DNA of 64,000 nt from Brachycybe producta (lineage: Eukaryota > Arthropoda > Diplopoda > Playtdesmida > Andrognathidae). The first letter of the stretch is position 1. Every line of letters starts with the position of its first letter. The stretch is from positions 1,332,001 through 1,396,000 of the forward strand of contig JAUPFP010000041.1 in assembly GCA_036925085.1 (NCBI GenBank), in the 5' to 3' direction. The notes under the pieces are model-generated. The model was not told the origin of the DNA and did not search any database. It was given only the letters and a program-made list of their open reading frames with translations. This document shows, piece by piece, positions 1 through 64,000 of this stretch. Position numbers and translations under genes: made by a program.

Positions 1-2498
1 AGGATAATCCTTGTTTTATTGTATACCCTTGAACAGGGGCTTTCTATGTTAGAAACCCAGCAGACAGGGTTCAAAACGAATTGTTCAAATGCTCAGATTT
101 TTTCTTCTTGAATTTGGGCGTGAAGGTTATAAGCAAACATAACAAAAGCAATGAGCAAAGCCAATCAAAGGCCGCGGTTCGTACAGCGGACTTTGAAATA
201 TTGTAAAGAAAGTGTGACAGAGGTCTGCTATTTTACTCTTGTAACTTGTTGTAAGACAACTATTAGAATATTGTTCACTAATTTGGAATCCTTTTCGAGT
301 TAAATTTAATACACATGGGCTGCAAGATTTCTTAAAGGTAAATTCGAGTATTGGTCTTAATAGCTAGTGTAACCCCTTATGCAATCACTAGCAAACCATA
401 GAGTTTAGCAAAGCCTTGCCCCTTCTTTAGCACTTGCTAGCTCCAGAGAACAAAACATTGTTAGATAACAATTCTTATTAGAAAACCGCTGTATAAGAAG
501 ATATAACTATGCAAAGCTTACTAAAGAAATAAAGAGCTACAACTGATGCATATTTGTGGATTTTTTTTCTCCAAATTTAGACTATGGAATTCTCTTCCGG
601 CACATAGTTTTCTTTTTGGACGAATTCAATTTGACAATGATGTCTAAACCTTGTCTAAATCACAACCACTTACGATTGGGAATTGCCTCTCCTGCCATAT
701 GGCTCTCTAGCTGACTGCAGGTGTATGTACTAAGTTGAATTGAATTAAATATACAGTATTACAATGTGCACATTAATGACATACTTGGAATTTCCTCAAA
801 GTATTGAAATAAAACTCAAGAAAAAATTTCTAATTTTTAAAATTGTTCTTTGTCTTTAAGATTAACATTAATCTTTGGATATTGTTTAAAGTTTAGAATT
901 AATCCTTTTGTCCCAATTTAGTTGATGCTAAACAAATCCGTTTTCATTCAAAAGAGACCTACTGGATTATGGATTGATTTTATTGGTTTGTGTCAAAACT
1001 ACAAATAAAAAAAATCAGATCGAAAATTTTTTTAGTTTTTTGTTTTATTGTTGTCATTGTCACTGTAACATTTACAAGCAATAAAGTATCAAGTTTTAAA
1101 TCGTATATAATATACATAGTATACTCAAGTAAGAATTCTCGGCTCTAATTTGCTTCAATCCTAAATAATTATTAAAATTGTCTTCAAACAAGAATAAAAT
1201 TATTGCTATTTATAATATTTACAAATTATTTACATGTTAAATTTCATTTTTAATTGTTTTTATTTTGATTAGTTTTGAATAAACTGTAAATACGAGTAAA
1301 AAAATCAAATTAACTAAAATTAAAATTTCTTAAATAATAAAATTTACGACAATTTAAAAAAAAAGCATCAAATATACAGGGTGTAGAGAATGTCACTAAA
1401 GGTCAATTAAGAGCCAAATTCACTGTTTCCATTAGGTAAAAACAGAAGAAAATGAGTTTTGATTGGGTAAGTATTTTTTTTTAAAGAACAAACGTCATTC
1501 TTAACCACAGATTCTTTAATACAGTATGTGATCCAATCAAATCTTATTATTTTCATCTGGTAATTTGATGTAATGGAAACAGTGCTGTAAGGCCAGTTGA
1601 CCAACGGGCATATTTAGATATCATGATTTATAAAAAATGTTACGACAGACTCAAACGCGAGCACAAAATCAACTGACATTGTATTCAAAAACTATTTAGT
1701 TGAAAGTTACAATTCAAATTATTTTGAGAAACTTATAAATGTTGAGCCGTTTATATAAATTAACAATTAATTTAGGGGGGGAGGACATGCCACACCCTGC
1801 ATCTTGACCATTGCTGGAAAAGTATTAAACTTCCTTTTAAAAAAACAACAACAACAAAACTGAGAAATCAATCTAAAATAACCAATCATAGATATCGATA
1901 AAAATAAAACCAAAAATGAAAACAAAACAATTTTTTTTAAGACAGAAATCTTCAAAAAAAAAATGCAAGTTGTCCATAATATATTCGTTTGAAAAACTAT
2001 TCTATTAACAAAACAAAAAAATGTTAAGATATTTTTCTAAAATAAAAATATTTACAAGTAATTTTTTTAAAAAATGTTCCCTTCTTTCCTTCAAATAATT
2101 TTTTTGTTTTTAGACAGATTTCAGTCAATGTGTACTTTTTTTACATAAAGATGTGGTCAAAGTTTGACCAAATTTGCTTGACTACACAAGAACACATATT
2201 TCTTAGTTGTATGGATTGAAACAAAACGAACTACTGTATAGTTTGGGTACAGATTTATTTACAAAAGTAGATTTTTTTTATTCAAACAAACAAAAAAATC
2301 TGACAATCAAACATAAAAGAAAAGAGACAAAATTACAGAAAAAAAAATGTGAAGAGGACCTAAAGGAGTTGTTTCTCTTTGAAGTTTGTGAGCAAAGTAT
2401 GATTTATGAAAGATGTTTTGGTTATTGATTTGACCGTTGTTATTCAAAAAGTAATCAAACAATTAAGAATTACTAATAGAAGAACAAGTAAAATTAGA
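1..2498. other. AT-rich intergenic DNA, no gene seen
   Basis: Only short chance reading frames are present, on both strands, with low-complexity A/T runs. I see no splice-flanked conserved exon, no RNA gene and no clear transposon ends. It is the downstream flank of the minus-strand Maf gene. Confidence 0.6.
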
Positions 2499-2504
2499 TT
2501 TATT
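2499..2504 (-). terminator. Poly(A) signal of the Maf gene
   Basis: The minus strand reads AATAAA about 110 nt after the Maf stop codon. The intervening 3' UTR is GA-rich. The position fits a short 3' UTR. Cleavage would be expected a few tens of bases further on. Confidence 0.55.
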
Positions 2505-2613
2505 TTTTCTCTCTCCTTCTCCCTCTCTCTTTCATCTGAGATGCATTAAAGAGTAGAATAGGTCATCATCAGCATCATCATTCTGAATAAAAAAATCACT
2601 TTGGCAACTTCAG

Positions 2614-3502
2614 TCACATGTAAAATTCTGGCGAACTTGGATTGCTAGGAACTCCAGCACTGCTACTAACACTGGACATAGAGCCAAGCGAACCCTCTCG
2701 AGAACCTCGTAATATATCGTAACGTTGCTTGTAAGCATCTCTTTCTTGAAGAACACGAGTCAATTGTTGTCTCAAACGGAGAACTTCGGTCTGAAGCACT
2801 CTATTCTGTCCTTCCAATTCGTGTCTCTGTTGAAGACGTTTCGAACGACAGTTTTGAGCGTAACCACGGTTCTTAAGTGTTCGACGTTTCTGTTTGAGAC
2901 GTACAACTTCCTCTCGAGGACAACCGTGTAATTTTTTGTTCAACTCTCGCACCGTCAAAGACATGAGTTGGTCATCTGACAAATGGTCAATGTTGCCTGA
3001 CAAACAGAGGCGACCCATAAGAGATTCGTTACTTTGTCCACCGCTGCCGCCACCGTGATGATGATTATGGTGGCTGTGGTGGTGGTGGTGATTATGATGG
3101 TGGCGTCCAAGGACCAATTGATGTTCCTCTTGGTCCATGTGCATCTGATGATGGCTATGATGATGGTGCTGTAAATGTGGAATGTTAGGATTGGCATGCA
3201 ATTGATGTGGATGGAGAGCAAGACTCGAACGGACGAGCGATGGAATCGGTGACAGCACACTGACGGTGGTGGCCGGCATCGTAGCGCCTTCGACGGAAGA
3301 TGGTGCCATCGTGTTCGGAGTCTGGAGTGTATGTAGTTGCTGCTGCTGTTGTTGACCATGATGAAGTTCGGAAGCTTCTGCTCCATAATCTTTTCTCATT
3401 AGATGATGACCACTAGGAAGACATGGTGACAACACCTGCTGCTGTTGTATCCAGTGATTCGGTGCCGTGTCCGAATGTTCCATAATGTCCACTATGTCAT
3501 CT

Positions 3503-3534
<32 letters not shown>

Positions 3535-4296
3535 ATCATCATCGTCGTCGTCGTCTTCTTCGTCAGCCTCGCGACTATCTTCCATGCCACCTTCATTACG
3601 AACATGCAAATCGAGCGGTTCCTGTGTCATACCATTGTAGCGCATGTTTTGTGTCAACCATAGCATGTCTTCCAATAAACTTGTTTTTGTACTTAGTTGT
3701 GGTGGTTGTTGTTGTGGTTCTGGTGTTGTACTTTCTTGAAGTTGGTGTTGTTGTGGTTCACCATTATCATGGTTTGGTACCACATGCTCGTGTCGATAAT
3801 GGTTCGAAGTAGAAGAAGAAGTAGAAACATGGGTAGAATTACTCACCGGTGAAGTGTTAGAAGAGCTTGTTCCAGATTTATCAGTTATGGCCACAGTATG
3901 TTGCTGTTGCTGTTGTATTGTAGGAGTGTTCCTTGTTGTGGTAGGGCTTGGAGGAGGTTTCAAAACGGCCACTTTGCTAGAATTTTTGTCAGCAACAACA
4001 TCATTAATTGGCCTTTCTGATGGTACTGTAGCTGCTTCCGTGGAGTTTGCCGTTGACGTAGTTGTCAATGTCGGTGATTGCGTAGTTGATTGTACGAAAG
4101 TGGCACATGGAGCAATTATCAGAGATCCTCCACTAGTGTCATTTAGATTGTTGCGTTGATTTGCCATAATACAGGTACCGTTGAATTTGCTCATTGCCTT
4201 CATTTCTTGTTTCATTACTTCTTCCAAATGATTCAAATCAAAGTCGTTCACGTAGTCGTCCTCGAGCTGAGGTATAACAGCTTCGGCGGCTTCCAT
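2614..4296 (-). CDS. maf: Large Maf bZIP transcription factor (MafB / traffic jam type)
   Basis: This is a nuclear DNA-binding activator of the large Maf family, 560 aa, in one uninterrupted exon, as is usual for several large Maf genes. Near the N terminus is the family's transactivation motif (DYVNDFDL, about residues 13-20). The middle is low complexity: Ser/Thr and Gln runs, an Asp/Glu run of about 20 residues near 245-270, then His-rich stretches. The C-terminal third has the extended homology region ([20 protein letters not shown]), a basic region ([19 protein letters not shown], near 465-485), a leucine zipper and the conserved SSPEF-type tail. The frame is open 56 codons further upstream, but that part is low complexity; I chose the ATG just before the transactivation motif, which has A at -3. 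The CPREEV and NCRSKR variants look protostome-like rather than vertebrate. Confidence 0.93.
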
Positions 4297-4936
4297 ATTC
4301 TTTTGAAGAAGAAGAAGAAGAAGAAGAAAAAAAAACTTGCTATCTTCTTTGGAGATGTCTTTGATTTCCAAAAAGTTGTTTGCTGTCTTTACTAGCAAGA
4401 GTAGGTGATGATGTTGGTTTTTAGAAGAACTTTTTTGATATTCAAAGTTGAACACAAGTGGCACAAAATCCTTTAGCAGAAAAAAAAATTAATTTTTGTT
4501 GTTGCTCTTGCTGCTATACTTTAAAAGTCTTCAAAAGTTTGCGTTTAGTCAGGAAGGTAAAATAATTGGCTTTGTTGGTATAAACATGACAATTGGCATC
4601 ATTACATGTGGAGATTCCATCACCGCGGCCACGAAAAAAAAAATATAGTAAAATTCAATGTTTTATAAATGTCTTTTGTTTTGTTTTTTAAAAACAAAAT
4701 TTAAAAATTAACTTTTTAACAGATCTTTCTTCCGAAACTTCGTAAACAAAAAAGAAACTTTTTTGGAAGATGCACAAAAAACAAAAACTAAAATTCAAAA
4801 ACAAAAACTTTTCAAAACTCTTGGAAGGTTTTTTTTCTTGCCTTTCTTCTCTTAATATATATTTATATATCTTGAGAGCTCAGAGTCAATTTGCTAACTT
4901 TTCAAATGGCTTGCTCTAACTGAACTGAAGAGAACT
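4297..4936 (-). other. Predicted 5' UTR of the Maf gene
   Basis: This is the stretch between the inferred transcription start and the chosen ATG. It is A/T-rich with poly-A and poly-T runs. The 5' part of the longer open frame lies here and encodes mostly Phe/Leu and Lys runs, which I take as untranslated. A small (GAA)n tract sits just 5' of the ATG. Confidence 0.4.
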
Positions 4937-4966
4937 GAGCCAAGTACATGGAGGCAGGCTTATATG
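4932..4966 (-). promoter_or_regulatory. Core promoter of the Maf gene: TATA box plus initiator
   Basis: On the minus strand a TATAAG box (4964-4959) is followed 28 nt later by TCAGTT, a match to the arthropod-style initiator, whose A is at 4936. Spacing and orientation fit a TATA-Inr promoter driving Maf. This is sequence inference only. Confidence 0.5.
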
Positions 4967-5006
4967 TTCTCTAGGCTGCATTTGCCATTGATATTTATTG
5001 ACTGAC

Positions 5007-5014
5007 TGACGTCA
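5007..5014. promoter_or_regulatory. CRE-type palindrome TGACGTCA upstream of Maf
   Basis: A perfect TGACGTCA lies about 70 bp upstream of the inferred Maf start, preceded by TGACTGAC. CREB/ATF factors bind this core, and C-type Maf response elements contain it. Auto-regulation by Maf is possible but unproven. Confidence 0.35.
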
Positions 5015-5528
5015 TTCTATGATACTCAAACGTCATCTTCTTTCATCTCTCTTGGCAATGCTTTTCGTATTTTTTTTTTTTTGGAAAGAGAAGGAATGGG
5101 GGTGTATGGTTTGAATATAGAAAGGGGAGAAAAAGCTTAGGAGTTAGGATGAAGTGTTGCCAGCAAGCCACATTGAACACGCCTAGGTTTAATACAAAAT
5201 CTTGAGAGCACATGTGTGGCATCGGGGTTTGAATTCATGTTGGCTTTTACATACAAAAACGCAACACTTCTTTTCAATGTTCAACAAGTTTCGTTTTTTT
5301 AAAACTTTTTTTCTGTGTTGTTTACTATTAGGTAGTCTTAATATATTAACGCAATCGCAAATCACACCATTGTCTACTAAAATAATAAACAAATAACATT
5401 TAAATCATAATTATAGAAAAAAAATTCCTATCATGTTATTTTTTTAAAAAAAATTCCTATTATGTTATTTTTTTAAAAAAAATTCCTATTATGTTATTTT
5501 TTAAAAAAAAAACTTCAATAGGATTTTA

Positions 5529-5728
5529 CGATGCCACCTTTCCTCTTTTGTGGCGGACAGTCCTCCATTCGGAAGAAATGTCCTCCGGAAAGGACCGTCC
5601 ACCATGACGGCAAACATGTCCTCCACGCAATAAATTGTCTAAAAACTTAAATACGTTCGTGGAGGATGGCCCTGGCCGAAGGATAGTTCTTCCGAATGGA
5701 GGACTGTCCTCCACAAGTGGCAAGCCTA
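5529..5728. mobile_element. Small inverted-repeat element (MITE), copy 1
   Basis: About 200 bp run from gccaccttt to gtggcaagcc, with imperfect inverted arms rich in the motif GGACAGTCCTCC. The same sequence recurs at 11,651-11,851, so it is a dispersed family with no coding capacity. A target duplication is not clear. Confidence 0.6.
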
Positions 5729-5882
5729 TGTGGCAGTGAACTGCAAAAGAAAAATATCATTTAGAAAATTAATTATTCTTAGTCTCAGATGGTTTAATAT
5801 TAATAACCGAACTCATGATGATTCTGCGTATTTATTCTTTCTTGCACCAAAAAAAAATGAAAATGAGTGTTTACTGTAAAAC

Positions 5883-5883
<1 letters not shown>

Positions 5884-5927
<44 letters not shown>

Positions 5928-5938
5928 GTGCGTGTGTG
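5884..5938. repeat. (GT)n microsatellite
   Basis: About 27 GT dinucleotide units, with a few GC interruptions near the 3' end. Confidence 0.95.
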
Positions 5939-7143
5939 CAAGAAACCACTAAATCTTACAAAAAGAGTAAATTATCACATTGGCAATTGCAATTAATTCA
6001 ATGCCACATTGCAGTGAATATTGCTTTAAAAATTGCCAATCAAATTGCCGCTCAACTCTAATTTTACTAAAAAAAACGTTAGTTTTTCAGCACTATATAT
6101 ATGCCCACATGCCCAAACTTCATCTGAAGTCCCAATAAACTCCTAGTTAGTAGTTCACAACTTCAACATTAATAATTAATACATTTGATTGAGTTTACGG
6201 CTGGCCTCACACGGACCACTTAGTGGCACCACTGACAACTGATTATGATTTCAATAGGGAGGCCGCCCCTTCACATGCGCCAAAAAATAGAAAGGTAATT
6301 TCAAGCTAGAAAAACAAATGGGTCAATTTTATTAGATGCTTTGACATTGATATTTTTACAATTTTAATAACGTAATGAATAAATTAAACCAATATAATAT
6401 AACACTTTTCATAGCAATTTCAAATCTTCCATTGTCGTTTTTTAAGCCTCCCACTTGTCAAAAATGTTAAACTGGGTAGTAGGTACACTATGGAGTTATG
6501 ATCCTTTTAAAAAAATAGCGCTACTGTGTGCAGTTGTGTCAGTCACTCACTGGTCTTAGCAAGCCATAGGTTTCAATGGTGGGTTTATTTCACACGGACA
6601 CAAAAAGTGGTCATGTTTAGCCGGCCTGAAGCTACTGATTACATGAGAGGTGTTCATACAACCCACCACCCACGTTTTTTCCCGTTCTGTATTGACAAAA
6701 ATTGATCGATTCCTGAACCAGGTGGCAACCTTTACTTTTTTTTTTTTTTTTTTTTTTTGCCAAGTTTTATATAATTATTTTGAACGAGACACTTCGTAGC
6801 ACAAGTCAGTGACGTCCACTGAGTGGCGCCATCAAGGGGTCCGTATGAAACGCACAGACTCCGTCCACCCACTGAGTATCGTTAAAACAAATTGTATTCA
6901 AAAACTTTTAAATGTAGCTTGGTGTTATTTTACCATGACTGTTTTTGTTTTTATTTTTGTGATTCCATTTGGAACTTTGTTTTCATTAAAGCCTACATTA
7001 ATAGCTATTTTAATGTAACTTTATTTTTCTCTTACAAATTTATCCATTGTGTGTTATGTTTTGTTAAGTATATTATGTATTTTTTATCTAATTTTAAAAA
7101 TTACTATTTGACATATTTGCCTAAATTTTAAAAATTCTAATTC
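5939..7143. other. Intergenic DNA, no gene seen
   Basis: This is AT-rich. A poly-T tract lies at about 6736-6758. Similar motifs near 6205 (CACACGGACCAC) and, inverted, near 6840 (ggggtccgtatg) hint at the ends of an old transposon, but the match is too weak to call. Confidence 0.45.
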
Positions 7144-7731
7144 GAGACCAATTACCTCCAGAAATTTCTTTTCAAAATATTGTCAAGAATTATTCAACGA
7201 TTGCCAAAACGATTTTAAAATTTTTAAAATAAGTTAATAAAACCATAAAAAATTTAAAAATGAAGTGACTTTTCCCCCCGAGTCACCAAACGACACCATT
7301 TTAAATTTCCAAAAACGAAAGTCTCTCCCTCCCCCCCCCCATTTTTGTGGCAAAGGTTGTCACCTCACATTTCCAGAATTGCTTAATGAAATAAATAAGT
7401 ATTCCCTATTCCTATTCAACTCAATACAACCTTCCAACGTGGAATGATTCAAATATTAAATACATAGTATTTTGAAATGAAAGTAATGAGTTAGGTGATC
7501 GCAACACATCAGAATTCAAGTAGAGGAGTAGACTTTGGGAGGTTTTGTTGCCAATGTCTGTTTGGTGGCGCTTCTATCTGATAAAATTCATTTACATAAA
7601 AAGTCAACTGATTTTTAATTTTTTTAAATTATATTAATCACTTATTTTAAATTTTCAAAATCGTTTTGGTAATTCGTTGAATAATTCTTGACAATATTTT
7701 GACAAGAAATTTGTGGAGGTAATACGGTCTC
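7144..7731. mobile_element. Foldback element with arms of about 95 bp
   Basis: The left arm (7144-7238) starts gagaccaattacctcc. The right arm (about 7630-7731) is its imperfect reverse complement, ending ggaggtaatacggtctc. The centre has no conserved coding sequence. Related arm sequence occurs near 54,910-55,010, so the family is dispersed. Confidence 0.65.
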
Positions 7732-7739
7732 TAAGTTAA

Positions 7740-8770
7740 TTTTGTTTTTTTCTCTAAACTCTTAAAAACATTTTTGCATAAGAAATATATATTTTCAAAG
7801 TTATTGTGTCTATTTTTGAACTTTTATAAATATTGATTTTATATTTATATCTAAAACTTAAAAGAAAATAATACAAGCAGGTGGAACCTTTTTTTTATCA
7901 ACCTAAAAAAGAATACAACTTCATGGAACAGAAGCAGAGACACACACACAACCCATGAAAAAATTATCTTTTTATAGCCGCACACCTGACGTCATCGGTT
8001 TTGCATAACATAATATACCTGCTGCCTCAACACATTTCGTCATCAGTGACGTGAAAAAAACACTTCTATAAGTTAAACCTTTCCACCGCACCATGCAAAA
8101 ACCAATTAGCACATTAACAAACAAAAAAAAAAATCTTCACAACAAAAACTCACATTGCAAATAAATAAAACATAAACAAACCTGAAAAAACCACAAATGG
8201 TATTTGTAAATACAAGGGAGGGGGAAGAATAAGAAGAAATAAAGGGGAGGCGGAGAAAAAGAAAAGGGGAAGGTGAACAAAAAAGAAGGATAAAGAAGAG
8301 GTAAAAGGCAAAAAAGAGGTTGGGGGGGGGGGGGGGGTGTAACATATTATGCTCAGAACAGAAATACAAAAGGTTAAAAATTCTGAAGTCATTTCATTTA
8401 AATCACTTAGTTAAGATAAGAAATATAATTGCATCACATTAACTTCAAGCTTGTGACGTCAGAGTGATTGATTAATAAAATCCGTCTTACCAAACAATTA
8501 AAGAACTAGTTGGTTTTAAACTACTAAGAGTCCACACAGGCACACTGCTGCTAATAAAAAGAATACTCCAGAATTTTAAAACATTTGAAATATTTAAAAC
8601 ACTTCAACACTTTTAGATAATATTAATGGAAATTAAACATCCCTCTTAAAACCACAAGTCAAATAAAAATTCTTACATTAAAAATTTAAAATCACAAGTA
8701 AATAGGGTTTAACATTATTTTTTACCTTAAAATTCAACTCACGTTGAAAACATTCGCAATAATTCTACCA
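7740..8770. other. Intergenic DNA, no gene seen
   Basis: Purine-rich plus strand (8200-8320) ends in a run of 17 G at 8322-8337. A CRE-like TGACGTCA lies near 8455. No coding evidence on either strand. Confidence 0.5.
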
Positions 8771-8812
8771 AGAGCCTAAAAGCACTCCAGCGTGCACGTG
8801 CTGCATGACATC
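8771..8812. repeat. Partial copy of the 54.5-kb MITE terminus
   Basis: This segment (aagagcctaaaagcactcc, then agcgtgcacgtg) matches one end of the inverted-repeat element at 54,466-54,905. No partner arm was seen nearby, so it is probably a fragment. Confidence 0.4.
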
Positions 8813-10186
8813 ATAGACACAATGTTAACGCGGGTTTACATTATTCAGTGTATTCAACATAAATGTAGTAATGTGTTGTACAATGCATCTTGCAACACAA
8901 GTGTTTGCACTCTGCTACACTATTACTACTACTACTGTAGTAGTGGCTATAATTTATTTTGGCCAGTGGTCATTAATATGCACCCTTTCGTCACCTTGAC
9001 AAATAGAGATGACTCTCGTAGCTTTCTATTGGCTAGAACAATTTTTTGTACAACAAAAATTTGAACAGAGCTCTACTTTCCACAACATTTTTATAATGTA
9101 TAATGTGTCAGGCTGTAATGTGTTGTGGCATACCTCATTTTACAACACATTATACCAGCTTCATCGTAAAGGTGCGTACACACTAGGCCAACAAACGGCA
9201 GGCAACGCATTCGTTGACCTGGGCTAATGTTCGGTCACCTGTTGGTACGTCAAAGAATGTTCGTTGGAAGGCTTTCCATAGTGTGTACTGGGTTCATTGG
9301 CACCAAGCAGTACGGTGAATGTGGACCGGCAATCCGAAAGTTCATTGGCTCGTAACATCAGAGGGCTTGGTGTCACCAGAGCTGGCACGTACTGGCTCAC
9401 AAATCATAGGTCGGCAATATCCGGCATCAGTGCTTCGTCCCCCTTTTCTCTCCACATTCTTTACATAGTTGGCAAACTGAGCGAGCCACAAAAATTAGAA
9501 ATATTTTTTCAGTATAGCACCAAAAGCTTAAAAACGTTTGAAATCTGTTAAATTTTGTAAACTTACGAGGGCCACACAATTTGGGGATGTTCCCAAAAGC
9601 TGCAAGTTTCTATTTGCTTAAGGAGACTTCTTAGTTTTAAGAGGTTCCAGGGGCTACACAGTTTCAAAAGGCTTAGGAGGTTTCCAGTTTAGAGTGGCTA
9701 GCTGGGGTGGCCATGCCGTTTCGAGAACATCGCGGCAGCCCCTTCACAATTTCGATAAGCTCCTCTTGGCTTGTTTCGTCAATAACGTTTTTTTTATTTT
9801 CAATTGATACAGTTTAAATTTTGAACACATTTTATTATGTTATTAACAACTAGCTTAAGTTACAAAAGTGTATACGTGTTATAGTTTTCGAAATACATAT
9901 TCTTAAACAAAACGCATGTCGCATGCCTCACTTTGTAGTGTATAGAATTGTATGTTTCGCAAGGCGGAATTTGCCTCCTTGCTACCTGGCCAGTACGTGC
10001 CTGCAGTGCCCTGCACCAGAGTGATGTATTATTAACTAGTCATACAGATGAAAAACTTTTCAAAATATGCGTGTTAAATGATTGTTTAAAAAGCACCAAA
10101 TGGTGATGCAAATCAGCATGTATTATATGTGGCTATATATTACTTGCAATAGTCTTTTAGTAACTAGGAAAAGTAGCTCAATACAT
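8813..10186. other. Intergenic DNA, no gene seen; possible degraded inverted-repeat element inside
   Basis: Near 9172-9290 short inverted ends (GTACACACTA / TAGTGTGTAC) bracket about 110 bp, suggestive of a small element. Nothing else is recognisable. Confidence 0.4.
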
Positions 10187-10367
10187 TTAGGGCCGAGTCA
10201 CACGCACAGAGAAACTACCAAAAAAATAAAAATCAGAATATTTCTATAGTCCTGTGCAATGAGAAATAAATGGCACTAAGTAAGTACTGCTAAATGCCTT
10301 ACAAAGGGGAAATTCAATGGGATTTTAGTGTGGGATTTCAGTGTGTGCGTGTGATTCACCCCTAAGG
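10187..10367. mobile_element. MITE with 22-bp terminal inverted repeats
   Basis: The left end is ttagggccgagtcacacgca and the right end is the inverted ttaggggtgaatcacacgca, with only a few mismatches. The element is about 180 bp and non-coding. Family unknown. Confidence 0.6.
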
Positions 10368-10493
10368 GTATTTTTTTCATGTTCATACAAATTTGACATA
10401 AATTATACCTTTGAATAAGTTGACTGGTGTGACCTTAGTGTAGCCTCTCTTTCACATGTTTTGCTATACCCATTGCTATAAAAACTGTTAAAC

Positions 10494-10495
<2 letters not shown>

Positions 10496-10586
<91 letters not shown>
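10496..10586. repeat. (AT)n microsatellite, about 45 units
   Basis: An uninterrupted TA dinucleotide run of about 90 bp, able to extrude as a cruciform. Confidence 0.97.
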
Positions 10587-10588
<2 letters not shown>

Positions 10589-11650
10589 CCACTTGTTTTT
10601 GTAATTTCAATTTCACAAAAAAACTACTGCTAAAACAACCAAATGACTCCAGAATTCAGTAAAAATTAAGCAACATTGGAATGTTTTTTTTTTGTTTTCT
10701 AGAAGCAGATCTAAAGATAACTAACAATCTATGTGCAAAAATATTTTGTTAGAAATTTATTTAAATTTTTTAAACATTTGATTGTGAATTAGAGGGCAAA
10801 CTGCAACTTTTGAAAGTAAAATGACTGAGAAGTCTCCCTCTCGCCATACATATTACTTTTTGTGCCTGAAATAGGTTCCAAAATATAGCGCATCCGCCCC
10901 TCCCACTTTACTTGCATCAACTGTATTTCTGAACCAAAAAAAGAAAAATTTGGATAGAATCCAATGAACTTGACTGACAATGATTTCTAATGGTTAAAAA
11001 AGATACAGTAAGTTTTTTCAAGGTTACCTCTCTTAACTCCCTCTCAACCCCCCCCCCCTCCCACCACCACTATTACTATCTACTACTACTACAATGCTCA
11101 TATTTGCCACCTTAATTAATGTTAATAAATTAAGAGCTCAAGAAAATGTAAAATTAGCAGACACAGGAACTTTTTTTTATGTAGATAAAAATAACTGCGA
11201 AATGTCTAAACAAAAAAATGACGACATCAACAATCTTTGATGATAATATTTAAAATTACTAATAACCACACAACCAGATTCAACTCAACTTGAAGTTCAC
11301 TTCAAGAAGATTTTGCAAAAAAAATGAAGTAAAAGTTTTGAAAACAATCCGTGGCCAATGAAACAACAGTATACAATAATTTCAAAAAGAAAGGGGAAAA
11401 ACTCCGGGAACCTACCTTTTTCAAGAAAGCAGTCATGTAATCCGCGTCCTTACTTTCTCGAGAATATTAAAATGGATATGACAATGTTCTGTGTGAAAGT
11501 AAGAATGTAAAGAATTTTTAGGCTTCATGTTTTAGCCTTGACATCGGGAAATTCTTTACTTTTACAGAGCACAGACAGCACAGTCTAATTTCTTTTAATA
11601 TTTTCTGAAAATTGTTTGTCACTACTCGCCACCTAGGTGGTATAGGTATT

Positions 11651-11851
11651 CTTGCCACCTTTCCTCCATTGTAGAGGACAGTCCTCCATCCGGAGGAAGG
11701 AAATGTCCTCCAGCCAGGACCGTCCTCCGCGAAGGCAAACATGTCCTCCGCACAATAAATTGTATAAAAACTTAAATACGTTCATGGAGGATGGTCCTGG
11801 CCAAAGGACAGTTCTTCCGAATGGAGGACTGTCCTCCATAGGTGGCAAGCC
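11651..11851. mobile_element. Small inverted-repeat element (MITE), copy 2
   Basis: Second copy of the element at 5529-5728, in the same orientation. The outer ends ttgccacct and aggtggcaa are inverted copies, and the interior retains ataaattgtataaaaactta in common with copy 1. Confidence 0.6.
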
Positions 11852-13140
11852 TAGGTATAACCCTACATCCCACAAATACCATCTTGACTGACTGACACTA
11901 ACTATTAAGGGATTATTAGTGAAGCCACAAAAAATATTCATGCAACATGAGTGCCATTCTTTTTTTTTTTTTTTTAATAATAATGCATTTTATGCAAATT
12001 TAAAATGAAAAAAAAAATTGAAAGTTTGTATACAGAAATGTGCATTAGGGTGCATGGTCCACACTATAAGAGAACAACGAACAGAACACTGTTCGTGAAC
12101 AGTGTGGACGGTTTTCATAACATTTCTCTGAATTTTTGTTGCGATACAATGTTGCGGGGGGTTTGAATGAAGTCAGTTGCGATACAGACCCGCAACAATG
12201 TTGAAATGTTTCGGGGCTGAATCGCGTCAGCTCAGATTCATGTTTCTTGACTCCCATCAAAGAGCTAAGTTTGCTATTAATTAATAAAGACTAATCAAGC
12301 GTATAAAATACTGTGTGTAAATTCACAACTAAATTGTGTTTTTGAGATTTCGAACTCCTGCCACATCGCCTCATTTCACGTGTGTTTCTTGTGTGTGCCC
12401 AGTGCCTACCACCACCGTTTCTGGTTTTATTCGTCCCTCTTGATCAATGACATTGTAAGCACATATTGAAAGAGCCACTTCCGCAGGTGATAATGACATG
12501 GTGAAAGTCAGAAAGATGAAGAAAAACTTAAGTATAGGTGTGGTGGACATGGAACAATGTAGCGGCTCTGAATCGCGTCAGTTGCCATTCTGTCCCGCAA
12601 CACTGTATCACAGTAGCCCCGCAAAAATGTAACGCAACAAAGAATCCTGGTGTGTACTAGGCTTAACACAATTTGGTTGCTGTTCTGTTGGGCCCCCGAT
12701 TGTATGAAACTTTTCAATTTAGATTTTATTTCATTTGAAAATAACACGGAATTGGACTTTGTGGTTGTGGCGCCAAAGCATCAAATTTAACCTGAATTAT
12801 AAAACATTGCTAAAAACATGATGCAAGAAAAAAAAAACGCAAAGCTGAACGAAGTTTATGGAATTTTTTTTATTTGTTTACCTTTGGCGTCACTGAAGTA
12901 CAGGCGTAACACATTCGTAAACATTCGTAGTTAGAAACTAGATGAGTAAAAAAAAAACACGTAAAAGAATTTCCATTACATAGAAATATATTTTCTGGCA
13001 TGTAGATCGACTTACGTATTAGGCAAGAGATGCTTTTCCCGATGGGCTGCTCCGCTCGTTGACGTCTGGAAAGAGACAATTTAAGCAAAATAAAGTGTTC
13101 AAAATTACACAAGAAAGTGACCGAAAGCGGAATCACTAAA
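11852..13140. other. Intergenic DNA, no gene seen
   Basis: A perfect palindrome CACTGTTC-GT-GAACAGTG lies at 12,087-12,104. Two similar stretches containing gaatcgcgtcag (about 12,210 and 12,570) look like remnants of one repeat family. No exon signal was found. Confidence 0.45.
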
Positions 13141-13306
13141 GCCGGGTTTACATAGAGTCGTGGCCCAGATTATAATGCGCACGTCACTACTTGCTTATTC
13201 AACGACCGCCCACTTCGACGAGCACTTGTTCACATGAGGTAGTGATTACTACTGCTAGCCTTCCGGTAGTGCTCTCGCCCAATTCACGACTCCATGTAAA
13301 CCCGGC
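13141..13306. mobile_element. MITE with GCCGGGTTTACAT ends
   Basis: A 166-bp unit begins gccgggtttacatagagtcg and ends with its near-perfect reverse complement (cgactccatgtaaacccggc). Non-coding. It lies about 250 bp before the giant retroelement. Confidence 0.75.
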
Positions 13307-13547
13307 TGAATGTTTTTTTTTTTAACAGTAGGCAAAATAAAAAAGTAAAATGACACATTTCCTTATGTAGAATTTTTTTAAAAAACATATTCCTCGTTTC
13401 GCATGCTGAAAATTCGAGTGAAAGAATCGACTCTAATTATGTTAAAATGACGTCACAGCCAACGCCTTGTACCACAATGCAATGTGGTATGTCATGGTGG
13501 TGACGTCATATGTTATTTTTTTTTATAACGCTGTATAAGGTGCATTA

Positions 13548-13551
13548 GCTC
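13548..13551. repeat. Target-site duplication GCTC, left copy
   Basis: GCTC directly precedes the 5' LTR and recurs directly after the 3' LTR at 33,453-33,456. It marks one complete integration with a 4-bp stagger. Confidence 0.8.
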
Positions 13552-13590
13552 TGTTAGGTGTTGAAAAAATAAGTAAAGCAACACCTAACA
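13552..13590 (+). repeat. Perfect 12-bp inverted repeat at the LTR tip
   Basis: TGTTAGGTGTTG (13,552-13,563) is exactly reverse-complemented at 13,579-13,590, with a 15-nt spacer. It sits at the terminus that integrase must recognise. The copy in the 3' LTR is at 30,895-30,933. Confidence 0.85.
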
Positions 13591-15004
13591 ATAATTTGAA
13601 AGAGGGGCAGAAATTAGTAAAAGAGAAAATTAAAATAAAGTAAAAAGAGAAAGAGGCGGAGCTAGAAAGAGAAACAATGAAAGAGAAGTAAAAAAGAGAA
13701 GAAAAAATGAGGAAATAAAAAATGGCGGGAAAGTAGTAGTAAAAGAGGGGGTGGATAAAGTATGAATGAATCACACCCACACACACACACTCATAGTAAA
13801 CAGAGGCAAAAAAGGGAGAGGCTGAAAAAAGTAAAAGAAACCCACCCACCCATAAGAGAATGACGAAGCAAGAAGAAAGTCAAAGAAAGGGGGGAAACAA
13901 AAAAGAAACCCACCCACACAAGTAAAAAGTAATAAAAAGTTTTTAAAGAAAACAAGAGAGGGGGGAAATAGAAAGACTAAACCCACCCACACACACTTTA
14001 GAAGGGTGAGCCCAAATAAGTGTACCATGTTAAATAAAAACTTTTTTACAAAATTAAATGTAATTAAAGAATGAAAAGAGTGGAAAACATACTATAAAGT
14101 GTAATAGATAGATAGATGAAGTGGTTAATTAACCTGATATAATCTGATTACCTAGTGGAGTGTAAAATAAGAGAAAAGTAAAGTTGAACAATGAAAAAGT
14201 TTAAATGTGACACTTAAAGAAGAAAAACATATGGTTTATACTTCATACTCACACGGTAGAAGACCACCTGTTTTACAAATAATTATGACGTCATTATAGA
14301 AAAAAAATAAAAAGAAAGAAGGGATGGAAAAAGTGTAACAAGATACTTTTTACCATACACTCTCTTCAATATGCAAAACAGCAAAGTAATAAAAAGTTTA
14401 AAAGAAAAAGTAAAGCACATAACAGGTTCTCAACACATTAAGAAAAGGGCCGTTAATAATATATAGAGTATATTGAAGACTATAGAGAGGAAACTTATGA
14501 ATGAGTATAATGAAATGAATGGAACAATATGTGAAGTCAAACATAACCCAAAAGAGGTACCGACAAGTAGCGAAAGAGTTGTATGATGTTAGGGTTCTCA
14601 ACAGAGTAGGGGTAAAAGGGCCAAAATCGTATTTAAATAGAAATACATTTCGGAGGGCCTAGAAAACCAAATAAAGGAACATTGGGAATGTTAGTCATTC
14701 AAATGAAATGTTATGAGTTGCCGAAAACTAAAACTTTCGATGAAAAGTTAAAAGGTTAACTATACTAATTCATAGAAAATGACGGTTAGTGGAAATAACA
14801 GTATGTATCGACGATCGTAAAAAATTTATAAAAAATCCAAATTGTAATTTTACGACCGGATGCATATTAGGCAGATGTTCGTAGAAGAAGATCAAAAGCC
14901 AGTTGACCGATTGGTTATTTTAATTTTAGAAAATTAATTCTAACCAATCAGAATACTTAAAATTCATTTCTGACTAAACAAGATGCGATGAACATCGTAT
15001 TCTA

Positions 15005-15401
15005 GAGAGAGTCCTACATTGGAGTTCTAGAAGAGAGGACATATGTTATAGATTTAGTAAAAAGAAAGAAGAAAGACCTTAGAAGAAATTTAGAGGATGA
15101 GACTTAGAAGAAATTTAAAGAATAGGACTTAGAAAAAGTTTAAAAGGAGACTTAGAGAATTTTTGTTTAAAAGGAGACTTAGAGAATTTTTGGTTAAAAG
15201 GAGACTTAGAGAATTTTTGGTTAAAAGGAGACTTAGAGAATTAGTGTTTAAAAGTGGACTTAAAGAATGTTAGAGAGTCCTAGATTGGAGTTCTAGAAGA
15301 GAGGACATATGTTATAGATTTAGTAAAAAGAAAGAAGAAAGACCTTAGAAGAAATTTAGAGGATGAGACTTAGAAGAAATTTAAAGAATAGGACTTAGAA
15401 T
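15005..15401 (+). repeat. 130-bp direct duplication inside the LTR
   Basis: The block 15,005-15,134 recurs at 15,272-15,401 with a difference of about one base (tacattgg versus tagattgg). Between them are several ~25-bp units built on aaaaggagacttagagaatt. The repeats give the U3 region a stepwise-grown look. Confidence 0.8.
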
Positions 15402-15790
15402 TATTTTGAATTGAGTTTGTGAAGTCATTTGGACTTAGAATTATTTTGAATTGAGTTTGTGAAGTCATTTGGACTTAGAATTATTTTGAATTGAGTTTGT
15501 GAAGTCATTTGGACTTAGAATTATTTTGAATTGAGTTTGTGAAGTCATTTAGACTTAGAATTATTTTGAATTGAGTTTGTGAAGTCATTTGGACTTAGAA
15601 TTATTTTGAATTGAGTTTGTGAAGTCATTTAGACTTAGAATTATTTTGAATTGAGTTTGTGAAGTCATTTGGACTTAGAATTATTTTGAATTGAGTTTGT
15701 GAAGTCATTTAGACTTAGAATTATTTTGAATTGAGTTTGTGAAGTCATTTGGACTTAGAGTTGTTTTGAGTTGAGTTTGTGAAGTGTTTT
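15391..15790 (+). repeat. Ten 40-bp tandem repeats in the LTR
   Basis: Units begin ggacttagaattattttgaa and repeat every 40 bp from 15,391; the tenth unit (15,751) is diverged. They sit immediately before the poly(A) signal, where U3 enhancer repeats occur in other LTR elements. The same array is at 32,734-33,133 in the 3' LTR. Confidence 0.95.
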
Positions 15791-15794
15791 GAGA

Positions 15795-15800
15795 AATAAA
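15795..15800 (+). terminator. LTR poly(A) signal AATAAA
   Basis: AATAAA follows the 40-bp repeats and lies 309 bp before the LTR end. It is the best candidate for ending element transcripts when used in the 3' LTR (33,138-33,143). Confidence 0.55.
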
Positions 15801-15900
15801 CCTAGGAGTTGGTTTTTCATGTAATTTGGATTTTGAGTCTGAGACCAGGAAAGTGTTTTCACGAAGCTATAATTCTCCGAAGACAACAAGAAGCCATCTA

Positions 15901-15908
15901 AGGTAAGG
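15901..15908 (+). promoter_or_regulatory. Splice donor AG|GTAAGG in the LTR
   Basis: A near-consensus 5' splice site, cut after 15,902. It is downstream of the probable transcription start and upstream of the primer binding site, the usual position of a retroviral major donor. It pairs naturally with the acceptors at 17,861 and 26,792. Confidence 0.6.
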
Positions 15909-16114
15909 TTAACAACTCTTGTTATCTTTATTAGGCCCAGTCCAAGAAAATTAAAAAATTACTACCACTCACTGATAAACTACAAAACCCATTCCCTACA
16001 TAAGCCTTCATTGGCTGGGAGGGTCGAACCCTAAACCCAATAGGTACTATTTGGCTGAAAGGGGAATCACAGAACACCACTGTGATAGCCGTGAAAACGG
16101 AAACTTACAAAAAG

Positions 16115-16131
16115 TGGCGCAGTCGACAGGA
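16115..16131 (+). other. Primer binding site (tRNA-Ser type)
   Basis: TGGCGCAGTCGACAGGA starts 6 nt after the LTR end. TGG pairs with the tRNA CCA tail, and GCAGTCG is the start of many animal tRNA-Ser genes, so its complement forms the acceptor 3' strand. The 17.6/297 group of Gypsy elements is also reported to use tRNA-Ser. Confidence 0.75.
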
Positions 16132-17851
16132 TTAGTTAAAAAATCGGTTGGGTGGTTGAATTGTTTTATTAGAAAGTTTTGTGGCAAAGCAATTGGAACA
16201 TTAGTTGGGGTTTTGGGATGGCAATTTGATTTTTAGAGTGTATTTTATTGAAGTGTATTGTCTTTTTCCTATTATTTGGTTGGGCTAAATTTGGATAAAT
16301 AAAATTAGTTTGAGTTCAATTGGGTTGGATTGATTTTTTTTTTTGTTTGGTGTTTAAATAATTCATTAGTTGCTTTGGTTAACAGTTGGGTTATTTTAAA
16401 GAAGTTCAGTTGAGACAATTGAGTTGTTTTGAAGCTTATATGGTCAAAGTTAATTGAAGTTATTAGATTATGTTGATTGGGATCTAAAAAGTGAATACAT
16501 GAAAAAATTTTTTTTGGATTACAGAATAAATTGTGCATGCTTACCTTGTTTTAAAATTGATGAACAAAGAGGTTAAAGAAATGAGTATTGAGTGATAGAC
16601 AGAGTTGGATTAATTTATGAAGTAAAACTGAGAATAATTTGCATGTTCTAGGGAGAATTGATTTTTAGAAAGCTGATTGAGATATTTTATGAATTTTAAT
16701 TGTAATTTTTTAGGGGTGAATTGGAATTGTGATTAACATGAGAAAATTAATTGAATTTTGAGAAAAGTTAATTGATTTGCTTCATTAAGTGTGGAATATC
16801 TTATTTGTTAATGTGTGAATTGGCTAATTCAGAAAAACTAAAAAAATTTTGGGTTTGGATTAATTAGGGTTATTTGAGGAATTCAACTGATTGCTTATTT
16901 TGGAATTAATTATATCAAATAACATTTGTGGCTAAAAGATACTAGAAGATCTTTCACAACTTAAATGGGATTATTTTCAAAATTTTGAAAATTATTTGTA
17001 TCTTAATGAGTTTTGAATTTTTGTGTTTAGTATTTAATCTTTATTAAAATTGTAGAACCCTGCAAAATATTATTTTCTTGGGTTACTATAGGAGAATTAT
17101 TGTTTGCAACTAAAACCTTTTTATTTTATGTATCTAAGACTGTTTTGTTTCATTTTTACCAAAATTGTCGAGGTTTGTCTAGTACAAGAATTGGACTGGA
17201 CAAACATAGAAATAGCAATCGAAGAGATTGCTTATTTCTTTATTGCTTTATGGGCAATTAAAGCATTCTGGGGTTAAATAAAAATACTTACTGGTGAACA
17301 AAGAAATGAGCTGGAAATTGTTAGTGTATTGTTGCATAAAGTTAACTGACTTGTTCTGGTTTAGAGGATTTGATTGGGAGGAGGTAGATATTACTGCTAG
17401 AGACCTCATTTATCTTTGTGTTCATCTTATCATGGTTAAAATACTTTGGGGTTAGAAGATAATGAAATTTGCAAGTCAATTAATGGTTTAATGAAAAAAA
17501 AAAAATTTCTGGAAGATTCTTAGGTTTACCCATATTGTTGTTGTGAGTGGATATGTTGAGTACATTATTATTGATTTTGATCAAGATTTTTGGGGGTCCT
17601 AAAATATATTAAGTGGCCTATTAAGTGCATGATTAAATTAAGTCATATTGCCTGAGTTGTTTTGTTTCAATTGTTTTGCAAATTGTTTTTGTATTGTACT
17701 TGTTTTTAAGATTTGCTCCCAACACACATACGCACGCTCCCATACAAAATTGCATACATAATTGCGCATAAAGTAATTAATTGATTAATTAGGTAATCGA
17801 TTAATGGGCCTTATTAGAGTGTTTGGGGGGATGAAAGAATCGTAATAATGC

Positions 17852-17861
17852 TCTTTTCCAG
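17852..17861 (+). promoter_or_regulatory. Splice acceptor before ORF1
   Basis: tgctcttttccag is a textbook pyrimidine tract plus AG, ending 3 nt before the ORF1 ATG. Splicing from 15,902 would put ORF1 first on a shortened message. Confidence 0.6.
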
Positions 17862-17864
17862 GTT

Positions 17865-18284
17865 ATGGCCGAAGCACCAGAAGACCGTGAACTGAACAAT
17901 TTTAAACCAGTGTGCAGAGTTTCCCCTAGAATTATAACAGAAGAAGAGTACCGAGAGCGACGAGAAAGATTCATCGACGAGGCGGAATTAGCGTATCACT
18001 TACTCTTGGCTAACCTAAGACCGTTGGCGGGTTACCAGTCGGTACGATTTAGCTTGCCGTCTCCGGTGAGCCCAACACCGAGTTCAATACCAAGTCCGAT
18101 ACCAAGTCCGGTACATTTTTTGGAGAGTGGAGTGGCACAATTTTATCTTCACGGAACTCCAATCTTTAACGTGAGATCGGATCTTGCTGGTTTCATCGCA
18201 CCTCCTTCGTCTCCCGTGGAAAGAGAACCACCGGAGCCACAGGACGAACGATTGGCAGACGACGGATTGCCATATCACGTTTAA
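17865..18284 (+). CDS. Element ORF1: proline-rich accessory protein of unknown function
   Basis: 139 aa, starting 3 nt after a strong splice acceptor. The N-terminal half is charged and predicted helical (TEEEYRERRERFIDEAELAY, about residues 26-45). The middle is a Ser-Pro repeat (PSP-type units, about 65-82). The C terminus is acidic and proline-rich. It lacks the C-x5-C module of the following ORFs. I recognise no family. Its position, ahead of gag and behind its own acceptor, suggests an accessory or regulatory protein made from spliced RNA. It could be specific to this element lineage. Confidence 0.6.
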   Translation: MAEAPEDRELNNFKPVCRVSPRIITEEEYRERRERFIDEAELAYHLLLANLRPLAGYQSVRFSLPSPVSPTPSSIPSPIPSPVHFLESGVAQFYLHGTPIFNVRSDLAGFIAPPSSPVEREPPEPQDERLADDGLPYHV

Positions 18285-18320
18285 AGGTGATTATATATGT
18301 AAGGTTAAGAAAATTTGTTT

Positions 18321-18560
18321 ATGGATGAGTGCATGTTGCAGGACATTTGCATATTACCCTGGTGCCCATTAAGACCAGAGTGTAATATCATTGACTTGAG
18401 TGACATTGATGTTATTTTTGTATGTACTACACATTTGAGAACATTTGAGGGTGCCGAATATAATATTTGGATGAATGCTAAAGAATTAATTGTTTCCGTC
18501 CACGATTTATGGCAGATATTAGATGGATATTCCACTGATTTTGTAGGATTTGAAATATGA
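18321..18560 (+). CDS. Accessory ORF A1: CCCH-module microprotein (type A)
   Basis: 79 aa from the ATG at 18,321. One module, LPWCPLRPEC then C-x2-H, with spacing C-x5-C-x13-C-x2-H, followed by a Phe three residues on and a short helical tail. Type A copies share the LPWCP opening and recur at 19,631 and 20,314. The stop codon overlaps the start of the next ORF (ATGA, 18,557-18,560), which suggests coupled translation. Four conserved Cys/His residues imply metal binding, but that is inference. No known family recognised. Confidence 0.7.
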   Translation: MDECMLQDICILPWCPLRPECNIIDLSDIDVIFVCTTHLRTFEGAEYNIWMNAKELIVSVHDLWQILDGYSTDFVGFEI

Positions 18561-18847
18561 GTTTTGTGGATGAATACGAGGTATCCTCAACCAATGATTT
18601 TGTATGCCCTTATAGTAATATTTGTTTCAGAGCTCCAGATTTCTCAGACAATTCATATATGTGGAAGTGTATGAGCCACAATTACCTGTTTGATATTAGA
18701 GATTACCCATTTGTTGCACTAGGAAGACCTGGATCAAACAATTTAGAAGCAAGTATAGAATATAGTGAATTTTGTGAATATATTGGACAATTTATCATAC
18801 ATCCAAATCTGGTTGAAATCAAAAACTTTTTCAATAGCAGGAATTGA
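18557..18847 (+). CDS. Accessory ORF C1: CCCH-module microprotein (type C)
   Basis: 96 aa, sharing 4 nt with A1. One module (CPYSNIC, then C-x2-H after 14 residues) followed by FDIRDYPFVALGRP and a longer helical tail of about 40 residues. Its paralogue is the interrupted ORF at 20,584, which keeps the YPE-A-GR motif and tail length. Function unknown. Confidence 0.68.
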   Translation: MSFVDEYEVSSTNDFVCPYSNICFRAPDFSDNSYMWKCMSHNYLFDIRDYPFVALGRPGSNNLEASIEYSEFCEYIGQFIIHPNLVEIKNFFNSRN

Positions 18848-18862
18848 GAAGAAGTAAAGATT

Positions 18863-19063
18863 ATGTGTAGAAAAAAATCTTTAGTAAGTATAACTTGTCC
18901 ATTTAGTTTAAATTGTGTTTTTATTATAAAGAAAAGAGATAATTTGGTGAAGTGTGTTTGTCATCTTAATCATTTTCAAACTGAATACATTCAAAGTAAT
19001 CGTGACTTGAAAGATAAGTTCGAAATTTTATCAGTAAAAAAGCATGAACTTAGAAGACACTAG
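18863..19063 (+). CDS. Accessory ORF D1: CCCH-module microprotein (type D)
   Basis: 66 aa, 15 nt after C1. The module is CPFSLNC, 12 residues, then CVCH, near the N terminus, with a lysine-rich C-terminal tail. It overlaps the next ORF by 20 nt in another frame. Closest relative in the window is D2. Function unknown. Confidence 0.62.
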   Translation: MCRKKSLVSITCPFSLNCVFIIKKRDNLVKCVCHLNHFQTEYIQSNRDLKDKFEILSVKKHELRRH

Positions 19064-19253
19064 TAGGAACATACCACAGTGCCCAATAGGTCCTTATTGC
19101 ATTGTAAGATTTTTTCGAGAAAGTGGTCGAGTTAAGTGTTTTGTACATGATACCTGGTATCAGACAGAAAAAATCCCAGAGAAAATTATAATTAAAGAGA
19201 CAAGTAATTTGAAGTTGAAGGTAATAAAGGAAGAGGAAAAGAAAGAAAGTTAA
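19044..19253 (+). CDS. Accessory ORF D2: CCCH-module microprotein (type D)
   Basis: 69 aa. The module is CPIGPYC, 12 residues, CFVH, then a Tyr three residues on; the tail is rich in Lys and Glu. The CPIGP opening is shared with the first module of B1, so D and B probably derive from one ancestor. The start lies inside D1 by 20 nt. Confidence 0.65.
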   Translation: MNLEDTSRNIPQCPIGPYCIVRFFRESGRVKCFVHDTWYQTEKIPEKIIIKETSNLKLKVIKEEEKKES

Positions 19254-19263
19254 GATATTTAGT

Positions 19264-19623
19264 ATGAGTGAGGATTATCAAACGAATAGGTTACAGTGCC
19301 CCATAGGACCAGATTGTATTACTAAGTTTCATCGATCTATAGGACGGATTGAATGCCTCACCCATAAATTCTGGTATTTACCTGCAGATTACGTATACAG
19401 GTGTGCTAATCAAGGTTATTTCCCGATACAAGCTGTTGTTGATTGTACTGATCAAGACACTGAGGAAGACATTCGAAGAATAATTATAAGTAGATGGGAA
19501 TCGTGTCCTTATGCTAGGAATTGTGCCTTTGTAGCCATCACACAAAACGAAGCTCCAAGGGAATTCCAGTGCATTATACACGGAACCGTAATTAATACTC
19601 TTTTTAACGTAATCCATATGTAA
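19264..19623 (+). CDS. Accessory ORF B1: two-module CCCH protein (type B)
   Basis: 119 aa with two modules: CPIGPDC-x12-CLTH near the N terminus and CPYARNC-x15-CIIH near the C terminus, joined by about 55 residues. The second module type has a constant 15-residue gap, also seen in B2. The two-module layout and exactly equal length of B1 and B2 argue for selected coding sequences. It is followed 7 nt later by A2. Confidence 0.7.
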   Translation: MSEDYQTNRLQCPIGPDCITKFHRSIGRIECLTHKFWYLPADYVYRCANQGYFPIQAVVDCTDQDTEEDIRRIIISRWESCPYARNCAFVAITQNEAPREFQCIIHGTVINTLFNVIHM

Positions 19624-19630
19624 AGGGGGT

Positions 19631-19852
19631 ATGGACTTAAATGTATTACCATGGTGTCCTATAAGACTTAATTGTGTAATAATTGATAGAAGAAACATAG
19701 ATAACACATATGCTTGCCTTACACACCAAAGGGCTTTTCAGATAGAAGAATACGAAAATTGGCTTCAAGTTAGAACATTATTGACAACACTAGGTGAACT
19801 ATTGCAAGATATATATAGCTTTTTCATAAGAATAGAAGAAGAAAGTGTATAA
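19631..19852 (+). CDS. Accessory ORF A2: CCCH-module microprotein (type A)
   Basis: 73 aa; LPWCPIRLNC-x13-CLTH, then AFQIEEYENWL. It is very close to A3 in the module and the following helix, so the B-A pair looks recently duplicated. It begins 7 nt after the B1 stop. Confidence 0.7.
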   Translation: MDLNVLPWCPIRLNCVIIDRRNIDNTYACLTHQRAFQIEEYENWLQVRTLLTTLGELLQDIYSFFIRIEEESV

Positions 19853-19911
19853 AGAATTCTAGTTATAGACAGAAAATATTATGGTTTATTAATGAGTGAT
19901 ATTTAAAGGGT

Positions 19912-20271
19912 ATGGATTTAAGCATACAAAGGAAAAAGGAACGAGACGCCAATAGATGTCCTTTTGGGAAAAGTTGTAGTATAGTACACGAAGATTTTCA
20001 AGAATTTGTAACATGCGAAGTCCACAACGTAAATTTTGCATTTCCTGAGTATCTATACATGTGTGGTATAAATCCAAATGTAAACAGAGTAATTTTTGAG
20101 ACTAAGTGTAAAAGTCCCTTAGAAGAACTTCAGTTATTAACAGATAGAATTGGTAATCATTGTCCATTGCATGACGAATGCTTTTTTGTCTTAATTTCAC
20201 CAAAAACTTGGCCTAAACAGTATCAATGTGCAGTTCATCAAAAGATATTTAATGAACATTTGGGAGTATAA
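19912..20271 (+). CDS. Accessory ORF B2: two-module CCCH protein (type B)
   Basis: 119 aa, the same length as B1. Modules are CPFGKSC-x12-CEVH and CPLHDEC-x15-CAVH. An extra ATG lies upstream at 19,881 in another context, but this start aligns with B1. Conserved cysteines and histidines are kept while other residues differ widely, which is the pattern of a structural metal site. Confidence 0.7.
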   Translation: MDLSIQRKKERDANRCPFGKSCSIVHEDFQEFVTCEVHNVNFAFPEYLYMCGINPNVNRVIFETKCKSPLEELQLLTDRIGNHCPLHDECFFVLISPKTWPKQYQCAVHQKIFNEHLGV

Positions 20272-20313
20272 AAAATAAAGGAAAAAAGCGTGTTTGTTTG
20301 AATTCTTAATAAA

Positions 20314-20550
20314 ATGAGTGTTGATTTAGAATTATTACCATGGTGTCCCTTAAGGTTTAGTTGTGATATTATTGATTTAACAGAAATAGAGAACATTCAT
20401 GTGTGTCTCACACATCATAGAGCTTTTCAAGTAGAAGAATATGAACTTTGGCTTCGTGTTAAACAGTTGTTAACCTCATTAAATGAATTATTGCATGAAT
20501 TAGATGAATATTCCATAGAGTCAGAAATAGATATTGACCGATTTAGATAA
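20314..20550 (+). CDS. Accessory ORF A3: CCCH-module microprotein (type A)
   Basis: 78 aa; LPWCPLRFSC-x13-CLTH then AFQVEEYELWLRV and an acidic tail. Third type A copy. It is followed 33 nt later by the type C pseudogene, mirroring the A1-C1 order. Confidence 0.7.
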   Translation: MSVDLELLPWCPLRFSCDIIDLTEIENIHVCLTHHRAFQVEEYELWLRVKQLLTSLNELLHELDEYSIESEIDIDRFR

Positions 20551-20583
20551 AGAAGTTTTATTGTCAGAAAATAATTTAGAATA

Positions 20584-20883
20584 ATGAGCGAGAATTTTAG
20601 TGATCAAGATAAGGTTTATAGGTGTCCTGAACTAAAAAATTGTTTCTAAACACAGTGTCACCATCATAGACAAGATTATAGGTGGAAGTGTGTTACACAT
20701 TATAGGCATTTTGATAAAAGAAATTACCCAGAGATAGCATTTGGGAGAGTTGCATGTTCATATGAAAAAGCAGTTAGAGAATTGATAGATTTTAATGAGT
20801 ATTTGTCCCGCTTAGGTCACCCCGCAAAAACACAGGAAAGAATAGATTTTTTCGTACAAAGAGACTTAGAAGGGGAAGATTAA
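20584..20883 (+). pseudogene. Accessory ORF C2: type C copy with one in-frame stop
   Basis: The reading frame runs 99 codons but has a TAA at codon 22 (20,647-20,649), just after the second module cysteine (CPELKNC). Beyond it the frame continues with C-x2-H, a Phe three residues on, and the type C motif (YPEIAFGR) plus tail. Only one stop is seen, so it is recently broken, subject to readthrough, or a sequencing error. It ends 31 nt before gag. Confidence 0.65.
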
Positions 20884-20914
20884 AGATTAAAATTAAAAGT
20901 TGTTTGGAAATTAG

Positions 20915-22126
20915 ATGGAAGAAGACAAAATGGCTTCCAATGATGGAGAAGTCGGTAACTCCAATGGTGGTGCAGAAGGTAACGCAAATACGAATCTTAA
21001 CATGCATCACACAGGGTTAATACCATATTTTTCTGGGGATGAAAAAGGACCATCCGCCAAAGAGTTTTTTGAGCAAATAGAAGGTGTAGCTAATTTAGCA
21101 AGATGGACAGAAGAGTTCCAGATCATTCTGATAAAATCCAAGTGCAGAGGTCCTGCTGCGGAATTTTTCAGAGATCATCCAAGCATTAGACAGATAAACT
21201 CAATTGAAGAGTTAAAAGCGTTGATGATACAAAGATTCGAGCCAATCGAACCTAAGTTGGTATCAATGCAGAAGTTTTTAGAAGAAAAACAGAGCAACAC
21301 GGAAAGCGCTATTGAGTATATTTCCAGAGTAAAGACCAGAGGAAGAGCCTTCACCGAGGAAAATCCCAGTGCCGACCAGATAGCAGTCAGAGATGGGATG
21401 ATACAAAATCAAATCATCAAAGGATTGCATCCAAGAATAAAAAGATTTGTACTTTCACGGAATCCTGCTGATTTGAACGAAACAATCAGAATCATTCTAG
21501 CGGAAGAAGAAAATGAGAAGTTGGTTCATGCGAAATATGGAATAAATGTAATAGAGACGATTACTGAAGAAAAGGAGATGCTGAAGAAATTTGAAGAGAA
21601 ATTAAAGCAATTGGATGCTCAGAGAACTAAAGACATTGCAGTATTGGACCAGAAGTTTCAAGAAAAAATAAAGGCTCAAGAGAATGCCAAGAAAGAGGAA
21701 GGAAGTAATCAAAGGATGGATAAACGAAATGTTGAATGTTTCAGATGTCACAAGAGAGGACATTATGCTAATGAGTGTTGGTCAAAACCAACAATTCCAC
21801 AGCAATGGAGAAATCCGAGTTACCCACAACCAAATTGGAATCAGCCACAAGCTTTTCAGCCTAATGGTAGAGCTCCTAATTTTGGAAATACACAGAGAAA
21901 TGTGCAGATTGAAAGGCAGAGAGGCCAAGGATGTTATAATTGTGGGAAGATGGGTCATTATGCAAAGGATTGTAGAATGAAACAAGTCCAAAGACAAAGT
22001 GAACCCATAGTATGTTTTAAATGTGGAAAGCAAGGTCATTTTGCAAATGTTTGTAGATTAGGAGCAAGACAGAACCCAGGGAATCAGGTTCGAAGAAATC
22101 AAGCAAATGGTAGGACGGAAAACTAG
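20915..22126 (+). CDS. gag: Gag polyprotein of the Gypsy element
   Basis: 403 aa. It forms the virus-like particle and binds element RNA. The N-terminal half is a retrotransposon-type capsid region (FSGDEKGPSAKEFFEQIEGV, then helical segments with the usual ALM-RF and RG-R-F features). A charged coiled-coil stretch lies near 205-255. Three CCHC knuckles follow (about 275-288, 340-353, 367-380), each C-x2-C-x4-H-x4-C. The start at 20,915 is immediately preceded by a weak acceptor-like AG. Pol lies in the -1 frame, open only from 22,114. Confidence 0.93.
   Translation: MEEDKMASNDGEVGNSNGGAEGNANTNLNMHHTGLIPYFSGDEKGPSAKEFFEQIEGVANLARWTEEFQIILIKSKCRGPAAEFFRDHPSIRQINSIEELKALMIQRFEPIEPKLVSMQKFLEEKQSNTESAIEYISRVKTRGRAFTEENPSADQIAVRDGMIQNQIIKGLHPRIKRFVLSRNPADLNETIRIILAEEENEKLVHAKYGINVIETITEEKEMLKKFEEKLKQLDAQRTKDIAVLDQKFQEKIKAQENAKKEEGSNQRMDKRNVECFRCHKRGHYANECWSKPTIPQQWRNPSYPQPNWNQPQAFQPNGRAPNFGNTQRNVQIERQRGQGCYNCGKMGHYAKDCRMKQVQRQSEPIVCFKCGKQGHFANVCRLGARQNPGNQVRRNQANGRTEN
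22114..22126 (+). other. Gag/pol overlap: possible -1 frameshift window
   Basis: Pol is in the -1 frame relative to gag, and its frame is open from 22,114, leaving a 13-nt overlap that ends at the gag TAG. The bases GGAAAAC sit directly before the stop; this is only loosely like a slippery heptamer. Reinitiation at the pol ATG (22,165) is the alternative. Confidence 0.35.
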
Positions 22127-22164
22127 AAACTCCTTCAAAGAATAGAACGCGTCAATGGGGGAGA

Positions 22165-24978
22165 ATGTATGAAAACCGCGTCACATTAAACATTCTGAAT
22201 GACACAACATGTCCTATCTTTTTAGCTCAGTCGAAAAACAATCTGATAAAGATTCTATATGACACAGGAGCAGGAATATCGATAATTTCCAAATCCTTAT
22301 TTGAAAAGATAAAAGGACGGAAATCACGAGATATAAAGCCTATCACTGATCAAGCTAAGGTTATAATTACCACAGCGAATGGTACACCGTTTCGTACAAA
22401 GGGATTATATGAAATACCCGTACGTATTACAGCAGAGAAAGTGGAAAAGGTTCCTTTATACGTGAGTGCAGAAGATTTGCCAAAGAAATATCAGATGATT
22501 TTCGGCATAGATGTGATAAAGCAGTTGGGATTAACATATGAACCCTTGCTTGATGTAATTGGTTATAATGGGATGAAAATTAAGACAAGAAGTTTAGAGA
22601 AAAATGAAATGATTAATATGTTGCAGAAAAAGGGAGATAAAGAATGGATATTAGAAGTAGTAAGTAAAACGGAGACAGAGAATCAGAATCAATTAAGAAA
22701 ATTTTTGGAGAAAAATGATGATATATTTGCAGGTTCACTTAAAGAACTGAAACCGACACCTGTTGTTGAACAAGAAATCCACATGGTGGATCAAGTTCCA
22801 GTTTTTATACGACCATACAAGTTGCCACAGAAATCAGAAGAAGTTATGAAAGAGAAAATTGATGAGTTATTAGATGCAGGAATAATTAGACCATCGTTAA
22901 GTCCTTACTCAGCACCGTGCATGCTTATAGGAAAACCAGATGGGAGTCAAAGATTAGTTGTTGATTATCGAGCATTGAATTTAAAGGTTGTTAGTGATAA
23001 ATATCCATTACCAGAGCTTTTGGGAGTAAGTAATCAATTAGGAGAAGCTGTTTATTTTTCTACTTTAGACATGGCAAGTGGTTTTTACCAGATTCCCATA
23101 ACAGAAGAAGATAAAGCAAAAACAGGTTTTAGTACACCTTTTGGACACTATGAATTCAACAGATGTCCAATGGGACTAAAAACATCTCCAAGTGTATATC
23201 AGAGACTTATGGATAATGTATTAGGTGATTTGAAAGGGAAAATTTGTTTTGTTTACATGGATGATATTATTGTATACAGTAAAACTATAGAGGAACATTA
23301 TGAAAGGTTAAATTTAGTGTTTGAGCGACTTAGAAATGCAAACTTAAAAGCAAAACCAACAAAATGTTTGTTCCTACAGAAGGAAATAAACTATCTAGGA
23401 CATACATTTACACAAGGGAAATTCCAACCAGGTGGAAAGAAAGTAGAAGCAGTAGAAAATTTTCCGAGACCAACAAGTGTCAAGAAAATACAAAGTTTTG
23501 TGGGATTAGTAAACTTTTATAGAAAATTTATTCCAAATTGTGCAAGTTTAGCAGGTCCATTAACAAAGTTGTTAAGTAAAGATACTCCATTTCTTTGGAC
23601 AAAAGACTGTGAAGAATCTTTTCAGAAATTAAAAGGATGTTTGATTACATATCCAGTTTTGATAATGCCAAATTTTGAAAGACCATTTTATTTGACTACG
23701 GATGCAAGTAATGAAGCAATCGGGGCAATCCTCGAACAAAAGATTGACGGTCAATTACACCCAATATCTTATGCGAGTAGGAAGCTCACCAAATCAGAAC
23801 AAAATTATTCTACGACATGGAAAGAGGCATTAGCATGTGTTTATGGTGTAAATTATTTTCGATATTACTTGATGGGAAGAAAGTTTACTCTTATCACAGA
23901 TCATCAACCATTAAAATACTTGATGACTATGAAAAAAGATAAAGCTATGTTAACTAGATGGGCATTACAGTTACAACAATATGATTTTGAGGTTTTATAT
24001 AGAAAAGGTAAAGAGAATACTAATGCAGATGCTTTGAGTCGAAATCCTGTAGAAAGTAAAGAATTAAATGTGTTAAATGAACAAGAAACTTGGGAAGAAC
24101 ATGAGGTTGCTAAAGATCAAGAAAATTGCGAAGAATTGAAATCTTTCATGGAATGTTTATATGGTTGTCCAGTAGATAAAAAGGTAAAAGAAAAAGTTGA
24201 TAAGTTGGGTTTAGAATTAAATACAAAAGGTTGGTTAGTAAAAAGATCCGAAAATAAATTAAGAACTGTAGTCCCTTTGAGTAAAAGAAATTATGTGTTG
24301 AAAATGTGTCATGATAATATTACAGCAGGTCATTTTGGTATTGAAAAAACAACAAGCAAAGTTGCAGACAGATTTTATTGGGAAACTTTAAAGAAAGATG
24401 TGAAACAATATTGTGAAGCTTGTGTATCGTGTAATCAGAAAAAGATTCCACATGGGAAAAGTCCATTATGTAAATTCCCAGCACCATCCAAACCATTTGA
24501 AAGAATTGGAATGGATATACTAGGTCCTTTACCTACTACACAGAATGGAAATAAATACATTGTAGTTATTTGTGATTATCTAACAAGATACCCAGAAGCA
24601 TTTGCTATTCCAGATCAGAAAGCTGAAACCATTGCAAATTTGTTAGTAAGAGAAATTATTTCACGGTATGGTAGTCCCCAGACTCTAATAACAGACAGAG
24701 GTGCAAACTTTATGTCTGAACTTATGAAAAGTCTGTGTGAGACATTCGGAATTAAAAAGATTTTTACGTCAGCATATCACCCGCAAACAGATGGTTTAGT
24801 TGAGAGATTCAACAGGACACTAACAACAATGTTATCACATTATGTTGATAGTTCACAAAGAAATTGGGATGAGGAACTTCCATTAGTATTGATGGCATAT
24901 CGTAGTGCGATGCATTCAAGCACTAAGGAGACACCTTATTTTTTTATTGTTTGGACAGGATATGAATTTACCATTTGA
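22165..24978 (+). CDS. pol: Pol part 1: protease, reverse transcriptase, RNase H, integrase core
   Basis: 937 aa as read. Order: aspartic protease (DTGAG at about 33-37), Ty3-type reverse transcriptase with YMDD (about 364-367), RNase H (TDAS, Asp near 513), and integrase with an HHCC zinc domain (His 716 and 723, Cys 753 and 756) and catalytic D784, D844, E880 (D-35-E). Domain order with RNase H before integrase identifies Ty3/Gypsy. The last ~20 residues are out of the conserved frame: after a run of seven T (24,939-24,945) homology continues in another frame in the next entry. All catalytic residues precede the break, so only the integrase C terminus is affected. Confidence 0.93.
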   Translation: MYENRVTLNILNDTTCPIFLAQSKNNLIKILYDTGAGISIISKSLFEKIKGRKSRDIKPITDQAKVIITTANGTPFRTKGLYEIPVRITAEKVEKVPLYVSAEDLPKKYQMIFGIDVIKQLGLTYEPLLDVIGYNGMKIKTRSLEKNEMINMLQKKGDKEWILEVVSKTETENQNQLRKFLEKNDDIFAGSLKELKPTPVVEQEIHMVDQVPVFIRPYKLPQKSEEVMKEKIDELLDAGIIRPSLSPYSAPCMLIGKPDGSQRLVVDYRALNLKVVSDKYPLPELLGVSNQLGEAVYFSTLDMASGFYQIPITEEDKAKTGFSTPFGHYEFNRCPMGLKTSPSVYQRLMDNVLGDLKGKICFVYMDDIIVYSKTIEEHYERLNLVFERLRNANLKAKPTKCLFLQKEINYLGHTFTQGKFQPGGKKVEAVENFPRPTSVKKIQSFVGLVNFYRKFIPNCASLAGPLTKLLSKDTPFLWTKDCEESFQKLKGCLITYPVLIMPNFERPFYLTTDASNEAIGAILEQKIDGQLHPISYASRKLTKSEQNYSTTWKEALACVYGVNYFRYYLMGRKFTLITDHQPLKYLMTMKKDKAMLTRWALQLQQYDFEVLYRKGKENTNADALSRNPVESKELNVLNEQETWEEHEVAKDQENCEELKSFMECLYGCPVDKKVKEKVDKLGLELNTKGWLVKRSENKLRTVVPLSKRNYVLKMCHDNITAGHFGIEKTTSKVADRFYWETLKKDVKQYCEACVSCNQKKIPHGKSPLCKFPAPSKPFERIGMDILGPLPTTQNGNKYIVVICDYLTRYPEAFAIPDQKAETIANLLVREIISRYGSPQTLITDRGANFMSELMKSLCETFGIKKIFTSAYHPQTDGLVERFNRTLTTMLSHYVDSSQRNWDEELPLVLMAYRSAMHSSTKETPYFFIVWTGYEFTI

Positions 24979-25978
24979 TTTAATAGGAGATGAACCTCAG
25001 CCAGTGTACAACACTGAAGACTATGGAAAGGTAGTGGCAAATAGGATGCAAAAGATACATGATATAGCAAAAGAGAGTTTAGAAAAATCAGCTGAAAATC
25101 AAATTAGATATCAAGGAAAGAAAAGAAAAAATAAAGGAATACAAGTAGGTGAAAAGGTATATTTGAATGTACCACAAGTAGCACAAGGTAAAACGAAAAA
25201 ATTAGCGAAGTTGAACAAAGGTCCTTATCGAGTCATTAGACAAACGTCACCTGTTAATTTTGAGATAAAGCACATGTATAGACACAAAGATGTACAAATA
25301 GTTCATGAAGAGAGATTAAGAGTAGTAAAAGGAAAAAATCCATGGGAAAAGATTGAGGACTGTACAGAAAAGGTGAAAGAACCTAAAAAACAAAGCAGAA
25401 AAGGCAAAATGCCTAGTGAATCGAGTAATTCAAGTTCAGATGATGATGATGAAGACAATGCAGATAAAATTGATTATTGTTGTGAAAAGGTACCTACAGT
25501 AAATACTAAGACACCTAAGGGAATTATTCGGAACACAGAAGCCGTACCCAGTACTAGTGGTTATAATTTACGAAGTAAAGGTTCCATACAGTTTGCTACG
25601 CCATTACCAGTAAGAACAAGAAGAATTACACCTAGGACAGAAGTATTACCTAAACTACCAGATCCACCTAGAGTTGAACCAGGCGAATCTGAAGATGAAG
25701 GAGATTTGAGTTTAGCAAGGTTACGTAAAAAGTTGCAAGAGATATTGAATAAAGGAAATTCTAGGGATACCCAAGAGGAAGATAGACATCCTCCAAGTAT
25801 TTCGGAATCCCAAGAAATTAGTGCATCAGAAGAAGAAATTCAGAGTGAACAGGATTCTATAATTGAAGAAGATACTAGAAAAACTGGTCAAGAAGAGCCA
25901 GAAGATAATGTAGCAGGACAATTGTTAGACAAGATGTTTAAATTAGTAAGTGTGATAGAAAGAATGAGTAAGAAATAA
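24947..25978 (+). CDS. pol: Pol part 2: integrase C-terminal domain and acidic tail, frame-shifted
   Basis: This is a continuation of pol in a different frame, with no credible start of its own. It begins with the conserved end of the integrase core, then a GPY/F-type module (KGPYRVIRQT) typical of Gypsy integrases. No chromodomain is seen. A long tail follows (from about 25,340), rich in Ser, Glu and Asp, with a basic NLRSKG segment, a possible coiled coil (LARLRKKLQEIL) and a second hydrophobic helix at the end. The tail is longer than in most Gypsy integrases. The shift could be mutation, sequencing error in the T run or, less likely, recoding. Confidence 0.82.
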   Translation: MFGQDMNLPFDLIGDEPQPVYNTEDYGKVVANRMQKIHDIAKESLEKSAENQIRYQGKKRKNKGIQVGEKVYLNVPQVAQGKTKKLAKLNKGPYRVIRQTSPVNFEIKHMYRHKDVQIVHEERLRVVKGKNPWEKIEDCTEKVKEPKKQSRKGKMPSESSNSSSDDDDEDNADKIDYCCEKVPTVNTKTPKGIIRNTEAVPSTSGYNLRSKGSIQFATPLPVRTRRITPRTEVLPKLPDPPRVEPGESEDEGDLSLARLRKKLQEILNKGNSRDTQEEDRHPPSISESQEISASEEEIQSEQDSIIEEDTRKTGQEEPEDNVAGQLLDKMFKLVSVIERMSKK

Positions 25979-26219
25979 TTCGGTTAAGGTAGTCATTGAA
26001 AAGGAAAATGATGAAAAAAGTTATGATAAATAATAGATGTAATTGAGAAAAAATGTTTGAGTTTAGATTAGCGGACAAAGTATTGATATTGTTAATGAAT
26101 TGTTAGACAACATGACATTGAGTTAGCTTATCCATATTTAACGACTAATGAGTAAAAATGAATGGTTTATTGAATTAATGAAGATAAAAAAATAACAGAG
26201 AAAGATAAATGATTTAAAG

Positions 26220-26400
26220 CATTAGTGTTGGACGACGGACTGTCCGGAAATAAGTAAAAGAAAATAAGAATAATTTAAAGCATTAGTGTTGGACGACGGA
26301 CTGTCCGGAAATAAGTAAAAGAAAATAAGAATAATTAAAACATTAATGTTGGACGACGGACTGTCCGGAATTATGAAAAGGAAAATTAAGAATGATTGAA
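26220..26400 (+). repeat. Three ~60-bp direct repeats with a CGGAC-T-GTCCG hairpin
   Basis: Units start at 26,220, 26,281 and 26,341. Each contains gttggacgacggactgtccg, in which CGGAC and GTCCG form a tight inverted repeat (26,236-26,246, 26,297-26,307, 26,357-26,367). The third unit diverges only after the hairpin, suggesting the core is what is kept. Confidence 0.85.
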
Positions 26401-26783
26401 ACAGTAATGATAAAAAATAGACGGTCTAAGTGTTGAGAAAATAAGTATATTTTGAAAAGAGAGTATAGAAATAAAATTGAATCAAAGAAGTTCTCATTAA
26501 AGATCTAAGCTAGGAAAATAATTGTTGTAAAGCAACAAAGGCTAGTAAAGATTGACAGATTATGCTAAAGAAGAATTTAATAGAAATAGTAGAAGCTTAG
26601 GGGGCAGGAGACCCACTACTAATGAATATAGGAAGAAGAGATTAATGAAATTGAAATATTGTTTGTAGGAATTGAGATTTTGTTTTAAAGAGTTTGAAAT
26701 TGTTGTTTAAAGATGTTGAGGAAATTGATTAACTATTTGTTATAAGTGTATAATGATTTGGTTTTAGGAGATGAGAAGTTTGT

Positions 26784-26792
26784 TTATTTCAG
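26784..26792 (+). promoter_or_regulatory. Splice acceptor before env
   Basis: tttgtttatttcag ends 13 nt before the env ATG. A second AG (26,767) lies in a T-rich context just upstream. Env of retroviruses and errantiviruses is normally made from spliced RNA, so this site probably pairs with the LTR donor. Confidence 0.6.
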
Positions 26793-26805
26793 ATAAAAGG
26801 AAGAA

Positions 26806-29499
26806 ATGGCGTTCGATAAGATGATTGGAATTTTGCTGTTGTGGACGATAGCAGTCACGGGACAGGAATATTACGACATCGAAATTTGTAATTGGAAGAA
26901 AGGTGAAAAGGTTTGCAAAGAAGCGGTTATAAACAGTCCGGAACCGTATTCGGATAAAATGTGCCCGCAAAATGGTTGCAGAGAATGTATGGTTAAATGG
27001 GTTACAAAATTAATAAGTAAAGAGGGAAAAAGCGAATCAGCTGTAGAATTTCAAGTTAAGCAAACAGAAGAAACAAATGGTAACAGTGAAATGTATAAGT
27101 GCCAAAATAGAGGAATGCCATGTAGTTGTGCTAAAAATGATACTTGTTCAGGAACAGAACAATATTGCAAAAGCACAAGAAAATGCGCAAGTAAGAAGAC
27201 AGAATGTCATTGCGAAATAGTTCGAGCAAATACAAGATTAATACATGTGAACAAAAAGGGTATTGAATCAGAAGGATTTGAAATAATATCTTATAGAGAA
27301 TGTTACTTCAACACATCTGAGTTAAAATATGGAAGGAAAAGAAAACGTATTGGGCGAAATTTATTGGGAATGGATACGTTCAAAATTGAGGAAGGGGTAA
27401 ACTTCATCAAATTTAATGATCCCGTCATAACAGTAAGTGCAGAAGGCACAGTTATAATTAGAAAAGACGGAGTAGAAAGAAGTTTACATGTGGGAAAAAA
27501 GAAACAGGTTATTATAAATCCTGAATTTGGTATGGAATCTGGTACCCTTCATATCATCTTCATTTCCACAGAAGGTCATATGATGGAAGGAAAGTTCCAT
27601 ATTGAAGGTAAAGATATATGTCACAGATTAAAATGTGTTTTATGTTATGAGTTTGTCTATAATATTCAATGTATGCCAACATATCTAACATATGCTATAA
27701 TCATATTATTGATGTTAATGACTAGTATTGTTGTTTTATATATCAAAGCAGTGTTGAAATCATTATGGAATTTATTATCTTGGTTTATTATGTGTTCATT
27801 GTTTATATATCGTATTGGTAAAAAGTGTTTAAAGGTATCTATGGTTATTGGTGTCGCTAGTGGTCGATCCGTAAAAAATAAAGTCAAAAAGGTTAAAGAT
27901 AAGTATGATGATTTGGAAACAGGTACTTTATCAAGAAATAGTATCCTGAGTCCAACAGTCATTACTATAATAATTTTGATAGGATTTTTATTAAGTTTGG
28001 TTTCAAGTGCACAAGCGAAATGCACAGAACATAAAATGATAAAATCACAAATTACTGAATGTCAAGAAACGAATCAGGGACAAAAATGTTCCCTAGCCAC
28101 ATCAATACAGGTAACTTTAACCAATTTAGAGTATACTGCATGTTTATGGCTAACTGATCATCAAGAAAACTATGTTGCAAGTGTTGAAATAAGATTTGAA
28201 AGTGTAAATTGTGAATGGCGAACGGAAAGATTATACTATACATTTCCAACCGAGCTATTCACTTTAAATCAAATTGCATGTCCTCAAAATAAGTATTGTG
28301 GATGGGGAGATCATTGTCACCCAGATTATAAATTTGAATTGTTAACTAAAGAAGCTTTAGATTGGCCAGGAGTAACAGATTGTTTTCCAGGTGATTCTGG
28401 AACTTCATGTTTTATAGCCAGCAGACAACCATGTCATCATTTCCGATGGTATTTGAAACCTGATTATAAAAATGTATTTGAAGTAAGAAAAATTTCTAGT
28501 ATGAAGTGTCACCCTAAAATAATATTGACTATTAAGAATAATGATACTGAGACAAAATATGCAATCCGGTCGGCAAAAGAAGTGCCCGATCAAATATATG
28601 TTGAAGTAGTTGGAGTTTTTGATCAAGCAACTGATATTATTTCCAAGCATTTGATAATCAAACATGGGAATGGGTCAGAAGCTTATTTAGATACAGCTGC
28701 AGAATTCTCAAGACCCTATAGAGGCCAAATTGGGGATGTACAAGCTGGTGAAGCCATATCAAAGGATTTTTTATTTGATAAAAGAATGGTAGAATGTAGT
28801 TTCTTTGAGTCACGAATGACTTGTACGAAACAACAATCATATCTAGAATTAATGATGCAAAGTAAAAGGAATCTAATACCTATGGCATTAACGAATCATA
28901 AAGTGTTTGTTGACAAAGAAGGCCGATTGAAATCTTCTTTAATTGTATCTAGCCCAGCAGTAGTACATTTAATAGTAGAAAACTATCAGGTCATATTAAG
29001 TACAGTTCGAGTGTGTCCCCGTATATTAAGAATAGTAGCTCATCAGGGGTGTTATTCTTGCTCAATATTAGCAGTAGTGCAAATTGAAGCAATTAGCACA
29101 TGTTTTCCAGGAACAGTAACAATTACCTTTGAAGACATACCTATGAGTACCAGAGCTCTCACTCTCACTACTAGTGCCAAAATATATGATATACAGATAC
29201 AGATTAGTAAAAAATGTATTTCCGATAAAGTGTGTTTACAATCGCGAGTTGGAGTGTCGTGCGAGAAATTTGAAGGATGCTTCGAAGAACCACAGTTGAA
29301 TCTTCAAAGAACTTTCGATGCTCGTGTTACATCTGTTGGAGGATATTCTCCAGGCGACGAATTTACGTTCTCATCAATCTTTCCAAACTTTTTGGGAAGC
29401 TTGGGATCTATGTTCTACGCTCCGTTCATGATCGGACTAAGTATATTAGGATCATGTTTTGTGTTTTCATGTGTGCTCAGCATGATGCGAATGAGATAA
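26806..29499 (+). CDS. env: Env: phlebovirus Gn/Gc-like glycoprotein precursor
   Basis: 897 aa membrane glycoprotein. A signal peptide (1-19) leads a cysteine-rich ectodomain with a basic cleavage-like site (GRKRKR, 176-181), then two membrane segments (about 294-314 and 321-337). A third hydrophobic segment (about 384-401) ends in SSAQA-K, a good signal-peptidase site, and starts a second ectodomain. That part has the many-cysteine pattern of the phlebovirus G2 (Gc) class II fusion protein; the fusion-loop-like region is about 498-543 (CGWGDHC ... WPG ... CFPGDSG). A C-terminal anchor lies near 870-892 with a very short tail. Phlebovirus-like env genes are known in Tas and some Cer elements; here both halves of a Gn-Gc precursor appear to be kept. 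The frame is open throughout. I assigned it by pattern, not by search. Confidence 0.82.
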   Translation: MAFDKMIGILLLWTIAVTGQEYYDIEICNWKKGEKVCKEAVINSPEPYSDKMCPQNGCRECMVKWVTKLISKEGKSESAVEFQVKQTEETNGNSEMYKCQNRGMPCSCAKNDTCSGTEQYCKSTRKCASKKTECHCEIVRANTRLIHVNKKGIESEGFEIISYRECYFNTSELKYGRKRKRIGRNLLGMDTFKIEEGVNFIKFNDPVITVSAEGTVIIRKDGVERSLHVGKKKQVIINPEFGMESGTLHIIFISTEGHMMEGKFHIEGKDICHRLKCVLCYEFVYNIQCMPTYLTYAIIILLMLMTSIVVLYIKAVLKSLWNLLSWFIMCSLFIYRIGKKCLKVSMVIGVASGRSVKNKVKKVKDKYDDLETGTLSRNSILSPTVITIIILIGFLLSLVSSAQAKCTEHKMIKSQITECQETNQGQKCSLATSIQVTLTNLEYTACLWLTDHQENYVASVEIRFESVNCEWRTERLYYTFPTELFTLNQIACPQNKYCGWGDHCHPDYKFELLTKEALDWPGVTDCFPGDSGTSCFIASRQPCHHFRWYLKPDYKNVFEVRKISSMKCHPKIILTIKNNDTETKYAIRSAKEVPDQIYVEVVGVFDQATDIISKHLIIKHGNGSEAYLDTAAEFSRPYRGQIGDVQAGEAISKDFLFDKRMVECSFFESRMTCTKQQSYLELMMQSKRNLIPMALTNHKVFVDKEGRLKSSLIVSSPAVVHLIVENYQVILSTVRVCPRILRIVAHQGCYSCSILAVVQIEAISTCFPGTVTITFEDIPMSTRALTLTTSAKIYDIQIQISKKCISDKVCLQSRVGVSCEKFEGCFEEPQLNLQRTFDARVTSVGGYSPGDEFTFSSIFPNFLGSLGSMFYAPFMIGLSILGSCFVFSCVLSMMRMR

Positions 29500-30066
29500 C
29501 TGTACTCATCTTTCACTATGAAAGAACAGTGAAAGGGAGAAGACTATTTTCTCAATATTGCATCTATAATATACATAGAGAAGAATTATCTACAACAACG
29601 ATACTGTAGAAGTTGTGACATTTTACCAGGTGATAAAATCTGTGAAAATGTACCAAAAAAGACTTCTAAAACAGTTTAAAGAAAGACATCAAAGAAAAGA
29701 TCAGCCCATGACATCACACAAAAAGATGAACATGGATGATTTCTAAACATCTTAAAGGTTGGAAAGAAGGAAAAAATTCAAGACATCAGAGATGAAAAGA
29801 ATCAAGACATCAATGAAGAGAGAATTCAAGACTTCTGAGAATAATTAAGAGAAGACAGCAGATGGACAGCGTGGAAGACCACAGGAATCCATATGATTAA
29901 AGGCATCACGAAGATATGAAGATGACCAAGTGTGATGGCACGAAAGACTGAATTTCTGAACTTATTTGTGAGTAGAGACTTAATGGAAATAGTGTGTTTT
30001 TAGATGTGAAATTTAAGGTGTTATTAGGTTAGATTTGATGGTTAGGATGTAACATTTTTGAGAGTG

Positions 30067-30290
30067 AAGAGTGAAGGGAAAACATAGAATAATTTGAAAA
30101 TAGAATTGGTACAGTAGAAAAATGAAGAAATTAATGTCCAATGAAGAGTGAAGGGAAAACATAGAATAATTTGAAAATAGAATTGGTACAGTAGAAAAAT
30201 GAAGAAATTAATGTCCAGTGAAGAGAAAACATAGAATAATTTGAAAATAGAATTGGTACAGTAAAGAAACAAAGATGAAATTGATGTCGA
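30067..30290 (+). repeat. Three ~76-bp tandem repeats downstream of env
   Basis: Units start at 30,067, 30,143 and about 30,220 and share aacatagaataatttgaaaa and aattggtacagta. The third is slightly shorter and diverges at its end. Confidence 0.85.
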
Positions 30291-30424
30291 AGGAAACAAG
30301 AAAATATGTGAACTTTATATATAGAACATAGAATGATGTTGCTTATAAACTAGTATTATATTAGTAGTATCCTGATTATCTAACAAAAACAGGGCTTATT
30401 TTAATATTACTTATATATTATTGG

Positions 30425-30625
30425 AGATATCCTGTCGACTATATAATTGTATCGACTGTGTATCCGGTCGACCATATAACCAAGCAGAAATTATGCTAAT
30501 ACCTATGTAACGGTTGGCTAATGAAGTAGTATCCTGTTGACAAAGCAAAAGTAAAGTGAAGAGAAAATAGGAAACATGATGTAAAAGGGTATATCCTGTC
30601 GACAAAATAATGGAAGATAATCCTG
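30425..30625 (+). repeat. Dispersed short repeats TATCCTGTCGAC
   Basis: Variants occur near 30,428 (tatcctgtcgac), 30,461 (tatccggtcgac), 30,529 (tatcctgttgac), 30,592 (tatcctgtcgac) and 30,615 (atcctgtcggc). The spacing is irregular. Confidence 0.7.
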
Positions 30626-30878
30626 TCGGCTAAAGGAATACTAAACAAAAAACAGCAATGATGACAGAATCATATTGGTGAGACGTAAAGTCTTAATGAT
30701 CCAATGAAAATTGATTCGGAAGAAATTCCCTTGCATAAAATATCACAAAGATGATAGCAAGAAAATCTGAGCTGACTTAGAAATCATACAAGATATGATT
30801 ATACACACTTAATAAACATAAAGTTAATTAAAGGGATTGAAAGGGATTTTGTATTGACATTGATAAAGAGAAGTAACA

Positions 30879-30894
30879 TTTTAGGGGGTAGGGA
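30879..30894 (+). other. Polypurine tract
   Basis: ttttagggggtaggga lies directly before the 3' LTR. A G-run-rich purine tract in this position primes plus-strand DNA synthesis in LTR elements. One T interrupts it. Confidence 0.7.
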
Positions 30895-33452
30895 TGTTAG
30901 GTGTTGAAAAAATAAGTAAAGCAACACCTAACAATAATTTGAAAGAGGGGCAGAAATTAGTAAAAGAGAAAATTAAAATAAAGTAAAAAGAGAAAGAGGC
31001 GGAGCTAGAAAGAGAAACAATGAAAGAGAAGTAAAAAAGAGAAGAAAAAATGAGGAAATAAAAAATGGCGGGAAAGTAGTAGTAAAAGAGGGGGTGGATA
31101 AAGTATGAATGAATCACACCCACACACACACACTCATAGTAAACAGAGGCAAAAAAGGGAGAGGCTGAAAAAAGTAAAAGAAACCCACCCACCCATAAGA
31201 GAATGACGAAGCAAGAAGAAAGTCAAAGAAAGGGGGGAAACAAAAAAGAAACCCACCCACACAAGTAAAAAGTAATAAAAAGTTTTTAAAGAAAACAAGA
31301 GAGGGGGGAAATAGAAAGACTAAACCCACCCACACACACTTTAGAAGGGTGAGCCCAAATAAGTGTACCATGTTAAATAAAAACTTTTTTACAAAATTAA
31401 ATGTAATTAAAGAATGAAAAGAGTGGAAAACATACTATAAAGTGTAATAGATAGATAGATGAAGTGGTTAATTAACCTGATATAATCTGATTACCTAGTG
31501 GAGTGTAAAATAAGAGAAAAGTAAAGTTGAACAATGAAAAAGTTTAAATGTGACACTTAAAGAAGAAAAACATATGGTTTATACTTCATACTCACACGGT
31601 AGAAGACCACCTGTTTTACAAATAATTATGACGTCATTATAGAAAAAAAATAAAAAGAAAGAAGGGATGGAAAAAGTGTAACAAGATACTTTTTACCATA
31701 CACTCTCTTCAATATGCAAAACAGCAAAGTAATAAAAAGTTTAAAAGAAAAAGTAAAGCACATAACAGGTTCTCAACACATTAAGAAAAGGGCCGTTAAT
31801 AATATATAGAGTATATTGAAGACTATAGAGAGGAAACTTATGAATGAGTATAATGAAATGAATGGAACAATATGTGAAGTCAAACATAACCCAAAAGAGG
31901 TACCGACAAGTAGCGAAAGAGTTGTATGATGTTAGGGTTCTCAACAGAGTAGGGGTAAAAGGGCCAAAATCGTATTTAAATAGAAATACATTTCGGAGGG
32001 CCTAGAAAACCAAATAAAGGAACATTGGGAATGTTAGTCATTCAAATGAAATGTTATGAGTTGCCGAAAACTAAAACTTTCGATGAAAAGTTAAAAGGTT
32101 AACTATACTAATTCATAGAAAATGACGGTTAGTGGAAATAACAGTATGTATCGACGATCGTAAAAAATTTATAAAAAATCCAAATTGTAATTTTACGACC
32201 GGATGCATATTAGGCAGATGTTCGTAGAAGAAGATCAAAAGCCAGTTGACCGATTGGTTATTTTAATTTTAGAAAATTAATTCTAACCAATCAGAATACT
32301 TAAAATTCATTTCTGACTAAACAAGATGCGATGAACATCGTATTCTAGAGAGAGTCCTACATTGGAGTTCTAGAAGAGAGGACATATGTTATAGATTTAG
32401 TAAAAAGAAAGAAGAAAGACCTTAGAAGAAATTTAGAGGATGAGACTTAGAAGAAATTTAAAGAATAGGACTTAGAAAAAGTTTAAAAGGAGACTTAGAG
32501 AATTTTTGTTTAAAAGGAGACTTAGAGAATTTTTGGTTAAAAGGAGACTTAGAGAATTTTTGGTTAAAAGGAGACTTAGAGAATTAGTGTTTAAAAGTGG
32601 ACTTAAAGAATGTTAGAGAGTCCTAGATTGGAGTTCTAGAAGAGAGGACATATGTTATAGATTTAGTAAAAAGAAAGAAGAAAGACCTTAGAAGAAATTT
32701 AGAGGATGAGACTTAGAAGAAATTTAAAGAATAGGACTTAGAATTATTTTGAATTGAGTTTGTGAAGTCATTTGGACTTAGAATTATTTTGAATTGAGTT
32801 TGTGAAGTCATTTGGACTTAGAATTATTTTGAATTGAGTTTGTGAAGTCATTTGGACTTAGAATTATTTTGAATTGAGTTTGTGAAGTCATTTAGACTTA
32901 GAATTATTTTGAATTGAGTTTGTGAAGTCATTTGGACTTAGAATTATTTTGAATTGAGTTTGTGAAGTCATTTAGACTTAGAATTATTTTGAATTGAGTT
33001 TGTGAAGTCATTTGGACTTAGAATTATTTTGAATTGAGTTTGTGAAGTCATTTAGACTTAGAATTATTTTGAATTGAGTTTGTGAAGTCATTTGGACTTA
33101 GAGTTGTTTTGAGTTGAGTTTGTGAAGTGTTTTGAGAAATAAACCTAGGAGTTGGTTTTTCATGTAATTTGGATTTTGAGTCTGAGACCAGGAAAGTGTT
33201 TTCACGAAGCTATAATTCTCCGAAGACAACAAGAAGCCATCTAAGGTAAGGTTAACAACTCTTGTTATCTTTATTAGGCCCAGTCCAAGAAAATTAAAAA
33301 ATTACTACCACTCACTGATAAACTACAAAACCCATTCCCTACATAAGCCTTCATTGGCTGGGAGGGTCGAACCCTAAACCCAATAGGTACTATTTGGCTG
33401 AAAGGGGAATCACAGAACACCACTGTGATAGCCGTGAAAACGGAAACTTACA
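30895..33452 (+). repeat. 3' LTR (2,558 bp)
   Basis: Read as identical to the 5' LTR, including the terminal hairpin (30,895-30,933), 40-bp repeats (32,734-33,133), AATAAA (33,138-33,143) and splice donor (33,245). It ends CA, followed by the GCTC duplication. Confidence 0.95.
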
Positions 33453-33456
33453 GCTC
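33453..33456. repeat. Target-site duplication GCTC, right copy
   Basis: Matches GCTC at 13,548-13,551. Together they define the integration site. Confidence 0.8.
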
Positions 33457-33773
33457 CATGAAGATAACAAGAGCATTACGTAGATTTTTCTATTGTTTAA
33501 CAAATTGCCAATTTGAACAAATCCCAAACTGAACTGGGACAAATGAGAAACTGAGCAAGCGCCAAATGGAACAAACGCCAAACTGTATAAAAGCCAAAAA
33601 ATTTGGCAGTCTTGCTCAACTTGGTGCTTATTCAGTCGCCTCCTTATCAGAATAGAATTGTCTATATTTGTGCACCTATGCAGGGGCTCCGCGGTTCTCA
33701 ACATTTTTTAAATTAATTCTCTTGTGATATGAGTACCCATAAGCATTAGACAGGCAATTAGAAATCGGAACAA

Positions 33774-33931
33774 ACAGAAGTTGGCTCCGCCCTTTTTATG
33801 ACAACTGACAACTTCTAATTGGTTTGCTGTGTGGTTCGATGTTGAAAAGGGCGGAGCATGTGACATCAGACTACATAACCAATCAATTAGAAGTTGCCGG
33901 TCGTCATAAAAAGGGCGGAGCCAACTTCTGT
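33774..33931. mobile_element. Foldback element, copy 1
   Basis: The arm acagaagttggctccgccct (33,774 on) is inverted exactly at 33,931 and back. The inner parts AATTGGTT / AACCAAT also pair. The core resembles copies at 34,347-34,483 and 55,091-55,220. Weaker pairing (cattagacaggcaatta) extends out to about 33,751-33,966. Confidence 0.75.
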
Positions 33932-34346
33932 GCATCCCGTTTTTTATAATTGCCTGTAAGCATTAGGTGTAGAGCCTGCATAGGAGGACATATATCGACA
34001 CTTTTCTCGGGCTGAATAGTGCGGTGTAATAAGCATCACTCTGTGTTTTGTGCATTTTATGCCAACTAATTAGTTGATTCAGGAAAGATAAGGAATAAAA
34101 TAATTAACGCAACTTTTTTGGCAGTAGAACCGTTTGTCCTTAAATTGCATTGAAACAGTGTTTGATTTGTGCAAATCTCTTGATTTTTGTTTACTGTTGT
34201 GTGGCCACCCTAATCAGTAGTAACCACTAATAGGCTGCTGCAGCCTGCATGTCAAAAGACATATCAGAGCTGTGTTGCCGTTTATAGCACATGGCTGAAA
34301 GTTGACAGCTGACATCAGACACACAGCACCATAGGTGTTCGTGACA

Positions 34347-34483
34347 GACAGTTGAGCCCAGCACTAAAATTTCGTTTGCCCCACTCTTTTATGAGCGCCA
34401 TCCATTTCTAATTGGTTTCTCACTTGGTCTGATGTCATAAAAGGGCGTGGCAAACGAAATCTTAGTGCTGGACAGAACTGCAA
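34347..34483. mobile_element. Foldback element, copy 2
   Basis: Arms cagcactaaaatttcgtttg (34,359 on) and the inverted caaacgaaatcttagtgctg (to 34,470). It shares the core tctaattggttt and tgatgtcataaaagggcg with copy 1. Confidence 0.7.
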
Positions 34484-37400
34484 GTTGTTCGTGCCGCATA
34501 TTTCATTAGGATTTATTTTTTCATTATTCACTCAGTAAATATTTTTTTCTTTTAAAGGTCCATCATTTGTTGAATATTCAATCATAAATTACATTATTTT
34601 TATTCATGAAAAAAGCTAAAAAGTTAGTTGAAATTATTTAAAATTAATAACTAAACTTTATTTAAAAACTTAAGAAATAACCCCATGTATATAGAAAAAA
34701 AAAACATTCTTTAAAATAAAGTTTAGCTTATGGCCGTATTCTAAAACGCCATTTTAAATTCTTAAGCCAAAGTGAAGCATAAACAAAGCTCATAGACTTA
34801 CTGTAGAGATTTTTATCTTATGTCAATTTATGTTAAGTTCAAAAATAAAGGGGTAAAACCATGATGTAAGACAAAACTCTACATAACAATTCTTAGAGTT
34901 TTTAAGTTTAGTTTTGTTTAAGTTTCACACTTGGCTTAAGTAACGTTTACAATACGGCCATAAGATGCAAATCACTTTATTTTTGAGACTTATTTTATTG
35001 CTTGGACACACCCGGCATGCCCGCCCCCCCCTCTTTTCGTAACATACATCTTAGAACTTATATTTAGAAATTATAAAAGCTTGCATGAATGAAAATCCGC
35101 CTTTTAAGAGCTTAAGATAACAGGTACTTCCATGCTTTAAATATTAATCCCACTTTCAATAATTATCCATTTAGTAGTTAACAGTTGTTATCAATAGCAA
35201 AAAAAAAATGACAACAAAAGATTTGCGTCACTTATCTTAATTTAGAATGAGAAACAGAAAGAGAATAGAAAGAAATAAAAAAAAACTATATTTGTGATTG
35301 ACGCTGATTGTCATTTGTGTGGTGACTGAGGAACTGACGCAAATGTTCTACGTTTGGACCATGCCAACCTCCACACGGAATTGCGGTTTCCCGAGCAAAT
35401 GCAAATAAACACATTCTCCTAAGGGATAGAATATGACAACAGCTTCTTCTAATAAATGAATGTGGTTTTATATTTAGCAATAGAGAGAGCCTTTGATGGC
35501 ATCAGAAGATTGGAGAGAAAAAAATGTGTAAACATCCCCCACATTTAAAAATAAATCGCAACCAGACAACCAAAGATGAATAAATTCTCACTCTCTTTCA
35601 AACACACACACACACTTTAGAATTTATAATATTGGTGATGTCACAAAGAAAATCATCACTTGGCATTTAGAAATTTGAATTGTGTCCACAATGAAAACGC
35701 ATCGAATTTTTTTTTTTTCGATTAATGTTTTGCTTTTAAAAGATTTATTATAATGCTGTCATTGTTACTCATGATAGTTGCGAAAATTAACATCACAAAA
35801 GACAATACAATTATGTGTATACTGTGTCAACAAACCTAACTAAAACCATTCCACATATACTGTATAACAGCAACCATCTTACAAATAGACAGACAATAGT
35901 GACTACAAAATCTGGCACCGGCGCCTTCCGACCCACAATGATGACCACATTTCTTTTAATACCGCATCAAATATCTAAGTTATACTTATTTACTGACAGT
36001 ATAAAGGACAAACTTTTAGCCTTCCTAGTATCGAATCTGGAGAGACTCTTGGGGGCTTCACGGTTTCTAAATTATCCCTGTGGGAGACTTTCCAGTTTTA
36101 AAAAGCTCCCAGGAAACACCAAACTTCGAGAGCCTACCAAGGAGAGATTCAGAGATTCTTGAGGTCCTGTAGTTCTTCAGGTTCTCTGTCCATTTCACTA
36201 TTCAATGATGTTTAATTTTTTTCAAAAATGTACTTAAAATTTTTGCAATAGGTGGTTGTTGTTGTGTGTTTGTCCCTCTTGAAGAGAGACCCTGATCTGG
36301 ATTTCCAGTAAAACTCACAACGGTTATGGCCCTGCACACACTCTACGAGTAAATCAAACTGTTTGACAATTGTTATTCTCGCTTTGACTTAAAATTTTAA
36401 ACAGTGTGTACCTCAATATAGACAATAAATGCCCTGTGTTTCCAATATTGTTATTGGCAATTCTATAAAAACAACGTTCTGTTACGAGTCTTCCTGAAAT
36501 AGTAGTCGAGCCAGATATATATTGTTTATTATAAAATCATGCATAATTTTGAGGAAATGGACAAGAGCCAGCCATCTACTGCAATGAATCGAGACAAATA
36601 GGGGAAAGGGGGAAAGAGATAGAGAAAAGAACAAGACAGACATGATGAATGCACGAATCTATGCAAGTTATGGGACTTAAATCTCCATAAAGTTAGATTG
36701 CTTTTGAAATGAAAACTTTCGATTAGATTGTAGACTACCCAAATCTATAAATATAGAGCAATAGCAACGATGCATATAGGGAAAATTGGCAAACATGTAT
36801 GACAGAATTATAAGAGACACTAGCTTGATGAAGAGTAGTGTTCTAGAACCTACATACATATATACGGGATGTGCAAAATATCAGAAACAATGTTTTGTTC
36901 TTATTTTTGTAGGATTTGAAATTTAAAAACAAATGTAATCTTGTTATGTATGCCCATTCCTTATAGAGGAGAATGTCAGAATAAATGGTGTAGCACTTTT
37001 GCTACAACATGTTTTGCAAGTGAAATTTACACAATTTATAAAAATACACAACATTCAACAGATTCAAATTAATGGAGGAAACAGCATAACAGATGGAGAT
37101 GCTTATTGTTTGTAATTTTTGCACTAAAAGACCAACAAAGCAACAAAACGTTGTGATTGTTTTACGATATGCAAAATCACAAATGCAATCTTTTACTATT
37201 TTATTGTCTGAAAAGCATTCTATTCCAGCAAGTTTCTAAATAAATTACAAACAAATACCTGCATAATACTCTGTTTAAGCCACGTTTGCAAACTGAACGG
37301 AAAGCATTCTGGTCAGTTATTTGAAAATGTTAAAACACATCAGACATGTTTTTGCAAACACCCTCCACAACATATTCTGAATATCTAAGTACCTAAGTAT

Positions 37401-38836
37401 ATCTAAAGTCACAACTCCATCTATTGAAGTTGTAAATAAACTCTTCCACAAGAGTTTCAAAGTCAGTTAAGTATACTGCTATGTTTTAAGTTTGAAAATA
37501 CTTTAAGAAATCTTGGCTGTTGAAAAGAAAAACGTTTCTGTAAAGTTTTTGGTGCAACATTTAAGCTAACTTGCATGAAAATTATTTAACTATACATGTG
37601 GCAAATTCTTTAAATTCTGAGTTTGCTTTTACAGGCACGATAAATCAAACAATTTGCAACATTTATGCAGCATGTATCTTGTCATTTTCCAAACAATCTA
37701 CCAAGTGTATAATGTATAAACTAGTTTGCCATTGTTTTGTGTGTCCAGTGCAACACACATTTGGCAGACCCTGTAAAAACACAAATAAGGACTATAAAAG
37801 GCATGTCCACTTTATTTATGTTGATATTAAATGAGTAGCCATTCGATACAGTTTGCTGTGTATTCCAGAAATGGAAAATAGTCAATCCCACTTTGATACG
37901 CATGACGTGCGCCATATTGGTTGTTTTTTTTTATTCAAAGTAGATTGACCACCACATTGTAGACACATAGTCTCACCCACCAACCCACCCACCCTGGAAT
38001 CCGTCGCAGACAATGCTAACATATTAAAGTACATATATACAATAAACTTAGGCATTCATAGTTAAAAGACAAAAAAAAAAACCAATTGCTTCTTGCATGG
38101 AAATGACCAAAGTTTAAAATATATTTCTGATTTTCAGCTATTTGTCTTTTTTGAATGACATGTCACTGTCTCGTAAAACAAATGGGATGAATGGACAACA
38201 ATGTTGACCACTGAGACTCAAATACATTATTATGGATGCCAGCCAAAGTTGTTAGTAGGGGCTACTGAAACCGCATCTACAGATGCTGCTATTTCACAAA
38301 TGTATGCAGTAAACACAAAACTACGGTTGTATGAAAAACAAACAAAAAGATAAAATATAAATATTGTAATTTTTTTAAAAATAATTTTGAAACTCCCTAA
38401 ATTTATCTATTTATATATGTAATTATCTAAAATTTCTAATTTGCTGAAGTTTCAGAAATGTGTTCTGGAGCCATACTGTAGAACTAGGTTGTTACATATT
38501 ACCATTTCATCAACGTTCAGCAAAAACCTTCTAAAAATCAGGAATGATTAATTTCTTAAGTCTTCGGGCGTGAATGCGATTCACAAATTAGCGACCACGA
38601 CTGCAGTCTTTCGACACCACAGTCACGTTGACACCCCACCATGATTCCTCTCAGGTCGTTATTGTGCCAATTGCGACCTTAAGCAAGTGAGAGTCTTATT
38701 ATGTATCGTTTATCTTGTGTATTGTCAAGTCGTGAGTCAACTTGAATTTTCGGCCACATATAGACACACCAACAAAACAACTACAATAACTCAGCACAAC
38801 GAACCTTCTACCACTGCAACTGAGACCAGAAATTAA
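34484..38836. other. AT-rich intergenic DNA, no gene seen
   Basis: About 4.3 kb with no convincing exon or RNA gene. Low-complexity tracts and a short (CA)n near 35,600 occur. A minus-strand frame at 35,286-35,480 has a faint carbonic-anhydrase-like HLR segment that I could not support. Confidence 0.5.
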
Positions 38837-39626
38837 TGTAACAATCCACAATTGTTACAATGTACTTTCAATCACTTAACCAACGCTTACCAGACTCCTC
38901 TGGTGGGCGGGCTCGTACCACGGGATGTTTGATGGTGATAAGTTGGCAACAAGACGGTATGTTGTCGGAGTCAACACGTCGTAATCCGACCGATGAAAGC
39001 AGGTCGCGATGCAAGACGAAATACCGGCTTCCCAAAGCACACAAAGGGAACCGGACCAAACGTCCCAGAGGTGTAATATGGTGCAAGTGGAAAAAGCCAC
39101 TCACCACTCAAGTACCCCCCAAGTAACTCACAGTTTTGTAGAATAAATATTAATTTATTGATGCAGCAAATAAAACAAAAAGAAGTATTTAAAGTTGCTG
39201 CTGACCAGGCTTGGCCAGCAGTAAAAACAGAACTTATAATAAAATAATGGTTTCCAAGATGGCCACAAAGTGCCAACTTGGAAAACCAAAAATCAAACAA
39301 TAAAACACATAAAACAAAGAGATGAAAAGGCTGGAGCAGAGCCTCCGGCTGATGTCTCTTTCAGGGTCCCACCAACTGCCAATAGGCCACCTGAGTATAA
39401 ACTTTTATACCCAGGTGGGGGTGACATTATTCCCCCATGATGCCACCTGGAGGGAACACCTGTAAATAAAAACACCTCTCACCAATGCTATTCCTCCATA
39501 GCATTGAGAGAGGCCTCGGCTGGATACAAGATGGCGGATCCACCATTTGCTAACCAAGGGGATGCACCACTGGGAATTCGTCTGTACCCACCATTTTGGT
39601 GGTGAGTGACAAACTAGGTTGTCACA
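38837..39626 (-). mobile_element. Solo LTR, minus orientation
   Basis: 790 bp from tgtaacaatcc to ggttgtcaca, so the minus strand starts TGTGACAACC and ends GTTACA. It is flanked by TTAA (38,833-38,836 and 39,627-39,630). On the minus strand a GGGTATAAAAG TATA box (about 39,400) precedes an AATAAA (about 39,160), the order expected of an LTR. No internal element remains. Confidence 0.7.
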
Positions 39627-40086
39627 TTAACTTTGTTGAACAAGTGTATTCCATGCAAGCACTGTTTGACATGTTACAAGCTGCAGTGATTTTACGTAAA
39701 ATTGTTTCTGCTAGATAAAAAATGTCACACTGACAACATAACAAAAATTTGTTAAATTTTATTGGGAATAAAATCTAGCAAAATGAAATTCGCCATACTT
39801 TCATTGCCTTCAGTTAAATAGAAAAATTGAAGTGGCTATCTGGCCAAACAGATCGTTCGAGACAAGATTGAAGAATAATTAAAGTTACATTCTCTGATTG
39901 AATCAGTTTTGTTTTAGTGCACTAGATTGACTTTCAGTGTTCCTAGTCTTATAAATATGAGGTTAGAAATATTCGAAAAGAAACCCTTGGCAATTAAACA
40001 TCAACTGGAACACTTTGAAAAAAATTCCAAAATAGTAAAATTATGTTTCACAACGAAGTTTATCAAAAGTTTTTCTATGTTGAAAC
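39627..40086. other. Intergenic DNA, no gene seen
   Basis: 460 bp of AT-rich sequence between two LTR-like blocks. Nothing recognisable. Confidence 0.5.
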
Positions 40087-40790
40087 TGTAACGTTCCGAC
40101 TGGACCATCACAATACCCACCCGATAAAAATGCTTAACTTACCGGGCACCAGGCTCCTCACGGGGACGGGACCGCACCCGTAGCCGCCTCTCACGGTTAA
40201 CCCTGGGTAGTGTCGGCTCCACGAAGCCTCCCTCGACGGACACATGATAACCACGTCGCCATGCCGAGAATATCGCGGTGAAACACCGGTTTCACCATGA
40301 GCCGACACAAGTACCGGCCGAAACAGGACGGTAGTAGACGGTAGATCTATCCTTAACTGGAAAACCCACCCTCCCATGGTACTTCCCACAATGACCGACA
40401 CAACACAATATTAAATGGATAAAAATGTATTTAATAACTCACTTAACGATGGCAACGATTATTTGCACATCTTGGCTGGTGACCTCTACCAGCCAAGACC
40501 CCATAAATACATGCAAAGGCCTAATGGCCAACAGGCAAACAAAAAGCACAAAAGATGAAATTGGAGGCTGGCCTGACCTCCCCCATTGATGTGGTCAAGT
40601 CTCCAGCCTACAACACACTGCCCTGACTTAATGGCTGACCAGGCCATATAAGACCTCCAGGCAACTCCACCTGGAGGGGACAGTGGTCACTTCCTACCTC
40701 TCACCCATTGACTCCAATGGTGAGAGGTCTGCTGGCACCAAAATGGCGTCCGTCCCAACAGCCTACTGCAAGCTGTCAGGCTGAGCACCA
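40087..40790 (-). mobile_element. LTR-like block related to the solo LTR at 38.8 kb
   Basis: It starts tgtaacgttcc and shares layout and words with the previous solo LTR: an ataaaaatgtatttaataactcac segment, ccatataagacct (TATA-like), cacctggagggg, and a ctcacc ... ggtgag inverted pair. The 5' boundary on the minus strand and a target duplication were not found, so it may be truncated. Confidence 0.45.
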
Positions 40791-41995
40791 TAGGGAGCTC
40801 GTCTGATCAGTCAAAAATTTTGTTTGAGCTGGTTTGATGCTGGTGGTTATTTTTGTTAAGAGCCTAGAAAACTCAGTTTGCACATGCTGAATGAGTCCTT
40901 AAACGCATTGTTAAGCGAAATTGGATGTTTCCAAAAAGATGATCTCGATTCTAGCCACCTTAGTGCCTTTAAGTTGAATTCTTAACGATAATTAACATTG
41001 TAATCTCTTCTTGAATGCTGTAGGTATTAACATCGGTTTTTTTGTTGTAATATTTAAAGGAATTCTTATTTTATATAATTTTGAATTATGCTAATTTGCT
41101 TCACCCATGTTAAAGACCATTGACTTTATTAACAAAGGTCCGTTTTGCTAGCCACCTCTCGGTTTTTAAAATCATGTTTCGGCTTTAAGAAAAAATTGAG
41201 TGAGTAGAATATATTTACAATATATCCTACAGGTAATAAGGACGTTTCAAATTGCAGTTTAGTTGCTACAGCCATTTAGGCAACTTTTGAACCACAAAAC
41301 TGACTATGTCTAATGGCACTTGAGAATCTGGATTAACCTAGGCTCTTAATTCAAACTTTTTAATTGCTCTTCTATCTTGACTCGAACGATCTGCTCCACC
41401 AAATTTTCCCTTAAAGTTTGGGGTTAAAATGGATTGTGGCGCCATGGATGGTTAACACTTGTAGCTTGAGAAAATAAACAATTAATTAAAAGAGAAAAAA
41501 AATAGGCTCTGCCCACATACAATTTGAAATACTAGACAAAAATGAATCGAATGTCTGTGTCTATAATGAAACACAATTCAGGAATGGACAAGCCAGAATG
41601 GATAAGCCAGAATGGACAAGCCAGAATTGGTTGTGTGTATCGGACTTAACACTTAAGCCGGAATTACATCGAGGAAACATAGTGCAACATATAGCATGCG
41701 ACAATTGCGACATGATGCACAATGTTTACTCTGAGCCATGCTACAAATGTGACTCCTGCATAATGTTGCAATGTTGTCGCCATTATTTATGATCCGAGTA
41801 GAAACAAAGGGATGAAGCATGCCACAGTCTCATTCAACTCTACCTATGATGGAGTGGTAAAACTAAACGATAGTTTTTCACTAAAGACAATAGGCATAGT
41901 GAATTGTTGTGGGACGTGTGGTAGCTTCCGGTGTAATAGGAAGGGCGCATGCTGCAAAGTTTTTGGGCGCCACATGCAACAGTATGCTACACGAT
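40791..41995. other. Intergenic DNA, no gene seen
   Basis: AT-rich to about 41,550, then a stretch with repeated acaagccagaatgga words (41,585-41,630). No gene support. Confidence 0.45.
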
Positions 41996-42696
41996 TGTCT
42001 AGGCACCTCAAATTGGTTGCCAGGCAGACGACAAAATGGCCAGCAAGGGTCACTGTCCTCCCCCAGGTGGAGCAGCCTGGGGGTGTATATAATGGCGGCG
42101 GCCATTATATCTGGACAGTGGAAAGTGAACCCTTATGCTGTGTGCATGTGTGATTAGTGCTCTCATCATTTCAGCATGTGGCCAAGATGGCCACCATTCA
42201 TCTTTTAGTTTGTTTGTTGATGGAAGTCAATGACCTCTTCTCCTGGCTGGATTAGCCAGGAGATTCATCTCTATCAGTGAGTGTTTTGGTGAATAAATTA
42301 TCTGATTTATTTTCACTCATTTACCACTGTGTCCGTGTCTCTCATTATTATATCTTATAATACATTGTGGGGGAAGGGGGTTTACCGGTGGGGTCTCATC
42401 GGTGCTTCGCCGTCCTATTCCGGCATGCCTTTCGTCTTGTTGGCCGGTGCTTCGCGCGCGGTTTGTCCACGGTAGGATTCATCGGGAGTCTACCGTGGAT
42501 TCTTCGTCTCGTTTGGCGGCTTTTTGTCCGTCGACTTGCGGCGAGGAAGTCGACCTCCAAACGGCTCTTCCCGTGGACACGGACAAGTACAAGAGGAGGG
42601 CTGGCCTGCGCTTGGGTCCCGTCCCAAGGAGGTTTAACGGTGGTAAGTTGGACAAAACTTGCCGGGGTCATTGTAGCGCCCAGTCGGGTTGTTACA
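41996..42696 (+). mobile_element. Solo LTR, plus orientation, CGAT target duplication
   Basis: 701 bp starting tgtctaggcacc and ending gggttgttaca, flanked by CGAT at 41,992-41,995 and 42,697-42,700. It has GGTGTATATAATGG (TATA) followed by GTGAATAAATTATC (poly(A) signal). The terminus resembles the minus-strand LTRs upstream (GTTACA end), so the families are related. Confidence 0.75.
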
Positions 42697-42969
42697 CGAT
42701 GTTGCTTGCTGCAATCCGCATGCCAAATGACGTTTCTTCGGTATAATCCCAGCTTAAGATTAATTCAAAAGGAATATACAGTATATAATGTATGTTTAGA
42801 AGATACAAACAAAAAAATGTTCAAGCATACATATTCACATCCCACACTTCGCCAACCTGCCAAACGGGAATCATATCTTCCTCTGTGTTTACCATTAACG
42901 AAATCCTGTGAATGTCAGTCAACTATAAAAAAATGTTAAATATGTAAATGGTGAGAAAGTAGAAAGGAA

Positions 42970-45311
42970 CATTACGGGTGTACATAAAGCATTCATATAA
43001 CATTTTATTTTTTATAAAATTTTTCAATCTCACCACCCGAGTGGGTGGTGGCCACACGAGTACATGTGGCGGATACAGCTATTCCTGCTGCAAAGGGTGG
43101 GGAATGTCCTGGGTCCGTGAATCGATAGAAACTGGGCCCATCGATAGCTGGAAGTGGCCGAGAGCCACTGACCCTGATCGTCGGGCAGATCCCGGTGAAA
43201 GATGTTGTGGATGTCCCGGTCCCCGATGATCTTCCTAGAGGATCGCTTGTTGTGTAGGATGGCCCAGGTGGCATTCCACAGAATGGCGATCCTATAGCGG
43301 GGATCCGGTTCCAGGATGTGAAGGTGACTTGTGCGGAACGGCTTCCTGTCAGAGAGTCCGAAGACGGAGTTAGCAAAGGCCCTAAGAGGGTGGACGTGGC
43401 TGCGTCGATGAAGTTCCCAGCGAAGCTCAATGTGTCAACAATCCTCCGGTTCAGGAACACGTTCATGATGAGGATGCTCGCCTGGCGGGAGAGTCCCACG
43501 ATATATTGCTCCTGCGAAGGGAGGTCCAATCGAGGGAACCCTTCCTCCAGAGCGAAGTGCCCCACGTAAAGGGTGTTGGCAGAGCACACTTCACGCTGCC
43601 AAATGACCCACCGGTTGTTGAGGAGCCTCTCGCCAGAGGTGGCTGTCCGGAATGGACAATCCAGTGGCAACCACCCCAAAGTAGCCCCGATAGGGGGTAC
43701 TGTGCGCAGTGCGGCCGGTCGTGGTGGTTCGGAAGCCACAAGTCCCATGCTAGTTGATGCACCCGCAATTGGTCTGGCATGGCACAAGGCGGACCAGGCC
43801 ATGTCGTGGGATCGCTGGTTTGGCGCTTCCTGGAGAAGACCCAGTGCTTAACTCGGATTACCTCCCTCCCGCATTACGTCTTGCAGAAGGTCTGTAATGG
43901 CCTTCTGCTTCCTCAAAAAGGCTGCACGAATGGTGGAGGGTGGAGGCATTGGAGGCACGTTTGAAGGCCTCCCAAGAGGGCGACCCGGAAGTGGCAGAGG
44001 AGGAGAGCAGCACAGGCCACATTTGTTGGGCCCCGATACACGTGGCAATGGTCGCGGTCTAGTTGAACGCACAGGTAATGTTCGGGTGACATGGCCCTTC
44101 AGTCGAAGTCATCATGCGGCAGAGGGCTACATCTGGAGGAGATGTATTGACTGACTTCTGACTACTGACTTCTTAGATTGGGTCGGTGTTGGGGTCAAGG
44201 TTGGGAGCCACGAGGCAGAGAGCAGCGTAGCCGTGGGTGCTGGAAAGTCGTGTAGAGAGTGGTGGTCCTTACAGGTGGGTTGAGGTTCTTTGGGGTGGGC
44301 CCCAGTGGAAACCTTGATGCCAACAGGTCTGGAGACTACCACGATGGAAGGTAGTACTGTTGGTGTCGCAGCGACCTTCTTATGTGGTGGTACGGCACGT
44401 CGTGAAGTTGATGGCGAGGACAATGGTGTGAGAGGAGGAGGCAGTGGCATCACAGATGGAGTGGATGGCGCTGGCGAATCAAGTGGCACAACCGGTATTG
44501 GTGGTGCTTCCTCGTGCCAGAATGGTTCTAGGGGCATAAGTGAGAGTGAAGGAGATGTAGCTAGAGCGGTCGTTGGCGTAGACAGAGAGCATGAAGGCGG
44601 CAGCGATGGTATATCCAATGGTGCAGTTGGTACAGCCCTTCGGAGATGGGCCTCAATCTGCAAGAGCTCCTCCTTCAGGAGTTGTCTAGTGCAGGGAAGA
44701 CCCAGCGCGGTGAGGCGGGAGCAAACCGCACGGAGGTAAGCCAAACTTTCCTCTCCTTGAATCTTGTCTTTTTCTGCCTGACATAAAGCGGCCTCTTGCT
44801 GCATTTCCAGCTGAAGATCCTCGAGAGGGGTGGGTACCGACCCAACTCCCCCATACTTCCCTCACGGCAGCCCCACCAGGAAGGGGTTGACCAGGCACGA
44901 TGCTGTCACGGAAGACCTGATTAACACCCCATGCCATGGTGTTAATATCAATCTTATCCTTGTGCTCCTTCCAGTAGTGCTTGGACGTTGTGACATCGAA
45001 GGGGATGATACTGCTGGGAGTATCCGGCTTACCCTCACGTCCAACATTTGCTGGGTGCTTGAAGTTGGGTTTAAGGCATTTTTTCTCTGTGCCGGTGGAA
45101 GTTCTCCGGCTCAAAACAGGTGCGGCACCTTGATGCGAAGTTGGGTGACTCTCCTTGTCATAGGTGCACTGGCAGTGCCCGCCATTCATGGTTGGTATGT
45201 CCAAGCTGGTGAGAGAGGTTCGGCAGTCCCCTCCATTCCACTCTCAATATCGTCGTCACTAGAGGAGGTGGACATCCGTCTACTTCCTCTCCAGGATCCG
45301 TGGCCCGACAT
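42970..45311 (-). other. GC-rich degenerate coding region of unknown type
   Basis: Much more GC-rich than its surroundings. On the minus strand a frame begins MSGHGSWRGSRRMSTSSSDD (ATG at 45,311) and protein-like segments continue with frame changes: a Cys/His-rich part near 45,120 (CRTC and H-x-H visible in different frames), HYWKEHKDKIDINTMAWGV (about 44,960), a Gln/Glu-rich helix (QQEAALCQAEKDKIQ, about 44,800), a long Pro/Ser linker, and segments such as YIVGLSRQASILIMNVFLNR (about 43,480) and DRDIHNIFHRDLPDDQ (about 43,200). I recognise no family. Best guess is a decayed gag-like or captured gene inside old elements. Confidence 0.35.
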
Positions 45312-45665
45312 AGTTATTACAAAGTTCTTCTTAAAAAGTGTTCTTACTTTTTGGTTGTCCTGCTGCTGGTTACTTCTAGATAACAGCAGAAATCGGTGAC
45401 CGATCACTCTGCTGTTACAAGAGATGCAGAAAGTCTGGAAGTCCGGCGCACAGTTCGAGTCACAAACACACACAAGAAATGTCCGATGACTTGGAGGTAG
45501 AACAAGGTATAAACACACAAACTTGCAAAACAAAACTCGTAACTTTGAAAAACTTTGAAGAGTTTGGAAAAACTGAAATTGACTTTGAAGATGCAGAATG
45601 AGATGGCAATTGCTCTTTAAGAAAAAAGAACAAGTGAAGTGGTGATTGACCATATAAATTTGCAC

Positions 45666-46719
45666 TTAGAAGGGCCAGCCCCTTTTGGAATGGGACACCT
45701 TGCTCTAATTGTTTTTTTTTATTTTCATTTATTGAGGGTGGGGGGTTGTCCCACCAATATTAAATACCGAGAGGTGTCGATTCAATTCTTATTAGGCCGG
45801 TCCCTGTTTATTATTTTTAAGCAAACAAAAGAGTCCTGAGGGAGAGGGGCCGTTATTTTCTTTCAAACCAAGGTGTAAAGTTGCCCATTAACTCTCTCCC
45901 TCTTTTTAATGTCTCTTTTTTGTACTAAGACAAATAAATACTGGTCAATAAGGTCACTAGTGTACCTCATTATTTGTTATGATTTTTCGGAGGGGTTGAT
46001 TTCCCAAGAATTTTATTACTTAATTGAAGGTGGCAGGTTCTTCAGTTTTTTTTATTTTTATTCTTCTGTTTTTTCCATTTTTCTTTTGCTCCTTTGTGTG
46101 TTTTCCTTTGAAGTCCATGAGGTGCACTGGTTTGGCCCCCAGATGCAATGTTCTCTTTGAAGTCTTTTTCCTTATCAACTGTCGGGGTCATTGACGTCCA
46201 ATATGTCCATCCATGATAAGGGAACATGATTTTTTTTCTACATGTCCCTTTAATGGTGCTTATTTTTGTTGTTGGATGTCATTGACTGTTATGATGTTGT
46301 CTCAGGTGCACCATGTGGTTGACAGTTATTTTAAAGGTCACATGGTCCTGGTGTAGTTATTGCAGTGGTTGTCAATATGTAAATATTGGTGGCCATGTTG
46401 AAAAGTTTAAAGTTGCTCCAAAAATTAAAGTTGTGTAGATTTTTGTAAAGTTTTAGTTGAGTTTAGGGTGATATTTGAGTGTTTAGAGCAGTTGTTAATG
46501 TTGTGGGCTGATTATTCGTTGGGGGGTTCCTTTTACTCCCTCCCCCACCTCTTGACAACTGTCCTCAGTTGTTCTCTCAAATTCCTCTCATTTTTCTATT
46601 GTTGATATTTGATGATTTGTAGTGTTTATATCTATGGCCATAGATTAAACACTAATGGATTATTGTTTACTTTGTCACATTTGGTGTCTTGCTAGCTTGC
46701 TGCTTCCAGAGCAGAGGTT
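45666..46719. other. T-rich non-coding stretch between element remnants
   Basis: About 1 kb with no sustained frame. It may be internal non-coding sequence of one of the flanking elements, but I found no matching repeat. Confidence 0.4.
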
Positions 46720-48573
46720 TTAGACCACCCCAGAGGCACTTTTAGATTTATCAGGAGCCTCTAAAGAAGTCTCTCCCAGAGCCCATCCGATATGTGCTTC
46801 GATGCATTTCTGTCGGAGCGTGAACTCGAAGAGGTCGTCCTCTAAGTATACTTTGTTGGTGGCCATGGACACAGCGAGGTGAAGGGCTCGGCCCAGATCT
46901 CGGCCTAAGATAGCCTCGGGCTGGTCGGCAATCACAAGCAGATGCCCTCACACAGTGTGGATGCCAAGTTCAACCACCACGGTGAGTCGTCCCACCACGG
47001 TGATCTTCATGCCTCCCACACCCTGAACATCAGGTGGGATGAGCACAGGCTCTATTTCGAACTTGTGTTCTTGTGCAAGTGAAAGCTTAGATGATGCTGC
47101 TCATAGCTCCGGTGTCCGCAAGCATACATATGACTTTTCCATTGATTGTGACGGTGATGCACGGGTTTCTGTCACTAGCATCGTAATCTCTGACTTCCTG
47201 AGGCGTACAGCTGTCTACCAGCTGGTGATATACCGTCTCCATGAGTTTCCGGCAGCAGTAGTGGCCTTTCGTCGGTGGTTGGGTGCCCGGGGCCATGACG
47301 GCTACTGTTCTGTTTTCACGGCACCCTTCGACTTCCACAGATGTTGAGAAGATGTCAAGCTTGTCCTGCCAAGTGATCAGCTTGTCCGAGGTCCAAGCTT
47401 GCATGGCAGTTCGGTTGATCACATGAATCGGTACGTTTTCGAGTCGTCGGAACTGTCAGTGTCGGATTTTTCAGGTGGTGGTGCCTTGGTGGTTGAAACT
47501 GGAGCTGGAAGAGGGATCTGATGGATTCGTCCCCTAGTCGGATCAATGTGAATTCCGTTCCATTCTGAGTGATAACATCCGCTTCAGGCACCTCCTCCTC
47601 GGTGTCGTAATCGGTGATCGGTTCTCCAAATTGCTTGATGGTGATCTTCTTCGGCTGGCGGCACTCACGGAAATGCCCCAACTTCCCACAGTTATAACAG
47701 GTTACTTGCTCTTGTCAAACGTGCAAGTGGCGTCTGATTGGGTGTCCGTAGAGTGTCGTCCCGAGTTGGTTGTAGCAGTTTGGTGCGGCTTTTTATCATG
47801 CCTAGAACGAGGTGTACTGTCTTTAGAGCCGGCGGTTGCCACCTGCTCTTTGTCGGTCTTCAAAAAAAAGAGAAGATACAACAAAGTCTTCACATAGAGT
47901 GAAAAACTGCTCCATTGATGCTTTTTGAAGTGTCCGGTTAAACCAAGACGGCGGCCGGTGCTTCAATGGTGTCCAATGGAGAAGTTCATGTGAAGATACA
48001 TTGAGGTGATGATGGCGAGTTGTTTGAAGATGATGACTTGAAACATAGAGGGTCCCAAGGGAAACACAAGAAAGAACGAAAGAACAAAGGAAAAAGGGGG
48101 ACAAGAGAGTCCCACGTGACCCTAACAATGATACGGAGTTAGGACGAAAACTTGCTTGGAAAAATAAAATAAAGAGTGAAGGTAATAGGCACATTTAAAA
48201 GACACACGTCTTTTAAAGGCCTATTAATAGGTGGAAAAACAAGTAGCTGAGTTAAGAGTTAAGACAAAAGAGGATGACGATGAAACATAAAACATAGAAC
48301 ACAAAAACATAGACGGAAACACGTGTCCACAACAATTGCCTCCGTGTTCCCCTCGAGTGCTAAGCAGATGGCAGACAAAAGTTCTTTCTCCATGTATCTC
48401 TCTGGAAAGGACACAGAATCGTGCGGTCGACCTGTGATGTGTGTATTCACAGCCTCTTTCAACACGCGGTTCCACAGATTTGGCGCCATGTCGTCGACCT
48501 TTGATGTGATCGCAGTCTCTTTCAACACGTGGCTCCTACTTAAAAAGAACGGACGAAAGATCGTGAGGCACAA
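46720..48573 (-). pseudogene. Gag-protease remnant of an LTR retrotransposon
   Basis: Minus strand, with frame changes. In order: a gag-like stretch (LWNRVLKEAVNTHI, about 48,450), a low-complexity segment, a CCHC knuckle (CYNCGKLGHFREC, about 47,690-47,655), then an aspartic protease with LADTGAMSS (about 47,100) and the later ILGRDLG motif (about 46,890). No reverse transcriptase follows within the next kilobase. It is decayed or internally deleted. The tandem LTR-like pair at 48.65-49.75 kb lies upstream in the right orientation to be its 5' LTR. Confidence 0.6.
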
Positions 48574-48649
48574 TCACGAAACTTTGGACAAAAGACGGCT
48601 TCTGTAGACAGGTCGGAGAAGGCAAATGGAGGCATAATCCACACCTCCA

Positions 48650-49745
48650 CCAACCACTCCACCTTTTACCAACTTGTAGATGATGATTTCTATAGCTCGG
48701 TTCTTCTCTGTATCACGCGGTGCCCGCACGGAGAAGTTTCCAGCTATAGAAAGAGTTGGATGAAGATAGATTATGATCATCCTCCTGCATGGGGGTGAAA
48801 TCGATGCAGAAGGATGGTGGCCATCCTTCTCTCAGTCGACGCTGATATGCATCCTCCATTGTTATTACCCAATCGAAGATGCTGTAGCTGCTTCAGGATC
48901 GTATGTCTCCTGCCTTATGGTGTCTCCGGCCTCTGTAGAGAAGTTATTAGTTACCAAACATTGAGACAACGCTGTTTTCCATTATAACACTTTTATTCAT
49001 CCTTATACGGAAACTACTAAGTTTACAAGGATGAATTGTCAATACTAAAGGTGCATCCTCATGTCCATGATGTGGTACGGAATAAATCAAACGTAATGCA
49101 AAAAAGAGCAAAGACAAGGACAAGGAACAAAGAGGAACATGGTCCTTTTATACCCTGTGTACACCTGCGAGGTGTAACCAAATGTGAGCTTTTGGCGACG
49201 ACCTTATAATTTTACCAACTTATGTTTCCAATAACTCGTTTCTTCTCCTGATCGTGCGGTGACCGCACGAAGAAGATTCGAGTTACAGAAATAGTCGGAT
49301 GGTGATCAATTGTGATCATCCTTCGGTGCAGGGGTGTAGTCTTTGCAGAAGAATGGTGACCATCGCTCCTGGTCGTCACTGATGCACATCTTCCTTTGTT
49401 ACCAGAAGATGTTGTAGCTCTTCCAGAATCTGTATGACTCCTTGCCTTGTGGTGCATCCGGCTTGTCTAGAGAAGGATTAGTTTCCAGACAAATAGACAA
49501 CGCAGTTTCTCATTGTAACACTTTATTCATTCTTGTACAGAAACTCAGATTACAAGAATGAATTGTTATATTAAACGTGCGTCCTCTGGCCCATGATGTG
49601 GTACGGATATAAATCTTCGTAATACAAAAATTGAGCAAGTAAGGACAATGAACAAAGAGGAGCATGGTCCTTTTATACCTTGGACCTGTGTACACCTACG
49701 AGGTGTAACCAAGTCCAAGTGACCCTGGTCCTGAGAGTATCAATC
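48650..49745 (-). repeat. Two tandem, diverged LTR-like units of ~550 bp
   Basis: Units of about 48,650-49,207 and 49,208-49,745 align along their length. Each has, on the minus strand, GGTTACACCTCG, TATAAAAGGACCATG (about 49,150 and 49,680), an AATAAA-type signal, and an end near aagttggtaaaa. They differ at many positions, so the tandem is old or comes from two related families. Confidence 0.6.
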
Positions 49746-49992
49746 CGCCACTTCGATATGAGTCAGAAGTATGAGTCAGAGAGGGAGGGAGGGACAAGCA
49801 GGAGTTGTTTACCCCCAGGCTATGGTTTTGGCGGGATCACGAGTTACTGCATGTTATAACGATAAGAATATTTTCATATATCTTAATGACAGTTTAAAAA
49901 TTATTCATTTACTTTTCTAGTTTATAAATTAGTCTACTTGTAAATTCTTCTTGATGTTGTTTTTGAAACTCTGAATAACAAGTTAGACCTAC
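49746..49992. other. Short intergenic or intronic stretch
   Basis: Immediately 3' (minus sense) of the last visible exon of the carbonic-anhydrase-like gene. No further exon was found. Confidence 0.4.
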
Positions 49993-52900
49993 TTCCATAG
50001 GGGCTGCAATATTTCCTCTGTAACTGGAACTTCCCCATCGAAATTCGGCATGTTGAAATACGTAGTTCTCTTGTGTCGGCACGATTAATACATGTGGCAT
50101 GATCCCTTTAATCCCTTGTCCAGAATGTAGGTGTATCGATATATCATCAAACTCCATTACAACTTTATAATGAAAAATACATTTAAAAAACAATCAATGA
50201 TGTCAACTGTGTTTTAATTTTTTTAAAACCAGGGTGTCCAAACGTAAAGATGGCCATAAACATACATTTGCCCTAAAGGGGCTATCAGTGCAGCTGCGTG
50301 GGTATACGGCGCCCTTGTGCCAACTGTCATAAAGGCGTGCCGCGCCCTCAACAAGAAAAAGGAGGGATTAGTACAGGGAGAGTGGTAGAGTCTTGCATAT
50401 ACACGGACATTATATACTAGAGTGCTATCTATGGAGTGCTGGGTGTTGTTCAGATAAGGCATGTTTATAGCACCAATGGTAATCACGTCTCCGGCAGTGC
50501 CGCAACTAGGAATTTTGTGCCTGGAGACTCTTAGTTCACGCCTCTTAGCTCACCACAGGCTACTCTCACAAATTTGACCCATTTTTTCGAATTTTAAAAA
50601 TTCTTGAATCGTCGTGTTTTTCCAAGCTTTTTGGGATTTCTGGAGCCAGTTGAGCACACCTGAGTCATTTTTAGAGCTTTTAGAGCATTTAAATATTTTT
50701 AGACTTTTCGCCGATTTTTGGAAAAAGCCAAAAACTATATAATATAGGCTTAGCTTTTAACCCATTTTTTCGAATTTTAAAAATACTTGAATTCTTGTGC
50801 TTTTCCAACCTTTTTTGTGTTCTTGTTGTGTTGTGATTTTTTACATTAACATCTGTAATGATCAAGTGACAAAATTTGAAATTGTGTCACAGTGTGTGAA
50901 TTAGTGTGGAATGGCTCTATACCGCTGTTTCGTGCGCTCCCATTATCGCGTCACAGCTAGCATTCATTTAGACATTCTCACATATTATGATGAACCCCCC
51001 CCCCCCCCGCTTTGCGCTATTTCAGTTAGCGTCTCACTTTCTATTAATGTATACTGAAACGCAAGAAACCCTAGTGCCCGATTCATTTTGTCCATTGATG
51101 CTTTGTTAGGATTCAAAAGTATGAGTAGAAACATACCTGAACATTATGCATAATATGTATTTATTTTGATTTTTTTTGCACAATGCGAAAAAAGAATAAT
51201 AAAAGAATTTGAAATTACAAGAAATATTTTGTTTTAAATATATAATGAAAATCCTCTTCATCTTCCGTTGTTTAATTAGTTACTTCTGCATTAATAGCAA
51301 CATAACAAGGAACAGACTAATCGTAGGTCACTAGGTAACCTACACTTTCAGATAGCTATTTTGAAAAGAACTATGGGTCACTCAGTGACCTACGCTTTTT
51401 TACATTCTGGAGGAGGGGGCTGCGCCTCCAGACCACCTGCAACAAGCTTAATTTAATGTAACCCCACCGAATCACCGAATTAAAAAGTTCTCAAGTGTAG
51501 GTCACTCAGTGACCTACAGTCCTGAAGTGTAGGTCACCTAGTGACCTACGATTAGTCTGTTCCACATAAACAAGAGGTCTTCATTCTATTTGTTTGTTTT
51601 CTTTAATTTGTAAATTGCGCAATGGAGAGATCATTTACCTGCATCACCTACGTTACATACTGAATATAAACATAATTAATCTTACCTGCACTTCCAGTGT
51701 TTGTCATTGTTATAGTTGAAGGCATGTGTCTGTAGTGGTTCATCCTCAGTCGCTGTTGGCTTCTTTCCGTGGACACTCTTTTTGGAGCCGGATTTTGGGC
51801 GGTGCGGGTGGTTCTCTCGCATAGGGCGCTAACCGAAGTGGGTGTCGAATGACCTATAAATATTTAGAATTTTTGTATTAAGTGCAGTTTTATTTTCAAG
51901 TCAGGCTTGAAAGTCAGGCAAGTCAGGCATGTCATTTTACTAATGTAAGTGGTTGTAGGATATGATCAGAAATGACTATCAGAGCGAGTGTAGAGGTAGG
52001 AAGCATAGTAGAAAAGATGCAGGAAAATAGGCTGAGGTGGTTTGGGCATGAAATTTAGGAGTCGGGAGGATGAGTTGCTTAAATAGGTGATGAGTTTGGA
52101 CCTGGGAGTTAAATGTGGGGGGAGGGGTAGAGGAAGGCCCAAACACGCTAGGAACTTCGTGGAAAGAACGGGATACTGGGGCATGTAGGGTCCATGTAAG
52201 TTGATAAGAAAATTACGACTATTGTTAATAATAATTAAAATAAAATTTGTTAAGACAAAAATGACAAATCGTTTACACAAAGGCGTTCTAAAACATATGT
52301 ACTTTTTTATTTCAATAAAAATTTCCATGAAATATTAACAACAATTGATGAAATTTAGCTGTAACGTGGTTGCTATTAATTTTTCTATATCTGTATATTA
52401 AAGTGTTGTGCTCTTAATGATTGCTGAAAGTCAACAATAGTGCTAAACTCATGAACTTTCGGAATTAGAAGATGCTGTAAGAGGCATTAGCATGTGCTAA
52501 ACATAATTACCAAAACTCAAGTTAGGCACAAAGATAGACTTTGATTTTATTCAAAATAATATGAAATGTGAAGTGAACCAGTTCTGAACTGAGCAATTGC
52601 CTAGAGGAGCTAAGCCAGTGCTCATCATCTCTATATACCAGGGGTGTAGCTAGAGAACCGCAAGGCTCGAAAATGCCCGGGGGGGGGGGGTGCGCATGAG
52701 GTTTGGGGGCTCAAAAAACGAAATGAAAGTCGATGTATTTTCAAAAAATAATTGAATAAATTAACCGAGTGATTCCGAATCACTCGCTTACTTTATTCAA
52801 TTATTTTCAAAAATACATCGACTTTCGTTTAATATTTATTTTTAAAAACTACATACTTGCACCAGTAAATCTTCAGAGGGTGCTATTTTGATGAACGGCG

Positions 52901-53654
52901 AAACGGGTTGGCGCAACGGTAGGAACAGTCAGAAAAATAGTAGAAACAGAAGGAAGGTTAGGTCTAGTTAAATTCAACTTGTTGCAGGGTATCTGAGGGG
53001 CGCAGCCCCCATTTTTAAAGATTATTTCAACAAATTAGTCCATTGTTCCGACTGTTCTGTAATTTGATTAACGGCAGGAACGGTCGGAACTATGGACAAA
53101 TTTTTATAAAAATGATCCCCCCCAGACCCCTGCAACAAGCTTAATTTAACTAAATCAAACCTTCCGACTGTTTCTACTGTTGTTCCGACTGTTCCTACTG
53201 TCGTTGAAACCCGTTCCACCGTTCATCAAAATAGCACCCCCTCTTCATAGAGAGCAATGGGCACGGCGACACGGACACCTCACACATGAATTCACGCATC
53301 GCCATCTAGGGGGAGGTAAAGGGGGCGCAAAGTTTTAAGTGGAGGGGGAAGGGGGCGCAACCAAGTCATAGCTACGCCACTGCTAAGAATACCACCCTAA
53401 AGCCTGGTTTCATGTTTTTCGATGTTTTAAGTGCTTAAGTGTTATATTTGTGCATAAACACGCCCTATCCTGGTTGTGGGATAGTACAATGCACGTGCTA
53501 GCTTCTAAACCTAGTGACTAGTTCATTTACAATTCTAATGTAAACCAGGCTTAAGTAAAAATTCAAATGCAATAAGTAGCATTCAATATACTAAGTAAGA
53601 AATCAACTTACCTTCAGTGATGAACACGAAAAAAAAGACGGCCCAAAACAGCAT
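49993..53654 (-). CDS. Carbonic-anhydrase-like gene lacking zinc ligands (3' part not found)
   Basis: Three exons in order on the minus strand: 53,612-53,654 (signal peptide, MLFWAVFFFVFITEG), 51,686-51,853 and 49,993-50,162, all with GT-AG borders and matching phases. The second is 168 nt, exactly as in the intact enzyme at 59.7-62.8 kb, with the same phase-1 introns; the third ends at the homologous GAA|GT border. The family's QSP becomes QNP, the NNGH motif becomes NTGS, and HFHWG becomes EFRWG, so the proton-shuttle His and the first two zinc His are gone. Carbonic dehydration activity is therefore unlikely; related inactive proteins act in binding or matrix roles. The 39-nt WGYG exon is missing, and no downstream exon was found before the element graveyard. 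It may be a truncated pseudogene or continue through a long intron. Confidence 0.7.
50163..51308. other. Intron sequence, no other gene seen
   Basis: It lies within the second intron of the carbonic-anhydrase-like gene. Two copies of cccattttttcgaattttaaaaa (near 50,578 and 50,760) form a short direct repeat. A C-rich run lies at 50,995-51,009. Confidence 0.45.
51309..51563. mobile_element. Foldback element with four AGGTCA inverted pairs
   Basis: The ends ggaacagactaatcg and cgattagtctgttcc are perfect inverted copies, extended by AGGTCA-containing arms. The module AGGTCA-n5-TGACCT is perfect at 51,499-51,515 and 51,531-51,547, and near-perfect at 51,325-51,341 and 51,375-51,391. It lies in an intron of the carbonic-anhydrase-like gene. 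Confidence 0.75.
52639..53382. mobile_element. Complex foldback transposon with two nested stems
   Basis: Ends caggggtgtagct and agctacgccactg form imperfect terminal inverted repeats of a type common in invertebrate MITEs. Inside are a ~55-bp-arm hairpin (52,716-52,830) and a second long inverted repeat (about 52,876-53,040 against 53,080-53,243). Located in intron 1 of the carbonic-anhydrase-like gene. It shares ctgcaacaagcttaattta with the 51.3-kb foldback. Confidence 0.7.
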
Positions 53655-53740
53655 TTCTTCCAGAGGAAGACGATTACGACAGTCAGAGACTCGTTTCTGT
53701 CGATAAGAAGATTTTTTTTTAAATCTACAGTGTATACCAT

Positions 53741-53750
53741 TATTTATAGA
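53741..53750 (-). promoter_or_regulatory. TATA box of the carbonic-anhydrase-like gene
   Basis: The minus strand reads tctataaata, about 87 nt upstream of the signal-peptide ATG. The spacing is reasonable for a short 5' UTR. Confidence 0.45.
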
Positions 53751-53754
53751 AGAA

Positions 53755-54465
53755 AAAGTTGCGAAGTGTTGCTCGCATTATGAGTGTCGAATTTAAACGT
53801 GGACCACGTGGCAGTTTGAATAAACAGAATCTTCATTTAACCTTGAGAGAGAGAGAAAAAAAAAATAATAATAGATTTGTTCAGTTTAGCAGATTCGACG
53901 ACGTGTTATCAAAAACTGTCCATACCCCAAACTGTCAAAACCCTGTGTAATCATAGTTTAAATATTAAAATCAAAATTGTTGAACCCGGAACTGTTTTCA
54001 GTGTTTTGTCTAGTTAAGACCTAACTATTATAGCTCAACAAACAGCGTCTAATTTTATAAAATAAAAATCTACCATTTCAGAATAAAAATTCTAAACTCC
54101 AAGTCATTATCTTAAACCAAACCTATAACCCCCTTTATAAACATCTATATTTATTAAACGTCAAAAATATAAAAGCATGGTAAAGCATTGGGTAAACAAT
54201 TTACCAAAAATGCTACGATGCATACACTCGCCACATAAGTTTCCCCTTGAAACAAATACAATAGAAAATTGTTTAATCGGCATGATTGAAAAAAGTATGA
54301 GGCAATACCTAGTACAACCATTAAACATAATCAAGGTGTGTTCCGTTTAGCACAATAAACACTCAAATATAGTAGTGTCAATTAACTGATACTATTGCAT
54401 AATAAAAAAAATAGCCTACATGCTAATTTCCATAGTTTTCAGTGTGTAAGGGTAAGCATCTCCTG
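53755..54465. other. Intergenic DNA, no gene seen
   Basis: AT-rich sequence upstream of the carbonic-anhydrase-like promoter. Nothing recognisable. Confidence 0.5.
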
Positions 54466-54905
54466 TTTAAAAAGGCTAGACACACCAGCGTTGCACGTGC
54501 CATGAGACATGGGTAAATTTTGCAGTTCCAAAGTTGCTCAACTGGTTCAAGCAACCAAACGGTAATTTGGAACATCAGAAAAATACCTAAATACCTGAAG
54601 AAAACATTAAGAAACCCACACGGTTTTTCTTAAAACTCAAATATGTTTTAAATGGATTTTTGAATGGTCTTTAACATGGGTCAAGCAAATTATCAAAATT
54701 CAAAATTCTATAAAATAAAAAAACCCTTTAAATGTTGCCACGACATTCAAGTAGAAATTGCAATTTCAATTATCATTAAAAGTTCAATTTGAAATCACAA
54801 GTAGTTAGAATCGAGACCACGTTTTAGACTCATTAATTTTCACTTGACATTGCATCTATGGGGCCATGTAACACGTGCACGCTGGAGTGTCTAGGCTCTT
54901 AAAAA
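54466..54905. mobile_element. MITE with ~35-bp inverted ends
   Basis: The left end has ggctagacacaccagcgttg and the right end the inverted ggagtgtctaggctctt, plus a shared GCACGTG box and catg. Non-coding. A fragment of the same family is at 8,771-8,812. Confidence 0.65.
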
Positions 54906-55090
54906 GACCATATTACCTCCACAGAAATTTCGTGTTAAAACATTGCAGATTAACTTACCAACAGTCACCAAAATAATTTTTAAAATTAAAAATAAGTCAT
55001 TAATATAATTTTAAAAAATATTGAAAATTCACTTTTTATAAAAAGAGTAGTGGGTAACCCGTCATTAATGACGGGAGCGAAATTCGCAGT

Positions 55091-55220
55091 CAATTGTTCC
55101 CAGCATTAGAATTTCTTTTTCACCGCCTTTTATGACGTCAGACCAAGTAACAAACCAATTAGAAATTGATGACATTCATAAAAGGGCTGAGCAAAAGAAA
55201 TTCTAATGCTGGGCACAATT
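55091..55220. mobile_element. Foldback element, copy 3
   Basis: Arms caattgttcccagcattaga and the inverted tctaatgctgggcacaattg; the core includes accaattagaaat. Same family as 33,774-33,931 and 34,347-34,483. Confidence 0.75.
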
Positions 55221-55542
55221 GCCTGTGATAAATTCTAGTTTAATTTTGCTACTATCATCCCCTTCCCTTTTTATATTTGAAAGAGAAAATTAGTTTTTCA
55301 TTTTCACTGGTGTGCGCATGCGCGTCGTTTGTTCCTTTTTTACTCCTTTCATTTCAATTTCAGTCACCCCTCCCACTTTTTCCCCCTCCACGTTTCTTTC
55401 TCCCCACCCCCTTCTACACTTTCCAACCGTTTCCCCCTCTCCAATTTAATATCATGGGGTTCTTGGATGGGGAGTGTGCAACATATAGTTGACCTTGAGA
55501 AAAAAAGCGGTTCATTCATTTAAATTTACATAAATTCCTATG

Positions 55543-55544
<2 letters not shown>

Positions 55545-55576
<32 letters not shown>
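55545..55576. repeat. (CA)n microsatellite
   Basis: About 16 CA units between the two duplicated segments. Confidence 0.95.
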
Positions 55577-55578
<2 letters not shown>

Positions 55579-56359
55579 GGCTTAATATATATATAACTAG
55601 TGGGGTAACCCGTCATAAATGACGGGAACAAAATTCACAGGCAATTGTGCGCATGCGCGTCGTTTATTCCTTTTTTACTTCTTTTATTTCAATTTCAGTC
55701 ACCCCTCCCACTTTTCTCTCTCTCTCTCTCCCCCTTCTACACTTTCCAACCTTTTCCCCTCACCCTCTCCCACTTTTCTCTCTCTCCCCCTTCTACACTT
55801 TCCAAAGGAAGAGTTCAACATATAGTTGACCTTGAGAAAAAAAACGGTTCATTTATTCAAATTTATATAAATTCCGAAGTGCTTCAATGGTTTTGTTACT
55901 CCACACACACACACTGACCTGGGATATTATATACATAATTTTATCATTTCCGTGTCCGCATTCTCTTGTGTGCATTTATGACAATGGGTTTTTTATCTGT
56001 GCGCAATTTTCGTGTGGGCTTTTTTCATGCGCGTTTTTTATTCTTCACAAAACCGGATTAAATATTTAAATTATCTCACCTAACACGTGGCCCTCGAGCT
56101 GATTGTAACATTTTATTGAGTTGAATATTAACATAGAATACATGTATTTGATTAAGAAGTTATGAAAACGTGATATATGACAACATTGGCAACTGAGTAG
56201 AGAGGTAGATTTTCGTTTTTTGAAATTTATAGTGTTATTTTGGTGACACATAAAAAGACTTTTAAAAACTATTTTGGCAATTGTTGTGTAAGTCTTGACA
56301 ATATTCTGACAAAAGAAAATCCTGGGGCTTCTTTGAATATGGTTTTTGAGATATAGACA

Positions 56360-56890
56360 TTTGCCCTAAAGACACTTGCCCTATGGACACTTGCCCTATG
56401 GACACTTGCCCTATGGACACTTGCCCTAAAACCATTGGCAGTAAAGGGACATTTGTTCAAAAGACACTTGTCCTAAAAGGACGTTTGCCCTAAAGCCCCA
56501 TAAGACAAAGAAGAACGTTTGTCCTAAAACCATTTGCCCTAAAGGGACATTTGCCCTAAAGGGACATTTGCCCTAAAGGGACATTTGCCCTAAAGGGACA
56601 TTTTCCCTAAAGAGACATTTTCCCTAAAGGGACATTTGCCCTAAAGGGACATTTGCCCTAAAACACTTGCCCTAAAAGGTATTTTATCCTAAAATCATTT
56701 GCCCTAAAAGGTATTTTATCCTAAAACCATTTGCCCTAAAAGGTATTTGATCCTAAAACCATTTGCCCTAAAGGGACATTTACCCTAAAGAAACTTGCCC
56801 TAAAAGGACATTTACCCTTAAGACACTTGATCTAAAAGGACGTTTGTCCTAAAACCATTTGCCCTAAAGAGACATTTGCCCTAAAACCAT
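56360..56890. repeat. Minisatellite of 17-bp units (gggacatttgccctaaa)
   Basis: Roughly 30 degenerate units with variants (tatggacacttgccc, aaaggtattttatccta). An inverted short copy (tagggcaaatgtccc) lies at about 57,004-57,056. The unit itself contains short self-complementarity (GGGAC / GCCCT). No coding sense. Confidence 0.9.
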
Positions 56891-57061
56891 TTTTTTCTTC
56901 TCTTTTCATACGGTTGAGTGTCTTTTGATGGAGTATGTTAAATAGGTTCTGCACTCTGCAGACAGACAAAAAACGCCACATGACGTAAATTTACACTACT
57001 GATTAGGGCAAATGTCCCTTTTGGACAAGTGTCTGTATACAGAGCAAGTGTCTTCAGGATA

Positions 57062-57761
57062 AATGTCCCACACCCATGGTTTTTCAATATTTGAACGAAG
57101 TGGAGCGGGTTCAAGATAAAAAAAAATATGTAAAAAGGAGCACGCATCACGTGGAACTAGCCTTAGCCATAAAAACAATGATGCCACGTCATCTGATAAT
57201 GTTATGAATCGTTGCTTATCGTTTTATTTTTTTTCCAAATTAGTCTTCTGCTTATGCTTAGTCGTTTTTAAACTACAATGCGTGTACTTTTCATAAAAAG
57301 TTCTACGTAACGCCATACACAACAGAAGCACTCACTGACGCACGCAGTAAAGCAGATACCAAACACAGCCTAGAACATCTGTGAATAATAACTGAGATAA
57401 ACGAAAGCTGCTGTGCAGCCTTGGATTAGGTAACAATGTATAAAGTAAATTAGTAATCCCAATGAAAATAACCTACCGAAATGCGATAAGCTTATTCACA
57501 GTTAACTTTCATTTTTCATATGAAAGTTTTGTTTTAATTAACATTAAAATGAAAGAATTATTAGTTTGTATATATAAAATATATGATATGAATAAATTAA
57601 ATTTCTTTAAAAAAACGTTTACATTAAACTGAAACGTGGCGTTTGCTTAACACTAATAACAATTTATCAGTAAACAAATAAATAAATTTTGTAAAAATAA
57701 GAAAATTTCCAATGTGATAATTATTTAAAACAATACTAAATTACAAAATAGAATAATACTC
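57062..57761. other. Intergenic DNA, no gene seen
   Basis: AT-rich and nondescript. Confidence 0.5.
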
Positions 57762-58001
57762 AGGGCCGGATCTAAGCAAGCCAGAAATTTTAGCGCCCGC
57801 CACCAGTGAAAGGGGGAAAATGTAATATGAAAAATTTAATGTAAATATCTGGTGCTTTCAGTCTCCCTCTCTCCGAGAAGGAAAAGGTTTTTTTTAGTTT
57901 TCTCCTTCAAGCAGGAAAAAAAAAACTCGTTTAGCGCCCCCACCCTCCTGGCTTGGCGCCCAGGCAGAAAATCTGGAGCGCCCCCAACAATATCCGGCCC
58001 T
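57762..58001. mobile_element. MITE with AGGGCCGGAT ends
   Basis: 240 bp with perfect 10-bp inverted ends (AGGGCCGGAT / ATCCGGCCCT) and inner tagcgccc / ggcgccc words. Such ends are common in invertebrate non-autonomous transposons. Confidence 0.6.
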
Positions 58002-58792
58002 AATCATACTATATGATAGACAAAAAATTTTTTTATACAAAGTAAAACAAGAAGGAGCCTCAAAAATGGCGGCTAAATTTCATTTTTGTTTTTCTCCCTT
58101 GCTAGAATTTGCAAGAACCAGTGCAATAATTATTTTGTAGGTGCTACCCTCTGTGTTTGTGTGAACCATTTATAAACACTTTTATAGAAAGACAATGAGA
58201 GTTTCGTGGACGTTATTCCGGTCCACCCTCGAGCCTGGTTGATTTGGCCACAACTTCTATATAAGCTTAGTATAGGTAATTTTAAGAGAAAAATTTTCAT
58301 TATTTACAAAACCCTGTGCATGCTTTCATTTTTTGGAAATTTTAAAGAATTTTAATTTTAAAGGTAACTCTGCAAGCAGCTATGAAGGCCTGTAGCAGCA
58401 GGACAAGATTTCAAGTGCAGCAATGCAACACAAAAGACATTGTCAAACCCAAGTAATGCAACTAATAAAAAAATTTCAATGTACCCACCCTGGTGCAGTT
58501 GATAAAATGTTTTGTCAGAAAAACCTATACCCAACCCATACCCAACCCATACCCAAAATATACAGAAATATAAAGATTATTTCAAGTTAGCCTAGAACAG
58601 GAGAGGAACCTTCTAGATTTCATTTAACAAGAGGCTCTGAAAGCCTATTTGTTACGCCCTTATTATACACCGCAATTACCACAGACAATATACAGTTTAA
58701 TAAGACACCTTTTAGAAATCAATGATTGGACCCTTAGGAATTAGATATATTCATTCCAATATGTATTTCAATATTTCTCGTGTAAGTCTAAG

Positions 58793-58934
58793 GGCCTTGG
58801 CACACAAGCGACCTTTAAAGACTTTGTGGAGACAAAAAGAAGTCAAAGATTGTGCAGGTGTCGTTGAAATGCATTTTCAACGTAAAGACACCAACCTCGG
58901 CACATAGGCCTACTTTTAACTGCGTGCCAAGGTT
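58793..58934. mobile_element. MITE with CCTTGGCACRCA ends, copy 1
   Basis: Ends ggccttggcacacaagcg and the inverted gcgtgccaaggtt. Same family as 61,104-61,287. No clear target duplication. Confidence 0.55.
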
Positions 58935-59733
58935 GGCGCCTTTGCATGGAAATTAAATTGCGACGACAGTCCACCGACCTTCGACTTCATTTTGTCCTAG
59001 AAAAGTTTTTCAAAAGTAGAACTGACAGTAACTTATTTCCATTTCAAAGGGGTTCAAGCGGTAACAAATCTCCAAAACTCGTAACGCTGAATGATAAATG
59101 CTGTTCTCCTTCAGTACATTACGAAAACATCCAGTGGTCACAGCAACAATTGAGACCAGTGGTCAACAGATCTGAATTTACGTTTAGTGCCTGCGTATTC
59201 TGCATGAGGAGAATATTCTTCTCTTCAAGCAAAATAAGGAAAGGTGACATCAAAATGATGTTAAATTGAGTGAGTTGATTACTTCTACTTAAATTCAGCT
59301 AATTAATCCATGACGTCAAGTTCTCCTCTTCTGCATATAAAGAATTAAATTCTCCCCATACATAAAACAGGTATTCAATCAGTTTTGATTCCTCTCCTGA
59401 AAATCACGCAACAACAAAGAATCAAATCATCTTAATGTTTTGGAGACTTTTTCCTTAAAAAAGTTCCGAAATCTTTGAAAACCCACAATGACAACTTAAA
59501 TGATCACAAATGGTATACACGTTCAATAAGTCACTATAACCAAGGGCTTCGTTACAGAAAATGATGACAACATTAGGAAAATCAAATTTCATGTTCAACC
59601 ATTTTTTTTGTTTCAGGTCTGCCTATTACAAAGTTGTCAATTAGTTTGAGACTTAACCTAAACAAGCGAAAGTTAAACGAAATAAATCGTTTCAATAAGA
59701 AATGAAAATTTCAAAAATAATTGACAAAAAAAG
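58935..59733. other. Intergenic DNA downstream of carbonic anhydrase, no gene seen
   Basis: A 107-codon plus-strand frame (58,946-59,269) partly overlaps the flank of a MITE and has no recognisable motif. I do not call it. No minus-strand AATAAA for the enzyme gene was found close to its stop. Confidence 0.4.
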
Positions 59734-62700
59734 CTAAGATTCAATTATCATATGTAACTTTTTGACAACTCTGCCGTTCAACTCGTGAATATGACGATAA
59801 TTACTAAGCAGTGGATGGTTGGGGTGATCCGTAACCACTTTACGCAAATGTGCCAACTACGACAAAAAATGAAATCATTTCCAAATTTATAGAATTAAAA
59901 CATCAGTCGAAAAAAATTAAATAGAATAGAATGTAGCCATCTACCTGTTCCTTAGTAACTTTCATTTTTTTGGTAGCCACAAACCATTTAACAATTGGAT
60001 TGCATTTTGGTGTGGTCAATGAGCCATCGTAGTCAAGAACTAGGTTCTCGCCACCTTCTGAAGTTGGTAAAAAATCTTCTGGGCGCATGTTTTTATCATT
60101 GTGAAACGAATGTTCTTCATTTAATGTGTGAACCACTTTGGCTATGTCGCTGAACAGTTTTGTGAAGTGTTCACTTTGGGATTCGTGAGAAACCTTTTAT
60201 GCAAAAACAAGTTTTTAAGATTAATTTGAGTGGCTATTTTTTTTAGCAAAAGTTTGTTAAAATTGCTAAACGAAATTGCTAATGCAAACATTGCAGATAC
60301 AAACATTGCAGATGCAAACATTGCTAAATGCAATTGCTAATGCTAAATATGCTTTCATATAACTCAGCAGAATCACTGGAAGGTAACCTATCAATGGATT
60401 GACATTGGTCAGTTAATTTTAAAAAACAAAATAAATCTACTAACCTCAAATAAAACACCAATAACAGCCAAGGCCGCACGATCATGTAGATGCTTTTCCG
60501 CTTCTTTCACAGTACCATACTCTTTTTTTACGTGAACCATATGCGCCTAAAGAAATATAAAGTGTCATATAAAACACTGTTGAACATTTTTATGTGGGAT
60601 GTGTTATTAATGTTATAAAAATGTTTTGAAAAGAATACACAATTCTCACATTTTTTTAAAACATGCAATTTTAATATTAATTGTAGCAGCATTTGTTTTT
60701 AGCAATTTTTTTTATGTCTATAAATGTATAAATGTATTCCGATGAACTAAAAGTAACGAAGTTGTATCACCTCTCACCACCTCACTGGGAAAGAAATGTC
60801 ATCAAAAATTCTGAATTAACTTGAAGATATTTTTGTGACATTCTCAAATAGTAATAAAATAGCTGTATTTCGATCGGCACCGTCCAAAGATTATCTTGCA
60901 TTAAGTACATTCAGAGTTGTTGAAGTCATTTATCTTTCAGAGCAACGCTAACAAGAACTTCATGACCGACAGAGATAGAACTGAGGCATATTTTTGGTTC
61001 TTGTCTTCAAATGTAGAGTGGAAACCCTTTAACACGAAATAGATGGAGGTAGAATTTTTTTTTGTTAAAAGAATTTCTTGTTAAAATTTTATGCTACTCT
61101 AAGAGCCTTGGCACACAAACCACTTTTTAGTTGTCGAGTTCGACCACAAAATTAATTCCGCGTGTGGCTCAGGGCAAAGGTCTGACGTCCATTTCATAGC
61201 AATACTATGTCAACCCCAGCCCAACCAACTGCGGTAACATTTTGCAGTCGAACTTGAATACTCAAAAATGGTCTGTGTGCCAAGGTTCTAAGGAACTGGA
61301 CAGAATAATAATGTATATTACATTTTATCCTACTTTTCATGTTATCTGTTTTCGTGTTAAACGTTTTCCACTATACTTAAGACTATGGAATTATTTTCCT
61401 GTAGATAACTCTTTCATTAGTAGGATTCCAACTTGGGGGGCGGTGTTTTCAGGATCTCACTTTGAAACAAAGTTTTTAGTTATCGAACTGTAGAACAACT
61501 AAATAAATTGTCGAGAAAATGTGATTGAAGTACTTAATTTCTTTGGAGTGCGAAAAAAAGTGTTATTGCCTTTTCTTTACCCCCTACCTTCTCGGCAACT
61601 GCGCATAAACTTCGCTAAACTCAGGGGGAAAATTACGACAAGCCGGTCCTGGCAACTATTTATTCCATCTGCAACAAGCCTCTTAAGCTGATTGCAAATG
61701 TACCGCCAAAATATTAGCGAAAAGTGCAATTAAGACTTCCCGTCAAGATAATTACTCCTACAGTTCTTTATAACAGTGCCATCATTTTCATAACTTACTA
61801 AAACATACAGCTACTAAATTACACACATTAAAAATATCTGAATTGTGGAATATATGAAGAAATGCATTGGTTGCACAAGCTGTAGTCAAGTATACATGGT
61901 TTATGGTTCCCCCATTTACCATAGTCCCAATTATATTATTAATGTGGAAAATGACATCAAATGGCTTTAAATGAATGAACTCAGAACGGACTTGTCAATG
62001 TTTACCACGGAAATTCACCCCTCTAATCCTACCACCCATTCGCTCACTCCATTCGTCTCACGTATTCAATTCAACTTCAAATTCAACTCAGTCTGTGAAT
62101 GCTCGTGTCTTCCCTTACGGGGATGTATATTTAATAAGTCATTAAGTAGGGCAATATTATCATCTGTCCGTAAAGGGCAAGGCTTTGTTCATTTCTTCGG
62201 CATGCTAATGATTCCGATTCCGTATTCACAGCATAGTTAATCAGAGCCATTTTAAAATTGATAAGTTACTTCTAATGCAGCTCTTCCACCGACGTCGTGT
62301 TCAGATCCCTCGTCATCTTCGTGCCCCCAGTGGAAATGGATTGAATCCAGTAAATAATCACCGTGTAGTGACTCCATGTTAAGTTTCGGAACTGGATTCA
62401 TTGTGTTCAGCTTAACAACAACTTTGTATGCAAAAATAGAAAGTAAAATTCAAAGCGTGTGATTAGATAAAAATTATTCGTATAAAGAAATCAATAAATG
62501 TGTTTGCCATATTATTATCTTACTTGTGTGGCCATTGTTAGTTACTGTAATACCAGAGTGAGATTGTTTGTAATGCTTCAGTTTTAGTTTGTGGTTGACA
62601 AATTGTGCATCGTGGATATTGAGGCGAACCGGAGATTGGTTTTCTCCGCAACAGTGAGAGTCGGGTACAATTCTACACCAATGTTCTGGCCCTGTAAAAA

Positions 62701-62795
62701 CAAAGAATTAAGGAAATTATTAGAAAAAGCCTTAAAATTAATAAGACGTCTCTTACCATTATGTTCACCATATCCCCATTCGTCTGTTGCCTCCA
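59734..62795 (-). CDS. Secreted alpha-carbonic anhydrase (5' signal exon not found)
   Basis: Zinc enzyme hydrating CO2 to bicarbonate. Six minus-strand exons: 62,757-62,795; 62,524-62,691; 62,270-62,421; 60,445-60,546; 59,945-60,193; 59,734-59,856. All have GT-AG borders and consistent phases, giving about 276 residues. Motifs in order: WGYGEHNGPEHW, QSP, NNGHT (proton-shuttle His64), HFHWG (zinc His94 and His96), GSEH (Glu106), EAHMVH (zinc His119), SLTTPKC (Thr199) and LLSNYR near the end. Cys before QSP and Cys after TTP match the C23-C203 disulfide of extracellular forms. All catalytic residues are present. No GPI or membrane tail follows. The first exon is preceded in frame by a hydrophobic stretch without Met, so the start must come from an undetected upstream exon. 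Confidence 0.92.
60547..62269. other. Intron 3 of carbonic anhydrase, with a MITE
   Basis: 1.7-kb intron, otherwise unremarkable. It contains the transposon at 61,104-61,287. An 89-codon plus-strand frame at 61,971-62,240 overlaps the enzyme exon border and has no support. Confidence 0.7.
61104..61287. mobile_element. MITE with CCTTGGCACACA ends and CTAAG target duplication, copy 2
   Basis: 184 bp, with inverted ends agccttggcacacaaacca and tggtctgtgtgccaaggtt, flanked by CTAAG on both sides (61,099-61,103 and 61,288-61,292). Non-coding, inside the carbonic anhydrase intron. Confidence 0.75.
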
Positions 62796-63000
62796 CTTCA
62801 ATAATAAAAATGAGTAAAATAAATACATGACATATAAAATAATCAATGTAAACAGTACTGAATTTCTGTAATAAAATTAAGACTTAAGATTTAAGTCATT
62901 TCCTTGTATAGAAATAAATATTTACATGTGACTGTAAAAGTCCCACAGATATATTTTATTATATACGAGCATATTTAACAAGTAGATTAAATTATAAAAG
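62796..63000. other. Upstream flank of the first visible carbonic anhydrase exon
   Basis: In frame with the first exon the minus strand encodes a hydrophobic run (FILLIFII) but lacks an ATG. An acceptor-like ttattacag lies about 70 nt upstream. The true 5' exon is not visible. Confidence 0.4.
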
Positions 63001-63531
63001 TGTGACACGCCACGTTATGGGTGTCTGGGCTGTTGGGGGTTGTTAATAAATGTGCTGCATAATCTCTATGAAGAGATCGATCATCGTATCGATCTCCCTT
63101 CCTTTCCTCCCTTTCTCTTTTAAATTGTTAGCTGGCTTCATGAGGCCGGGCTGATGACAGCTGATCTGTCACGGCTGATAGGTGAATTGGCCAATCAGGT
63201 GATCGCTACGTCACAAAAGGGGCGTAGACGATCGCTATCAAACTGAGAGGCAAATTCAAATATCAGCAGTTCTTTCTCAGCTGATCATCAATCTGGACGC
63301 ATCGTCATTTTGGTGTTCCGGGAAAGGAACAGTCTTCGAGCCTTTTGAGGTTCTTATTTTATAAAGTGTCTTCGTCATTTGTTATGTCTTGTATATATTT
63401 TATTAAAAGTTCGTTTCTACATTCTCTCCGGCTCCGTCTAAACTTTATTTAGGGACATAAAATCGAGTGAGCGTAGGTTCAGGTTCCCCACGAAGTAGGA
63501 CCGCCCGGAAACAGAATCTCGGCGTGTTACA
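63001..63531 (+). mobile_element. Solo LTR, AAAG target duplication
   Basis: 531 bp from tgtgacacgcc to ggcgtgttaca (ends are inverted copies except one base), flanked by AAAG (62,997-63,000 and 63,532-63,535). It contains ttttataaagtg (TATA-like). End sequences resemble the solo LTRs at 38.8 and 42.0 kb. Confidence 0.75.
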
Positions 63532-63535
63532 AAAG

Positions 63536-64000
63536 TGTACATGTTAAGAGTTTACGAAAAACGTAGTCTTAAATAAGATGCATATTATGCGCACCACTCA
63601 CACTGTACAAAAGTAAATGTTTGGCGCATTGGCGCCTAGAAGAATCAGTGCAGGTGGCATTTGCAATGTCTTTTTTTTCATTTGTGTAACTAACTTCAAC
63701 AATGAAATTTAAAGCGAAACAAATTTTTGGCGATTGATGATTACTTCACAATTGTCACTTCGGCCACAAACTGAGAAACACTTGCTTTTTTTGCTTTGCC
63801 GTTTTTATAATAGTATTCTTGCACTATTTAAGTTTAGCTGTATTCACTATATTATCATTATTACTAATATTCACAATAAAATCAACTTAAGTTATTACTT
63901 GCTAAATGATAATGACAGTTTTTTTAAGTTAGAACTACACCCCAACTAAAAACCACAAATTTAAAGTGCAACTCTCAAATTAAAATTTCTAATAAAATCT
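63536..64000. other. AT-rich DNA to the window end, no gene seen
   Basis: No supported feature. A missing signal-peptide exon of the carbonic anhydrase could lie here or beyond. Confidence 0.45.

Follow-up and report, generated by a model that had tools for sequence, protein, structure and literature searches.

The window analysed here, a stretch of 64,000 nucleotides from the genome of the millipede Brachycybe producta, contains an array of small ORFs carried by a 19.9-kb Ty3/Gypsy provirus with an LTR pair, gag-pol and a phlebovirus-type env, all on the forward strand. The 5′ LTR (positions 13552–16109, 2558 nt) starts with TGTTAGG, ends with ACTTACA and holds tandem repeats of 40 bp and 27 bp. 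The 3′ LTR (30895–33452) shows 0 mismatches to it, and the direct repeat GCTC flanks the provirus on both sides (13548–13551 and 33453–33456) as a 4-bp target duplication. Since the two LTRs are identical, this copy has inserted recently. A primer-binding-site-like stretch, TGGCGCAGTCGACAGG, was located by its sequence at 16115–16130, 5 nt past the 5′ LTR, and presumably resembles the tRNA-Ser-type primer-binding site of errantiviruses. The gag gene (20915–22126) encodes three CCHC knuckles and matches the Pfam family Retrotrans_gag weakly (20.3 bits against a cut-off of 24.1). It is followed by pol (22165–24978) with protease, reverse transcriptase (RT), RNase H and integrase; the protease match falls slightly below its cut-off (28.0 versus 28.2 bits), and the C-terminus of the integrase sits in a different frame (24905–25978). 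The paired LTRs with TG..CA ends, the short target duplication, and gag plus pol with the Pfam order protease–RT–RNase H–integrase are those of a Ty3/Gypsy element. Downstream, env (26806–29499) contains the Phlebovirus_G2 fusion domain (E 1.5e-29) and also matches G1 weakly (22.6 bits against a cut-off of 25).

With errantiviruses and other env-bearing Ty3/Gypsy elements, such as gypsy-like ones that captured a viral env, the provirus shares the LTRs, the 4-bp target duplication, the CCHC knuckles of gag, the order of the pol domains and the position of env 3′ of pol. Errantiviruses in the strict sense are defined by a baculovirus F-like env, and the element was not assigned to them, its env being of the Phlebovirus_G2 kind with no F-type family in its three Pfam rows. 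It thus differs from errantiviruses, in which the baculovirus-F type is usual, in its phlebovirus-type env, and also in the approximately 4.8 kb between 5′ LTR and gag, which are filled by a leader ORF and the accessory array.

The array lies between the leader ORF (17865–18284) and the start of gag at 20915, and its ORFs are built from a module of the pattern C-P-x4-C-x12-15-C-x2-H with four ligands (C, C, C, H). ORF 1 (18321–18560) holds a type A module at 18363 and ORF 2 (18557–18847) a type C module at 18605, the ATG of the latter sharing 4 nt with the stop of the former. ORF 3 (18863–19063) and ORF 4 (19044–19253), which overlap by 20 nt, each contain a type D module, at 18896 and 19080, respectively. 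Two modules, D and B, are joined in ORF 5 (19264–19623; at 19297 and 19504), and two more, E and B, in ORF 7 (19912–20271; at 19957 and 20161), while type A occurs alone in ORF 6 (19631–19852; at 19655) and in ORF 8 (20314–20550; at 20344). ORF 9 (20584–20883), of type C, does not stay open in the window copy, where an in-frame TAA at codon 22 (20647–20649) falls between the second and third ligand of the eleventh module. The initial annotation had counted nine ORFs with eleven modules; all eleven modules are present at this place on the forward strand, but only eight ORFs are intact, and these hold ten of the modules.

A scan of the complete 64-kb window in all six frames, in which the first five spacer residues had to be non-cysteine and the third spacer could span 11–17 residues, returned 10 matches, every one within 18363–20161. 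When the rule on cysteine was dropped (spacer 11–15), the entire window again yielded 10 matches, all 10 of them within the region. Dinucleotide shuffling of the region (500 shuffles) gave a mean of 0.004 motifs, and shuffling of residues in the eight ORF products (2000 shuffles) a mean of 0.01, with a maximum of 1 in either case. The spacing reported at the outset was reproduced, as was the aromatic residue four places past the histidine in 10 of 11 modules; C-P begins all 11. Likewise, the claim that cysteines and histidine are kept while other residues vary held across 37 modules, rows chosen for the tree with decayed copies left out, in which no column other than C, P, C, C and H is invariant; decayed copies without the proline exist outside these rows in L012, L019, L020, L026, L027, L029 and L031. 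The recurring types A, B, C and D were also recovered, but a fifth has to be added: the module at 19957, the first of the two in ORF 7, falls in a starred clade of 5 rows and represents the separate type E. In two cases (D-B and E-B) a pair of modules shares one ORF. The module tree has little resolution because the columns are few: of its 34 inner branches only 3 carry a star, those leading to A (7 rows), to E (5 rows) and to the B2 pair from L009 and L010. Profile matches from type to type are moderate (hhalign probability 40–56%).

Copies of the array ORFs were sought in the whole 295-Mb genome, where all counts are lower bounds. ORF 5 is represented by at least 18 rows at ≥90% identity (window included), none of which contains a stop, and by two further, more decayed copies, one with two stops and one split. 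For ORF 9, at least 14 near-full-length rows of the family are free of stops, and the frame is also open in C3:10328877, in C20:890235 and in a partial row in C85; the TAA of the window copy recurs at the identical codon in C1:10525716, and the copy at C1:12323667 carries three stops. More distant matches pointed to sister lineages, and 20 loci of 9 kb, followed by 3, 3 and 4 more, were examined; as they were chosen by their modules, this survey is silent on elements that have no array. An array stands 5′ of gag not only in the window family but in four more lineages, L009/L012, L010/L011, L014/L016/L017/L019 and L035, so that the observation is more general than the window copy alone and extends to five lineages of this genome.

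The arrays of the four further lineages comprise 2–9 modules and differ in order and fusions. The window order A-C-D-D-DB-A-EB-A-C compares with C-A-D-DB-EB in L009, E-C-AC-D-DB-(DWDLQ ORF)-EB in L010, A-C-D-D-(Bcl-2-like)-A-(DWDLQ ORF)-EB in L016 and C-D in L035. The L035 array may be a decayed remainder, since the gag and pol frames of that locus are broken as well; its gag fragment is 67–77% identical to gag of the other four lineages. Fusions found among the lineages are A-C (one ORF joining both in L010), D-B, E-B and D-D-B, the last with D fused onto DB in L027. These differences in order, copy number and fusion bear out the suggestion in the initial annotation of a modular accessory-gene family grown by duplication, and its ORFs are present both in copies of the window family and in the four other lineages.

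The leader ORF encodes 139 amino acids without a Pfam family (best E 0.32) and does not contain the C-P-W-x3-C...H-x3-C finger found in the leaders of L009, L010 and L016; a Pfam scan of the L010 and L016 leaders returned no family either. Sequence comparison revealed a 3′ splice-site-like tract, ctcttttccag, at 17851–17861, 3 nt 5′ of the leader ATG, and a pyrimidine tract with CAG directly 5′ of this ATG occurs in the window, L009 and L010, i.e. in three of the four lineages examined. In L014/L016, neither an ATG nor a clear acceptor precedes the leader finger. Inspection by eye found no acceptor common to all lineages 5′ of gag, and 51 ATGs lie between the leader acceptor and gag. Many of the array ORFs follow each other closely, being separated by just a few bases or overlapping slightly, as they do by 4 nt at the A-to-C junction in both the window and L016, but gaps reach 243 nt in L009. 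The simplest inference from this arrangement is that the array is probably expressed from a polycistronic mRNA spliced to the acceptor just 5′ of the leader ORF, the closely spaced ORFs being translated by coupled or leaky initiation.

The modules were compared with known metal-binding folds. Pfam gave no credible family for the module ORFs, of which the eight open ones and five from sister lineages were scanned; CCCH-type matches, to Nab2p_Zf1 (E 1.3) and zf-CCCH_2 (E 4.4), were confined to ORF 7. In profile searches against the PDB, type C gave weak matches to a ribosomal protein, the PBZ fingers of APLF and the Rieske protein AioB; type A matched only designed helical proteins, via its tail, and two other module alignments gave no matches. 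No convincing relative was seen in a collection of 5.8 billion proteins, which may hold few animal genomes, and the module is apparently undescribed. As had been noted from the sequence at the outset, its spacing is unlike that of classic CCCH, CCHC or CHHC fingers. All 10 open modules read C-x5-C-x12-15-C-x2-H, which excludes both the classic (C-x7-8-C-x5-C-x3-H) and the Nab2-type (C-x5-C-x4-6-C-x3-H) CCCH finger. The PBZ finger (C-x5-C then H-x5-H) agrees in its first pair of ligands but not in the second, which is C-x2-H in the module; the CHHC pattern (C-x5-H-x9-H-x3-C) is present in 0 of 37 modules; and the Rieske domain (C-x-H ... C-x2-H) disagrees with the C-x5-C of the first pair, the AioB match having an E of about 1. 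What the module shares with APLF PBZ, U11-48K/GTSF1 CHHC and Nab2-type CCCH fingers is a first half resembling C-P-aromatic-x3-[C/H], with five residues between ligands 1 and 2, whereas the second ligand pair and its spacing differ from the family consensus each time. The leader finger of the sister lineages (C-x5-C...H-x3-C) is close to the CHHC finger, with cysteine in place of the first histidine.

AlphaFold models of three modules share one order of three strands at modest confidence (ORF 2, mean pLDDT 77.2 and pTM 0.62; ORF 5, 66.9 and 0.42). It is conceivable, though we consider it doubtful, that the module is a diverged known metal fold, be it Rieske-like, rubredoxin-like (zinc ribbon) or of the PBZ/CHHC type with swapped ligands, a reading that fits either of the functions discussed below. 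The models show a strand order like that of a zinc ribbon, a fold with two knuckles on a three-stranded sheet; W-x-C-x2-H-x3-F is reminiscent of the second Rieske loop; and the weak matches include, besides AioB, the first half of the APLF PBZ fingers (E 0.4–0.5), for which the L010 leader finger gave an E of 0.006. Binding of zinc by the modules is predicted from their sequence as likely. Most likely one zinc per module would be held between the C-P-x4-C loop and the C-x2-H knuckle on a three-stranded sheet.

Selection on the array, as postulated in the initial annotation, is evident as purifying selection in five comparisons of low divergence within the window family, with array-wide pN/pS values of 0.43 (L028), 0.31 (L029) and 0.29 (L026, L027 and L030). 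For gag the corresponding values are 0.16 (L028), 0.18 (L029) and 0.29 (L027 and L030), so that of these four copies L028 and L029 show weaker constraint on the array than on gag, and L027 and L030 the same on both. Two single ORFs, D1 compared with L026 (pN/pS 1.31) and DB compared with L027 (1.10), showed no constraint on the basis of few changes, and three single-ORF comparisons were without any synonymous change. Between lineages, pS exceeded pN in 65 of 66 module pairs, which are not independent and in many of which dS is saturated; the sole exception was the pair of E-B ORFs of the window and L010. In these pairs between lineages gag is under stronger constraint than the modules, which is what modules facing the host would lead one to expect. 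The coding constraint on the array is real, and neither of the two results named at the outset as refuting the accessory-gene reading, a lack of purifying selection or absence of the ORFs from all other copies, was obtained.

The array is interpreted as a block of accessory genes in an env-bearing provirus of the Ty3/Gypsy group, with zinc-module products that are probably host-directed, a proposal to which, taken as a whole, we give an even chance. Its accessory-gene part is well supported, and action on the host is probably the best explanation of what the products do. Each gene would provide one or two four-ligand modules and a type-specific tail, and duplication, fusion and reshuffling of one ancestral module, common to all types, would have given rise to the genes. 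The products would probably serve as small adaptors for host proteins or nucleic acid and in this way help to maintain a permissive infected cell, as accessory proteins do in complex retroviruses and in large DNA viruses.

The main alternative, which we judge somewhat unlikely, is that the modules instead bind the genomic RNA of the element itself and control its export, translation or packaging, in the manner of CERV or of the Rev protein of complex retroviruses. Small zinc modules often bind RNA, and the unspliced RNA needs special handling because gag lies 3′ of the entire array with its many intervening ATGs; yet 7–11 diverged modules are hardly needed for RNA regulation, and their number and order differ widely among lineages. 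A precedent is Cer1 of C. elegans, whose accessory protein CERV is produced from a spliced mRNA, as it would be here, and is needed for export of genomic RNA according to the available part of the report (PMC10309623). CERV is a single RNA-export protein, however, and that part of the report mentions no repeated zinc module (PMC10309623). That the array is a relic of old duplicated ORFs carried without function is very improbable: the ORF 9 stop shared by two copies, including the recently inserted one in the window, and the unconstrained single ORFs speak for it, and an individual ORF could be dispensable, but the array-wide constraint, the invariant ligands and the stop-free ORF 5 copies contradict it.

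Further genes accompany the modules in sister lineages. The arrays of L010 and of the L016 group include an ORF whose product has a DWDLQ motif and a basic tail, and a Bcl-2-like gene, absent from the window family, sits inside the array of the L014/L016/L017/L019 lineage. Of the two roles offered in the initial annotation, countering host defence and regulating element RNA, the former is indirectly backed by the presence of this gene. In L016 it occupies 2540–3007, where it separates the second D from the second A. Its product scored 25.2 bits against Pfam Bcl-2 (E 2.5e-5), below the cut-off of 31.4, and the best 60 of 92 PDB rows were all chains of the Bcl-2 family (best E 0.0022). A genome search with this gene gave 161 candidates, and all 150 that were scored matched, some being pieces of one gene. 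Three sampled relatives (33–53% identity), in loci L032, L033 and L034 of 7–10 kb each, adjoin integrase and ATPase genes of the Polinton type. L032 was recognised as a Polinton/Maverick by Pfam through its retroviral-type integrase (rve and chromo) and A32-type packaging ATPase (Pox_A32), the corresponding ORFs of L033 and L034 by eye. Pfam Bcl-2 scores were 42.6 bits in L033 and 21.3 bits in L032, and two L034 ORFs were unmatched.

The Bcl-2-in-Gypsy part of these findings has a precedent, since the giant Gypsy-like Burro elements of planarians carry a BCL2-like motif together with BIR and MATH_TRAF_C, by the part of their description available (PMC6431247). Burro likewise combines a Gypsy-like element with extra host-like domains and, in one species, has an upstream accessory ORF; its domains lie mainly in a 4,873-aa ORF1 polyprotein rather than in small individual ORFs, and those named in that part do not include the zinc module (PMC6431247). 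The LTR elements of bdelloid rotifers also have extra ORFs, which occur in different kinds of retroelement; as far as their account was available, these ORF3s encode a GDSL esterase and a DEDDy exonuclease, and do not form an array before gag (PMC5408684). The reordering of the array and its mixing with accessory genes such as the Bcl-2-like regulator suggest a block for managing the host cell. A broader reading, whose chances we put just short of even, is that a lineage of animal Ty3/Gypsy proviruses has evolved a pre-gag accessory region in the style of large DNA viruses, with a new family of zinc modules that expands and shuffles by duplication and a Bcl-2-type apoptosis regulator with relatives in Polintons of this genome; genes for control of the host would then have passed between reverse-transcribing and DNA elements.

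The usual description of an animal LTR element is gag-pol, with env either present or absent. The lineages of B. producta described here have a maintained and diversifying accessory region built on a module without convincing relative in Pfam, the PDB or 5.8 billion proteins, and their arrays, which range from 2 to 11 modules, offer a natural series in which the role of the module can be probed. The Bcl-2-like gene common to a Gypsy lineage and to Polintons makes gene traffic between these classes of element directly testable.

A Bcl-2-like ORF with a hydrophobic C-terminal tail (L016, 2540-3007) is enclosed by the module array of a sister lineage, and such an ORF is also found at L014, L017 and L019 and, in partial form, at L021 in the same genome. 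The genome holds at least 150 matches to this Bcl-2-like ORF, some of them pieces of one gene. Polinton/Maverick integrase and packaging-ATPase genes adjoin Bcl-2-like genes at L032 (4500-4973) and L033 (3448-3939), the Polinton-type context being drawn from three sampled non-Gypsy matches.

A C-terminal DWDLQ motif is common to ORFs at L010 (3719-4165), L016 (3194-3535), L020 (1621-1947) and L031 (593-1105), several DWDLQ ORFs having a basic tail; the three scanned, from L010, L016 and L031, gave no credible Pfam match. The leader ORFs of sister lineages (L010, 1263-1946; L016, 621-1460; L009, 1465-1803) contain C-P-W-x3-C...H-x3-C, which resembles the CHHC finger but with one ligand swapped, and which is absent from the window leader. 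An additional C-type module ORF is present at L016 (22-261), upstream of the leader, and at L037 (2071-2280).

In the window element, the integrase C-terminus (24905-24978) and the remaining pol do not share a reading frame, despite identical LTRs; in L016, a pol frame extends over 1228 residues with no such break. Tandem repeats occur in the LTR (40-bp and 27-bp units; 15084-15930), between pol and env (units of about 61 bp; 26138-26426) and 3' of env (about 77 bp; 30065-30288). Elsewhere in the window, a fragment of a second retroelement (47087-47714, minus strand) gave weak matches to a zinc knuckle and an aspartyl protease, and a bZIP Maf transcription factor gene (2614-4488, minus strand; Pfam E 2.8e-30), a single long open frame, is probably a host gene.
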